This document shows, one piece after another, positions 1 to 64,000 of a stretch of 64,000 nt of DNA (its first letter is position 1; every line of letters begins with the position of its first letter). This stretch comes from Collybia mongolica. Taxonomy: Eukaryota; Basidiomycota; Agaricomycetes; Agaricales; Clitocybaceae. A program made the position numbers and the translations under genes. Below the pieces are notes generated by a model. The model worked only from the letters and a program-made list of their open reading frames with translations, did not search any database and was not told where the DNA came from. The stretch is from NCBI GenBank assembly GCA_013420905.1, contig JAAXNY010000020.1, positions 1 through 64,000 on the forward strand, in the 5' to 3' direction.

Positions 1-794
1 GCGCGCACATTGGGATGTGCGTCAAGCTGTCTTCAAAGCTACAGGTGGTGGTAAAGAATGGTACTACTTCTTCCACCATGTAATGTGGCTGACAGGATAC
101 TATACGGAGAGGGACGGGTTGCTCCCCCTATTTTATGATTACGGGCGCGCACCAACCTTACCGTTAGATATCATTGAAGCCACTTGGTAGTAAAGGTACC
201 AGGAAAAATTGACTACAGAGGAACTCATTGGGTTTAGAGCGCAGGCTCTAGCTAAGCACGTCCAGCATGGCCGATATGAGGAAACGTATCAACTAAGAAA
301 AACGAAGGAGACTATTACAGTATAGAAGGATCACAGCGTGACCATCAAGACTATGATTTCAAACCAGGAAGTTTAGTACTAGTTAGAAATACCGAGGTCG
401 AAAGTTCGCGCTAAAAGCTGAAGCCACGGTACCTGGGACCAATGATAGTCCTGAGACGAAACCGCGGGGGACCTATATTGTTTGTGAAATGGATGGATCG
501 GTGTGGCAACATAAAGTGGGGGCGTTTAGGGTTATTCCCTATTTTGCTAGGAGTACAATTGAACTGCCGGATAATCTGCAAGATCTAATAGACATCTCTA
601 GCGAAACATTAAATGCTTTAGTGGAATCGAAAGATCCCGCTAATAGACAAGTTTATAAGGAGCGTGACTATACCTTTGACAGAGTCCAATTGGATCAGTC
701 CGATTCAGAGTCAAGCTCTAGTGAAAACACTGAAGAGGGGATAGCGCCGGCGCTACCACAAACTACTATGTCACACCGGAAGTTGCATAAGTGA
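1..794 (+). pseudogene. Integrase C-terminal part of retrotransposon copy A, frameshifted
   Basis: This stretch matches the inverse complement of about 11243-12054, the C-terminal half of the integrase of copy B. It runs off the left edge. Compared with copy B it has several small deletions in the first 480 bases (for example near 50 and 60), so no continuous frame exists there. The last part (489-794) is open and ends in the same acidic, serine-rich tail as copy B. It is the 3' end of the pol gene of a second, plus-oriented copy of the same Ty3/Gypsy element. The catalytic region lies mostly beyond the window, so only its decay is seen here. I infer a dead integrase. Confidence 0.85.
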
Positions 795-940
795 TAAATC
801 AGTATGAAAACAGAAGCAGTAAAGACAGTGTAAGCAACGAAGCTAAGTAGTAAGGACAGTGTTAAACCGAGTAAAGACAGTAATACAAAGGAGCGTGGGG
901 AGGGACACCATAACTAAGGAGGAAGTTAATTGGACTACCC

Positions 941-2318
941 TCAAGCAGATATGAAGTCGTCTTCAACCTCGGGCAAGGGCACATCAGCCGGAGCTACCTC
1001 CTCTTTATCATTGTCATCCTGGTCATGGACTTCGGTAGCGCTTGCAGTGGCAGCCTCGTCAGAGCCTCCCTCCAGAGCGGCCTCGTTCATTAGACCGTTG
1101 AGGCGAGTAACCTCGTCCATAGTGGCGTCACGACGCTTCAATAAGAAGGACACTGTATGACTGATCTCCTCCAACTCAGCGCGGTAGTTTAAAAGCATCC
1201 TACCGAGGGCTTGCTTGGTGTGTGACAAGGGATCGCCCGCGTCAGCAATCAAGCGCGCCCGCGCTAAGACTACATCGTGCTCCTTGGAGGGACGGAAGTC
1301 AATAAAGACACGAGTATCTGATACACAGTCAGTATAAAATTAGAACCATCTATTATTAGAAAACGTACCCTCAGCAGATGCCTTTGGATCTTCATCCGGG
1401 GTGTCCTGCCTCGTACGCTTTTTGGGACGAAGAGTGCTGCCGCGGTTGAGCTCGGAACGCTTACCGTCCTGTAGGAATAAGAAACAAAGTAATAGACAGA
1501 GCAAAAACAAGAATGGGTACCTTGATGGCAGCCTTTTCAGCCTTAGTCCTTTTGACACGGGGAACCTTAATGTTCTCCTTCTCCTTGCGACTACGGGTGA
1601 TTGGTCCTTCACTAAGGAGACGACTAGTCACTGGCCCAGAGACAGTAGCGCTAGCCGTAGCGCCGGAATCAATGACCATATTCTTGAGTAAAGAAGAGAC
1701 GCCATTGAGTATGTCGCGCACTGACAGCGCGGTAGCTAAAAAGAAACATACCGAGTCAGTACCAGACATTTCAATGTCACCGTCATATTCACCGCCAGCA
1801 ATGACCTCGCCTGGAATAGCAGGACTATCCGCATCACCACCAGTAGCAGGGACCTAGTACCAGAAAACCATGGTTTAAGAACAGTACAGTGCAAGATAAG
1901 GTAAAAAGCACGCACCGCGGTTTGAGACAGGTGCTCGGTGCGGACCTTTTCACGGTGACGGTGAATAGCGGCAGTAAGAGTCACAATGTTGCGGTAGACG
2001 GGCTCTTGAAGTAACTCGGGGTATACATGTTGTAGTCCCTGGAATGCTTTACGGACGCCAAAGATAACATTCTGCCAGGACCGCTCCGTCAAAACCATTT
2101 TGGACTCAGTCAGGAGTAGCTGTAAATTGTAAAAGTTGTTACGATAACGGCGTATATAAGTTAATTGGTAAAAAGTGTACCGCGGTTTCGCCTAACTTCC
2201 GGACGCTGACCCTTTGTTCAACAAGGGTGTCCATCGATAAACGAGCTTGAAAGGTGTGCCACTGAGCTTGGACCATCTTGAAGTTCTCGATGTCTTGATA
2301 GTTGGGGGGGCTAGTCAT
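941..2318 (-). CDS. Antisense cargo gene 2 of retrotransposon copy A, 383 aa, unknown function
   Basis: Five exons, read on the minus strand: 2318-2181, 2119-1916, 1853-1521, 1468-1369 and 1317-941. All introns are GT-AG and 50-62 bases long, and the joined frame is 1152 bases with one stop. The product has no domain I recognise. Its N-terminal half is largely polar/helical, a basic stretch rich in Lys and Arg (TRSRKEKENIKVPRVKRTK) sits near the middle, and the C-terminus is acidic. Exon sizes are identical to those of the copy in element B, so every splice site has survived in both copies. It runs antisense to the integrase and converges with it. The start is the first ATG about 95 bases below a TATA box. 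A role in regulating or packaging the element is only a guess. Confidence 0.8.
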
Positions 2319-2414
2319 AATGATGCAGAGGAAATTGATTCTTCGAACCAGAACGTTGTAAAGAGAGTATAATAGAGTCGGGCGATGTCTTGGGACAAAA
2401 AGCACAGCCAGTGC

Positions 2415-2424
2415 CCTTTTTATA
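2415..2424 (-). promoter_or_regulatory. TATA box of antisense gene 2, copy A
   Basis: The minus strand reads TATAAAAAGG here, about 95 bases upstream of the gene 2 start codon. The same box, with the same flanks, is present in copy B at 9609-9616. This supports an independent promoter for the antisense gene rather than read-through from the LTR. Confidence 0.65.
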
Positions 2425-3024
2425 CCTCTACAACTAGAGAAGTGCTACCCAGTCTCTCATTCGTTGCGCGCGTTCTATCCCCAGAAAAATCTATACATTT
2501 CAACTGAACAGGTCCGAGACGCGTGCCTAATTGAAATGCTGGGCCCAATTAAAAAAAAAGGAGCTCCGTAAAAATTCATGTGGAGCGCGGCAGTGTCCGC
2601 ATGACAACTGGGACAGTTGTTATCAGTGTTGAGGGGGAGATGGGTATAAGCAAAATCGAATTGGAAAAACCTTACCAAGGTTACAAGGATTGAAATAGAT
2701 TGTCTATAAAAAGTCAGTGATCGCGCCACGGTTTTTAATGATCGAGAGAATTGCACCAGAATTAAACCGTACTATTTATAACTTAAGTAGCCGGGGCAAG
2801 GGCGGAAGCTTTCTTATGAAGACAATAGAACCACAGCCAAATCAATAGCATTGTTTATAGTCCGAGGGACTGTATGTAAGACAAAGTGTTGGACTTCAAT
2901 TAATAAAATTGAAGCCCAACGAAAGGCGGGGGAACTTAGGTAGCAGTAATAAAAGGGCCAGGGGCCCGGGAAAACACATATAAAAAAAAAAAAAAAAACG
3001 TAGGTGGGGGGGGGCGCGGCGCGG
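2425..3024. other. Intergenic spacer between antisense genes 1 and 2, copy A
   Basis: No gene is seen. The spacer holds the 3' end of gene 1 and the upstream region of gene 2. It includes a run of about 17 A next to a G-run (2983-3014), which on the gene strand reads as C-run then T-run directly after the gene 1 stop. The matching spacer in copy B (9023-9608) is well conserved, including several purine- or pyrimidine-rich blocks, which suggests shared regulatory sequence. Confidence 0.5.
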
Positions 3025-4969
3025 CTACTCCTCCTCGCTGTCAGGCACGGACGCAGAAGATCTTGACGACGAAGAACTGTCATCAACCTCTACTTCTTCT
3101 TCCAAGGGCGGCCAAGGGAGATTCTGGAAGTCCGCGTAGAAGAGGAGGGCGCTCTCCGTGGCTGGCGTAGTCAGCAAGAGGTTTTGAAGGCCCTCCAGGC
3201 CTTCCTCCTCGTACAACCTACCAATGGTGCCAACTATGCGCGCCAACAAGGAGTCGCGCATTTCAAGCGCGCGGTTAGCGGCCTGAATGACCTCCGCGGC
3301 AAGGGTGTCCGCGTTGCCGAGCTGAGCATAGGCTTCAGCAACCGCTAGTAGAATAAGTAAAATCAGTAGTAAACAAAAAGATGGAAAGAAGATGGCTTAC
3401 TAGAAATGCCCGCACCAAGCATGGGCCCCAGATCCTCACGGAGCCTAGCGCGCCTCTGGGGAGTGAGGCTGAAGCTGCACTTCCCCTTCTTGGCGGTGGC
3501 GCATTCCACGCACGGTTTACCCCAACCGTTGAAGGTGCACTCAATGTCGCCGCGGGTGGCGCACATCGTGCAAGGATAGCCCACCTAGTAAAAATGATCA
3601 GTAACAAGAAATAAAGTAGTAATAAACATACGGAAGAGCGCCGCGGCGCAAGGTCAGCCAGCAGGGAGGTAATAGGGGACTGGAGCGGCGTCAGCTCCCG
3701 GTTGGGAACCAGCGCGTGCTTACGGTGTGTCGCCTGAGCCCTATCCCTAGAGCGGGTGGTCTTACGCGACTGACGAGGAGAAGGGGCCGCGGGAGGCAAC
3801 AACTCCGCGAACCCCTCTTGAGCCAACTGGCGTGCGACCTCATCATCGAAGAGCTGAAGCTCAGGGACTTCAACCTTCACCGGCGGCTGCCCAGAGGACT
3901 AAGGAGATAAAGATGAGTGAACGTAAATGACTTCAGAAAGAGACATACCGGGCCTGCTTCCGAGGGACGCAGCGCGGAAGCACTGCCAGTCCCCTGGGCG
4001 CGCGACATGTCGGACTAGAATTGTGAAATCAAGTCAGCAATAATGTGAAACTCGTAAAGTAAAGGATATACCTGGGGAACCGCACGGCCTTTTCCCTTGG
4101 ACCCAGCATTACGCTTCCGCTTGAGGGGCTATTAAAATAAGTCAACTACCGAAGAAAAGTAATAAAAAGCAGTAATAAACGAACCGCGGGTACCAAGACC
4201 GGGGAGCGCGCCGGCAAGGGCGCGGCGGACCAATTGTCCTGGTACTGATGGTAACGGCGCGGCGCGCCAACCATGCGAGGCGGGACGAGGAAAGTATCCC
4301 GAAAGATACTATCACCATTGTCGCGCTCGAAGCGCGACCCCACCTGGTCAAGGACTTGCTCCACTGTGGGAGCCTGGCCCTAAAAGAAAAAGGTAGTCAG
4401 CTTGACAAAGGGAGGCAGAGTAAAGAAGTAAACAAGTTATTTACCAGAAGAATGGAGTTGGCGCCCAGGTCAGTCGATATGACCGTACGCCAGGACGACC
4501 ACGAAGCATCGCGCGCGTCAACTGGGATGCGCATCACTTGAAGGTGAAGCGCGCGCAGGAGGAGGATAGCCGGATATGGCAGCGAGAAACGCGCGCCACG
4601 GACCACGCCAGTGATGGCATCCTGAGACCAGTAAATAAGTAAAAGGAATTAACAAGTAAAAGATGGGCGTACGATGAGCATGGAGCAGTGATCGACAAAG
4701 TCGATCAAGTCGTCAAGGTCAAGCAGACCCTGATGGTCCATACGGGGCGCGAGCTCCTCGGCCATGATAATCCACCCTTGCTCCATAGCGACGAAGACGT
4801 CGCCCTCGGCATCTTCGAGGAGGTCAGGGAAGGAAGGGATCGGCTGGTCCACATAGACCATGGTGGGGGAACGGCCCTCAGTCGGCAGAATCGCGGCAGA
4901 GAGCGGGAGAGACAGCGCGGAAGGCGAGCGCAGAGCACGAGCCATGGCGGAAGTGGAAGTGGAAGACAT
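3025..4969 (-). CDS. Antisense cargo gene 1 of retrotransposon copy A, 520 aa, Zn2Cys6-like zinc-cluster protein
   Basis: Eight exons on the minus strand: 4969-4673, 4621-4445, 4379-4185, 4128-4072, 4014-3949, 3898-3632, 3584-3401 and 3344-3025. The joined frame is 1563 bases, open throughout, with all introns GT-AG (46-64 bases). Residues 358-389 carry six cysteines spaced C-x2-C-x7-C-x8-C-x2-C-x7-C, which fits the fungal Zn2Cys6 binuclear cluster (C-x2-C-x6-C-x5-12-C-x2-C-x6-9-C is the usual form). A basic KRKR-type patch precedes it and the C-terminus is a Ser/Asp/Glu tail. This suggests a nuclear DNA-binding protein, but no fungal transcription-factor middle domain is recognisable. The start codon lies directly beside a foreign LTR fragment, so the native promoter of this copy has been lost. 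Confidence 0.85.
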
Positions 4970-5033
4970 TTCTGTTTAAAACAGCGCGGCACTGTCGTTT
5001 ACTCCTCCTGATTGTCCTGGTTGCTATTCACGG
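4970..5033 (-). repeat. Fragment of the truncated 3' LTR of copy B (inner part)
   Basis: This piece matches LTR positions of about 363-425 in minus orientation (compare 19214-19276). With 6254-6615 it is the surviving 425 bases of the 3' LTR of copy B; the two parts are separated by a solo LTR. On the left it is fused to the start codon of gene 1 of copy A. That fusion is where the promoter and 3' LTR of copy A and the rest of this LTR were deleted. Confidence 0.75.
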
Positions 5034-6249
5034 TGATAGGGCCCGAAATTGTTTGCACTTATAAAGTCGACAAGTAAGGCTATTAGTGTCATTTCTAATA
5101 ACCAAGTAAGCGGTAATAAAGGATTAGAGTCGAGCTCCGAGACGGCTAATCAGAGTGAACTGGTCTAATGGATAATACACTATCAGTACAGAGGACTATG
5201 AGTACGGTCTATTATTAGTCCTATTCACCATGCCCGGTTACAACCTCGGTGTCTTAGTTCATAAGTAACCGTTGTAGTATGATATCATTAGTCCGGGGAT
5301 CATCATTAATAGGAGAAGTAATTGTAAATTCGGGACTTGCACAACCCGATCCTAGTCAGGGGTACTTGGTGTTAACTACCGGAAGTGACGGGACACCGTG
5401 AATAGCAACCAGGACAATCAGGAGGAGTAAACGACAGTGCCGCGCTGTTTTAAATAACAGAGCGCGCGGTCGGGACTTGATAAGAGTTTAGCCAGCTCTT
5501 TCAATATTTGATAAGTAACCAGTAAACGACATAATTGGCACGCATGGCGCGCGCGCCAAGTTGTAGTAGACGCGTCAGTATTGAATACAGATTCTTGGCG
5601 CGCGGGAGCGCGGTTCCGTGTAAAATTTACAATTCCATATGATATTTAGTTTGTACATTATAAATAGACTGTAGATGAGTAGCGCTAAGGCAAGGAATCT
5701 TGCCCCCACTTCGCGCGACTATAGAGTATACAAATCACATTTGTTAAAACACTATTGCGTGCCCGAATTAAGGATCAGATTGCTTCAACGTGTCTTGATT
5801 GGAATTGATTGGAGAACCACAGAATTAAAGAAACTTAGTTCACTTGGAACTTAGTACCGTATTGTCCGTTGGAATTACTAGGCACTTGGCCTTAGTGCAC
5901 TTGGCACTGTATTGTTTGATAAGTCGCTTGGACTTATAGATCCGCTTGGGATCACTAATAATTGAACGTACACTTGGTACTCAGTCTATTGGATCGAGAG
6001 ATATTATAAATATACCTAGCAGGTTTTTGAACCTGTGTTGAAGCTTTTGTCTAAATCGAACCCGTCGAGAGATCATTGGAAAGGGCTTTGGCTAGTACTA
6101 TTCAAAGCTTAGTGCTTCTAAGCACTTGAACCCGAACTCAAAACAGGCGATTCCTACTGTTCGTGTGTTGATTGTTAAGTTTGGTGTGTGTGTGTAAGGG
6201 ATTACATTTCATAGCATCAGCGCACTTATAGCCCAGGAGCCCCCTTTCA
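5034..6249 (+). repeat. Full-length solo LTR inserted in another LTR of the same family
   Basis: It starts TGATAGGG and ends CCCTTTCA, giving short inverted ends (TGA-T/A-AGGG), and is 1216 bases long. It is flanked by the direct repeat ACGG (5030-5033 and 6250-6253), a target-site duplication. The surrounding sequence is the same LTR family in the opposite orientation, cut at the point where the LTR-B copy reads through uninterrupted near 19273-19280. It contains a TATA-like ATTATAAATAG at 5658-5668 and a short GT-rich run at about 6185-6196. No internal element sequence is attached, so it is a solo LTR left by recombination after insertion. Confidence 0.85.
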
Positions 6250-6253
6250 ACGG

Positions 6254-6615
6254 GGTCCCGCCGCTTCCAGTAGTTAACACCAAGTACCCCTGACTAGGAT
6301 CAGGTTGTGCAAGTCCCGAATTTATAATTACTTCTCCTATTAATGATGATCCCTGGACTAATGATATCATACTACAACGGTTACTTATGAACTAAGACAC
6401 CGAGGTTGTAACCGGGCATGGTGAATAGGACTAATAATAGACCGTACTCATAGTCCTCTGTACTGATAGTGTATTATCCATTAGACTAGTTCACTCTGAT
6501 TAGCCGTCTTGGAGCTCGACTCTAATCCTTTATTACCATTTACTTGGTTATTAGAAATGATACTAATAGCCTTACTTGTCGACTTTACAAGTGCAAACAA
6601 TTTCGGGCCCTATCA
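6254..6615 (-). repeat. 3' LTR of copy B, outer part (U3 start)
   Basis: This is the first 362 bases of the LTR in minus orientation, starting with TG at 6615. It follows the polypurine tract of copy B and continues, after the inserted solo LTR, into 4970-5033. The remaining 790 or so bases of this LTR are missing. Confidence 0.8.
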
Positions 6616-7063
6616 TCTCCCCCATACCACAAATGTAGACTGTCCTCAGTCTCTCTTTGCCGGCATGTTGGTCCAATACTTCGGGTCTGCACGCGTCTAA
6701 TCTTTCAGTACAAGGTTACAACGGTTCCGCTTTTAGACAGGTAGGCGCGCGAGGTTGGGACCGAGCCCAGAGGTTTACTTCCCATCAGGATCGTGACAGT
6801 TATATACGTCTCCTGAGAGAATACTTGACATTCGGACATCGCTTTACAGATATTTCAGTCATCTGAACCTTTCTCTCGTTATGTTTCTGACACTTCAGCA
6901 AGAGATCGGTACTCCTGCTTGTCTTTTAGAACTTCGCAATGCAGGGTTGTGCGTTTTAAAAGCTCGCGCCCTTGCTAAGTTTTAGACAATTTGGACTTTA
7001 TAGCCCATTTCTAAATTTCTTTGCTATTCACATTGCTCAAACACTCCAACTTCTCTAACCCAA
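6616..7063. promoter_or_regulatory. Polypurine tract of copy B and upstream region of antisense gene 1
   Basis: Immediately beside the LTR start, 6616-6623 reads GGGGGAGA on the element strand, a good polypurine tract for plus-strand priming. The rest, about 440 bases, leads up to the gene 1 start codon and presumably holds its promoter. A weak TTTATAG lies at about 6997, near 65 bases before the ATG, in a pyrimidine-rich leader. In copy A this whole region is gone. Confidence 0.6.
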
Positions 7064-9022
7064 ATGTCTTCTACTTCCACTTCCGCCATGGCTCGTGCCC
7101 TGCGCTCGCCTTCCGCGCTGTCCCTCTCGCTCTCCGCTGCGATTTTACCGACTGAGGGCCGTTCCCCCACTATGGTCTATGTGGACCAGCCGGTCCCCTC
7201 ATTTTCCGACCTCCTTGAAGATGCCGAGGGCAATGTCTTCGTCGCCATGGAGCAAGGGTGGATTATTATGGCCGAGGAGCTCGCGCCCCGTATGGACCAT
7301 CAGGGCCCCCTTGACCTCGACGAGTTGATTGACTTCGTCGATCACTGCTCCATGCTCATCGTACGCCCATCTTTTACTTATTAAAACCTTTTACTTATTT
7401 ACTGGTCTCAGGATGCCATCACTGGCGTGGTCTGTGGCGCGCGTTTTTCGCTGCCATATCCGGCTATTCTCCTCCTGCGCGCGCTTCCCCTTCAAGTGAT
7501 GCGCATCCCAGTCGACGCGCGCGAGGCTTCGTGGTCTTCCTGGCGCACGGTCATATCGACTGACCTGGGCCACAATTCCATTCTTCTGGTAAGTGACTTG
7601 TTTACTTTTTTTTTTACTCTGCCTGCCCTTGTCAAGCTGACTACCTTTTACTTTAGGGCCAGGCTCCCACTGTGGAGCAAGTCCTGGACCAGGTGGGGTC
7701 GCGCTTCGAGCGCGACAACGGTGAAAGTATCTTTCAGGATACTTCCCTCGTCCCTCCTCGCATGGTTGGCACACTGCGCCGTTACCATCAGTACCGGGAC
7801 AGTTGGTCCGCCGCGCCCTTGCCGGCACACTCCCCGGTCTTGGTACCAGCGGTTCGTCTAATACTGCTTTTTATTACTTTTCTTCTGTGGTTGACTTATT
7901 TCAATAGCCCCTCAAGCGGAAGCGTAACGAAGGGTCCAAGGGCAAAGGCCGCGCGGTTCCCCAGGTATATACTATCCTTTACTTTACGGGTTTCACATTA
8001 TTCCTGACTTGCTTTCAAAATTCTAGTCCGACATGTCGCGCGCCCAGGGGGCTGGCAGTGATGCCGCGCTGCGTCCCTCGGAAGCAGGTCCGGTATGTCT
8101 CTTTTCTCTTTTGAACTCATTTACTTTTACTCATTTTTATCTCCTTAGTCCTCTGGGCAGCCGCCGGTAAAGGTTGAGGTCCCCGAGCTCCAGCTCTTTG
8201 ATGAAGAGATCGCGCGCCAGTTGGCTCAAGAGGGGTTCGCGGAGTTGTTACCTCCCGCGGCCCCTTCTCCTCGCCGGTCACGTAAGACCACTCGTTCTAG
8301 GGATAGGGTTCAGGCGACACGCCGCAAGCACGCACTGGTTCCCAACCGGGAGCTGACGCCACTACAATCCCCTATTACCTCCCTGGTGGCTGACCTTGCG
8401 CCTCGGCGCTCTACCGTATGTTCATTACTCTTTTATTTCTTGTTACTGATCATCCTTACTAGGTGGGCTATCCTTGCACGATGTGCGCCACCCGCGGCGA
8501 CATCGAGTGCTCCTTCAACGGTTGGGGTAAACCGTGCGTTGAATGCGCCACCGCCAAGAAGGGGAAGTGCAGCTTCAGTCTCACTCCCCAGAAGCGCGCT
8601 AGGCTTCGTGAGGATCTGGGGCCGATGCTTGGTGCGGGCATTTCTAGTAAGCCATTTTCTTTCTGTCTTTTTGTTTACTAATGATTTTACTTATTCTACT
8701 AGCGGTTGCTGAAGCCTATGCTCAGCTAGGCGACGCGGACTCTCTTGCCACGGAGGTCATTCAGGCCGCTAACCGCGCGCTTGAAATGCGCAACTCCTTG
8801 TTGGCGCGCATAGTTGGCACCATCGGTAAGTTGTACGAGGAGGAAGGCCTGGAGGGCCTTCAAAACCTCTTGCTGACTACGCCAGCCACGGAGAGCGCTC
8901 TCCTCTTCTACGTGGATTTCCAGAACCTCCCTTGGCCGCCCTTGGAGGAAGAAGCAGAGGTTGATGACGGTTCTTCGTCGTCAAGTTCCTCTTCGTCCGT
9001 GCCTGACAGCGAGGAGGAGTAG
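7064..9022 (+). CDS. Antisense cargo gene 1 of retrotransposon copy B, 520 aa, Zn2Cys6-like zinc-cluster protein
   Basis: Exons are 7064-7360, 7412-7588, 7657-7851, 7908-7964, 8027-8092, 8149-8415, 8463-8646 and 8703-9022, which join to 1563 bases with one stop. Exon lengths equal those of copy A one for one. The cysteine cluster (residues 358-389, C-x2-C-x7-C-x8-C-x2-C-x7-C) is encoded in exon 7, whose start coincides with the start of the motif region. Differences from copy A are a mix of silent and conservative changes; six residues differ in the 99 of exon 1, and all six cysteines are kept. Other visible features are a KRKR-containing basic patch near residue 245, a helical segment after the cluster, and a tail of Ser then Asp-Glu residues. 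A transcription regulator is the best guess from the zinc cluster alone. The gene runs opposite to gag-pol, in the slot between integrase and 3' LTR. Confidence 0.87.
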
Positions 9023-9714
9023 CCGCGCCGCGCCCCCCCCCCTATGTTTTTTTTTTTATCTACTTGTGTTTTCCCAGGCCCCTGTGCCCTTACATACTAC
9101 TTATTCCCCCGCCTTTCGTTGGGCTTCAATTTTATTAATTGAAGTCCAACACATGTTTCTACATACAGTCCCCTGGACTATAAACAATACAATTGGTTTA
9201 CCCGTTGTTCTATTGTCTTCATAAGAAAGCTTCCGCCCTTGCACCGGCTACTTAAGTTATAAATAGTACAGTTTAATTCTGGTGCAATTCTCTCGATCAT
9301 TAAGACCGTGGCGCGATCACTGACTTTTTATAGACAATCTATTTCAATCCTTGTAACCTTGGTAGGTTTTTCCAAATCGATTTTGCTTATACCCCTCTCC
9401 CCCTCAACACTGACAACAACTGTCCCAGTTGTCATGCGGACACTGCCGCGCTCCACATGAATTTTTACGGAGCTCCTTTTTCAATTGGGCCCAGCATTTC
9501 AATTAGGCACGCGTCTCGGACCTGTTCAGTTGAAATGTATAGATTTTTCTGGGGATAGAACACGCGCAACGAATGAGAGACTGGGTAGCGCTTCTCTAGT
9601 CGTAGAGGTATAAAAAGGGCACTGGCTGTGCTTTTTGTCCCAAGACATCGCCCGACTCTATTATACTCTCTTTACAACGTTCTGGTTCGAAGAATCAATT
9701 TCCTCTGCATCATT
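9023..9714. promoter_or_regulatory. Spacer and promoter of antisense gene 2, copy B
   Basis: The spacer holds the 3' end of gene 1 (C-run then T-run at about 9034-9058) and the promoter of gene 2. A TATA box, TATAAAAAG, is at 9609-9617, about 105 bases before the ATG at 9715. The leader is CT-rich. Blocks at 9110-9150 and 9410-9540 are almost unchanged from copy A. Confidence 0.55.
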
Positions 9715-11096
9715 ATGACTAGCCCCCCCAACTATCAAGACATCGAGAACTTCAAGATGGTCCAAGCTCAGTGGCACACCTTTCAAGCTCGTTTATCGAT
9801 GGACACCCTTGTTGAACAAAGGGTCAGCGTCCGGAAGTTAGGCGAAACCGCGGTACACTTTTTACCAATTACACTTTTTAAAACGCCGTTTTTGTAACCA
9901 ACTTTTACAATTTACAGCTACTCCTGACTGAGTCCAAATTGGTTTTGACGGAGCGGTCCTGGCAGAATGTTATTTTTGGCGTCCGTAAGGCATTCCAGGG
10001 ACTACAACATGTATACCCCGAGTTACTTCAAGAGCCTGTTTACCGTAACATTGTGACTCTGACTGCCGCTATTCACCGTCACCGTGAAAAGGTCCGCACT
10101 GAGCACCTGTCTCAAACCGCGGTGCGTGCTTTTTACCTCATCTCGTACTGTACTGCTCTTTAACTATGGTTTTCTGGTACTAGGTCCCTGCTACTGGTGG
10201 TGAAGCGGATGGTACCACTATTCCAGGCGAGGTCATTGCTGGTGGTGAATATGACGGTGACATTGAAATGTCTGGTACTGACTCGGTATGTTTCTTTTTA
10301 GCTACCGCGCTGTCAGTGTGCGACATACTCAATGGCGTCTCTTCTTTACTCAAGAATATGGTCATTGATTCCGGCGCTATGGCTAGTGCTGCTGTCTCTG
10401 GATCAGTGACTAGTCGTCTCCTTAGTGAAGGACCAATCACCCGTAGCCGCAAGGAGAAGGAGAACATTAAGGTTCCCCGTGTCAAAAGGACTAAGGCTGA
10501 AAAGGCTGCCATCAAGGTACCCATTCTTGTTTTTGCTCTGTCTATTACTTTGTTTCTTATTCCTACAGGACGGTAAGCGTTCCGAGCCCAATCGCGGCAG
10601 CACTCTTTGTCCCAAAAAGCGTACGAGGCAGGACACCCCGGATGAAGATCCAAAGGCATCTGCTGAGGGTACGTTTTCTAATAATAGATGGTTCTAAATT
10701 TATACCGACTGTGCATCAGATACTCGTGTCTTTATTGACTTCCGTCCCTCCAAGGAGCACGATGTAGTCTTAGCGCGGGCGCGCTTGATTGCAGACGCGG
10801 GCGATCCCATGTCACACACCAAGCAAGCCCTCGGTAGGATGCTCTTAAACTACCGCGCTGAGTTGGAGGAGATCAGTCATACAGTGTCCTTCTTATTGAA
10901 GCGTCGTGATGCCACTATGGACAAGGTTACTCGCCTCAACGGTCTAATGAACGAGGCCGCTCTGGAGGGGGGCTCTGACAAGGCTGCCACTGCGAGCACT
11001 ACGGAAGTCCATGACCAGGATGACAATGATAAGGAGGAGGTAGCTCCGGCTGACGTGCCCTTGCCCGAGGTTGAAGACGACTTCATATCTGCTTGA
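9715..11096 (+). CDS. Antisense cargo gene 2 of retrotransposon copy B, 383 aa, unknown function
   Basis: Exons are 9715-9852, 9918-10121, 10184-10516, 10569-10668 and 10720-11096 (1152 bases joined, one stop). All exon lengths equal those of copy A. The N-terminal third, with segments such as NYQDIENFKMVQAQWHTFQ and VRKAFQGLQHVYPELLQ, is predicted-looking helix. The middle has a basic cluster of alternating Lys/Arg, and the C-terminal part has a leucine-rich helix (QALGRMLLNYRAELEEI) followed by an acidic tail. No known family is recognised. The start was chosen because it is the first ATG after the TATA box and the splice frame demands it. The gene converges with the integrase; the two stops are about 146 bases apart. 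Confidence 0.83.
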
Positions 11097-11242
11097 GGAC
11101 AGTCCAATTAACTTCCTCTTGAGTTATGGTGTCTCTCCCCACGCTCCTTTGTATTACTGTCTTTACTCGGCTTAACACTGTCCTTACTACTTAGCTTAGT
11201 TGCTTATACTGTCTTTACTGCTTCTGTTTCCATACTGATTTA

Positions 11243-12760
11243 TCACCTATGCAACTTCCGGTGTGCCATAGTAGTTTGTGGTAGCGCTGGCGCTATCCCC
11301 TCCTCAGTGTTCTCACTAGAGCTTGACTCTGAATCGGACTGATCCAATTGGACTCTGTCAAAAGTATAGTCACGCTCCTTGTAAACTTGCCTATTAGCGG
11401 GATCTTTCGATTCCACTAAAGCATTTAGTGTTTCGCTAGAGATGTCTATTAGGTCTTGCAGATTATCCGGCAGTTCAATTGTACTCCTAGCAAAATAGGG
11501 AATAACCCTAAACGCCCCCACCTTATGTTGCCACACCGATCCATCCATTTCGCAAACAATATAGGCTCCCCCGCGGTTTCGTCTCAGGACTATCATTGGT
11601 CCCAGGTACCGTGGCTTCAGCTTTTTATCAAGCGAACTTTCGACCTCGGTATTTCTAACTAGTACTAAACTTCCTGGTTTGAAATCATAGTCTCTGATGG
11701 TTGCGCTGTGATCCTTCTCATACTGTAATAGTCTCCTTCGTTTTTCTATATTGATACGTTTCCTCATATCGGCCACATGCTGGACATGCTTAGCTAGAGC
11801 CTGCGCTCTAAACCCAATGAGTTCCTCTGTAGTCAATATTTTTCCTGGTAACTTTACTAACCAAGTGGCTTCAATAATATCTAACGGTAAGGTTGGGTGC
11901 GCGCCCGTAATCATAAAATAGGGGGAGCAACCTGTCCCTTTCCATATAGTAATTCTGTCAGCCCACATTACATGGTGGAAGAAGTAGTACCACTTCTTTA
12001 CATCACCACCTGTAGCTTTGAAGACAGCTTGACGCACATCCCAATGTGCGCGCTCGGCGATCCCATTTCCTTTGGAATTGTATGGTGATATACTTATTCC
12101 TGTAATACCATACTTGGATTCCAGCCATGCTTTGGCTGCGACAAAGGCAGGACCATTATCCGTTACAATTTCCGTTAGGGAACCCCATCTACAAATTACT
12201 TCTTCGAACAGCCACCTTCCCAAGGTCTTGCCATCCTCAGATTTGAGGGGCGCGCCTTCCATCCACGAAGACAGTGCACATCTTCCTTGGACAATGTATT
12301 TATAACCATTAGACGATGGGCTCATATACATGGTGTCCGCATGCAATACTTGGAATATAGACGGCGTGTGGGTTATGACAGGAGGGATTCTCAACAAAGT
12401 TAAGAGCCTTGTCTGACAGATGTGACATGACTTCACATACCATGATACATCGTGTTCCATTTCTGGCCACCAAAATCTTTTATCTATTAAGGATTTTGTT
12501 GCATAGAAACCCCTATGTCCAACAGAATCGTGAGACGCCCTCATCATATATGTCCGGTGATTTTTATCAACAACAAGCTGGTGCGCGCTATCGATATTTT
12601 TCCTATACATCCTGCCTTCTGGATCCAAAAAGAAATTAGACGCCTGCCTTGCAAACTTTAGGTAGGCGCGATCCGTCATTCCTTTTGGTCTCTTTTGTGG
12701 TCTTTTTAACCATTCTTTTATTAAAGGTAGGTTTTTATCCTGTTCCTGCGCCGTAGGTGT
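11243..12760 (-). CDS. Integrase domain of pol, copy B
   Basis: This is the C-terminal third of pol, in the same frame as RT-RNase H but separated from it by a single TGA at 12761-12763. An N-terminal zinc-binding HHCC motif is visible (HDSVGH and, about 30 residues on, CHIC). The catalytic triad is present: Asp in VLHADTMYM, Asp in IVTDNGPAF and Glu in [11 protein letters not shown], the D-D-35-E pattern of retroviral-type integrases. A C-terminal domain with the usual PGSLVLV-like turn follows, then an acidic, serine-rich tail. The enzyme would insert element cDNA into the nuclear genome. The first ATG in the open frame is at 12679, but the domain clearly begins upstream, so the TGA is probably a mutation (CGA to TGA). 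Confidence 0.88.
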
Positions 12761-15289
12761 TCATTTAGACTCGTCATATACTTCCCTTACATTAGGGTCA
12801 TATTTAAACTTTTCATCGGGTATGACAGTAGTATTTACAAGTTGCTTTAGATAAGCTTCTCTTTGAATACCGAACCGTCCTAAACCTAAGTGCTGTTTTA
12901 CTTCTCCAATAAATGCTGCTTCACCAGCCCAGGCATTGTTTACTTCAACTTCAAAATCAGAGATTTCCTTCGCAAGTTGGAATAAATATCCGCCGCGCGT
13001 GTCGATCTCCTCTTTAAAATCTGACAGCTCCAAAGGGTCATCTAACCCTTCCGTTGGGTTGATAAACTTTAAAGGACCTGAGGGTTCGTTGTAACCGTCG
13101 TCTGGGTCCGGGTAGACAGGATCCCCTAGCCGCGCGTCTCGTCTTGACAGACCATCTGGGCCAAAGCCTTTACCAGCTTTATGAACCAGAGTAAAGTGGA
13201 ACATAAGTATCCTATCAATCCACCTATTTACCGTTGCATTAGGTCCTAGACTTGGGTTTGATAACATCCCCTTAATGTACTTTGCATCCGTTTCCACTAC
13301 CAAATTTCGTACTCCAATAAACCAATAATAACATGCCATTAGAACTCTCATCAATCCGAATAGCTCTCGTTTGGGTTGTGAGAAGCGCGCTTCGCGCTCA
13401 TTCAGAGTTATCGAGTCAAATCTAGCATAGTGCTTTCTTCCAGGTATATCAGGGTCTTCCTGGTAGATATAGTAGCCTACGGCTTTCCATGACGTATCTA
13501 CTGACAGTACTACTGGCGTATTCCAGGTGTAATTAATTGGACGGAGCGCGGGGCTATTTTTAAGTGCGTCTAATAATAGCTGCTGCGCTTCTTCTTGCTC
13601 AGGCCCCCATATCCAAGGTTCACTACTCCTAGTTAACTTTTGAATTGGTTGACCTATACGGGCGAAGTCTTTAATGAAATTCCTGCATACACCAATAGTT
13701 CCCATGTAAGCGCGTACTTCACTGACATCTTTGCATGGTCCCCATCTTTCAACTACACCGATTCTATCTGTAGTAGGTTTTCGTCCTTCATAGGTACATC
13801 TATGTCCTACCACTAGAATTTCACTTGCGCATAACATAGACTTATATCCTGAAAACATTCCTCCAGAATACTTCATTCTCTGTACGACGCGATTTACATT
13901 TTGCATATGTTCCCAGAAGAAGCGCCTAACACCTGGAGCACCAGGTAGCTCTTCTTCTGTTCCGTCCGGCAGTTCGTAGCGCGTTGCTGGACCGCGCACG
14001 GGTACATCATCAATGTAGGGTATTGTGACATGTGGTACCTCATCCTGTAGGATGTATGTGACATCATCATGAAATATTGGAACTGAATTCGTCCATCCCA
14101 TAGGAAGTGTTACTAGTCTCAGCACGCCAAACGGTGTTTGGAACGTGGTTAGATCGCGCGAGGTTTCTGCTAAAGGCCTCTCATTGTATCCTACATATAG
14201 ATCCATCATTCCGCCACAAGCGCGCCCTGCGAAGTGTTCTGCTAGTTCTTCGGTAGCGGGTGGTAAGCCCGAGTGCGCTATTGTGACTGCATTCAGCGGT
14301 TCTAGACTATGTACAATTCTAAGCTTCTTTCCTGGGCCTTTCTTTAATACGGTAAACCATCTAGACCTATATGATGAATTGGATCTCTCATAGACTCCTG
14401 CATCAATTTTAGTTTTGATGATTTTACAAACATCTTCATAGATCCTTGGTGGGATTCTAATGTTCCTTTCTGTCCACGGCGTATGTGGGACTACTGGTAT
14501 CTCGACGGGAGGAAAATATTCCTTCTTAAAGCTACCGCGCTCACTATCATTCCAGGCAAAACCATCATTATGTTTGCACATAAAGTCGTGGATTATATCC
14601 ATCTCTTTAGGTTTTAAGAAGCTCTCTTCTTCGTGTACCCTTTGGAATTCCGCACGCCTTTCCTCAGTATACCTTCCAGTTGGTTTAAACGGAGGTGGGT
14701 TAGGCGTTAGAATGGGTAGGGCCGCTAAAGGGTCACCCTTTATATCTCTGATAATTCTAAATTTATCAGGCAGGTCCGCCAGTGTTGGTTTTGTTTTCAA
14801 ATGTACTGGTTTATACTTCTTTCCTACTAGCTGATCCATGGGCTCAATATTACACTTTTCACTTGTTGCAGTTCCAAGACCGCGCTCGTTGGTGCCAATT
14901 TGCCACTGCTTTAATTTACTTAAAGCTTTATCGGTCATGGGCTGTTTTTGAGCGTATGTCATAGGTCTAGTGGGTGTACTTGCTGGGTCGCTGCTGTTCT
15001 GCTCGTAGTTTATCACTGGTCCATTGCGCTCATCTACGGAAGCCAAGTACGTGGCTAGTAATTCGCGTTCAGGTACTGTACTATTCATGTTCACATCACT
15101 TCTAGACAAAAAGACATCTCTAAGTTCTTTGTGACCAAAATTCCGTTTATCAGTAGGGTGTCTATAACCCGTTATAATAAAATTTCCGTTCTCATCTTCA
15201 GCAATTTCTACAGCTAGCTCTCCTTGATCACTTTGGATTAATTCATCGAAGGCCGAAAATCCTGCTCCGGTTGTCTTTTCAACAGCTTA
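12761..15289 (-). CDS. Reverse transcriptase and RNase H of pol, copy B
   Basis: The frame is open from 15286 to a TGA at 12761. RT core motifs are present, including the catalytic YIDD box (PYIDDVPV), preceded by GMMDLYVGYNERPLAE-like and LPMGWTNS motifs typical of Ty3/Gypsy. RNase H follows, with its acidic residues in LSVDTSWKAVGYYI, QPKRELFGL and VVETDAKYI and the closing GPDGLSRRDA segment. It copies element RNA into DNA and removes the RNA strand. Upstream the same frame is interrupted by TAA at 15287-15289, and before that it would start at an ATG overlapping the protease stop. The ends are therefore set by stops, and this copy is probably defective. Confidence 0.88.
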
Positions 15290-15327
15290 GGCGGTGATCC
15301 CTTTGCATGGGTAGGGATAGTACACCT

Positions 15328-16443
15328 TCATCCCGTGTTAGGGTCCGTGATAGTGACTACTTGTCCCCCGTCCCGAGCATTTTTGATCTGACTTTCCGTG
15401 AGTGTATCAAATGGTCTCCCGAGCAATACTTTGTATGCGGGTGAATTTATGATATGTACTTGGAGGTAGATGGCCATGTCATTAAACAAGAAAGGAACAT
15501 TGCGCGCTAATCCCGCTGTTCTCTCAACTTGTTTATTAGCACTCTGCATGTGTATGACAACGTCCGGATCCCATGAAATATCTAAGTCTAAAGCCGTTTG
15601 TTTAGCCATTGATACTATTTGGGATCCCCCATCTAATAAAGATTCCTCCGTTCCTGCCCCATTTATTACTGGATATACTGCGCGCAAAGAGGCCGATTCT
15701 TTTGCTACATACAACTGTTTGGGCTCTTCCCCAGCTGGTAAAGATTCTAAATACTGTAGGACTGGGTCTCTGCATATTATAGATCCCTTAGGTATTCCGC
15801 CGCGGTCATACTCCGAGATGAAGAAAGACTGGAATGGGATTGACTCTACTGGTAGCGCGTCATGCCGTAAGTAGTTATCATCAAGTTCCCAGTCCCCTCC
15901 AAAGGGTAAGATGTCTTCCTCATCTATTCCGTTTATTTGCAAGTTAGCGTCCCTTTGGGTGAGGGACTTACGTCTGGCAGTTACAATATTCTTTATCCCA
16001 TCTCTAATGGTTTTTGACGAGCCCATTAACTCTCCCGTGGTCAATGTGATAGGGTTGTCTAACACTTTAGCAATTATATCGCCACCTTTTAATTTTACTT
16101 CTATCGGGGACTTAGTTTCATAAGTCGGACCGCGCTTAGTGTTAAAATCAGGTAGCGGATCAACTGGTTCAGGGTTGCGTTCCGTTCTCCGGGGTATGTA
16201 GGGTACCACGGGCACATCGATGTAGGGTAATTCTTTTCGTACTGGAGACTTTACTGATGGTTCAACAAATTTTACTTTCTTTTTCCTAGGAGACGGCGCT
16301 ACCAACTCCTCTTCGCTACTATCCCGACTACTCTCCGAATCGTTACTTTCTTGACAACTATTTCTGTTTTTATTTCGGTCCTCTGGCTGTCTCTTGGAAC
16401 GCGACCTAGTCGTAGGTCTAGCGTGTTCCTTAGCCTCCTTCAT
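15328..16443 (-). CDS. Retropepsin-like protease ORF, copy B
   Basis: 371 codons. The N-terminal third is a basic then acidic, low-complexity linker, probably the end of Gag or a spacer. The protease domain lies near residues 260-350, with the active-site segment LLDGGSQIVSM (Asp-Gly-Gly-Ser in place of the usual D-T/S-G-S) and the closing VLLGRPFDTL motif of Ty3/Gypsy proteases. It would cleave the Gag-Pol products. It sits in the -1 frame relative to gag, starting eight bases downstream of the gag stop. Its TGA overlaps an ATG of the RT frame (ATGA), again a -1 step. Confidence 0.8.
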   Translation of the reverse strand: MKEAKEHARPTTRSRSKRQPEDRNKNRNSCQESNDSESSRDSSEEELVAPSPRKKKVKFVEPSVKSPVRKELPYIDVPVVPYIPRRTERNPEPVDPLPDFNTKRGPTYETKSPIEVKLKGGDIIAKVLDNPITLTTGELMGSSKTIRDGIKNIVTARRKSLTQRDANLQINGIDEEDILPFGGDWELDDNYLRHDALPVESIPFQSFFISEYDRGGIPKGSIICRDPVLQYLESLPAGEEPKQLYVAKESASLRAVYPVINGAGTEESLLDGGSQIVSMAKQTALDLDISWDPDVVIHMQSANKQVERTAGLARNVPFLFNDMAIYLQVHIINSPAYKVLLGRPFDTLTESQIKNARDGGQVVTITDPNTG

Positions 16444-16448
16444 CGGAC

Positions 16449-18308
16449 CTAATTGAAACCCGACTCTTTAACCTTGTTTTGGTTATTGAGTTCTGCTACC
16501 TGCCCTAATAAAGTACTCATTTGTGCTTGTAAGGCTACTATGTCAGGGTTCGGCGCGCTCTTTGCCGTAGGATTATAGTTATTATTTATATATTCCTGTT
16601 TCTGCATCTGAGGCGCTACTGGCAGCGCGGTTTGCGCGCTCTGTTGTCCTAACATTTGTTGCGCTTGAAATTGTGCCATTTGTGCCATTATGGCTTTCAA
16701 GGTTCCAATGTCGTTACTGTTGTCTACTGCATTATGTGACTGCATAACGGACAATACTCCTGGAGCGGGTCCTTCTGTGACATCTCCGTAATAAAGGGCC
16801 GCTACCTTCTTTGAATGGAAGTGTTCCACTTTATCTTTCAATGATACCGTTTCTGGTTCTCTTGGAATATATGATCCGTCTGGTAAGCATACTCCTCCAT
16901 TTGCATTGGTTTTTATTTTCCCTTCCTCAAAATGTTTCTGTTTCTCGGGACAGGCCATTATGAAGTGTCCGGGTGTAAAACAGTAGTGACATTTATACGC
17001 ATTTGGTCTTTGCGGTTGTCCTTCTTTAGGCTTTCCGTACTGATTCTGATACTGATGCTGCTGGGGTGCGCTATTCGTGGCATGGTTCTGAACAGTTGCT
17101 TGTTGAAGCGCTTTCATTACATCCTCGAATCCACTCCTCGTATTCTTCTCATTTACTTGGAGATGGTCTAACAAATTAACTATTTGTTGTTTTATTTCAT
17201 CCATCTCTACTTTGATTTTGGGCGCTGCTGTTGCTGTTACGGACGTTATAAACGATCTATTTGTGTCTGGAATATTCATGTTGGCTACACCTTCAGAAAT
17301 GCTGATTGCAGTTGCTATAACTTCCTCCAGATTGTACTGATCCCCTTTTCGTCGCGCGAGCGCGGCGGCTTCGGCAATAGTATTAGGATCTGCTCGGTTG
17401 TTTGTAGCAACGGCTTGTCCTGCCTGTGTAGCATTAGACTGATTATTCCCTAGCAGGGTTAGCCTTCCTTGTACTTGGGATCTGAAGACTTCGTCTAGAC
17501 ATCCCAAGAACTTGGTAACTAATTCTCGGTTAGAGATAATAGGTGGCCTAACTCCCAAGAGTTTAATAGATTCTGCTTTGAATTCACGCTTCAGCTTTTT
17601 CAGCACGGCCTCATCGGTTACTCCAATACGTGGGTTGGTGCGACACACTGCTTCTAACTTGGCTACTGATCCTTCTACTTGATCAAGTGCTTCCGGATAA
17701 CTAGAGATCAACTCTGTCTTGAAATCCGTCCAAGTGCCTGTCTTATAGTGGTCTAATGCCCTCCACTCATTCTCTGATTGTAGGTCTGCGTATTTTCCTA
17801 ACATTAACTTCTTTTCTTCATCATTTGTAATGTTACACTCCTTCCATAGGACCTCCATTCACTCCAGAAACCGGATTAAACCCGTGGGCTCTTTTCCTTT
17901 GAATACTGGTGCATCACGGACGCCTGGTTGGGGCATATATTTACGAGGGGGTTCAGTCATGATTACTGAACGGTTCTGAGTAGCTAACGAGTTCGGGTTT
18001 GCTACTGGGTTTACTACGGACGATCTTCCGCGCGCTACTGGTTTACTAGTAGTCGATATGTTTCCTAAGGGCTCTGGAGTTCTAAATACTTGCCTTGGTC
18101 CTGAAGATCCAAAGGCTGGTTGTGAAGATCCTCGTGTGCGCGCTCGCCTAGGAGGTGGTAACGACTCTGTTACTCCAGCGTTTTGCGAATTTTTAGTCTG
18201 CCGCGTTTTTGTAGCTACTTGTCTTGCAAGTGGCTGATTAGTTAGTCTGTTTGACGAGCTGGCTTGTGGGCGTGGCTCTTGAGACAGATTGACTAAACTT
18301 TCTCCGCT
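16449..18308 (-). pseudogene. Gag, copy B, interrupted by an in-frame TGA
   Basis: The capsid/nucleocapsid protein. The distal part (17858-16449, 469 codons) contains a retroviral-type capsid region and a CCHC zinc knuckle (CHYCFTPGHFIMAC, C-x2-C-x4-H-x4-C) near residue 295, followed by a Gln-rich tail. The same frame continues upstream of its first ATG through a TGA at 17859-17861 to a TAG at 18309-18311. The upstream part reads as protein-like sequence, including an ATG at about 17959 and a segment ending TGLIRFLE directly before the stop, which joins smoothly to MEVLWKE. The stop is most simply TGG changed to TGA. No function can be expected from this copy unless the stop is suppressed. 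Confidence 0.8.
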
Positions 18309-18396
18309 CTACTTCAATTTGTAGACGACGTTACTCGTCTTGGTATAATAATTTTCAAAGAAAGACGCTCTCTTTAGACTATTCAAAAACTCTGAA

Positions 18397-18414
18397 CCCT
18401 CGCGGTGGGCTCCA
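18397..18414 (-). other. Primer-binding site of copy B
   Basis: Two bases inside the 5' LTR end the minus strand reads TGGAGCCCACCGCGAGGG. A TGG start (pairing with tRNA 3' CCA) two bases from the LTR is the normal position of a primer-binding site. I could not assign the priming tRNA. Confidence 0.55.
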
Positions 18415-18416
18415 GA

Positions 18417-19634
18417 TGAAAGGGGGCTCCTGGGCTATAAGTGCGCTGATGCTATGTAATGTAATCCTTCACACACACACACACCAAACCTAACAATCAA
18501 CACACGAACAGTAGGAATCGCCTGTTTTGAGTTCGGGTTCAAGTGCTTAGAAGCACTAAGCTTTGAATAGTACTAGCCAAAGCCCTTTCCAATGATCTCT
18601 CAATGGGTTCGATTTAGACAAAAGCTTCAACACAGGTTCAAAAACCTGCTAGGTATATTTATAAAATCTCTCGATCCAATAGACTGAGTACCAAGTGTAC
18701 GTTCAATTATTAGCGATCCCAAGCGGATCTATAAGTCCAAGCGACTTATCAAACAATACAGTGCCAAGTGCACTTAGGCCAAGTGCCTAGTAATTCCAAC
18801 GGACAATACGGTACTAAGTTCCAAGTGAACTAAGTTTCTTTAATTCTGTGGTTCTCCAATCAATTCCAATCAAGACACGTTGAAGCAATCTGATCCTTAA
18901 TTCGGACACGCAATAGTGTTTTAACAAATGTGATTTGTATACTCTATAGTCGCGCGAAGTGGGGGCAAGATTCCTTGCCTTAGCGCTACTTATCTACAGT
19001 CTATTTATAGTGTACAAACTAAATATCATATGGAATTGTAAATTTTACACGGAACCGCGCTCCCGCGCGCCAAGGATCTGTATTCAATGCTGATGCGTCC
19101 TCTACAACTTGGCGCGCGCGCCATGCGTGCCAATTATGCCGTTTACTGGTTACTTATCAAATATTGAAAGAGCTGGCTAAACTCTTATCAAGTCGCGACC
19201 GCGCGCTCCGTTATTTAAAACAGCGCGGCACTGTCATTTACTCCTCCTGATTGTCCCGGTTGCTATTCACGGGGTCCCGCCGCTTCTGGTAGTTAACACC
19301 AAGTACCCCTGACTAGGATCAGGTTGTGCAAGTCCCGAATTTATAATTACTTCTCCTATTAATGATGATCCCCGGACTAATGATATCATACTACAACGGT
19401 TACGTATGAACTAAGACACCGAGGTTGTAACCGGGCATGGTGAATAGGACTAATAATAGACCGTACTCATAGTCCTCTGTACTGATAGTGTATTATCCAT
19501 TAGACTAGTTCACTCTGATTAGCTGTCTTGGAGCTCGACTCTAATCCTTTATTACCGTTTACTTGGTTATTAGAAATGATACTAATAGCCTTACTTGTCG
19601 ACTTTACAAGTGCAAACAATTTCGGGCCCTATCA
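18417..19634 (-). repeat. 5' LTR of retrotransposon copy B
   Basis: 1218 bases, TGATAGGG at the outer end and CCCTTTCA at the inner end on the minus strand. It matches the solo LTR at 5034-6249 in reverse over its full length with scattered substitutions. It contains the TATA-like box and a TG microsatellite near 18470-18484. It is CpG-rich, unlike the older LTR beyond it. The outer flank is a tRNA-like sequence. Confidence 0.88.
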
Positions 19635-19728
19635 GCGGGAATCGAACCCTCAACCCTTAGGATGTTGCACAGCCACCCTGATGGGAGCACAACTTTTTGC
19701 AGTAGTAACCGCTACTCCATTGTGCCCC
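19635..19728 (-). other. tRNA-like segment (tRNA pseudogene or SINE head) abutting the 5' LTR
   Basis: On the minus strand the segment begins GGGGCACAATGGAGTAGCGG and ends with a T-arm/B-box, GAGGGTTCGATTCCCGC. The B-box GGTTCGATTCC is a perfect Pol III consensus, and TAGCGGTTA resembles an A-box. The acceptor strand expected after the T-arm is missing because the LTR of copy B starts there. It is too long for a plain tRNA, so it is either intron-containing, a pseudogene or the head of a tRNA-derived SINE. Ty3-like elements are known to insert near tRNA genes, which fits the position. Confidence 0.45.
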
Positions 19729-20345
19729 TTGTACACTATAAATAGACTGTAGATAAGTAGTGCAAAGGAAGGAATCTTGCCCCCACTTTGCGCTACTATA
19801 GGATATACAAATTATATTTGTTAAAACACTATTGTGTGCATGAATTAAGGATCAGATTGCTTCAATTGTCTTGATTAGAATTGTCTCAAAGCATTTGGCT
19901 AAAGAGATCACAGAATTGAAGAGTTCAGTTCATTTGGAACTTAGTACTCACATTGTCTGTTGGAATTACTAGGCACTTGGCCTTTAGTGCACTTGGCACT
20001 GTTGTTTTAATAAGTCACTTGGACTTGTAGATCCACTTGGGATCATTAATAATTGAACATACTGTACACTTGGTACTCAGTCTATTGGATCAAAAGATAT
20101 TATAAAAATATACCTAAAAAGCCTTAAGCTTGTGTTAGGGCTTTGTCCAAATCAAACCCATTGAGAGATCAGTGAAAAAAGCCTTGACTAGTAATATTAA
20201 AACTTAGTGCTTTCAAGCACTCAAACCCAAACTCAAACAGGCAATTCCTACCATTTGTGTGTTGATTATTAGATTTGGTGTGAGTGTGTGTAAGAGATTA
20301 CATTACATAGCATCAGCACACTTATAGCCCAGGAGCCCCCTTTCA
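19729..20345 (+). repeat. Old, CpG-stripped partial LTR of the same family
   Basis: It matches the solo LTR from about 5651 to its end, finishing AGCCCCCTTTCA, but with many changes. Most differences turn CpG into TpG or CpA (for example GCGTGCCCG becomes GTGTGCATG). The first 600 or so bases of the LTR are replaced by the tRNA-like segment. This is an older insertion that has been methylated and deaminated. Confidence 0.8.
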
Positions 20346-22800
20346 CTGGGGTGGGGGCAGGTAAATAATTGGGAATGATGTGAAATGTGGGAGGGTGTCT
20401 GAGAATAGGTTACCAAAGGCCGAAGGGAATTTCTCACCAAAAGAAGGCTTTGGGTGAGACAGTGCGTGAAAGGGAGGGCTGTTTGCCCTGCTGTCAACCT
20501 AGGTGGACTTGGCAATTGTGTGGGTGTGAGCCCCATGATTGGACTTTTTCCACATGTCATGCATGTGTGCAGGCAGTTCCAAGTACACTTGGGGCCAGTG
20601 CATTGGCTGAGATTGAACTTGTGGCAAGGTTCACAGTCAACCTTTGTTTGGTTTTGGGTGTCCTCCTATTTGGGTAGAGGTGTTCTCTGCAAATTTCAAT
20701 GTCAATCCTACCCCAACCGTTGTAATCTCCATCTGACATTTCATGCCGTCATTTTGCAAAGAAGGCCATGTGGTACTTGACTACCAAGGACCATTCATAA
20801 TTGCTAGATATCTTCATGAAGTGGGCAGTGACATGCTTGCACTCACGCTATGCACGTACACCAATTATTTTGACAATGATATTGTCTCCACTTCTTTGAC
20901 CTTGACTCTGACTTTGACTTCAATATCATCCCAGCAAGTCTTTGACTTGTCTATACACTCATCATGACTTCATACCCCTCCAGTCACATCCCATTCCTCT
21001 CTCTCTTTTCCTTTCATCTTGCCTCTCTGCTGCTGGATTGCATGACTGGCACATTTCAACAACTGATCATGCCCAACACATGTTGATTTGACTCTGTTTC
21101 AGATTATGAACCCAACTCCACCTGATTGGGCTGGCCAACTTCAATTTAAAGTATTGATGACCCTTGTAGATCTAGTACAATGCCATCATATGGTACCCCT
21201 TTTAGATATACCCCTATATCACCTCACTTTTGCAATACGGACTCCATTGTAAAATTTACCAGCTTAGGTACAGTTTTTGATGTATAAAAGGCCTCTGTTA
21301 TGTAGATCTAGGACAGAAAATTCACATCCACTCTTTTCTTGCACTCTTTGATCTTGAACTTGTCCTCTTGACCTTGATTTCAGTCTATCAACTTTGATTT
21401 GCATTTATGATCCCTTGACTTGAGTCTATCAAAGTACTTTGTACTTTAGGCTGTTGATTTCGCAAATCGCTGTTCAGTGAACCATATAATGTGTTGATTC
21501 TACCACCTGCCTGGCACCCTGTCATTTCAATCACATTGGTCTTCATCCACTTCATTATCAAGCTGTTGACTTCCTCAACTAGAGTCCAGCAATGTCTTCA
21601 GCCATCTGATTGAAAGCCTCTCAATTTCTATCAGAGATAGTCAAAAATGTTAAATGTGTTATCAACCATACTTGTCACTGTCAGCAGTGTAGCAGAAGAA
21701 GTTTCCTGCCATGCTTGCTGTTTACCCCATTAGCGGGACAAGGATTGAGTTCAAAGACTTGTAGTCTTTTAAGGCAGAATTGTTGGTAGTGAGCTTGAGG
21801 GTGCCGCCATTGAGTGCAAGCATCTGGTGTTCTGTCTTATCTCAATATTGCAAGTCAAGTTTGTACAGGTCAGAACTGCAGAAGTTGTGTTGAATGATGG
21901 ATGTGATGGTGGCCGCCTCAACTTTGGGAAATTGGGAAAGGAGAGAGGATGGTGGGGACACACCAGCAGCAGGGTTACTTGACAAAGGACCCATGAAGGG
22001 TGGTGCAGTGGTTGGAGCTGCAGGGGCAGCAGCTGCTGTTTTTGCTCAAAAATTCTCCATGAGTTTGCGCCCAACCTGCTGAGTGATGGCTTGGATAAGC
22101 ACAGTGAGGTTGGGTGTCAGGGGGGATAGACCTGGTGGTGGCAGTGGGGTTTGGGGTGGGGGTGGCTGGTGTGGCTTGCTAGGCACTGAATGACAGTCAG
22201 GCATTGATTCGGGTTTCAGTATTGTTAAATATGAGGTGGCAAATTGACCATTTGGGCCTCAAAGTAGGCATCATTGAGATGCCAGGGCTTGTTGGTAGAG
22301 AAAATATATGTATTGTATCAGTGCTGCGAGGACTGGTGAGAGGATGTAATCTAAAGTGAGTTGAATACATACCTGCAAGCACTGGTGAGAGGATAAATGA
22401 GCTCTACCATGCTGCAGGGTACTTATAGGTAAGGTATGAAAGGAATTATGAATGAAAGAGATTGAGAATGATAAAGGGAACTGTTGATGAAAGGTGAGAG
22501 GCAATGAGGCAGCATCAAGCTCTGCATGACCCCATGCAATAAACAATTGCCCAAAACTTGAGATCCTCTGAGGGTGGTTGTAATGATGCATGTTCAGTAG
22601 TGTGGCTGTATGGTGGAGCCCTGTATGTGACCCTGCCAACAATTTTGCAGTTAGCTTTTAAGTCACCTGATATCAATGTGTGGCAGTGCCACAAAATTTT
22701 TGCCAGCAAACCTAAGCAAATAAATAAATTGCTCACCTGAATAAATAAGTTTCAGAGATAATAAATGTACAAATGAACCATCATATTAACCTAAATATCC
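20346..22800. other. CpG-poor decayed DNA, no intact gene
   Basis: No intact gene is seen. The region is rich in TGA/CTTGAC-type motifs. There is a TATA-like GTATAAAAGG at about 21280 in what may be an old LTR leader. The only coding signal is the retroelement-like remnant listed separately. Confidence 0.5.
21725..22125 (-). pseudogene. Degenerate coding remnant, probably retroelement-derived
   Basis: One minus-strand frame reads as a Pro/Ala-rich linker, then a compact segment (FPKVEAATITSIIQHNF and SDLYKLDLQY) that looks like real protein. Two TGA stops interrupt it, both best explained as CGA changed to TGA. I associate the segment loosely with gag-like proteins common in Agaricomycete genomes but cannot name the family. 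Confidence 0.4.
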
Positions 22801-23365
22801 AATGTACCAACATATTTTCACACATCTTCTTCCGTTACTTCATAAAATGTGTGGAGCTCATTCCGACTTAGAACCCAATGACAAATGTAATCTCGCAAAA
22901 GTGGGGGCTGATTCTTCCCAATATCATGCGTTGTTGACATCTCATCATCTTATATTGCTAGGGTTTGGGAAGAAACTCCGAGGTTAGTAACTAACAGGTT
23001 ACTAACATGGCAGATTTGGAGGGGGTTATTCACAGACATTAATAACATGTTACTAACATGGATGTTAGTAACACATTAAAAATTGTTAGAAATGTTATTA
23101 ACACTGTTAATAATTGTTAATAATTGTTAAAAAATCCCTCCCCCCTACCAATCCCAGTTAGGCCCTTCCCCTTCATCTTCCTGCACTATATCTGGCCCTT
23201 TTAATTTTTTCTGAGTGATATTAACCTCTCCTGAACTCTCTGAGAACATATTAACAAAAATTGGAGATGTACTGTAAGATCAGTCAAGTAAGGTTTTTAG
23301 AGCTTGTAAGACTATGCATGAGGCAGAAGCCATGATGATGATGTTAGGACATAGTTTTACTATTA

Positions 23366-26365
23366 CAGTGTATGACTGTCCAGTTGTACACTGTGGGCCA
23401 CTTGTACACTGGCCTCTTTCTCAATAAATACAGGTCCCCTGACTTTTTCCTGCATACTCCATGATTGGTACATACTGTATGTACTGCAGACAAGCCAAAA
23501 TGACAGGGTGCTGTCCATCAATTGTCAGGCACAGTGGATTGATGGAAATTTGGGCCTTTCGCCAAAATGGGATTTCAGCATTCACATTCCCTATCCACTG
23601 CCACAGCCTGTCAAGTGCCTTCCAAATAGTGTTAATATAATACAGATAGAAGGCTATACAAGTTATTCAACTCCACTATTGGTATTGAGAGTAGGCAAGC
23701 CCCAACTTTGTCCCAAGCAGGATTTGGGCGGGTCACAAATGTCACACATGACAGCTGGCATGCACAGAACTCAAAAACTCTAATAATCTTTTACTGTAAA
23801 ATTGCTACATCCAGTGGGATTACTACTCATTGTTTCATTGTCCCTAATGGCTCGCAAAGCTTTGCCAGCTCTCAAAAAGGCACAGCTTCAACATGAGGAA
23901 CAAGATCAACTGATGGCACGTGCAGTCCTTCAATATCAGCAGGCATGAGACAAGCCACAAGTTGGCAAGAGGGCAGGCCTTCGAACAATCTGCAGGGAGG
24001 TTGAGCAGGAGTATTTTGTGGAAACAGGCAAGAAACTCACACTAAACCATAATACTCTCTGGAATTTGGCTAATGGTGGGAGGATGAGATCGGAAGCCAA
24101 TGCTGAACAGAGCTGGCTCCAAAAAGAAGAGGCAAAAGCAGTCATAGACTACACCATTGAGATGGCAGAATGGGGCCATCCGCTCAACCATTTACAATTG
24201 AAGGAGCATGTTGACAAAATTCTATGTGCGAGGCTTGGTTCAAGGTTTCTGGCATCCGGTGTGTCAGCAATGGACTCACCGCTTCGTCTTGAAGCACTCT
24301 GACCAGCTTCAGACATATGTTGCACGTCCTCTTGATACTGCTCGTGGTCAGGCTGTCAATGAACATGCAAACACGAAATACTACGACATTGTTGAACATG
24401 TGCAGCTACATGGTGATGGTGGAGAGCCAATTGCACCTGAGGGCACATTTGCATTGGATGAAGGGGGCTTCCAGGCAAATGGTGATGAGGGTTACGAGCA
24501 GGTGATTGGAGCTAAGGGGAAAAAGCTTCAATATCAGCAGCAGAAAGGCATGCGTGAGAACATAACAGTCCTCATTACCATTTGTGCAGGTGGAACAGCA
24601 CTACCTCCAGCAGTCATCTTCAAGGGGAAGGGATATCTTGTGAAATGGCAGCAGGACAACCCTGCAAAAGCTTTGTACATCGAAAGGATTCCCAATTATC
24701 AATTAATGATACAAATATTTCTTTAGGCTTGGATATTCCAAAAAAGGTTGGACAACGCGTGTCATTGGCCTTGAGTATGCAAAGCATTTCGAGAAGCAAA
24801 CTCGGGCAGTTGCAAAAGGCCACACATGGGTTTTATATGTTGATGGGCATGACTCACATGTCACTCGCGAATTTCTCCAATACTGCTGTAGTCATAATAT
24901 CCTGGTCCCCAGCTATCCACCACATGGAACACATGTGTATCAGAGTCTTGATGTTGCAATCTTTGGCCAATTGAAGCTGGAGTATGGGAAACAACGAGAC
25001 AAGCACCTACGAGAGACAGGTGAAGCCATAACGAAGGAAAATTTTTTAAAGATATATGGCAGTGCACACCTAGCGGTTCTCAAACCCGAGCTCATCAAGA
25101 CAGCATTTTGTAAGGTTGGCATTGTCCCCTTTAATCGGAACATCATTACACCAGAGATGATGGTGCCAAGCCAGGACACATCATATAAGGTTTTCATGCC
25201 AGTGATTCCTCCAACACCTGTGCGCATTGTTTCCGACCTGCTCATTGATGCCATCCAGCCATTGGTTAGCACAGTGGATAAGGCTCCATCAAATCAAATA
25301 CTCTCACCTTCCCGACCTGTGCACATCGCTCTTCCCATGCTTGCATCATCCGATGTTGGATATTTGACATCACAGTCGCCTCTGAGATCTTCCTCCAAAC
25401 CTCCAAACCTGCCAGCGCTACAGATTTCACCTGTCAAATGTCGCAAGAGAGATGATCATGATCTCCTCACCATGGAAACGAGGACAGCCAGAGAGCGACG
25501 GTTGCAGGATGTGTTGGTGGCGACACAGGCTGAGGCTGACTTTTCGAAGGGGTGCATGCTGCAGCTACAAGCAGCAATGGTCTTGCAATGGCTCTACTGT
25601 GGTCATGTTTGGCAGCAGCTTGGAGCAAAGGAGCTAAAAGCCAAGAAAGGAAAGAATGCCGGAAAATTACTTGGGGATGGTCTCCTGCACTTGCTTACAG
25701 ACAACAAATTCTTCAAGAAGTTAATGCACATTGGGAAGCAGTCAAGGCAGCGGAAAAAGTACGTGAAGCATGGAAGGAGCAGAAGCAAACCTGGGTAGTC
25801 GAGGTTGAACAGTGGAAGAGACAGGAGGAGGAGAGAAAGAAGCAGAATGTGGGGCTTGAAGCTAAATGGCAGGCTGCTGTTGAAGAGTGGGAACGTAACA
25901 AAGCTGAGGTGAAAGCATGTGGGGAAAGGATCAAGGATTGGCAGCAAGAAAATCCAAAGCCAAAAAAGAGTGACCAAGAGTTCAAACCAGAAAAAGCCAT
26001 ACCAAAGCCTAAGATGCCTAAAGCGATAGAGCAGATCCTGGAGGAGTCATTGGGAGAGGAATTCGATGGCAATGAATTGTTGGATGACAAGGAATAGTGT
26101 CTTATCATGCTTGATCAGTTGCTGTGACATCCATCACACCCCATCACAGCCACCATCCAACTGACTCGTTTTGGCAAAAACAGGGCACCCTGTCGTGGGA
26201 CACCTCTCACACATGAAGCACATCCCCCACACACCCCAGATTGCATACGTAGTATATTTCAAAGCCTATCTAGTTACTGGTATATACCATATTGTCTTTA
26301 CTCAAGTATTTCTGCTCCATCACATCAATCATTGTTTTGGTGTACAACTGGACAGTCATACACTG
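23366..26365 (+). mobile_element. pogo/DDE_1 transposon nested in the MITE
   Basis: 3.0 kb with perfect 26-base terminal inverted repeats (23366-23391 and 26340-26365), beginning CAGTGTATGACTGTCC, flanked by TA on each side, the usual target duplication of the Tc1/mariner/pogo superfamily. It contains one transposase gene. The perfect repeats suggest that it inserted later than the MITE around it. Confidence 0.85.
23849..26097 (+). pseudogene. pogo-type (DDE_1) transposase, several frame breaks
   Basis: It begins MARKALPALKKAQLQ and is stopped by a TGA at about 23946. An N-terminal helix-turn-helix/CENP-B-like part follows, then a frame change near 24230. The DDE_1 core shows the three acidic positions in FALDEGGFQ, LYVDGHDSH and YQSLDVAIF. 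A C-terminal Glu/Lys-rich coiled coil follows another frame change near 25700 and ends at the TAG 26095-26097. It would have cut and pasted the element at TA sites. At least three breaks make it non-functional. Composition is CpG-poor like its surroundings. Confidence 0.8.
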
Positions 26366-27121
26366 TAGAGCAATATGAGAAAAATTGTGATTCCCATAAT
26401 TTTCCAATAATCTTTCAGAGGCTAGATGAAAAATATGGATCAAAATCACCTAAAGTTGCCCAAAACTGTCCAGATAAACTGGGCAAAAAGTGGGATTATG
26501 CCATTACCATGCAGTCCTGAGGTAACAGTGTGTGGGGAGAGCTGGCTAGTGATTAATCATCAATAGGAGTTAATAGATTCAAATGATCTGTGGGACTGCT
26601 TTTTAATTTGGTTATTAACAATATTTAACATACCCTTTTGAGCGAGTTAATAACTAACATGTTACTAACATGTTACTAACCTGTTAGAAACTACGATGTT
26701 AATAAATAAGGGGTTTCTTCCGGAACCCTATATATTGCCAAACAAGCGACGATCTCTTCAACAATGGTCAGACTCTTTGTCAATACCAGGATATGCAAAG
26801 GTTGGCTATTCAGGGGTTATATATACCTATGGCACACAAGAGTGCATTGAGGAACTTGTTGCCGATGTTAAGGCAATGCAGCGGCTAGCACTCAAAGTCC
26901 ATTTCATGCAGCCAATCATGAAGGAAGTCGGTGACAAAGGACCAGGGGGCAATGGGCTGAGTTCCTGAGAGCACGAAGTTGTCGAAGAAATGAGGCGCCT
27001 TGCATGAGAGCAACTTATAGTTGAGATGAGCATAGGAAGCCTGGGCACTGAAAGATGATTATTCCGGAAACCTAAACCCCTGGCAGAAGATTCAGTCTGG
27101 GCGCTCAATATTCCTACGAAA

Positions 27122-29568
27122 TCAGCTGTGTGGTCCTATCTCCTCATCTGGTCTTCTCGCGTTATCCTCCTCTTTTAGCCGCTGAACCACTTTCAGCACT
27201 TCATCGTCCCAGTCAGTTTTAACGCACAGCCACGTGCCGATGACCGCGCAGTAGATTAGCGAAATGGTGAGGCCTATCCACAGCCCGTGAAGGCCGAGGC
27301 CGTGTCGGAAAGCAAGCCAAACTCCAATAGGAAGCCCTGTAACGAGGTGAGTATATAGGAACATTAGTTGGGCTTGTTGGACGCCGTCTTACCTATAACA
27401 TAGTATGCACTGATTGGGCTCATTTAGTTATCGTTCCTGATGAATAGGAACCTACAACACCCACCTGATATTCAAGATTGCACCGATGGTCTATAGGGCT
27501 GTGAGTACGTTTTAATAGATATCGTGAACATCACATTACCTGTTTACCGCGAGCTCGTAGAATCCCGGCCGTCACCGCCGCGTTTCCATCCACAAATTGG
27601 AACAGCGCTAGAATTGGAATGACAGAGGCAACGAGCGTCACAACCTCTGATATGAAAGGTAGTAATAAGCAAACACATGCGTGGGAAATGACGAGCTCTT
27701 ACCAGGATCATTGTTGAACATATGAGCCCACGAGTTCCGGAAGTAATAGTATAGGGAACTGCATCCTCATCATTGAAGAAAAATGCTAGTTGCGGCAATA
27801 GTTCAAAGCGTACCTTGTAACACATGAAAGAACCAATGAAATGAAAATCGATGCGTAAGCCGAGACGCCGGCCCGTTTTGCCTGCTGTTTTCCCAACAGG
27901 TTACCAATGCTGCAGGGTGGCAAATTCGGAAACAGATCGTGGAGTGCATTCAACGCCTCACCGAATTGCAGTCGCGACCGACAACGAAAATGGTATTTGG
28001 AACGTGGTTGCTTCCGAAACAAGCAGAACTGATTGGCTCGCAAGGGTGGTCGGTCCAAAGCTGTCATCTTATAAGAGGTTGAATGCTCGGTCGACTCCAA
28101 ATCACTTACAAAGACGCGGCCAGAGCAACAAGTTCCCAAGCCCACCATTCTGATGCAGATTGGCCTCAAACAAAACAAGGTTTAAATTTGATATTACCGA
28201 GTCTGTTTTGGGGTGACTTACCTATTCCTGAGACACCCAACTTTGCTAACATCCCCAGGTTGGTAAACATGCGCCGAGAAAGGGGTTGCCACGCCGTGCG
28301 TGGTACAAAATATACTCCGTATATGATCGAGATTATGGAGACGAGGCAGTTGGACACTGCGGACGCTATCGGGGCACCAATAAATCCCAAGCGAATTGGC
28401 TCTGGTCCCCATACTAGATGAATGATGAATATGATATCAATGATTCTGATGGATGGGACATACCAAGTGTGTAGTTGAGTAGCGCGTTGACGGGAGCTAC
28501 TACGAAAATGATTCTGGTTGGCACAGTGAATAACCCTACAATATTTGCTAAGTTGGGCTGGGCGTGGCTTGGGTGAATTATGACAGACCTTGTGACTGGA
28601 AGTACCGTCTGGGGGAATGTGTAAACACACAGACAATATACTAGTAAGGATGGAATGCGTACCGACTAATGCAATTGAAGGCATAAGCTACAATGGACCA
28701 GAAATATTAATCACCCAATTCAACAAAGTGCACTGTGACAGACGAACCAGGCAGTCCTATGGAGAACCAACGAAGGTATGTACCAGCCAAACGTGCTACC
28801 TCTGGATCCTGCTTTAGTGAAAGGAGTATGCGCTCTGCATTGAACCAGATACAGTATATAGGCTGAAAGGCCCCCCGTCAGGCCGAAAAACTTGCAAGAC
28901 CATGAGATTTGCTTACCATTAAAGCTATCGCCAATATCACACCTGTTGGGACCTGACCTTATAAAGATGAAAACATAGATAGACTGGGTGACATACTCAT
29001 GCGTTGGGTCCAAAGCCCAACAAGTTGAGGCTGTGGGGATGTCCATGCCGATGGAAGCATTGTGTCCAGTGCACTCGTGAGTCCCTGGAGAATACTGAGC
29101 CCAGTGACGTTCGCCGTCATCGACCCCAAACTGATTGCAGCAAGAGACTTCGTGGAAAGGTGGCCGATAGATACAACTGAAATGAAGACGAGGCTATAAT
29201 CTAGAATGTGAGTGCTGAAGTAAGCAAATGAGTGTACCGCAAGTATTAGATACAAATCGTCACGGACCAGAATACAGGAAAAGCGTAGAATGGAAGCGTC
29301 CTAACCTCCTCCCAGAACATTGCTACCGTGGTGGCCTTCTCCTCTTGAGGATCTGTCACTTCTCTTCCACTGCCCCTGCTATGCGTAATCAATGGCGTAG
29401 TTTCTGTTGGTACATGTTCCGAAGCCTATTCAGATGAGTGTATGTTCAGAAATCGAGAATATGAGTTGGCATCGAGGTCACTAACACCTGTAAGGACTAG
29501 GGTATCAGCCAGTTTTGGTGGGGTTTCGAGATTTCTCGAGAGTCCTTGCTCTGGAATAGAAGCCATTC
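27122..29568 (-). CDS. MATE-family multidrug/toxin efflux transporter
   Basis: A multi-exon gene (about nine exons, introns around 50-60 bases) on the minus strand. It starts at ATG 29568 (MASIPEQGLSRNLETPP) and ends at TGA 27122-27124. Family landmarks appear in order: VVSIGHLSTKSLAAISLGSM with ITGLSILQG-like text (29260-29080), the NAERILLSLKQDPEVARLAG segment (about 28830), AYAFNCIS, RYFQSQ, VVAPVNALLNY, GFIGAPIASAVSNCLVS (about 28350), SLSVATAIR and IGNLLGKQQAKRAG, and the last helices with GLHGLWIGLTISLIY. MATE proteins exchange drugs or metabolites for H+ or Na+ across the vacuolar or plasma membrane, with twelve helices. The exon 1/2 junction is uncertain; otherwise the family call is firm. 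Confidence 0.85.
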
Positions 29569-30011
29569 AGTGGAGAGAACCGTTGAAGACAAATTGCGGT
29601 GATTTTCAGATGAGATGAACCCAAGCAAGATATTCGAGGTTTTGACGCCTTGGTTGCGCTTGATTACTACTTATTACTGGGGAGAGTGAGTCACACGCGA
29701 CCGACAGCTATGAAGCGCGTTGAAAGACACTGAATTTACGCATTGGCAGTCGCATCCGAGATCAGTCGGTGACACCGCGGAACCGGGAAATCGACGCGGA
29801 ATCCGATAATACGTGAGGCGAATTCCTCCACACGTGATTCGCATCTTATCGCGTCGCGACGGCCAAGACTTGCCGTGTACGTGAGTCAAGTACTTACCAG
29901 TGGGTTGCCATTGGGCTTAACAGCCAGATTGATTGATTTTTGATATTCGGAAATTCCAATGCCTCTGCCTGTACCGAACTATGCGTTGGAGATGAATAAT
30001 ATTTATCACGG
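29569..30011. other. Intergenic, nothing recognised
   Basis: CpG-rich spacer between the MATE start and the end of the aminotransferase. It presumably carries the MATE promoter. I see no repeat, RNA gene or further coding signal. Confidence 0.4.
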
Positions 30012-31492
30012 TCATCGTTCCTCGAGCTGCCAACCAAAGACAGCCTCAGACTCCCCCAGCCTCTCGCACACTCTTTTCACTTTCTCATCGTCTACATTGG
30101 CAACAGAGAATCTGATCCATCTCCCCTGATCCCAAACAGTATTCTCGGCCCCAGCCTCCCCTTCCTCTTCGCAGAAAAAGGCAGATGGTAATGTAATGAC
30201 ACCTATATCCACTGCGAGCCTCTTGCTGACTTCTAAAGAGTTGACACCGACGAAAGGATGCTTGACAAAGGCGAAATACCCTCCCTGGGCACCTACCTTC
30301 CACCTGGGCGGCAGACTGTCCCGGAAAAGAGAATGGCGATCTCGAATCGCGACTGCCGTTTCGCGGATAAATGGCCTTAAAGTCGGCAAGAGAGATGGAA
30401 GAGCGAGCTGGAGGGGACGTGGGGGGCAAATCTGGATGCAATCAAGGACCGTGTTCACTTGATCAAGAACGAGTGGCGACGCTATAATGGCGCCGAGACG
30501 ATGTCCCGGAATACAGTATGATTTGGAGAAGGAGAAGAGGTGGATGATGTTGCTGCGCCAAGAACACGAGGATGATGGGGTAAATAGAGAGTGAGGTGGT
30601 CCGGTAAGGAGAAAGTCCCGATAAGTTTCGTCTATTATTAGTGCGATATTGTGTTTCCTTGCAAGATCTGCAAAGGCTGTGAGAAGTGACGGAGAGTATA
30701 TGGCGCCGGTCTAGCAACCGTAAATGAGGCTAACTTTGAAATGCTACATCCAGAATACATGGCTTACTGGATTGTTTGGGGTGACAAGGGCAATGGCCTT
30801 AGTCTTTGGGGTTATAAGCGAATAACATCTCTCAATCGAGGGAGTAAAGCCATCTTCTGGGACTGTCTGAAGAGGAACTGGCTTAACTCCCAGGAGAGTC
30901 AAGTCCATTCTACGAGTGATATAAATTACTGGAAATAACTGTAAGTGGAACTTGAGCTCTCTCACTGATGATTAAAATACCTATCATATACGTGTTTAAG
31001 ACCGCGGAAGAATGAGGAAAAAACGACGACTAACCAAGGCACAGGTAAGATAACCTCGTCCCCAGCATCGGCCAAACTCATGATAGTCGCCATGAACGCC
31101 ATATTACAGCCGGCCGTAAGGGATATGTCGTCGGCAGTTACATCAGTATTGGGCCCATAGCAGACTTTCATCTCTTCAGCCAAGGCATGCTTCATCGCTG
31201 GTTCTCCATCGGGAGCGCCGTACCCGAAACTCTCTGGGGATGACGCCGCCATACCTACCGCAGTTTGTAGGAATGCTGGTGGTAAAACTCCTGGTATCCC
31301 TTGCGACATGTCCAAGAGCGGACGTCCGGGAGTAGGACGATATAAAGAGGCCCACTTGTAAGCAGCTGTAATCCTGCGTCACCAATTTGTTATTTAGGAG
31401 GGTGGATGGGGTAAGATCGATGTTGTAGCCTACGGGGGCGATATCGTGTTTAACACCCCTCGGGAAAGTTTAAAGCCCAGTTTAGATCCCAT
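30012..31492 (-). CDS. PLP-dependent aminotransferase, class I/II
   Basis: A spliced minus-strand gene. In order it shows YKWASLYRPTPGRPLLDMSQ (31370-31310), LTAGCNMAFMATIMSLADAG, VILPVPW, the TPKTKAIALVTPNNP motif, the IIDETYRDF-type strand, the Schiff-base region with FSKSYCIPGHRLGAI (Lys, about 30510) and a C-terminal domain ending WQLEER. These are fold-type I aminotransferase landmarks: substrate-binding glycine, PLP-contacting Asn and Asp, and the catalytic Lys. The amino-acid specificity cannot be told. The first exon is uncertain: protein-like text upstream (VGYNIDLTPSTLLNNKLVT) joins the YKWAS exon out of frame by my reading, so the start at ATG 31492 is provisional. It is divergent from the histidyl-tRNA synthetase gene. 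Confidence 0.8.
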
Positions 31493-31752
31493 ATCTTCCT
31501 ACAGGCCTAAAAAAATGTCGGAATATGGTGATTGATCATGAGTGAACCACTCACCGCGTGTAAGTACTTAAGAGTAAGATGCGTATCGCAATTTATTCAG
31601 TCTGTGGTCAAGGTCCATGGTCCGAACTTAATTTGACTCCAGAGAGTGCGATCGGCTTTACTCGGCCCGAACATATTCCCCTTAAGCTCAGGTGATCAGC
31701 CACGCCATTCGAGTCACGAAAAAGTCACTGGACTGATAGCGATTTGAGCTGA

Positions 31753-33974
31753 ATGATTTTACTGCCCAGGATCGCCTTTCGTGTCCATCGATTATCCGCT
31801 CATCGTTTCCTGTCGTCTACACATCGGCTCATCTCCATGGCATCCACCAGTTCTCTTGAGCAAGATATCGCTCAACAAACCGCGCTATTCAATGAACTCC
31901 GTTTGAACAATGCAGAGGCTTCATTACAAGACGAAGCCAAGAAGAAATTGGGAGAATTGAAGAAGTCGTTGGCACTAGCGAAAGGCGCCTCCGGCAACAA
32001 GGACGTGGGGAAGAGGAGGGAACGCCTGATGTTGAAGACAGCAAAGGTCCGCACAACCCTCGGGCAACATCTTTGCGATCCTACTTACTCAACTAGGCTG
32101 GCAGGGTACGCGGGACTACGGCCCAGGAGAGATGTACTGCCGCGAACATATTGAGCGGATAGTGAAAGACTGCTTTACCACTTATGGCGGCAGCTGTCTT
32201 GATACCCCGGTTTTCGAACGAAAGGACATTTTGGCCGGGAAATATGGCGAGGACGCCAAGTTGATTTTCGATCTCCAAGACCAAGGTGGTGAACAGCTTG
32301 CCCTCCGTTATGACCACACTGTGCCCTTGGCACGATACCTGGCGATGACAGGCGGGACCAACACGCAGTCAAAGCTGTGGCAGGTGGGGAAGGTATATCG
32401 TCGGGATAATCCTGTTATGTCGAAAGGTCGCATGAGGGAATTTTCACAAGCGGTATGTTATTTCTTGTGATGTCATATCTGTTGTATTGAGCAACTGGCA
32501 GGACTTCGACATATCAGGAACGTGGGATCCCATGATTCCTGACGCTGAATTGATTAGCTTGGTATGCACCATTCTCGCAAAACTAGATGTCGGCGAATTC
32601 ACTATAAAGGTATTTGCCCTGTATGATTTGTTCCACAAAGTTCTCACAGTTGCTACTCCACTTTAGCTCAATCACCGAAAAATTCTCGACGGTATATTCG
32701 AGGTCTGCGGAGTCCCACACGACAAAATCCGTACCATTTCTTCTGCTGTCGACAAGCTAGACAAGGTCAGTCCTCGATGTGGTCTAGCAAGCAAAACTCA
32801 TCAACATCAATCTAGCTCCCCTGGGCAGATGTGAAGAAGGAGATGACAAATGAGAAGGGACTTGACGCTACCATTGCAGACAAAATTGGCGAATATGTCA
32901 AACATAAAGGTAGACATCATTTCTTATGCCGCCCACTATTCCTAAGTTTATATGAAACGGCAGGGGGGCCCGCGCTTCTTGATCAACTGACGTCCGACGC
33001 ATTTCTCATGGCCAACGAGAACGCGAAGCAAGGTTTAGCAGAGATGGATCTGCTGTTCATGCTCCTTCGTTCGTACAAGGTGTTGGATAGGGTGAGTTCT
33101 TACCTTGACTCTATCTTGTGATTAAAAAAAAATGCATGTTCTGTAGATCTCCTTCGACCTCTCGCTTGCGCGTGGTCTGGACTACTACACTGGTATCATC
33201 TATGAAGCTATTGTTGAGGCATCTGCACCTCCAGGCTTCCATGCTGCGAACGCTTTTGCTTCCTCATCAACCTCTACAGACGCCGCAACAACCCCCGCTC
33301 TTCCGCCGAAAAAGAAACTAGCGAAGAAAGGAAAGATGGAAGACGGAGAGGAGGAGGAAATCGACGAGTCCCAAGTGGGCGTAGGCTCGATTGCCGCAGG
33401 CGGCCGTTATGATGGTCTTGTTGGAATGTTTAGCGCCGCTGCCGCTGCGGAGGGCAAAAAGGCTCCTGGACTACCCTGTGTGGGTGTCAGTTTCGGTCTG
33501 GATCGTGTGTTCGCCCTTGTATGGCCCAAATGGGTAGAGAAAGGAATGCGGAGTAAAGAAACTATGGTCTATGTGATGGCTGCTGGAGATGGTTTGCTGG
33601 AAGAGCGCGTTCAGCTCGTCCAGGAACTACGTGAAGCAGGAATCAAGGTAAAAACACGCCTTCGGAGTTCCCTATTTCCTAAGACTGACTTTTTGCTATC
33701 TAAGACGGATTTCCTGGCCAAAACGAAGCCTAAGCTTCCCGCACAATTCGCTGCAGGAGAGAAAGACGAAGTACCATTCGCCATTATCCTCGGCATCGAC
33801 GAACTCAAAGCTGGCCTCGTCACCGTGAAAGAGCAGAAGTGGGAGCTAGTTGATGGAAAGAAAGTGAAGATAGAATCTGCCGACAAGGGTTCGCAGGTCA
33901 AACGTAACGGGTTGGTTGCTTGGTTGAAGAACACCCAGACGTTCTCCGAGTGGTCCAGCGGGAGATGGATATAG
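31753..33974 (+). CDS. HTS1: Histidyl-tRNA synthetase, 613 aa, likely cytosolic and mitochondrial
   Basis: Exons are 31753-32046, 32105-32452, 32502-32609, 32667-32765, 32816-32909, 32964-33091, 33147-33647 and 33705-33974 (1842 bases joined). The enzyme charges tRNA-His. Class II motifs are clear: motif 1 after GTRDYGP, motif 2 around [14 protein letters not shown] and VYRRD, the HisRS signatures [13 protein letters not shown] and GGRYDGLVG, motif 3 GVSFGLDR, and a C-terminal anticodon-binding domain. The first 28 residues are basic and hydrophobic like a mitochondrial presequence, and a second ATG (MASTSSLEQ) follows. In yeast HTS1, two starts of one gene supply mitochondria and cytosol. 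A WHEP-like helix pair follows the second Met. An Ala/Thr/Pro- and Lys/Glu-rich insert lies near residues 385-425. Confidence 0.93.
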
Positions 33975-34671
33975 ATAGGCAAGGTTTTATCGTTCTTACA
34001 TGAAATCAACGGTGTACAATTAGCTTCCGTGTGATGCGACCCACTTGAATCTTGACGCCAATGTTTCGTGAGATTCTACTTCGGTATGTGTACATAACTA
34101 GTTTGATTGGGAGTCTTTTTCTAAATGGTTATACATCCATCACTGTTGAATTGTTTGTCAATTCGAGTATATTCGGAGGACCGGGCCAGGAGTATGCCCA
34201 TTTGATCGGAATTCTTCCTCTTCTTGTCTTTCTCCTTCCACCACCTCTACATATCTGGGATCATCATTCAACGTTCTGATTTCATTTTGATCATGAAGCT
34301 TCCGAACTCTCATGAATTCCCATAAGCCTACCTAGCCGAGGAAGCAGGACTTCGTCCTTGCAACAGCTGGGGTTGGATGCTACCCAACAGCCGTTTAGGC
34401 CTTTCACAACTGTCTATTGTCTAAACAGGCACTGCCATGGGGGATCACCATCGATCAATACTCAGTGGCGAGCGCTAAGGCTTACTTGGGAGCTGGCAGG
34501 TGGTTACTTCAGGCCCTTTCACGCTACGATCATTCGCCGAAGTGACAGCTTCTTCTCGGAGTGACGGCTCATGTTATAGCTAGCAGGAATTTGTCATGAG
34601 GCTCCCTCTTCTCCAATTGTCACTCTTTGAACGACCACAGCGCTTGGCTAGCTCCAGGCGTTGACTTTACA
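33975..34671. other. Intergenic, nothing recognised
   Basis: About 700 bases holding the 3' end of the synthetase gene and the promoter of the membrane-protein gene. CT-rich tracts are present near 34210-34260. No repeat or RNA gene was seen. Confidence 0.4.
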
Positions 34672-35783
34672 ATGCGAAGCCATGCCTTCGCTTTCCTCTT
34701 CACCGCAACCATTGTCGCTGCGCAGACATTGACAATCACTTCACCTAGGTAAGCATGGCTGCATCGGGCTACGATAACAGTCTGATTTTTTTCTTCCAGT
34801 GCGACTTTCGTTCAGGTGTTTACGACGGACGCGAAGGGCTTTCCTTCAAGAGCAATAATGTACGTTTTGCAGATCACGCCATGATTGGCCATCTGATACA
34901 GTGGCCTATAGAGCAACTCTGGTGGAGAGTTTATCATCACGGACGCCATCACCTGTCCTGACGACACCACCTACATCTTCGACAGCTTCTGCAACAAGCC
35001 CTAAAACCACTACTGTATCTGGACAATCCTCACCGCGGCCGAACATAATATCAGTTGGAGCGATAGTGGGGATTATAATCGGAGTCGTAGCCTTACTTGC
35101 TTTAGCACTTGGTCTTTTCTTCTACAGGTGGCGAAGGCAGGCAAAGAGGCGTCGTTTTTCAAAAATAGAGTTAGACCCACTTGGGAGTCCCGTTGGTGTG
35201 TATTTCGCATTGTTCGATCCTCATTTACCTCATGAGATTTATTACCATAGCCGACAAACGGTTCGCGCCCGATCCATTCATTACCGATTCTGAAGCTATA
35301 AAACTTGGTTACGACCAAAGCGAACTATCAACCCGGCGAATTGAAGCAAGGTTCATCGACCTCAAAAGCGAAGCCCTCCCTCCGGTCGTTCCTCGTTTAC
35401 TTGTCACCCGCGAAGGCGAGTCTGAGGGGCGACCAATCTCTCTTTCCAGCTCGGGCCACCAGGGTCAGAGCCCCACCGCAACCGAACCCCCTATTCCCCC
35501 AAATCCACGGCCTCGCTTCTATGGCGACCCAAAATACGCACCCTCATCGTCAACTTCTTCCACGACTGTGTCGTCTTCTACCACCCAAGCAGAACTAGCT
35601 CGGCGGATGCGAGATCTATTGGCCCAGCTCGAACACTATGCTGTATCACCAGGTCAGGATAGCAGCTCTGCTGTGACCCAGCTGCAGCAGCAGGTAGAGA
35701 ATTTGCAGCGGGAAAATGAGCAACTAAGGCACGCCGACGGGGAGGCGCCACCGGCGTATGAGTATGACAATCGTCTACGGTGA
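34672..35783 (+). CDS. Single-pass membrane protein with Ser/Thr-rich ectodomain
   Basis: It starts MRSHAFAFLFTATIVAA, a signal peptide with likely cleavage after AQ. Exon 1 is 34672-34748, exon 2 begins at 34800, a third exon runs to 35195 and the last exon is 35251-35783. A Ser/Thr/Pro-rich, probably O-glycosylated stretch precedes one transmembrane helix (ISVGAIVGIIIGVVALLALA), then a basic RWRRQAKRRR stop-transfer. The cytoplasmic tail ends in a short coiled coil (VTQLQQQVENLQRENEQL) and a PPAYEYD motif. This architecture is common in Agaricomycete cell-surface proteins of unknown function, sensor-like in layout. The exon 2/3 junction is unresolved in my reading. Confidence 0.7.
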
Positions 35784-36219
35784 CGGCTACTGCCGGGATT
35801 TTTTTATTATATAGATTATGGACATGTAATCGTATACTGGAGCTACTGATCCATCGTTGTAGGTAGGCTGGATGATACCCTTTTTGCGATGGCGGACTGT
35901 GTATGTTGTACAACTAATACTTGATTATTCCTTGCACAATTTGAGATCGAATAGGCTTCATTATCATCTTCTGTAGACACCGCCTAGGAGACGCCGAGGT
36001 GGGCTCAATGAGAGTTGAAAGGAAATTCGGACCGATCCACGTGGTGGTTCGGAACAGTGGGCGCTCTCACTGCACTTGAATTACAACGTCCACAACACTG
36101 AGGTGTGCTATGTCCAGTATAGTCGATTCGACCGAGGTTACTTACATCTTACGACTTGCAGAACAAACAGCAATGAAATTCATTATCGGCAGTGCGAATA
36201 GATATTAGGATTGTCCATC
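35784..36219. other. Intergenic, nothing recognised
   Basis: About 430 bases between the membrane-protein gene and the NACHT gene. No feature seen beyond likely 3' end and promoter sequence. Confidence 0.35.
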
Positions 36220-37764
36220 ATGGGATCATCGATTGATGATGTGATTCCGCAGATCTCAAGTATACTGAAGTCGATGGCGAGGTTCTACGCGAAAGTCACG
36301 GTCGGAGGCGATGTCAAGAAGACAGCGAGTGTCAACCAAAGCACTAATTATGAAGAGTCGTCGTCATTGTAAGTTCGCTTCTTGGGGTTTTAAACCCTCG
36401 TTCCACACAACGGTGAAGTGAAACAATTTTTAGTGCAAGCCCAGCCTCTTCCATGGTTAAGATTCAAATTTTCGAAGAACACTCCATTCGCCGAGACAGA
36501 TTTCTGGACCTGGTTGAGAAGACTGTGGAGTCAATCTGTGCGGGTGGAGGTACGTAGTTGGCTCTTGATACTGTCTGAGATTTGTCCTAAATTTTTATAC
36601 CTAATTAGAAGAATTGACTTACAAACTTTACAAGCACGACTTGAATGGCGAGTTGCAGGAACGTCAACGATCGATTACTTTACCTTTCAGATCATCGTTC
36701 CCGCACCTGCTCACTCCCATGGTTCGGGGGGTCACGTCGGGGACTCGACTGCTGAAGAGCCTGATACTCAAGTTGGCGATGCGAGCGAGCTCACCGTTGC
36801 GTTGTAGTCAACTCTTACCAAAGTGGCAGATTCCGTAGCGGACGCAAAACAGGCCTATGAGAACCTCGAACTTACTTCCTGGAAGCTATTACTCACCAAG
36901 GTAGAGAGGTTTAATGGGTTAGTGACTCCAATTGCCTAAAACCTCCCTTGTAGTGTTGACTGCCGCATTCAAGTTTTTCTTTCTTCTGTATTAGGTGCAC
37001 CCATATAGCAAGATAGCCTGGGCGTGTTGTCTGCTTTGCCTACTGTATGTCGGCATCTGGTTTCCAAAAACCGACTCTCAACCTGTCGTCTGGTTCGTGG
37101 TTGATCAGATGAACCGAGACGATAGCATCAAAGAACTAATCATACTTTTGAATCATGTCTTTGATTTCCTAGGACAGGGGTCTCATTTAGAATCTATTGC
37201 CAAACTAACGAACAAAACTGGGGCTTGTCAACGGGGAAATTTGATGCACAGATTCAGATTCTTGTCCTTTTGTCACAACAAACCACAGAGTGTGCACATT
37301 TCATCTGTGCATATGTGACTGATACCAGCTACTGTATGTCACTTCATTTATACGTCCTGAGATCAATATTTGACAGTGGATCATAGGGAAACGGACTATC
37401 AAACACTCTATCTCAGAGGTGGATCAAAAGATTGTGGAATTTCGTATCAACTAAATAAGCTGATATCAGATTTCCAAGATTATGCTGTGTTTTTTACTCA
37501 GATAACTGTTATGCAGATCAAGTTTGCTACTATGTCAATGCATGATAAGCTTGACCACATTGGTAAGGCACAATATATTTACAACTTCGGATGATACTTA
37601 ATAGCCTTCTTTGTAGCTATGGACCTTGCTATTGACAAAATTCCCTGAGCTGTAGGGGCCAGGTATAATCTTGACAAGGGATGTCTGCCAAATACTATAC
37701 AGGGTATTATTGATGAAATTCTGACCTGGGCAAATAAGCCAGTTAGTGAAACAGCTGCTTCTCA

Positions 37765-38168
37765 CACAGGGTGCATGCCAATAAATTGTAACAAAAGTTA
37801 TACTAAAAATATCCTAGAAATTTTCCACCAGCATCCAACATAACTCTCTCCAAAATGGCACTGAAATTATTCCAAAACCTTCTACCATATCTTGGTATGA
37901 AAAATGGTAATGTTAGGTAGAATATCTTGTGCAAAAGTACAGTGATCTGCAGAAATTATGTTGAAAATATGATAGAAATATGGTATATTCAAAATATTTT
38001 CACTCAAAACAATCTATGTATTTTACTGGATTTTATTTCATGGCTTGTTAGAGATGTTCAACCTAATTATTAGCATATTCAAGGCAGAAATATATTTGGT
38101 GTGGGTGGAAATTTTCTACTATGTTTCTAGTATATTTTTTGATAAAATTTGTTGGCATGCATCCTGTG
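37765..38168. mobile_element. 404-bp MITE in the NACHT gene
   Basis: Imperfect inverted ends of about 65 bases, starting CACAGGGTGCATGCCAA on the left and CACAGGATGCATGCCAA on the right strand. It is flanked by TCA (37762-37764 and 38169-38171), a possible 3-base duplication. Excising it with one TCA restores the reading frame into the P-loop exon. It has no coding capacity. The CACAG-like end and 3-base duplication would suit a CACTA- or Harbinger-type source, but this is not certain. Confidence 0.65.
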
Positions 38169-38293
38169 TCAGATATTCTGGTTGACTGGTCTTGCAGGCT
38201 CAGGAAAATCTGCCATTGCTCATACTGTAGCACAGAGTTTAGAGACAATGCCAATAACGCATGGACAACAATGTCAGGACCAAGATTCAGATA

Positions 38294-39908
38294 CAGTAGG
38301 CAACAAAACTGTTTCAATGTTTTCACATTCTGTAAAGATGCATCCATATGTCAGAAAATAAAAATTGGAAAAATATGAAAAAATTACAGAAGCTGCATTG
38401 ATGTCATATAATGTTGCTTACATAATGTCTTTGCACCACTTCCATTTTTGGTAGCAAAATCACAGGATACATACAAAGCCATCATTGAAACAGTTTTGTT
38501 GCCCATCATTAAAAAGTAAGAAAGTGGTAAAACTAGTACTTGGTATATCCTCCTTTGGCCCTCAACACTGCAGCAATATGTCTAGGCATGCTCTCAATCA
38601 ATCCTTGACAGACAGACTTATCTATTGCTTCCCACTCCTTCTCCACTCACTCCCAAAGCTCATGCTGGCTGTGTGGAGGATTTTCATATTCATTGAGCTT
38701 CATTTTGAGATGATGCCAAAGATGTTCAATAGGATTCATGTCAGGTGACTGTGCAGGCCACTTCATAACATTGAAACCATTGTCCTTGAACCAGTTTTGG
38801 GCCTTCTTGCTTGTGTGTTTGGGGTCATTGTCCTGCTGGAAGATGATATCAGCAGGGGTTTTCCCATAGTGATGAAGGGAATCTTGAAGCTCATCCTCCA
38901 TGATGGATACATAGAGGTCTGCATCCATCTTTCCCTCAATCCTGGTTGCATATCCAACCCCATCCCACCCCATGCAGCCCCATACCATCACATTACCACC
39001 TCCAAACTTTAGTGTCCCCTCTACAATCCTATCACTCAACTGCTCCCCTACCTCTTTCCAGATCCATTTTCTTCCATCTGACCCCAGATGGTTAATTTTG
39101 GTTTCATCAGACCATATAACCCTTTTCCAGTCCTCCAGAGTCCACTCCTTGTGCCTTTCTGCAAAGTCCAACTGATCCCTCCTATGATGGATTTTGAGAA
39201 GAGGCTGTTTTTGTTTTACTGCAGGCCATAAACCATGCTTTTTCAAGTTGCAATGAATAGTTTGGGAGGAAATGGATTGGTTGGTGACATCTTGAAGAGC
39301 TTTGGTGACTTGGACTGCACTATCAGCCTTGCCCATGCGAATGATGCGCTTTGCATAGCTAATATTGGCAGAAGTGAGCTTGGAAGGACGGCCACCAAAG
39401 GACTTTGGGAGCTCAGAACAATACTGAGAGCGGATCCTAGAGATAGTAGCAATGGAGAAGCCAGTGATCTTGTGGATCTGGTGGCCAGAAGTGCCTGCAT
39501 CAAGCAGTGTGATGACATGAGAGTGCTGAGCAGGGGTAAGAGATTGCATAGTGTGTTTGGGGGCATTAGAGCACTTGAACACTCTGTATTTATACTAAAA
39601 CATGAGCAAGTCACATGACTTTGTTTAATACATTAAACAATAAACAAAGTCATGTGACTACAGTTAAGATCTCAGCACTTTCTTATTTTTTTACAATGGG
39701 CAACAAAACTGTTTCAATGATGGCTTTGTATGTATCCTGTGATTTTGCTACCAAAAATGGAAGTGGTGCAAAGACATTATGTAAGCAACATTATATGACA
39801 TCAATGCAGCTTTTGTAATTTTTTCATATTTTTCCAATTTTTATTTTCTGACATATGGATGCATCTTTACAGAATGTGAAAACATTGAAACAGTTTTGTT
39901 GCCTACTG
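38294..39908 (-). mobile_element. Tc1/mariner element with 215-base inverted repeats
   Basis: 1615 bases, beginning CAGTAGGCAACAAAACTG at both ends and flanked by TA. The inverted repeats extend about 215 bases (38294-38508 and 39694-39908) with almost no differences, which implies recent activity. Each arm is itself a hairpin, because GCAACAAAACTGTTTCAATG reappears inverted at its inner end. It carries one transposase gene on the minus strand. Confidence 0.85.
38533..39549 (-). pseudogene. Tc1-type DD34E transposase with one premature stop
   Basis: It starts MQSLTPAQHSHVITLL. An N-terminal paired-type helix-turn-helix (TGFSIATISRIRSQY, then GGRPSKL) is followed by the catalytic core with Asp in VIWSDETKI, Asp in IIFQQDNDPKHTS and Glu in DMNPIEHLWHHLK, the DD34E spacing of Tc1. 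The only defect is a TGA at 38647-38649, after which the frame stays open for 37 more codons, ending GGYTKY. The stop fits CGA to TGA. A TATA-like TATAAATAC lies about 45 bases upstream. It may still be partly active, since the lost part is beyond the catalytic Glu. Confidence 0.85.
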
Positions 39909-41590
39909 TACTGTGGCTTTAGCAATTGATATGCAGCAATTTATCGCTACTTTTTGGCTTGTTATCACAGAAAGTGTTTCCCACATTTATCTGTCATTGC
40001 CATTTATGCCAGAAAGGTCAAAACTTGCTAAAACATACCTTAAAATGCTTGGCAATATTTTATTTATGTCTGCTGGAAAGGTACAAAACCAGCCAGGTGT
40101 CCAAAATGTTCTGAAGGGCCATACAGAAGGGGTCAATACTGTAGCCTTCTCACCTGCTGGAAATCTTATTGCCTCAGGATCATGTGATTATACTATCAGA
40201 TTATAGGATAAAAGCACTGGCCAAACTATTCTTGAGCCTATCAAGGAATACACAAGCTGTATTATATCCATTGTATTTTCTCCTAATAGCAAATGGATTG
40301 CATCAGACTCAGAAGATAAAACAATTAGAGTCTGGGATGTAAAAACAGGTGATCTTGCTATTGGACCATTTAAATGCACTGGTGGGATTTGGACAGTTAA
40401 ATTCTCTCCAGATATCTCCAGATATTGCAACATATTGCTGTAGGCTCACATAAAAACATTCTCTTGTAGCATATAAAAACTAGCAAAATAGTTCATACTT
40501 TGGAGGGACATACTGACTGGGTCAGTTCTATTGCTTTCTCATCTGATGGAAATCATATTGTTTCTAGTTCTAAAGATAAAATGATCAGAACATGGAATGT
40601 AAAGGCAGTTCAAACAGCATTGGGCCCTTCTTCTGAGTATTCAGATAATATTACATCTGTTGCATTCTCCTCTGATGGAAAGATTTTTGTGTCAGGATCT
40701 TTGGACTGGTCAATTCTGGTTTGGAATTTTGAAACAGGAAAAATTATTGGTGCACCTCTCAGGTCACATACTGGAGCTATAATGTCTCTTGCATTTTCAC
40801 CTGATGGAAAGGAAATCTTTGCAGGATCCGATATCAAAAAAGTATCTATATGGAATATTGAGATGGGATGTATTCTTACAGGGCTTCTTGAAGGACACAC
40901 AAATTATTTTCACTCTGTTGCACCCTCTCCTGATCAAAATAGCAATGCATCAGTTTCAGTAGACAAATCTATCAGAATTTGGGATGCAGATGTAGACAAT
41001 GTTGCTGTTGGAGAGTATGAAGGCCATACAAACTCTATTACTTCAGTTGCATTTTTACCTGAGGCAAGCATATCATTTCTGGTGCAGGTAATAAAATAAT
41101 TAGAATCTGGGATTCTGAGACAGGAGCCTCCATTTTTAAGCCATGGGAGGGGCATACAGACTGGATCAAATGCCTTGCTATTGCATCTGATAGAAATACA
41201 ATTATCTCCTGCTCAACTGATCATACCATCAGGGTCTGGAATATTGAAACAGGTTCTACCATTCTTGGCCCATTGAAAGAGCATACAAACTGGGTTACTA
41301 CAATAGCCTTGTCACCTGATGGTAATTACATTGCTTCAGGTGTAAATGATTGGACTATCCAGGTTTGGGATATAAGGACTGGAAACCCTGTCATTAAGCC
41401 AATAAAGGGTCATACCTATAATATTACATGTGTTGTGTTCTCACCCAATGAAAAGCAAATCCTCTCAGCCTCCATTGATAAGACAATTAGGATATGGGAT
41501 ACTGAATTAGGCAGTCCAATTGACTTTCCAGTTGAAGAACACCCTGATATGGTTATTGCTATTGCAATGTCCCCTGATGGGGGGAAAATA

Positions 41591-43025
41591 CAGTGGTTCA
41601 GAAAATTGCCCATATGTTTCCAACCTTTGCAAAGATGTGTGAATAGCTCTACAAGTACTACACATGGTGCTAAACCGTTGGCATGTGATTAAAAGAATAC
41701 CCTTCCAGCTACAAGGAAAGCCCATACCCATAGGAAATGGGTAATTACTTATAGAGATACAGCTCAATCAATGTGAGAAAATCATGTGGGCCATTTTTTG
41801 AGCAGTCATTTCATATATATATTTCCATCAGAGTGGAGCTGATATCATTATGACATTATTGGAGTTGGAGTGAGGTCATCAATAGGTTGTGATAGTGTCA
41901 TTGGAGCCTTTAAACTATATAAGTAGCTCTTTTCTAAGCCCAGATTTCTTCATTCTTCTATGAAAGCCATTAGTTCTGCTACCCTGGACAAAATCCTCTC
42001 TACTTTCTTCTGGCCTCTTCACCAGGGCTGTGGCATCTGAAACAGGTGTCAGCAAGTCCAAGGTTGCCTTTACCAATAAAAAGACAGGTCCTGATAAGGC
42101 AAATCTCCCAGCAAGGCACCCTCCCAAACTTTCACCTACAAACAAATGGGCCATCAGCAGACAAATTAACACTGGCAAAGCTGAAAATGCTGTGCAGGTC
42201 ACTCAAACTATCCCCAGCCTGGAAGTGGGTTATTTGGTCATGTGAGACCAAAACCAATAGGTTTGGGCCAGATGGGAAGCAGTATGTGTGGAAAAAGGAG
42301 GGCCAGCCACTATTAGAAAGGGAGGTGGTGAGGAAATATTATGGTATGGGGCTGTATGAGATGGAATGGAGTAGGGACAATGGTGGGGGTGGAGGGCAGG
42401 ATGAATGCCAAGCAGTATGTGAAGATTTTGGAGGAAGGGCTGGAGAGCATCCAAATTCCACCATTTGTCCAGCAGATGTTATTTTCCAGGAGGATAATAA
42501 CCCTAAACACACCTCAAATCTGGCCACCAGGTTCTTCAATGACCAGGGTATCAATGTTCTAGACTGGCCTGCACAGTCTCCTGACCTTATCCCCATTGGA
42601 CATCTCTGGGACCTCCTCAAAGAATTGGTTAACAACCATGAGCACCCCCCCCTCTAGAGTATTTGAGTTGTGGGAAAGAGCCACAGAGAAATGGGACAAG
42701 ATCACTGAGGAACAGTGTCAAGCATTGATAGGAAGCATGCCCAGGAGGTTGGAAGCAGTTATTAGGGCCAAGAATGGAAATACTAGTTACTAAGTTTTGT
42801 TTTCAAAACTACTGCTCAAAAAATTGCCCACATGATTTTTCACATTGATTGAGCTGTATCTCTATAAGTAATTACCCATTTCCTATGGGTGTGGACTTTT
42901 CTTGTAGCTGGAAGGGTATTCTTTAAACCACATACCAAAAGTTTGGCACCATGTGTAGTACTTGTAGAGCTATTTACACATCTTTGCAAAGGTTGGAAAC
43001 ATGTGGGCAATATGTTGAACCAGTG
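41591..43025 (+). mobile_element. Second Tc1/mariner element, older
   Basis: 1435 bases with inverted ends of about 220 bases (41591-41812 and 42804-43025), starting CAGTGGTTCA on the left and CACTGGTTCA on the right, flanked by TA (41589-41590 and 43026-43027). The arms differ at a number of positions, so it is older than the other Tc1 copy. It sits inside a WD40 repeat. Confidence 0.82.
42003..42792 (+). pseudogene. Tc1 transposase remnant with lost catalytic residues
   Basis: Pieces of a Tc1 transposase are readable: a GKAENAVQVTQT segment, then WKWVIWSCETKTNRFGPDGK, VIFQEDNNPKHTS and SPDLIPIGHLWDLLKEL, ending NGNTSY. The first catalytic Asp is Cys (SCET instead of SDET) and the catalytic Glu is Gly (PIGHLW instead of PIEHLW). 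Part of the domain between the helix-turn-helix and the core is missing, and the frame changes. It cannot be active. Confidence 0.8.
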
Positions 43026-43868
43026 TAGTTTCAGCCTGTGATGATTTAAAAATTAGGATATGGGATGCAGAAACAGGCCATACCATTGGTGATCGATCCC
43101 TTGAAAGGACACAAATACAGGATTAATTCTGTCAAACTTTCCCCTGATGGAAAGCACATTGCTTCTGGTTCTGCTGATGGGACAGTTTTACTTTGGAATG
43201 TAGCAGTTGGAAACATTGTTACTGGGCCATTTGAGAGACATGCAGACTGGATCTATTGTGTTGCATTTTCACCTGATGGCAAAAAAATTATTTCAGGTTC
43301 AGATGACAAGTCCATCAGGGTATGGAATGTTGAAGGCATTTCAGAACCATCTGAAGCTCAGGGTCAATCCATATTGACCTAATTTCAACTATTAAAAGAT
43401 GGATTTTCTCTCATTGATGTTTGGGTTCTTGGGCCCAAAAAAGAACTGTTATTTTGGCTTCCACACTGGAATCACACTGGCTTACAGCCCAAACAATACC
43501 TTACTTATCACAAAGAACCTCACAATCCTTGACTACTCAAAATTTGTTTATGGAGCTGCCTGGGAAAGTTGTAAGACCTCTATGGTTTAAATTTTTTTTA
43601 CCTTATAGTAGTTAAAGTATCTCACTGATGTTGGAATTGCCTTGTAGTGATTTTGTACAATTCCTAGAATAAATTACCTGTTTTTATGTTAACACTGACA
43701 TTGAAACAGTCAGTAGTAAGTACCAACCAATACCAACACATAAGCACTCGCAAAATCATCATGTGCCCTACTAGTCAAAGGTTGCACCACTGAGGCAATT
43801 TTTATAAACAAGGCCAAATAACCAGCCTCTCAGTCTTGCGCAGCCAAAACCGATAGCTCGTTATAGGT

Positions 43869-44996
43869 ATGGCGGAAATCGCGACAGTACCACCGACGTC
43901 GGATGACATGCAAGGTGTAGCTGCAGACGATGCACCCCTTGCAACAACTGCTCCTCCAGTCGCCGCACCCCCACCCGAGGAATCCGAAAACGCATGCGAA
44001 ACATTATATATTCAAAATCTGAACGAGAAGATAAAGACTGATGGTAAGCCTTGGGACATCTATCAAGGAACTAGCAGAGTATCTTCATTGGTATTATCAG
44101 TCCTGAAAGCGTCGTTGCGAGGTCTTTTTAAATCATACGGGGAGGTTCTTGATGTTGTTGCGCATGGCAATCTCCGGATGCGGGGCCAGGCATTTGTGTC
44201 GTTTGCGTCGACGGATAGTGCGAGGAAGGCTATGAAGGATATCCAGAGATTCCCGTTATACTCCAAGCCGATGGTGCGTTCCATTCTTATGTGCAGCCTC
44301 CTGATCTCATCTCCCACTCAGCAAATCTCATTCGCAAGGACGCGATCGGACGCCGTTGTGAAGAAAATTGACGAGGAGAGTTACGATGAGCATAAAGCAC
44401 GAAGAGATGAACATAAAAGTGCGTTACAACAAGTCAACCTATGCATTGCATCCCTCACTGCCCGCATTCAACAGAGAAAACGCGGTACACGAATCCCCTG
44501 AAACAGAAATTCCGTGCGAAGAGGATGGCCGCTGAAAGTATGTGGATCTTTCCCAGGAAATTTATCTCTTAACCGACCATTCTTTCAGTTGATGGTGCTG
44601 TTGCTGCACCTGCACTGAAACGACCGAATGTCCAAATGCCAGACGAATACCTTCCTCCCAACAAAATTCTCTTCTTGCAAAACCTACCCGAAACCGTCAC
44701 AAAAGACCAGCTTATGGCTCTATTCTCTCAGTTGCGATACCCATTCCTCGTTTTACACGCATGCTTATCCTATCCCCAGATATCCTAATCTGCATGAAGT
44801 CCGTCTTATCCCGACGAAAAGGGACATTGCATTCGTGGAATTTTTGGACGAGGGGAGTTCGGGAGTTGCAAAGGATGCTTTGCACAACTACAAGTTGGAC
44901 GGCGAAAACAAGATCAAGGTGAATATTTACATTCCACGTCTACAACGGAGACTGACTATCATTTTACGTGTGCAGATCACGTTTGCCAGGAAGTAG
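43869..44996 (+). CDS. U1A/U2B''-type spliceosomal RNA-binding protein, 269 aa
   Basis: Exons are 43869-44043, 44101-44273, 44322-44418, 44475-44537, 44589-44730, 44780-44918 and 44976-44996. Two RRM domains are present. RRM1 has RNP2 LYIQNLNEKI and RNP1 RGQAFVSFAS. RRM2 has RNP2 ILFLQNLP and RNP1 IAFVEFLD and closes with ITFARK. Between them is a basic linker with NPLKQKFRAKR. The N-terminus is Ala/Pro-rich. This is the layout of the U1 snRNP A / U2 snRNP B'' (SNF) family, which binds U1 or U2 snRNA stem-loops through RRM1. Which of the two it is cannot be decided here. The joined frame of 810 bases is open. Confidence 0.9.
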
Positions 44997-45504
44997 AGTA
45001 TATTGATTCTCACTTCATGCCTTCGGCCTCTGTTCTTTCATCTCTGTACTATTGTGTAATGATAGCTCTCCACACTCGCCGGGTTTAGTCAAGTCCATCA
45101 TGAAATGGTCTGAGGTGTGGACGATGTATGTATGTATGTACCCAACATCGGGGCTGCCGTGCATTCTGACCACGAACCCAACGGACGTGGCAAGAGATGC
45201 TGCAACTACATACCTTTCTCAAAGTGCTTGAGATCAGGTTGTTACTCAGACAAATTGCATTGTTAGAGGGCCCACCAACCGGAAGGCGTCAAAAGGAGCG
45301 TTCGACGCCGTTGACATTAGCCACAACAATACCAAGAAGGTGCAATACGGGATACGCACGTTACCTCTTACTATATAATCAGCCATCATCTCGCCATGGC
45401 ATACCAGACCAAACAAAAAAATATTTATAACATTCGAGGAGATACTTGTCTTGCTGACACTGCTCGAGCTAGATGAGTTTGATACGCTGGTAGCTGGATT
45501 CTAA
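44997..45504. other. Intergenic, short tandem repeat only
   Basis: Spacer between two convergent genes. It holds a short GTAT repeat at about 45126-45141. Nothing else was recognised. Confidence 0.4.
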
Positions 45505-47515
45505 CTATTGTGCTAATTCTGGTCCGTCAATCCGAATTCTAAAAAAACCAACGCGGCGAAACGTGAAATCCTGACATTCCATATTTGAGTTTGAATCAGT
45601 TGTGGCGACGAGAACGAGGCCATGTAACGAATAACCAGCGTTTCTCATGACAGCGAGCTGGACCTTACGGACTTCCACGGAGTCCGATTCTAGGGCATCA
45701 GGCATCACGTCTCCCAACTTGCCTTGTTCAGATGGTACCCAGTCCGGTGGGCTTGGGGTAGCGGCACTGAATAACGCGGCCAAACCTGGATGCCATAAAG
45801 CAGACTGTAGAATCGTGTCAAGAAGCAGAAAGCCGTATTTGACACTTCCGTAGGGGTTGATCACGTTCGCTGTAATTACATCGGCCTGTATTGTGTCCCG
45901 GTTGCACAAGATACCCTCATTAATTTCTTCGAGGAAATCCGTGGTTACCTCTCCATTGATAGAAGCCCAGCTCCACGAGGGAGCAAAGCTTTTCTCCGGC
46001 CTGTGATGGCACTGGGAACCGCCGGTGTTATTCCATAGCAAGCACCCAGGAAAATGATGGTCCCACAAGCCAGCGGCATACTTGCTATCTGGCCAAACGC
46101 GCTGGAACTGCTCCGCGACCCCTGCTAAGGCATTAAGCCGATCTTGCGCCTTCGTGACAGTGCGCCGGGTGTATGCGGTCAGGATTGAGTCCCATATTGT
46201 ATGACTGTCTTTCGGTGGATTGCTACCAGGTGGGGTCTCGGGAAGGAAGATGTTGTAAGGCAGATACGGGATTCCATTTTTCGGCGAGACAAAGTTCGAA
46301 GCACCATTCACATTAACGTGCATGGTCTGGCACTCGTATTGTAGTGTATGGGAGCTGTAGATCAGCCGGCGGGGCGAGAGCACGTGTTCTTCCAAGCACC
46401 ATGCGCGTTCGTCGACGGGGTTTGCCGGGGCATGTTGGCCCATCCGTACATACATAGTTCCTGAGACACCATCGGGACAGTGAAATGGAAGCATGGTAGC
46501 TGGGGGCTCTGGTGGGCTGCGTTCAAGCAAAAAACCATCATATACCGTATCAGCGGAAGCCGCGATAATGGTCATATAAGCGTCATGGAATATGCGCCGA
46601 ATCTGCCTAATTTCTTGCGTCTTGTCTTCTTCCGAATCCTGTATGATGCAGAAGGCGTCCACCCATACATAATGTATACCGAGAGCTCGGGTGACTGTCA
46701 AGGCATCTAGAATGGTTTTTGGAATATACTCCAAAGGAATATTGTCGATATAAGATTCCAAATTTTGCTGCGTTGTGCAGTGAGGTTGCTCCCTGCAGCC
46801 CCACACATAGCTGAGTGCAACATACTTCTCTTCTATCCCTTGCAGGTTGACGAGAGGCCGAGGCCGATTTGGATCTGTGCAATCTATCACCCGAGTTGGT
46901 AAGGGAGTAGGGTGGGGTAGTGGACAGAATCTGTGGCGCATACACCTGCTGATACAACTATTAATCAGGTTATAGGCTGTGAGAGAATTAACCACCCCGA
47001 GAACCTCGTGTTGAGGGATATATCTGGCCGAAGGATCACCTTCAATGATTTCAGAATGTCGATTTAATTTGGGGAGCGATTTTTGGACTCACCCTCTGTA
47101 GTATGGACACAATATTTAAAATCGGGTCTATCGTCCACGGTAAGGAAGATATAGGTGGCAGAATCTGTATTTACAGATGGAGTATATGGACCATCATCTC
47201 CATTACTGTCGTCTGTAATATCTCTTTGGCTGAACCGGACCCTCAGATGGAACGTACGACTGTCGGGAGGGGTGCTTCCCAGAGATAACAATCCATGATC
47301 ATTTTGCTGGCGAAAGCGCACCAGCCACACTGCATCAAGTCAATTGAGTGCTGCATCTCTGCCCACGTAGGGGTTGTGTACGAGAATCCGGCTGATTTAG
47401 AACGACGTGGGGCAGACTTGGCAGACCAGGCAGTATGGAATGATTGGGTGGTAAAAAAGGTACGCCAGCAAGTCTTGCAAACCAGTTTCTGGACGTCAAG
47501 AGGCACATTCTCCAT
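45505..47515 (-). CDS. HET-domain (heterokaryon incompatibility) protein
   Basis: The HET core is clear on the minus strand: YVALSYVWGCREQPH, NIPLEYIPKTILDALTV, YVWVDAFCIIQDSEEDK, IRRIFHDAYMTIIAASAD, then DERAWCLEEHVLSPRRLIY. The large exon is 47039-45505. An upstream exon ends at 47093, joined through a 53-base intron. The proposed start, ATG 47515 (MENVPLDVQKLVCKTCW), opens a Cys-rich N-terminal region. Between about 47290 and 47260 the frame seems to change without room for an intron, so this copy may be broken, or the 5' end is modelled wrongly. HET proteins trigger cell death on non-self fusion. TOL/HET-6 type is possible; the trigger is unknown. Confidence 0.78.
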
Positions 47516-47639
47516 AAATGAATCCGTCGCCGGGCGAAGAGCTTCAGAAGGTTGAGCTTCGATGGACGAAGCCGCTCTGTATGGGATTTCGTTACTTGAT
47601 ACCACAGTAAAACAGCTTTATACTCACCCCGATATAAAA

Positions 47640-48540
47640 TTGACAGCCGAAGGCAAGTGCGATGGGGAGGGGTCGCTGCCTTCAAGAAACATTGATGTTG
47701 GAGAATGTGAACGTGTTGGAGAAATAGAATGACCAGTGGACGGTATGGGTGGAGAGAATTTAACCCCTATCGAAGGATTCCCGTACCCAGGTCGGTTCTC
47801 CTCCATGCGTAGGGTTATCTCTATTCTGAAAGAGTTACGATGGACTGATGTACAGTGAGAACACAGCGCACCATCGCCAGTCAACCGCAACTCTTGAACA
47901 GGTATTCTTGCACCGGCAAGTGGAGTACGGTAGGGAAGCCACCAGCGACGTTTGTGAAGCTCGAACAATACCAAATCAGAACCTTCCAAAGGACTATAAA
48001 GGCGAGGGTGTAAGAAGATCGTGTAAAATAAGGGCTACGGTTACATATCGAAATGAACATCCCATCGATGTAAGGCCGACTTGTAAGTCTTGTACGTCTC
48101 CTTTCCACACTTAACAACCACAAGGAGCCGTCTGGATGACTTGGAAGTAGGCAGATCCTCAAGTTGAATGGCTACGAAGGCATTACAAATCAGTTCGAAA
48201 GGACATGGGAGCGATATATAGCATGGCTCTTACACTTGATAGTCAGTAGGTCACCTAAATCCAGGCTAACGCTGTGTTGAAACGATTGGTTCTAACGTGC
48301 CAAAAAGAAGAGTTACCAAGCTGACCTATTTGCTCCGTGCGTGATGCACATAGAGTTTGGTGTTCAGGTAGCTCCAGCTCAATGCTGAAGGCAATTCGGG
48401 CTCTGCCAGACAGACCAGGTGTTGGCCGCGTTTCTAGCCATGCAGCACAGTACATTCCCCAATCACCACGAATCCGCGTATCAGTATCGAAGGTGACAAT
48501 TCAGGTCTTCACTGGCCCTTCAGGCATATGAGTTTTGAGG
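47640..48540 (-). pseudogene. Possible C2-like or HET-accessory gene fragment
   Basis: Several minus-strand stretches look like protein: VTFDTDTRIRGDWGMYC (about 48500), AIQLEDLPTSKSSRRLLVVV with KTYKSALHRWDVHFDM (48170-48050), and DLVLFELHKRRWWLPY with ARIPVQELRL (47985-47890). The second and third resemble a C2 fold (K-x-YKT, W-x-x-x-F, FELHKRR). No single open frame joins them, and the relation to the HET gene just downstream is unclear. It could be an independent spliced gene or a 5' part of the HET gene. Confidence 0.35.
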
Positions 48541-48599
48541 CCGGAGCGCTTGCCCATCTCTCTTCCTTGACTAGTGGTCTTTCCACTTTTTCCCTAATC

Positions 48600-51152
48600 A
48601 GCTACACTTAGCAGTACAGTGGTCAAAATTTGGTGAAGTGCCCCAAATCACTTATGGGCTGTGCGATGAGTGTAAGTATTGTTCTGTAAGGGGAACAACA
48701 GGGCTAGGATCGGACTTTAAAATATATTAAATGGTGAACGGAGGTGAACGGGTTCGGCCCAGAAGAGAATGATATCATTTTTACGGAACACTAAGGCTAC
48801 AAGAAACCAATTGCCGATAACTCAACAAGTCTAGGCTCGTCATGAGAAAGTCCAGTGGCCTCCAAGAAAAAGGCAAATGACAACTTTCCATTCCAGCATC
48901 TTCAACCTCTCCTGAAGCTGAAGGATCATCAGACAATATTATTCAACTTCAAGACACCCACAAAAAGCTCCAAAGTCTTCCACCAGACAGCAAGAGGTTT
49001 TGCGTCCTCAATGCTCTTCTTGAACATGCTCCAACAGCAGACAGTATTGCTGTCGTTGCTAATCACACAGCATCGGAGGAATCGGATGATCCCAACCAAC
49101 TTGCAGATTTCTATTGGGGAGGGGCAATTGCTGGTCATTTTTGCTTTGTTTATAGTTGTTATCCAGCCTGGAAAAGCTCCATTTGATGACCCACATCACT
49201 GGTGGCTCAGAAACTGAAGATAATGGATTGATTTAATAGTAAAAGTTGTTCAAAATATCTGCCCAGAGAGGGTCTTTGTGGCAGATTTTTGGATTCCCTC
49301 ATATTTTTCAAGATTCATCAAAATTACCCATGTTTTTTGGGCCTGTGAAGGAGAAATCAAAAAAATCAAAAAAATCTGCCACAAAGACCCTCTTGCCCCT
49401 GAAAATTCATGTAGAATTGATCAAGGATGTTAAGCTGTATTGTGGCCAAGGAAGATGTCAGCAATGGTGCACTGTTGTCTGTTACCTCACTTGTGGTCTG
49501 AAATTTAGATAGCCAAGACGCATCAAGTCACTAAATTACATACCAAATCTAATCAGCAGTGAGCCGAATATGGAAACATGTTATTTAAAACTCAGCTCAA
49601 AACTTTACCCCCATGGAAAATAATTAAATTCTCATTGATGCAATGCTCTATAGAGCACAAAGCAAAATGGGAACTCTTCACATATACTGTCCTTCAATTT
49701 TTACTAGCCTGACATGTTTTATTTTATGAGAATGTGCTCCCAAAGGCATGAAATATTGGATGGGTCACAAAATCTTCTCCAAATTTGTCATTTGTTTACT
49801 TGTATTACAAACGCGGAGTAGGTAATCATTGCCCCTCCCCATTTCTATATGAGCTAAAGACCCGTGCCTTCGGCATGGTGCCACACAATGCTTTATCCCA
49901 CTAATTGGCACAATTGCTAATCCAAATATGTATGACTTTATTTTGGCATGATAGGCCCTTGCTTGAAGGAAAGTATATGAGCTACTACTAATCTATGGGT
50001 AGACATTGAGGTGCTTATATTGTATGTGACATTTATATCACTTAACTACCTGTGATCTTGGCAATTACTTGCCATGAGTGCTTGAAATTAGACTCACCTG
50101 GGTTAGAGTGTGGGTCAGATCCCCAACACCTGTGGAATTATATGTACCTTCCATAATATTGTAGGGGGAATGCCCAATAATATACTATCATGACTCTCAA
50201 TATCAACATTCACTCATTGTTCATCAGATACCCTGCTGTCAGCACACCTCTGCTATCAGCACCTCTTGCCATTGGCACTTGTACACCCTGCTATTGTGAT
50301 GCCCAGTATTGCCACTCATATGCCTTACTTATTGCATAACCATCAGAGCACAATGACTTGCTTGTATATAATATATGTACCTTGTAACCCTGAGCCACAT
50401 GGCAACAATGGGACTTCATAGCTATTATCTGGAATAAGTATATAGAATAGAGACCCCTAGCAGAAGATCTGCAGAGTATTCCCCTCTGTTAGGTAAGTAG
50501 ACAGCCTTTACCTGACTTCTTAAATATGCCTTTGGGTTCCTCTGCAAGATCTCATTCTGGCCAACCTTGGGTTAGCACAGCATGACATAGGGCTACATTT
50601 ACAACTATCAACTACCATTTTTCTGTGCCTGTATCATTTTTTACAGTAATTAGCCCATGGCACAGGTATTCCAACAGATATTGTTCCCCTGACCCATAGA
50701 TCCATAACCCTACAAATTTCAGAATGGCCAAGGATTGACCAAATTATGATCACAATAGAATCTTTTCATTATTTTGAGTGGGGCCCTACTTTTGGGGCCC
50801 CAAGGCCTGTTTCCCACAGGTTTCTGCAGGCTGGACAGATATCCATGCCTGTATGGGGTCAGGTAGAAAACCTGCAAGAGCACCTCATATGCCCCTCCTG
50901 GAGCTATAATAGTAAAGAGACAGAACCCACTACTAAAGGAGCAGAAATCTTGAGTTTGATACTAATTACTACTACAACCCACTCCAACAGCAGGGGTGTG
51001 AAGCAATGCAAACTGTTTTCTTGTAGTTGTTCTCATTACAGCTTATCCCTGGTTGAGCAGATCATAGAAAGAAATTTTATATGGGTGGGATTGACCGACA
51101 TTTTGACTGGGTCACATGATCAGTACAGTCATGTGCAGCAGACTATATAAGA
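48600..51152. other. CpG-poor transposon-derived DNA
   Basis: No intact gene. One plus-strand frame at about 48900-49150 is protein-like (SKRFCVLNALLEHAPTAD) but unassigned. 49265-49393 is a hairpin element. 50158-50612 starts TGTAGGGGG and ends GGCTACA and may be an old LTR, without a convincing target duplication. The rest shows nothing I can name. Confidence 0.45.
49265..49393. mobile_element. 129-bp hairpin MITE
   Basis: The arms 49267-49290 and 49370-49393 are perfect inverted repeats of 24 bases (AGAGGGTCTTTGTGGCAG and on). The element is flanked by TGCCC on both sides (49260-49264 and 49394-49398), a likely 5-base duplication. It carries no coding sequence and would fold as a long hairpin if transcribed. 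Confidence 0.6.
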
Positions 51153-54100
51153 TAGTGCTGGGTATCGTATCAATTGGTTCAATACATACCAGTATTATAC
51201 ATGTTTGATACAATACATACAGCCTGAACCCAGAATTTCCCGTATTAAAGTGTATCAAACTATGGTAAGCTATGTATGGGGTAGACTGGTGTTCAATGAT
51301 ACCATAGGAGTTGTTTTAAGCAGCGTAGGCCATTATCCAGCCTATCATTAAATCTCTAGTAGCATGGCTGGGCTTGGGGGTCAGTATTGGAAATTCCATT
51401 GCAGCCGTGACACCGCACCTTGTGCCTTCCCTCCCAACAACTCAGGAATGCTCTTGAAGGCCCAGTACGACATTCTTTGCAATGCAGCATCCCAATTTCA
51501 AGATAAACCTGACTTTGGGTTGGTCGAGGTTGAAGAAGTGATGGAGAATGTTTTTGGATCCTATGAAACTCATGGTGCTCATCCGGATGCAGCAGTTTGG
51601 GCGAAATACTTCAGTGACGTGAATCAAGCACTGGCTGAACCATCTGAGTTCGCTATGCCCACGGTAAGAGATGTTTTTTGAATGCTGTTTTTCATGCTTA
51701 CTTGGGCCTGGCCAGATACCATTGGAATACGAGCATATATCCCATGACCCATCGCTGCCTGCCAGCATGTCTCAGGTTCAAACACCGGCATTGACTCTTG
51801 TTGACTTGGAGGATGACAACGAAGAATTAATTCCTTTCTTCGCCAAAGGAGATTCGCCAGAAGCCCAGAAATACCGCAAGAAGGGAAGAGAGCGTTGACG
51901 GAGAGATGGAAATGATCATTGACGTGAAAAGGCTGCGACGGGGAGACGCTTGGACGATTTTCTTGCATCCACTGTTATTGTGATCAGAACCAACAACTCC
52001 AAGAATAAGATCGTGAAGTATTACTATTGTGTGGGCTGCAATACCGGTCGTGCCAACAATGCTTCAGCCTGCGCACTGCCGCATGCTTCCCAATGTGCAG
52101 CACTCGCACGATTGTTTCCGGAAACGCATAACGAGGCAGAAAGGCTGGCAGGGAACTCATCACTGGAAGGAGTTTTGACAGGATTGGGTGCCGCACCAGC
52201 AGTCCGCCCAAAAAAGCGGAAGATCGAGAAAGCAAATGAGGGTCAAAGTGACACTGTTGGAATTTGACAGGCGGAAATCACAGAGTCGTTTGGTCCCCAA
52301 TTGCTGACGGCAAAGCAACAATCACTGATCGACTTCCTACTTCTATGTTTCATTATCTGCTGTTCATTGGCGTTCTCTCTTCTGGATAATGGCTTTTTCA
52401 TTGACTTCTGTAATATCCTGTATGTTCTCTCACAGTTTATGCTGTATATCATCTGACTTGAAGACGGCAACAGCAATCCCGCATACTCAGTTCCCGATCG
52501 GTCCGCATTCATCTCCTCTCACATGGAGGCAGAACTCCAAGTTGTCAAGAAACGCGTCAAAGAATATCTCAACCAGTTTACCCACAACATGTTATCGTTT
52601 GACGGCTGGTCAAGCAAGGGTCACGATGAAATCTACACCGTTCACATCACAAATTTCCTTCGACGATCTTTTCTTGTTGACGGCCTTCTCTTAACTGGAA
52701 CTTCGACCACAGGAGAGGAGATCTTCAATTGTTTGGTACCCATCATCATGACATTTGATCTGAATAAGATGTCATTGGTTGTCACAGACAGTGGAAAGAA
52801 TGTGCGCAAATCCCGTCGCCTCATCTGCACACGATGGCAATGGATTCTCAATATCCCGGATGCAAACCACTTATTAAATCTGCTGGCGAAAGACCTTGTT
52901 GTTGGTTCAAAGACATATCCGAAGGTGAAGGGGTTTTCGGATGTGCTGGCAACTGTCTCGCAGTTTACTACATACTTCGCTCACAGCAACTATGGGCGCT
53001 ATTGGCTGGATCAAGAGATGAAACAGGAGGTGGATAAACGGGGGATTGTGGCCACTGGAGGAACACACTTCTCAACATTTTCCACAAATGGAAAAAGTGT
53101 TGTGCGATGCTGGCCAGCGATGAAGCAGTGTGTCAAGAAGAATGTCTTGAAGTTTGAGGGCAAGGGTCTGAAAAAGGTCAAACAGCTTCTGGAGGATGTG
53201 ACGCATGGGTTACGGTTCCAAGCAGAGCTCAGCACCATCTTGGAGATTCTGTCCCCGATCGAACGTGGGTTGAGAACTCTTGAGGGCCAGAACACCACGC
53301 TATCAGATGTCTTCATGGTCTTTTTGGACGTTGGAATCGCATTTATGGAGGTCTTCGGGAACTCGCAGCGATCTATATATGAGTATCGTGAAGAATCCTT
53401 TGCAGCTTACCACCGCCGCTTGGCCTTCCTTCTGGAGGAGTCGTCTGATGATGTCTTCTTGTTGGCATACTTACTTGATCCGAGTCCATATTACACTTCA
53501 AGTTATTGATGGCATCTAACATTTCTGACGGCTCTCCAGTATACTTCCAGGATGGTGCGTTGCGGCTTAACTTACCGCCACGGCAAGTGTGGAGCAGCAG
53601 AACTGCTTCCCTCCTTGCTCGACACCTTCTGATAGCTGCGCGTACATTTCTTCGCCATGAGCAATCCCGTATGGCTGAGGGGGGCGAGGCAGATGCAAAC
53701 AAACTCATTAATCAGATGGCAGGTGCATCTCGCACTGATAGCCATGTCCCTGCATGCATTGATACCCCAATATTAGCATACATGTATCACGAAAGTCCCT
53801 TCAATCAAGTTTGTTCAAGTCAAGAAAACAGATTAGACTACTGGAAGTCTCTGCGGGAGGATAACCGTGCTGATGTCCTTGCAGTAAGATAGTATTTCAT
53901 ATTGTTGAACTCTCGACGAGTGACGTGAACTTAGATCCTTGGTGTCAAACTTTTTTCTGTCTCGGCGACAGAAATGTGTGATGAACGAACGGCATCGCGG
54001 ATGGGTGCTCTCAGCACAGCCAAGCGCAACGGGCTGTCTGGAGTTCATATCATACAAAGTGCCCAACTGCAACAACACTGGACATATGGCCTCGACGCTC

Positions 54101-54670
54101 CACAGTACACACACCAAGCCCAACTCAAACTCCTGAAAATGAACAACCCCGCCGCCAGTGTCCAGCTCCTGACACCAGGGTTGGCAGATCTCCTTAATCC
54201 GATCACGAACGACGAATTGTTGTATGCCAATCCGGACCCGTATGATCTGAGCACGGTTGATGACCCTGATGATGAGGACGGGGACGAGGACGACTACAAC
54301 AATGAAGAATCTCGCCCCAGGATCATTCGCGGTGGGGCGAGTCTTGACATTGATGAAATTGTTGATTTGCAGAGCCGAAAATTGCGCGATCGGTACAGTG
54401 CCAAGACTCCCGATAGGCACCCAGTGATAGCAACATCCAGTTTGACGAAAACACCAGAAAAATGGGTCCAGGATCAGTACAACCCCGCGAATCTTGACTT
54501 CTAACCTTTAATACCTTTAATACATTGTTTGATACATGTATTATACGTATTATACTCGGTCTGTGCACGGACCATTAAATACGCTAAATACAATACATAC
54601 TTGGGGGCTAGCGACCTTAACAATTTGATACAATACATACTGGCCGGATCAGGTTTGATACCCAGCACTA
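51153..54670 (+). mobile_element. hAT transposon, well preserved
   Basis: 3518 bases, ends TAGTGCTGGGTATC inverted on both sides, flanked by the direct 8-base duplication ATATAAGA (51145-51152 and 54671-54678). Subterminal repeats of the type AATACATAC/GTATGTATT occur at both ends (51180-51230 and 54590-54645). Unlike its CpG-poor surroundings it is CpG-rich, so it arrived recently. Confidence 0.9.
51364..54504 (+). CDS. hAT transposase (DUF659-type), spliced, one in-frame TGA
   Basis: It starts MAGLGGQYWKFHC, with an N-terminal Cys/His-rich zinc-binding region that includes YYYCVGCNTG. The core shows MLSFDGWSSKGHDEIYTVHI and VVTDSGKNVRKSRRLIC (the first Asp regions of hAT), then WILNIPDANHLLNLLAKDL. 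An intron (53488-53543) restores LLDPIYFQDGALRLN, and another (53884-53935) leads to the C-terminal dimerisation part with CDERTASRMG. The tail is acidic, ending YNPANLDF. A single TGA at 52265-52267 interrupts the frame between the zinc region and the core; it could be CGA to TGA, or lie in an intron I have not resolved. The protein catalyses cut-and-paste with 8-base duplications. Confidence 0.8.
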
Positions 54671-54779
54671 ATATAAGAGAAGGTTTTGAGAGTGATTACA
54701 AATAGCTGACAAATATTAGTCATGCTGACCAATGCTGACTCATCCTTGAACAATTCCCACGTTGACTCTCCCATATGTT

Positions 54780-56010
54780 ATAGACAAGCTTATGGCCCGT
54801 GGCGTAACCACGGCACTGCTACGCTCACCCATGGCTCCACCACGTAACCTTCAGCTTGCTGGGGGCTCTGCCCCCAGACCCCCGTCTTAGTCTCAATACT
54901 TTATTCTATGTTCAATTTCAATACTTTGGGTATAGGCTTTTTTCCCTATTCAAATCATAATCCATATAATACTTCTACTCCAAAGGAACATCTTTACTGT
55001 TAAAGTGAGCCTATTGTCTACAGTATTTGGTATCATAGCTTTGATTCCATGTACCAATATTACCCGTGAAATCACAATATAAAACTGCCCATATATAACT
55101 ACAGGAGATCTAAAGTCAAGTCCAACTTGGTGTAATCAGTGCCCTTGACATTTGTTGATTGTCATACAAAATCCCAGCTATAGAAGCAGTTGTGACCATG
55201 CCAATTTAAAAGCTATCAGGCTATCAGATGGCATCATTTGGAATCTTGAGATAATTTCTTTATGCCTATCATTTTGCCTCCCAATCAACCATACTTCTAC
55301 AATATGGTTGCTTGTCCATGTTATTATTTCCCTTGACCCATTGCAAACACTATCAACTGGGTTCAAATTGTGCAATATCATTACATGGCACCCCACTTTT
55401 TAAGTTAGCTTAGATAGAGGTAGCCCTGATACATTGATAACATTCAGATATTCAACAGGGTATATTGCTTCAGCTCCATCAATTCCTTCATATGCAATAC
55501 AATCTGCACTGTGGTTACATCTTGCCATCTCCAGGAAACATATCCAGTACTTTTTTATTGAGAGAGTCAACATCACCATTTCTGGCAGAAAGAATAGCTC
55601 TCTCAGGGTAAAATGTATCAGGTTTTAGAACAGGGTTTCCAATGTCAGGATATAATGTGTCAGTTAGAGACTCCACAGTATTCTCAGCATCATAAAAGTG
55701 GCCAGGTAAGGTGACATTTCCATTGCCATCTGTAAGCTTCCCATGGCCAACTTCAATTTGCCATTTGGAAAGTCTCATTTTATCATTAGTAACACCATAT
55801 AAGTACAGATTTTTCTTTAGTTTGAGTATTTAAAGTTCATCCCTACAGTGGGGAGTGCATAAGACAGGCACCCACAGTCTGCACCATCAAATACTATAAT
55901 TAGCCTACCAAAGGCTCTATCATCTCCTCTAATATTTTGGAATAGCCAGTTGACTGCATCAAAGGCAACAATGCTGTTTATTGTGTAGTCAATTCCTATC
56001 ACATTTGCAA
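54780..56010 (-). pseudogene. Helitron helicase (PIF1-like) remnant and possible 3' end
   Basis: Minus-strand pieces of the Helitron PIF1-like helicase are readable in order: AVNWLFQNIRGDDRAFG with LPTVGMNFK (55960-55830), a block with LSKWQIEVGHGK and ERAILSARNGDVDSLNKKVL (55775-55535), VMILHNLNPVDSVCNGSREI (55390-55330), and a last block ending SPVVIYGQFYIVISRV (about 55110-55060). Several stops interrupt it. Near 54801-54817 a short hairpin (CCGTGG-CCACGG) and a GC-rich palindrome (54856-54880) resemble Helitron 3' ends, but I do not find a clear CTRR terminus. Confidence 0.6.
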
Positions 56011-56785
56011 ATTATTATGTGAAAGGTTAGTTGTTATTGCTCTAATTTGATAGGGATCAGCTCTATTCAAAATCCTTGGAATCAATGTTTCTTCTACCTA
56101 TAATATTTCTCTCAACCATGTATTACTATTTCCCTTACTCATTTGCACTGGAATCCTATTGTTCTAAAAATAAGGTTAGACAGAGAGTAATTTTTTCAAA
56201 ATAGAATGTATTAGATTTTAAAGCAGGCTTTGTAGTGTTAGAACATTTTATGTTAATTTATGGATTAACAACCAAATTGCTCAGATAAACTCATTTCCAT
56301 TTTTATCTGCATGCCTTCCATGTTCTACTTTGATTTGTAATTTTATGGGTAGTGGCACCATTTAAATACTTTTTTTTTTTCCAGTTTGAGCATCTGAAAT
56401 TTATGAGGCAGCTTAAGGTTAATAGGTATTATTTGTTATTTGTTGACTTAGTCCGCTTTGGAGGTCATGTGATGTAGTGGTCATGTTATGTTTTGAGGCA
56501 GGTGACCTGAGCTGGCTTGAGCAGGTGACTTGAACCAGTTTCAACAGGTGACATGAGCAGGTGATCTGAAGTGACATAGCATGTGACTCAAACACCTTTT
56601 CTTGCTTTGTCAGTCTTAGTCAGCACTCTACTTAAAAGACAACTTTTTGTCGCTTTGTCAGACTTAGTCAGCGCTTAGTCAGGATTAGTCACAATCAATT
56701 CACACGGCCATAGTACTTTAATATAGACAGATCGTTCGGTTACTCTTACCTAGTACGCTGCTGTATTCGTAGAAAGGTACTCACC
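56011..56785. repeat. AT-rich spacer with two degenerate short repeats
   Basis: 56480-56590 contains five imperfect units around AGCAGGTGACNTGA. 56600-56700 contains repeated GTCAG-CTTAGTCAG units in two blocks (CTTTGTCAG then CTTAGTCAGC). The rest is AT-rich and featureless. It may be the promoter-distal edge of the HNH gene or old transposon sequence. Confidence 0.45.
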
Positions 56786-57792
56786 GCGTTCTCAAAAATC
56801 GACGTCACCTTTAGTGAAAGGTGGTGGGAACATACGCGATATTTCATCCCATCCTTCACGAGATACACAAATCAACACCGACCCCGAAGAAATCTTTCAG
56901 GATCTGGAATCTGCCAAAAGAGAACCTGCAAAACTCAAGAAATATGTGAGATTTGGCCCCCATCTACTGTATGTCTTGGTGATAAGTATCGTCGTTGATT
57001 AGACTCTCCACCGAGATGGATACCGTTGTGTAGCCTCACGTATCTGGGATTTGAAGAGCCTTTCAGAAGGTCGTGTGCTGGTCATGTATAATGCTGCCGG
57101 GGGTTCTGACAGCGCGGGCCCAACTGAGGCTTCATATATCCTCCCCTTCTCCTTGATGAGCACCGACACCTACAAAGCGGGTATGTGGAAAACCTTCCCC
57201 AATCATGAAAATACTAATATTATTATCAGTTGTTTAAAAAGTGTACAATTTCGTCGGTAATAGGTTCCTTTATGAACATTGAGCTCAAAGAGTTGAACGG
57301 AGACAACATCAATTCGTTAAAGAACGTCATTACCCTCACCCGCGATGCCCACAAGGTTTTCGGTGATCTTGACATTTGGTTCGAAGCTGTGCCGGTTTGT
57401 TCCACCCTTCCATATCGGACTCTTGTAATTTTTCTTCTGATATTTTGAAAGGGAAAGGACAATACATACAGGATCAGGAAAGCTCAAACATGGACGTTGA
57501 AAGGTATAACATAAGCCATCTATCTTGCTTAATCTAACCATGTTTCATAGGCACTATAGAAGATGGTGCTCAGGTAACATTCGCCTCACCTGATGCGAGT
57601 AAATACCCTCTTCCAGATCCTCGCTATCTGGCATTCCATACCGCGATGGCCAAGACTGTCAATTCAGCAGGTGTGGCTAAATACATTGATGACATACTCA
57701 AGAAGTATGAGGATATCCAAATACTGTCCGACGAGCCAGGAGCGGAGTACCTTGCCGGGCTGTTACGTATTGCCCAGAAATGCACAACATGA
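56786..57792 (+). CDS. HNH-nuclease-like domain protein, probably catalytically altered
   Basis: A spliced gene whose 5' end is unresolved; coding text begins in an exon ending KREPAKLKKY at about 56945. After an intron it reads LHRDGYRCVASRIWDLKSL, then TEASYILPFSLMS, NGDNINSLKNVITLTRDAHK and VFGDLDIWFEAVP, and ends RIAQKCTT at the TGA 57790-57792. The order matches the HNH_2-type domain found widely in Agaricomycetes (RDGYRC-V, AHILPFSL, N-x-ITL-x-x-x-H). The usual catalytic His in AHILPFS is Tyr here (SYILPFS). That would abolish nuclease activity, although the later His is kept. Its role is unknown. Confidence 0.6.
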
Positions 57793-58287
57793 ATTGGGAG
57801 CTTTACGCCTCATTCACCCCAAATCCGGTACGCGTGTCAGATGCCAGATTTTCCTCCGTAGTATAACCTCAGATCAAGTATAGGTTAGTCGTTGCACAAC
57901 TCCCGCCACGATTCCAGAGGCAGAAACGACTTGGACGAACCTGCCCGCCACGAAAGTAAGTAGGTTGCACATACCAAAATAATTACATTAATCCGATTGA
58001 TTCTATTAGCTTAGTGCTATTTTTCGACTTAACTTCGAGTGGGGCACACAAAGAGAAGACTCGGGATAAGTCCCAACGAATGTCGAATTATGACCAATAC
58101 GTTGACAACTGGCCACGACCGCAGTCAAATTGATTTATTGAGATAAAACAAAGAATGTCTTTGGGATATCTGAATATCCCTAGGCACCGTCTCTCGTCTG
58201 AGTAACCGACATCACCACAGTTCCTGGAGGCTCAAACGAGTAATGAGCGAGCGAGAGAAGTAATATTGAATAAAGGCGGACGATTGC
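57793..58287. other. Intergenic, nothing recognised
   Basis: Spacer between the HNH-like gene and the end of the malic enzyme gene. No feature seen. Confidence 0.4.
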
Positions 58288-60502
58288 TCAGCAGAGTCCA
58301 TCCTTATCATACACATATTCTCCATAAATCGGTTTCCAAACCTTATCCCTGGCCTTCTCCCGGACCTCGCCCTTCTTCCAATCAACGCCAGCACTCCCTT
58401 CCTCGATGGCCTGCTCCGCAACAGCTACACCGACCTCAAAATTCACCCCCGGAGAGTCCGCGAAATCCGGGAGAAGAGCGTCGTCTGGGTCTTTAAGAGC
58501 AGGCGAGAGCGACGCGAGGCGTCGTGCACCAGCGATAATCATGGTGTCTGACATGCATCTGGACTTCGAAAGCACAGCGCCGAAACCCAAGCCTGGATAG
58601 ATGAGCGCGTCTGCATCTCCCAATTAGCCACGTCCATGGTAAGCCAATATCGCCACACTAACTATTACATTCTGCGATTCTGAAGTGGATGGATGGATAG
58701 AGAAGTCCATATCAGAAAAGATCAAAGATTGACGACTGAGCGGGACCCACATATAATCTTTTCCATTGGGCATTTTTGCAGGAGGAAACGGGCTTCCCGT
58801 AGCAAGAAGGGCCTTACCGCCCGTCCATGCAGTGGCATCCTTAGGATCTACTTCAACCAACTTGCTCGGATTAGATAGCGGCAGGATAATAGGCCTTTCA
58901 CAGCCTTCAGCCATCTTCTTCACCACCTCTTCCGTGAATGCGCCTCCGCGCGTCGATGTTCCGATCAAGACTGTAGGCCGAATTTTCTTTACCACTGCCA
59001 AGAGCCTGGTCGCTCCCTCTTCATCTACATCAACACCCTCCCATTCTTTGTCGGGCCTGACGAACTCCTTGAGACTTTCCCGAATCTTCGCGTCGCCCAA
59101 TGATTGCTTCACAAGGCCGTATTTATCGATGAGATAGAACTTCTTGTTCGCTTCCTCTTTAGAGACAGAATCAACTGTGACGATGGCGTCGCGTAATTGT
59201 AAGGCGATTCCAAGGCCTGCAGAACCAGCACCGAAGATGATATAACGTTGATCACTGAGTTTCGTACCAGTGACCTTCACAGCGGACATGAGACAGGCCA
59301 GTGTCACCGCACCGGTGCCCTGGCTGTAAGGTCAGGTTCAGTTTAACGGCAGCATATAGCAAGTACTTGCTACGTACATGTCATCGTTAAACACGGCATG
59401 AGTGTCACGGTATCGTTTGAGAAGCTTCTGCGCGTTCGTAACCCCGAAATCTTCAAAGTGGAGTAGACTATGCGGGTAATACTTGCGGACCAACTGAACG
59501 AATCTTCGAATATATATGTTCAATTAGGCGTCTCAATGCTCATGAGATAAAGCTTACTTGTCCACGAATTTATCATACTCTTCTCCCCTTACACGCCTGT
59601 GCGGCCAGCCCTACTCAAATCAGTGGTTGGTTAGGGTGAGTAGACTAAGATACGTACCACGTAAAGCTCATCATTTAATAGGCCTTCGTTGTCGGTGCCA
59701 ACATCAAGTGTGACACTGAGCGACCTAAAAGGGTCCATACCACTAATCAACCTGCAACCGAAGATTAATTACTGGTCATACATCCGAGAAGGCAGATGTA
59801 CGTGTAAATCGCCGATTTAGCAGCGGATATCTACTCAGTAATGAGGGATCATGAGTTCCCTGAATCCAAGATCAGTAGAGCTGCAGAGACTTACCCCTAT
59901 GCCCTAATAAGGGCACTATCAAAAATCCTGAATCGAGAGGACATGGAAGGGCGACTCACTCCAACACCTTGGTCTCCGATCCCCAGGATTGCTTCAGCAT
60001 CAGAGCAGACAATCAGGTCAATATCCTTTCCTTTCGTTTGCTCCAAGAAATCCTCCTCCATAGATTTCTGCTCAACGAAGGTCAAGTACATTCCTTCACT
60101 CCTCCGAAACAGATGTGAGTAGTTCGAAATGGCCTCAGCCTATCATAGTGTGCTCAGTTTTCTTATCATGTAAACGCTCCGACGTACCTCTGTTGGGGTG
60201 TAGATTATCGGGACTAACTCCCTCAGATGCTTCGAAATGAGGGAGTAATACAGGACCCAGTTCTGATCTTTCAAGCTTTGGAGGAATGTGTTCTTATGGA
60301 TGGGCGATTCTCGTGCTTGTAGTTGGGTATACGCTCGTTGGCATTGTTCGCTGAGGGTGTTGACTCGCGATGGTAAGCGCCCGGTCAACCCAAAGGCTTT
60401 GCGCTCTGAGAGTGTGAATGCGGTCCCTTTGTTGAAGCGAGGACTGGTGAGGATTCCTTCACCACGGAGGGCGACATGGAAGACGGGCGAAGTGGTGGAC
60501 AT
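58288..60502 (-). CDS. MAE1: NAD(P)-dependent malic enzyme
   Basis: A spliced minus-strand gene starting MSTTSPVFHVALRGEGILTS at 60502 and ending YDKDGLC at 58290. It decarboxylates malate to pyruvate, typically in mitochondria. Landmarks in order: FNKGTAFTLSERKAFGL, LYYSLISKHLRELVPIIYTP, AEAISNYSHLFRRSEGMYLT, VCSDAEAILGIGDQGVG, VTLDVGTDNEGLL, LLHFEDFGVTNAQKLL (Asp/Glu metal ligands), the Rossmann fold IIFGAGSAGLGIALQL, VLIGTSTRGGAFTEEVV, PIILPLSNPSKLVE, and LIYPGLGFGAVLSKSR. Exon 1 is 60502-60188 and exon 2 is 60139-59960. A 9-base exon (59903-59895, Gly-Ile-Gly) appears to follow. The frame into the next exon (from about 59751) is not fully resolved. Confidence 0.9.
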
Positions 60503-60826
60503 GACGATGTAAAACTCGTACCGTTAGTCTGTTTCTTAAGTCGTAGAGGAGTGAGTATGTAATGACGTAATGACGTGCTTAAGATTGTGACCACTCTATT
60601 GATTAGCATGCATAGTCGGAAATAGTGGCAACATACAGAAAGTTGAATACAACAGATACACGGTGAATGGGTACGATAAAAGTACAGCAATCGTTTGGTG
60701 GATTGTTCGTAAAAGTTCGTATATCGTCTAAATTAGGTTTCAACTTCTGAGACATTGGGCAGCGATCATGCAGCGACTAAGCCTCCCCTGTATCCATCTC
60801 CACGTCGGGCGGCCGCCACACCGCGT

Positions 60827-61202
60827 ATGATAACGACTATGAGGGCGAGGGTGACTAGTATCCTGTTTCGGAATGTAAGTTATTACGTCCGAGACATATT
60901 ATCTAGACAAACCAGATTATCCAACAAAAGGCTTCCAGAGCATTGAGCTGACCGCAGTACACGAAGATGGTTTGAGTGCTTTACAAAGGATAAGTCAGAG
61001 GGGTCACCGGAAATTGGACACGGATTGGATAACGTACGAGCAGTTCAAACCTCCGCCAAGCATTTCCGTTACTGCCGCCGCCGCTGCAACCCAGAATATC
61101 CACGTGATTCCAAGGCTAGAAGTCTGTGAATACCTCGCAAGACTCGAAGCAGAAGAAATCAACGCACAACACGAGATGCGAAGCGACGCTTGTCCACACT
61201 GA
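60827..61202 (+). CDS. Small hypothetical protein, 103 aa
   Basis: Two exons, 60827-60874 and 60939-61202, joined through a 64-base intron with GTAAGT and TTCCAG. The product starts MITTMRARVTSILFRN, which could be a mitochondrial presequence, then IELTAVHEDGLSALQRISQ and a Glu-rich C-terminal helix (LEVCEYLARLEAEEIN). I recognise no family. The splice signals and amino-acid-like composition support a gene. It diverges from malic enzyme. Confidence 0.45.
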
Positions 61203-62310
61203 TCCCGTCGGGTTGGCCAAAAACATAAAAAGGTAAAAGGACGAGAAAACAACGGTCCATATCGAACAGAAGAGTACATATCGGACGCGATCCCGTTCAG
61301 TGGTATTACGGAAATTATGGTTCGCATTGAAGCGGGATGTTAACCAAGCAGAAATTGATAACTAATTGACTCATCAGAGGGTGGAACCTGTAGATGAAAA
61401 TCCTAGAACGTACTTGGATGATTCCGAAGATGGTCAATAGCCCAAAGATAACTGAAATTTCGAAAAGGCTTCAAATCCGCTGTAGTGGGTAAAACAGAAA
61501 GGAGACGCACTAGGATGACCCCTTCTAACGTGTGTATCGAACCTCATTCGTACAAATTGCCGTGTTTTTCGTGAAGGGAGTGTATTAGGGAGATGTAAGT
61601 CGTCGCGAGGGCGTCAGGAAGCGAGAGAATCGGGGTGCCAAGGTTGCATTTTATCCAGAAAGTGGTCAGATTTGAAATCGAACCTGACGTCAGAACTCTG
61701 TGACTCGTGTGACAGTTTAGTCCTAAAATAGAAATGGTCGATCATCAGGTTCTCGACGCTCGTCCGTTTCCCGCTCTTTTCCGGGTCCTTAAAACTCAAT
61801 CTGAACATCGATGTCCCCAAGTTCTCCAAAGCCCCGAAGCCCTAAGGTGAGTCTTGAAGATATGAATATAAATTATGTAACAGACGAACTGCAGGAATGC
61901 TCGCGAACTTCCTGTCAATTCAACATTGGCTCCCAGCGTTACCTGAACACAGCCGCTGATTAGGACCAACCCGCAGTCAATAAGTGTGTTTTTCCACTGC
62001 ATTATAAATACGTTGCGTCCATTCACATCGTATATATATGTGCAAATGCGTCTTTCTCCGGGTTGCCCGGACCCACGACTGATGTATTTCGCGGCCCCAC
62101 AATGGTGCACAACACTTAGATATGCCACGCAAACAACGTACTGGTGGCCATGTGGGAGGGACAGTGCAAATTGCACCATTGTCTTGCCAGACATATACCG
62201 CCGGGACTTTGACGGGCGATGGTCAAAGTGTCGAGGGGGGCTTGGCCATACTAGAGTGCTGGGACCATTGTCCACAAAAATCTGACCATGGCCAGTGATG
62301 TTCTCCCCGA
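61203..62310. other. Intergenic, nothing recognised
   Basis: About 1.1 kb. A long open frame on the minus strand (61796-62356) overlaps the promoter of the next gene and looks like chance. No repeat or RNA gene is seen. Confidence 0.4.
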
Positions 62311-62319
62311 ATATATAAA
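62311..62319 (+). promoter_or_regulatory. TATA box of the 62365 gene
   Basis: TATATAAAAG lies about 50 bases before the start codon, in a region of otherwise mixed composition, followed by a CT-rich leader. This is a strong core promoter for a small secreted-size or stress-type gene. Confidence 0.55.
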
Positions 62320-62364
62320 AGAGGCTTTCTCGCCTAGTGCAATCCAATTTTCGCACTCCCTACC

Positions 62365-63416
62365 ATGAACGATACTCGCTTTGCTCAGTTTCCTAGCTCC
62401 CCTTTTCTAAACGACTCTACAAACACTATTAATAATCTACGTCCACCATGGCACGAAAACAAACGTAACACGGTTGATCCTGTGAACGAAAATCTAGCTT
62501 TCTCGAACGGTTAGTGTGCGATTAAGCTGTACATCTCCTCAGTCTCATGTAACGTTTTATGTTGCAGATCCCAATTTTGTTCCGATGAGTGGACAAATTC
62601 CTCCTGCAGGAGCCCATGCTCTAAACGAAGGCGAGAAATATACGCAGTTGTTTGGGAACTGTCTCCCACCATGGATGAAAAGAAAGCTGTCACCCGTTTT
62701 TCGTCGCAGTGAGTATGGCCGTAAAAAAGTATTCTTCTATGTATGCGAACTCAATCCATACCCATCCCAGTTGAGGATCGTGATTCCGGCCAATTTCAGG
62801 CTGGCCCCAGAGTTAATGATTCCGAACCCGTTACTTGTGAACAGCCACCGAACCTAATAGGTACCACATCCAACAATAAAAGCATCCAGACAACACGACC
62901 ACAGGCCGCAACCCGTTCATCTGTCTGTATCCGGGCCAAACGTGACTTGGCAAATGCTCCAATTCCAGGGCCTCAGCAGAAGAAACGGAAACGGGATGAA
63001 AGTCAGGAACCTGTATCCCAAACCACGCCAGCTGCTCCATTGATTGCTTTGGAAACTGAACGAGAGGCCACTGCTCCACTGGTTATTCGCATTCCAGCCA
63101 TATCGTTCGCACGTCAGTCCACGTTCCCCTTTTCTTCTCCACTATAACCTTAACGGGCGTCCAGTCGACATAAAAATTGACCACACGGCCGAGTTAAAAA
63201 GGTACCCAACGCGCATTTTTCCAATCAGGGGAATTCCCGTGTACGGCAACCTTTCGAAGCTCAAGGGTGGAAAGTTCCATGATTTTCCGCTGCGGCACCG
63301 GCGAATGCTGACTCTCTACGGTAAATTCTCCCGGTTCAATCAATTGGCTGTGAAACCTTAAAATGCCTGTAATTTTAGCAACCCAGAAAATCATCTTTGG
63401 ATCAAGGGCGTCATAG
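62365..63416 (+). CDS. Hypothetical protein, 273 aa
   Basis: Exons are 62365-62509, 62568-62708, 62771-63112, 63165-63320 and 63379-63416 (822 bases joined, one stop). The N-terminus is polar (MNDTRFAQFPSSPFLNDST), a segment with YTQLFGNCLPPWMKRKLSP follows, then a low-complexity middle with a basic patch (GPQQKKRKRDESQE, likely nuclear localisation), and a C-terminal folded-looking part with PTRIFPIRGIPVYGNLSKL. No known domain is recognised. All four introns have the same phase (1), which strengthens the model. Confidence 0.6.
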
Positions 63417-63801
63417 TTCATGGTCGTACGGAATCCTACGGACACCCGACAGGCTTCTAGACACAAATTTTACCAGGCAAAGCCTGGTGGCCGCTCACAA
63501 GTTGATCTGGAAGGGCAAACATTAGCTCTCGGCCACAACTAGACAGTTATGCTACGTATTGATTCTTATGTTATGTACCGTTGACAGGGATTGTTATTGT
63601 ATATACCCTGTACGGTGTGATGTGTGGAATAGTTTGTTAATTAGCCTGAATTATGCATTAACAGCACGAGACCCCTTTTGGAAGACAAAATGCCAATTTT
63701 AGCGTCGGCTTGGCAGGACCATCAAAATTTTGTCCTGGGAAACGGTGGACCTGTTCTTCAACAATTCCTCCCCATCCTCCGAGTCTTCAGAAACGCCTAA
63801 C

Positions 63802-64000
63802 ATGAGTGCACTCAAGAACAACGCAAAAAGAGCACGGAAGAAAATCAGAATCACCGTCTCAAATGGTTCTGATGTATTCCAGGAACGTGCCACTCAGCAG
63901 CTCGAATTGGATCCACCTAGTTCTTCACAACCGAAACGCATCACTGTGAAAGGCCGCCTTGCTGCCTTGCTTTCCCTGCCTTTGGATATACTATTCGAGG
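63802..64000 (+). CDS. F-box protein, N-terminal part, cut by the window edge
   Basis: From ATG 63802 the frame reads MSALKNNAKRARKKIRITVS, a basic stretch, then GRLAALLSLPLDILFE, the start of an F-box (LPxDILxEI). The gene continues off the right edge. An open frame extends upstream of this ATG to a TTTTAG at about 63701 that could be a splice acceptor, so the true start may lie further left. F-box proteins recruit substrates to SCF ubiquitin ligases; they are highly expanded in Agaricomycetes. Confidence 0.6.
   Translation, partial: MSALKNNAKRARKKIRITVSNGSDVFQERATQQLELDPPSSSQPKRITVKGRLAALLSLPLDILFE

Follow-up and report, generated by a model that had tools for sequence, protein, structure and literature searches.

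A Ty3/Gypsy retrotransposon family of Collybia mongolica carrying two multi-exon genes antisense to gag-pol

Retroelements normally purge introns because they are copied through RNA. In the window analysed here (the whole stretch of 64,000 nucleotides from contig JAAXNY010000020.1 of Collybia mongolica), two genes with 11 introns in total, designated A and B, lie within a Ty3/Gypsy retrotransposon. How have these introns persisted, and do the genes belong to the element, to the host or to neither? The answer that we favour, with a probability of roughly three in four, is that this is a recently active family of about 100 copies in which the antisense, multi-exon A and B function as components of the element.

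The elements, the gene models and the family

The window contains two Ty3/Gypsy copies arranged head-to-head, and both carry A and B antisense to gag-pol, in the interval from integrase to the 3' LTR. In copy 2 the gene pair occupies 7064-11096 on the forward strand. The reverse strand carries integrase (11243-12760; H2C2 zinc domain PF17921, 5.8e-18; rve core PF00665, 3e-5, below the Pfam cut-off), reverse transcriptase-RNase H (12761-15286; PF17919 and PF17917, with RVT_1 by itself matching below the Pfam cut-off), a protease region (15328-16467; DUF4100 and weak gag-asp protease matches, below the Pfam cut-offs), gag with a zinc knuckle (16449-17858; PF13696, 6.2e-6, slightly under the cut-off) and a complete 5' LTR of 1216 bp with TG..CA ends (18421-19636). 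A candidate primer site, TGGAGCCCACCGCGAGGGTTC, can be read after the end of the 5' LTR, and the polypurine tract TATGGGGGAGA (6616-6626, reverse strand) directly adjoins the 3' LTR. The first part of this 3' LTR (6250-6615, reverse strand) is 98.1% identical to its own 5' LTR over 370 columns, and a further piece lies at 4975-5033; between them sits a solo LTR of the same family (5034-6249, forward strand) with a 4-bp target duplication, ACGG. Thus, two LTRs with TG..CA ends, a primer site and polypurine tract, and the order RT-RNase H-integrase (from Pfam matches on open reading frames) identify the element as Ty3/Gypsy. In copy 1 the element is on the forward strand and the gene pair (941-4969) on the reverse strand, mirroring copy 2; its integrase is a broken remnant of 794 bases (1-794, forward strand) that is truncated where the contig begins, and even the best frame of the remnant has 10 stops.

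Across the element insertions, target sites were CpG-centred almost without exception, in a count made without L041, where the LTR runs into the primer site of another element, and without L036, L051 and L053, where the LTR end was not found. A tRNA gene at the insertion was ruled out, as ARAGORN predicted no such gene for the window or for L035-L054 and Rfam gave none in positions 1-22000.

We rebuilt the gene models from the sequence. Gene A has eight exons, seven introns and 520 aa, and in copy 2 (7064-9022, forward strand) its exons are 7064-7360, 7412-7588, 7657-7851, 7908-7964, 8027-8092, 8149-8415, 8463-8646 and 8703-9022; the copy 1 exons, on the reverse strand, are 4673-4969, 4445-4621, 4185-4379, 4072-4128, 3949-4014, 3632-3898, 3401-3584 and 3025-3344. 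Gene B has five exons, four introns and 383 aa, with exons at 9715-9852, 9918-10121, 10184-10516, 10569-10668 and 10720-11096 in copy 2 (9715-11096, forward strand) and at 2181-2318, 1916-2119, 1521-1853, 1369-1468 and 941-1317 in copy 1 (reverse strand). The preliminary description had reported this same pair of genes, with one exon structure common to two copies that differ by many substitutions, and our models confirm this: the 13 exons match in length between the copies, each of the 11 introns is GT..AG, and A and B have open frames in either copy. Exon identity is 92.9% for A and 96.9% for B. The lengths of four of the 11 introns differ, by 3-6 bases. An assembly artefact is ruled out by the 3-7% divergence of the window copies in their exons and by the existence of dozens of further copies.

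Nor is the pair confined to a single locus, as an ordinary host gene pair captured by chance would be. In the 46-Mb genome, the exon-7 motif of A was found at 98 places, the exon-5 motif of B at 103 and the integrase motif at 103, and the reversed-pattern control gave 0. The pair thus recurs about 100 times, mostly at a constant distance from integrase: A-B spacing was 2323±60 in 77 of 98 places and B-integrase spacing 781±60 in 88 of the 100 places listed. A second subfamily, sampled by L055, has exon lengths equal to those of the first and open A and B frames, and a further 11 full-length copies share 99-100% identity with L055. At one RT place (C10:1672626) integrase adjoins the LTR, leaving too little space for the pair, which seems to have been lost. 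The earlier statement that gag-pol is broken holds for the window, where copy 2 has one in-frame stop between RT-RNase H and integrase and copy 1 is truncated at the beginning of the contig, but not for the family at large: an open 1347-aa RT-integrase frame was matched without a stop at 37 of 54 RT places scored, and two further places retain it with one stop read through. Of 7994 candidates scored against the RT protein, 1479 were relatives at E<=1e-10, and the best of them was 77% identical across 94% of the query. The pol lineage is therefore widespread; IMG/VR yielded no relative of the RT.

Thirty-one of the approximately 100 copies were aligned, and these were the nearest in sequence to the window's copies, chosen by similarity over A-B rather than at random. 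With L023 (truncated gene region) set aside, 30 copies remained for the indel, frame, intron and shared/private counts. Both A and B were open in 25 of these and integrase in 19; introns were GT..AG in 322 of 330 cases, and 18 copies combined two open frames with GT..AG ends in every one of the 11 introns. Splice donors were not better kept than other GT dinucleotides (322/330 versus 2357/2437).

Expression and possible role of A and B

The conserved models suggest that A and B are spliced. They would be transcribed toward integrase, probably from their own promoters: a TATA-box-like GGTATAAAAAGG lies about 100 bases upstream of the B start codon (9607-9618 in copy 2, forward strand), is locally conserved, and is identical in 27 of 30 copies with one extra A in the other three. 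As the genomic RNA runs in the opposite direction and carries the A/B splice signals backwards, these would be unreadable in it, and the 11 introns would outlast each round of reverse transcription because the genes are antisense.

What, then, might the proteins do? Exon 7 of A (8463-8646 in copy 2, forward strand) encodes a six-cysteine cluster, CX2CX7CX8CX2CX7C, with all six cysteines retained in 29 of 30 copies, and A also has a basic patch and an acidic Ser/Glu tail. Protein B has basic stretches in its middle, a helical C-terminal exon and an acidic tail. The fungal Zn2Cys6 zinc cluster has the spacing CX2CX6C..CX2CX6C, from which that of A differs, and A gave no match to PF00172 or to any other Pfam-A profile, either as the whole protein or as exon 7 alone; the sole Pfam-A match of B was to SPECT1, below threshold. 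Against 5.8 billion proteins, A had no relative at E<=0.001 (7997 candidates scored, perhaps crowded by poly-Ser) and its residues 345-480 none at E<=1 (406 candidates), which is weak evidence of absence because we take the database to contain few correctly spliced fungal proteins. Sequence searches of the PDB gave no match below E 0.6. AlphaFold produced a poor model of A exon 7 alone (pLDDT 61) and, for B exon 5, a long helix (pLDDT 75) that likewise had no PDB match below E 0.6.

Our best guess is that A and B are nuclear regulatory proteins of the element, perhaps acting in its transcription, its escape from silencing or its nuclear steps. This step is weaker than the preceding ones, and is suggested by the composition of A (cysteine cluster, basic patch, acidic tail) and of B (basic stretches, long helix, acidic tail) and by analogy with maize Grande, whose antisense-encoded protein is reported to be nuclear. 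Alternatively, and in our view rather less plausibly, A and B could aid integration or nuclear targeting rather than regulate transcription, for example through binding of CG-rich target DNA by the cysteine cluster of A. The almost strictly CpG-centred target sites are compatible with such a role, as is the resemblance by eye, with no Pfam match, of the cluster to fungal zinc-cluster DNA-binding domains; however, integrase by itself could determine target preference, and no result links A to target choice.

Selection on A and B

Between the two window copies, pN/pS was well below 1 for both genes: 0.21 for A (68.5 synonymous and 42.5 non-synonymous differences) and 0.22 for B (21 and 15). The same was seen across many copies once CpG sites were masked. 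In 29 copies (L023 and window copy 1 being left out of the diversity and CpG counts), the ratio of observed to expected non-synonymous changes at never-CpG sites was 0.30 for A (p 4e-10), 0.25 for B (3.4e-4) and 0.27 for integrase (2.2e-5), whereas at sites that are CpG in any copy it was 0.83 (p 0.07), 0.95 and 0.84, respectively. With CpG sites included the signal was weaker, with omega at 0.49 for A, 0.70 for B and 0.51 for integrase (30, 27 and 20 sequences, respectively, broken-frame copies being excluded). In the frame controls, the other forward frames scored 1.8-2.4, but the mirrored reverse frame was also below 1 (0.40 and 0.51) and two intergenic pseudo-frames gave 0.61-0.67 (p 0.04-0.07), and so the codon test has some noise. 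A split into shared and private mutations (0.75 and 0.42 for B) lacked the simple pattern expected, and was dropped as a clean timing test because, with 31 of about 100 copies aligned, 'private' mutations are not truly private; CpG masking answers the timing question better.

Together these comparisons show, at the level of sequence, exons and frames of A and B under purifying selection about as strong as that on integrase, while introns and spacers drift. We read the weakly constrained or unconstrained change at CpG sites as decay after insertion. Since never-CpG constraint on A and B matches that on integrase while CpG constraint is weak or absent, the two genes look like selected parts of the transposon, neither host genes nor passengers. 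The earlier view of a transposon maintaining its cargo is thus partly borne out by a multi-copy Gypsy family with antisense genes, 11 introns kept in the aligned copies and purifying selection, although 'cargo' undersells genes with constraint so close to that on integrase.

Could the host instead have domesticated A and B, preserving them in each copy for its own use? In eight of 30 copies, including window copy 1, integrase is broken but A and B are open, and frame-breaking indels are rarer in A/B exons (2/2715 bp) than in integrase (15/1345, including large events and the truncation of copy 1); yet the comparison with integrase is biased by the choice of copies on A-B similarity. Moreover, CpG-site variation in B is nearly equal at the three codon positions (0.119, 0.116 and 0.121), so inserted B copies are unprotected, and the third-position excess in A is modest (0.106, 0.105 and 0.178). 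Together with the constant distance of B from integrase, this makes domestication a quite improbable explanation. It is more improbable still that a captured host gene pair was spread by the element as a neutral, slowly decaying passenger. Neither A nor B has a known domain linked to retrotransposition, antisense orientation by itself would shield introns likewise, and at least one copy seems to lack the pair. However, in the same 30 copies the two exonic frame-breaking indels compare with 23 in 626 bp of introns (Fisher, 2.7e-15) and 24 in 692 bp of the A-B spacer (3.8e-15), and never-CpG non-synonymous changes are at 0.25-0.30 of expectation; these results already contradict the passenger explanation, and the second subfamily also retains open frames. 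Equally improbable is conservation of an antisense RNA, regulatory or dsRNA-forming, instead of a protein: antisense transcripts have been proposed as regulators of LTR elements (PMC7264820), but selection tracks the codon positions of the annotated frame and the limits of the exons while introns and spacer gain indels freely, which already contradicts an RNA as the source of the main signal, though an RNA role may be added to that of the proteins.

Known systems and significance

The preliminary description considered this architecture non-standard for Ty3/Gypsy, and that needs qualification. Accessory ORFs that lie antisense, downstream of pol and before the 3' LTR, are described in maize Grande (gene23), rice RIRE2, Retand (TRP28 ORFs) and bean PvRetro13, and are kept in most copies; the Grande protein is reported to be nuclear with its own promoter, and DNA binding has been proposed for TRP28 (PMC7264820, PMC11963269). 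The element described here shares with this plant group an antisense coding region in the same position, but differs in its fungal host, its two genes, their 11 introns and the lack of any Pfam domain above cut-off in A or B; TRP28 (PF04195) was not found in either by the Pfam-A search, and 'intron' is absent as a word from the main text of PMC7264820 and of PMC11963269. Among fungi, the LTR element Boty of Botrytis cinerea carries a further gene in antisense, brtn (Zhao et al., 2011, cited by PMC7264820, PMC8365987 and PMC4227169). By these descriptions the likeness lies in the antisense gene, and the differences in the number of such genes (two here, one named in Boty) and in the chromodomain: Boty gag-pol has a CHROMO domain (PMC4227169), whereas none was among the Pfam matches of our 505-aa integrase ORF at E<=10. 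LTR retrotransposons of bdelloid rotifers also carry additional genes downstream of pol, captured env-like or enzymatic ORF3s that are reported to be typically expressed from spliced messages (PMC5408684), but no antisense multi-exon pair was seen in that description. Thus, antisense accessory ORFs are already known from plants and from fungal Boty, while the intron-rich, two-gene, 11-intron version was not recognised in any Gypsy element in the literature searched, which mostly lay outside subscription journals.

A more speculative and rather doubtful extension is that A and B together make up a spliced control module on the antisense strand, so that the element would be a two-sided small genome, with one strand for gag-pol and the other for proteins of nuclear control. 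Reverse transcription of an A/B message would give a copy lacking the introns, and the introns might therefore ensure that only sense genomic RNA is copied, while the proteins might counteract CpG methylation by the host or direct integration to CpG sites. If so, a single strategy would unite the antisense genes with the decay of CpG sites in inserted copies and the centring of target sites on CpG.

In this family, 11 introns have persisted while the element spread across the genome, and the simplest reason is the reversed orientation of the genes. Automatic annotation could mistake A and B for a host gene family. Furthermore, a fungus with about 100 copies, of which no fewer than 37 have an open RT-integrase frame, makes it possible to test the role of antisense accessory genes in LTR retrotransposons.

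The element and its surroundings

The window comes from a genome of 46.0 Mb in 26 contigs, where it forms one end of contig C20. Copy 2 of the Ty3/Gypsy element lies on the reverse strand, with its 5' LTR at 18421-19636, gag at 16449-17858, a protease region at 15328-16467, RT-RNase H at 12761-15286, integrase at 11243-12760 and a 3' LTR in two pieces (6250-6615 and 4975-5033), interrupted by a solo LTR (5034-6249; target duplication ACGG) from the element's own family. The stretch that separates integrase from the 3' LTR carries two genes on the forward strand: A, with 8 exons and 520 aa, at 7064-9022, and B, with 5 exons and 383 aa, at 9715-11096. Copy 1 (941-4969) is the mirror image of copy 2, truncated on one side by the contig start and abutting the copy 2 LTR on the other. 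The junction at 4970-6615 is complex: copy 1, which lacks a 3' LTR of its own, is fused to the middle of the copy 2 3' LTR near TTTAAAACAG, and the solo LTR lies within that same LTR. As a description of the DNA, the preliminary account is borne out: a Gypsy element carries two multi-exon antisense genes. That they are spliced is a prediction.

Beyond the 5' LTR (19637-20341) there is a tRNA-like T-arm sequence, recognized by eye and not called by ARAGORN or Rfam, followed by a diverged LTR relative (83%) in reverse orientation. Further along, a transposase-like ORF of 315 aa flanked by inverted repeats of 235 bp that match at 98% (38292-39910) looks by eye like a Tc1/mariner-type element. At 40470-43032, WD40-like repeat ORFs, also assigned by eye, precede another transposase-like element, which is decayed and bounded by inverted repeats of 197 bp (91%), and a HET-domain gene (PF06985, 2.5e-26) at 45505-47088 is in line with a filamentous fungus.

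Distribution and integration of the family

The pair is not confined to one locus. Short motifs from A exon 7, B exon 5 and integrase occur 98, 103 and 103 times in the genome (reversed-pattern controls, 0 each), that is, at about 100 places apiece; B is found 2323±60 bases on from A at 77 of the 98 A sites, and integrase 781±60 bases on from B at 88 of the 100 B sites listed. When gene A was sought at the expected distance from 54 RT places, its exon-1 place was matched directly at 40. Among the remaining 14, a DNA search recovered the pair at seven, two met a contig end and one, on C23, was partly matched. The A and B motifs are present with normal spacing at C12:445066. At one of the last three, C4:2718197, the B motif is displaced and the A motif absent; another is C4:179109. 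At C10:1672626 (C10 around 1670420-1675148) an LTR lies only ~1 kb from the integrase motif, and thus the pair seems to have been lost by deletion.

The reported breakage of gag-pol is local to the window copies: a 1347-aa RT-integrase frame is open, with no stop within the match, at 37 of the 54 RT places (two more if one stop is read through), and the family is therefore autonomous-looking. In a second subfamily, sampled by locus L055, all 13 exon lengths are as in the window copies and both frames are open; a further 11 full-length copies match L055 at 99-100% identity over 5.1 kb, and the expansion is therefore recent. The HET gene and the relatives of pol mark the host as a fungus. Of the 120 pol matches listed, Armillaria ostoyae is the sole one to carry an organism name, which makes a basidiomycete host likely.

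Judged from LTR outer ends genome-wide, including those of the solo LTR at 5034-6249 and the end at 19637 in the window, integration is nearly strictly CpG-centred and duplicates 4 bp, NCGN. There are 283 occurrences of the LTR-start 18-mer, 84 of them adjoining the polypurine tract; CGN precedes 151 of the other 199, and YRN (CG, the CA/TG that arise by its decay, or TA) precedes 198, against a CG background of 3.4%. The 3' flanks of 16 elements (four of 20 loci were dropped) read xCGx in 13, xCAx in two and xTGx in one. Where the 3' flank was CCGC, the expected 5' end showed CCGC in three of four elements, such places numbering only 20 genome-wide; none of four elements with different 3' flanks is among those 20.

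Constraint on the antisense genes

The copies nearest in similarity to those in the window were aligned: loci L001-L030, of which L001 is window copy 2, and in addition window copy 1, counted without L023 (n = 30). Both A and B are open in 25 copies (including L011, which lacks the A stop codon) and integrase, across its aligned part, in 19; in eight, copy 1 among them, A and B are open and integrase is broken. GT..AG borders are found in 322 of 330 introns, and all eight exceptions are on the donor side. Acceptors stand out, none being lost whereas AG elsewhere in introns and spacers is kept at 1519 of 1615 positions; donors do not, as GT elsewhere is kept at 2357 of 2437. Open frames and 11 GT..AG introns coincide in 18 copies. 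Frame-breaking indel events number two in 2715 bp of exon, 23 in 626 bp of intron and 24 in the 692-bp A-B spacer, and six of the eight exon events are multiples of three.

Sites that are CpG in some copy show 4 to 46 times the variability of others, by gene and codon position (n = 29, without L023 and window copy 1). At never-CpG sites, diversity at codon positions 1, 2 and 3 is 0.011, 0.008 and 0.045 in A, 0.0045, 0.0037 and 0.0164 in B, and 0.0021, 0.0025 and 0.0113 in integrase. Non-synonymous changes there, relative to expectation from the synonymous rate, stand at 0.30 in A (p 4e-10), 0.25 in B (3.4e-4) and 0.27 in integrase (2.2e-5). With all sites counted the signal is weaker, omega being 0.49 in A, 0.70 in B and 0.51 in integrase; pooled pN/pS is 0.26, 0.37 and 0.26. 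As a control, the other forward frames behave well, scoring 1.8-2.4, but the mirrored frame on the reverse strand also scores under 1 (0.40, 0.51), as do two pseudo-frames in the spacers, at 0.61-0.67. Ratios for private and shared variants (A 0.66/0.47, B 0.42/0.75, integrase 0.55/0.48) give no clean contrast. By these codon-level measures A and B are under purifying selection, about as constrained as integrase.

On our reading, substitutions passed on through rounds of transposition are filtered by selection similarly in A, B and integrase, and CpG decay after insertion mostly escapes it. That combination argues against a gene family protected by the host, since the CpG decay of inserted copies is largely unfiltered (non-synonymous ratios at CpG sites: A 0.83, p 0.07; B 0.95; integrase 0.84). 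It also argues against a neutral passenger, which does not fit the scarcity of never-CpG non-synonymous changes in A and B.

Across 6616-12589, never-CpG diversity in the aligned copies climbs toward the 3' LTR, from third positions of integrase (0.011) and B (0.016) through the A-B spacer (0.023) and A introns (0.036) to A third positions (0.045) and the LTR-side spacer (0.044), possibly through recombination between subfamilies.

Possible roles and precedents

Copying through RNA is what normally costs retroelements their introns. A and B are oriented against the genomic RNA, in which their splice signals run backwards and cannot be read; the introns would therefore survive copying. The logic is an established one, and antisense-intron retrotransposition reporters rest on it too. 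A TATA-box-like sequence of B (9607-9618) is identical in 27 of the 30 copies, the other three having one extra A. Exon 7 of A encodes a cluster of six cysteines, and the protein further carries a KRKR patch and an acidic Ser/Glu tail; protein B has three basic stretches, an acidic tail and, in exon 5, a predicted long helix (pLDDT 75). In a Pfam search neither had a domain reaching the cut-off. Most likely, at about even odds, A and B are nuclear regulatory proteins of the element; that they are integration or targeting cofactors seems rather improbable.

This kind of gene is already known: antisense accessory genes have been described in LTR retrotransposons (PMC11963269, PMC8365987). The antisense-encoded protein of Grande is reported to be nuclear and to have a promoter of its own, and a regulatory role through DNA binding is proposed for Retand TRP28 (PMC7264820, PMC11963269). 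Our literature search found no description of two antisense genes with 11 introns in such an element. As far as that search shows, what is new here is the two-gene, 11-intron antisense version, together with a codon-level demonstration that antisense genes about match integrase in constraint.
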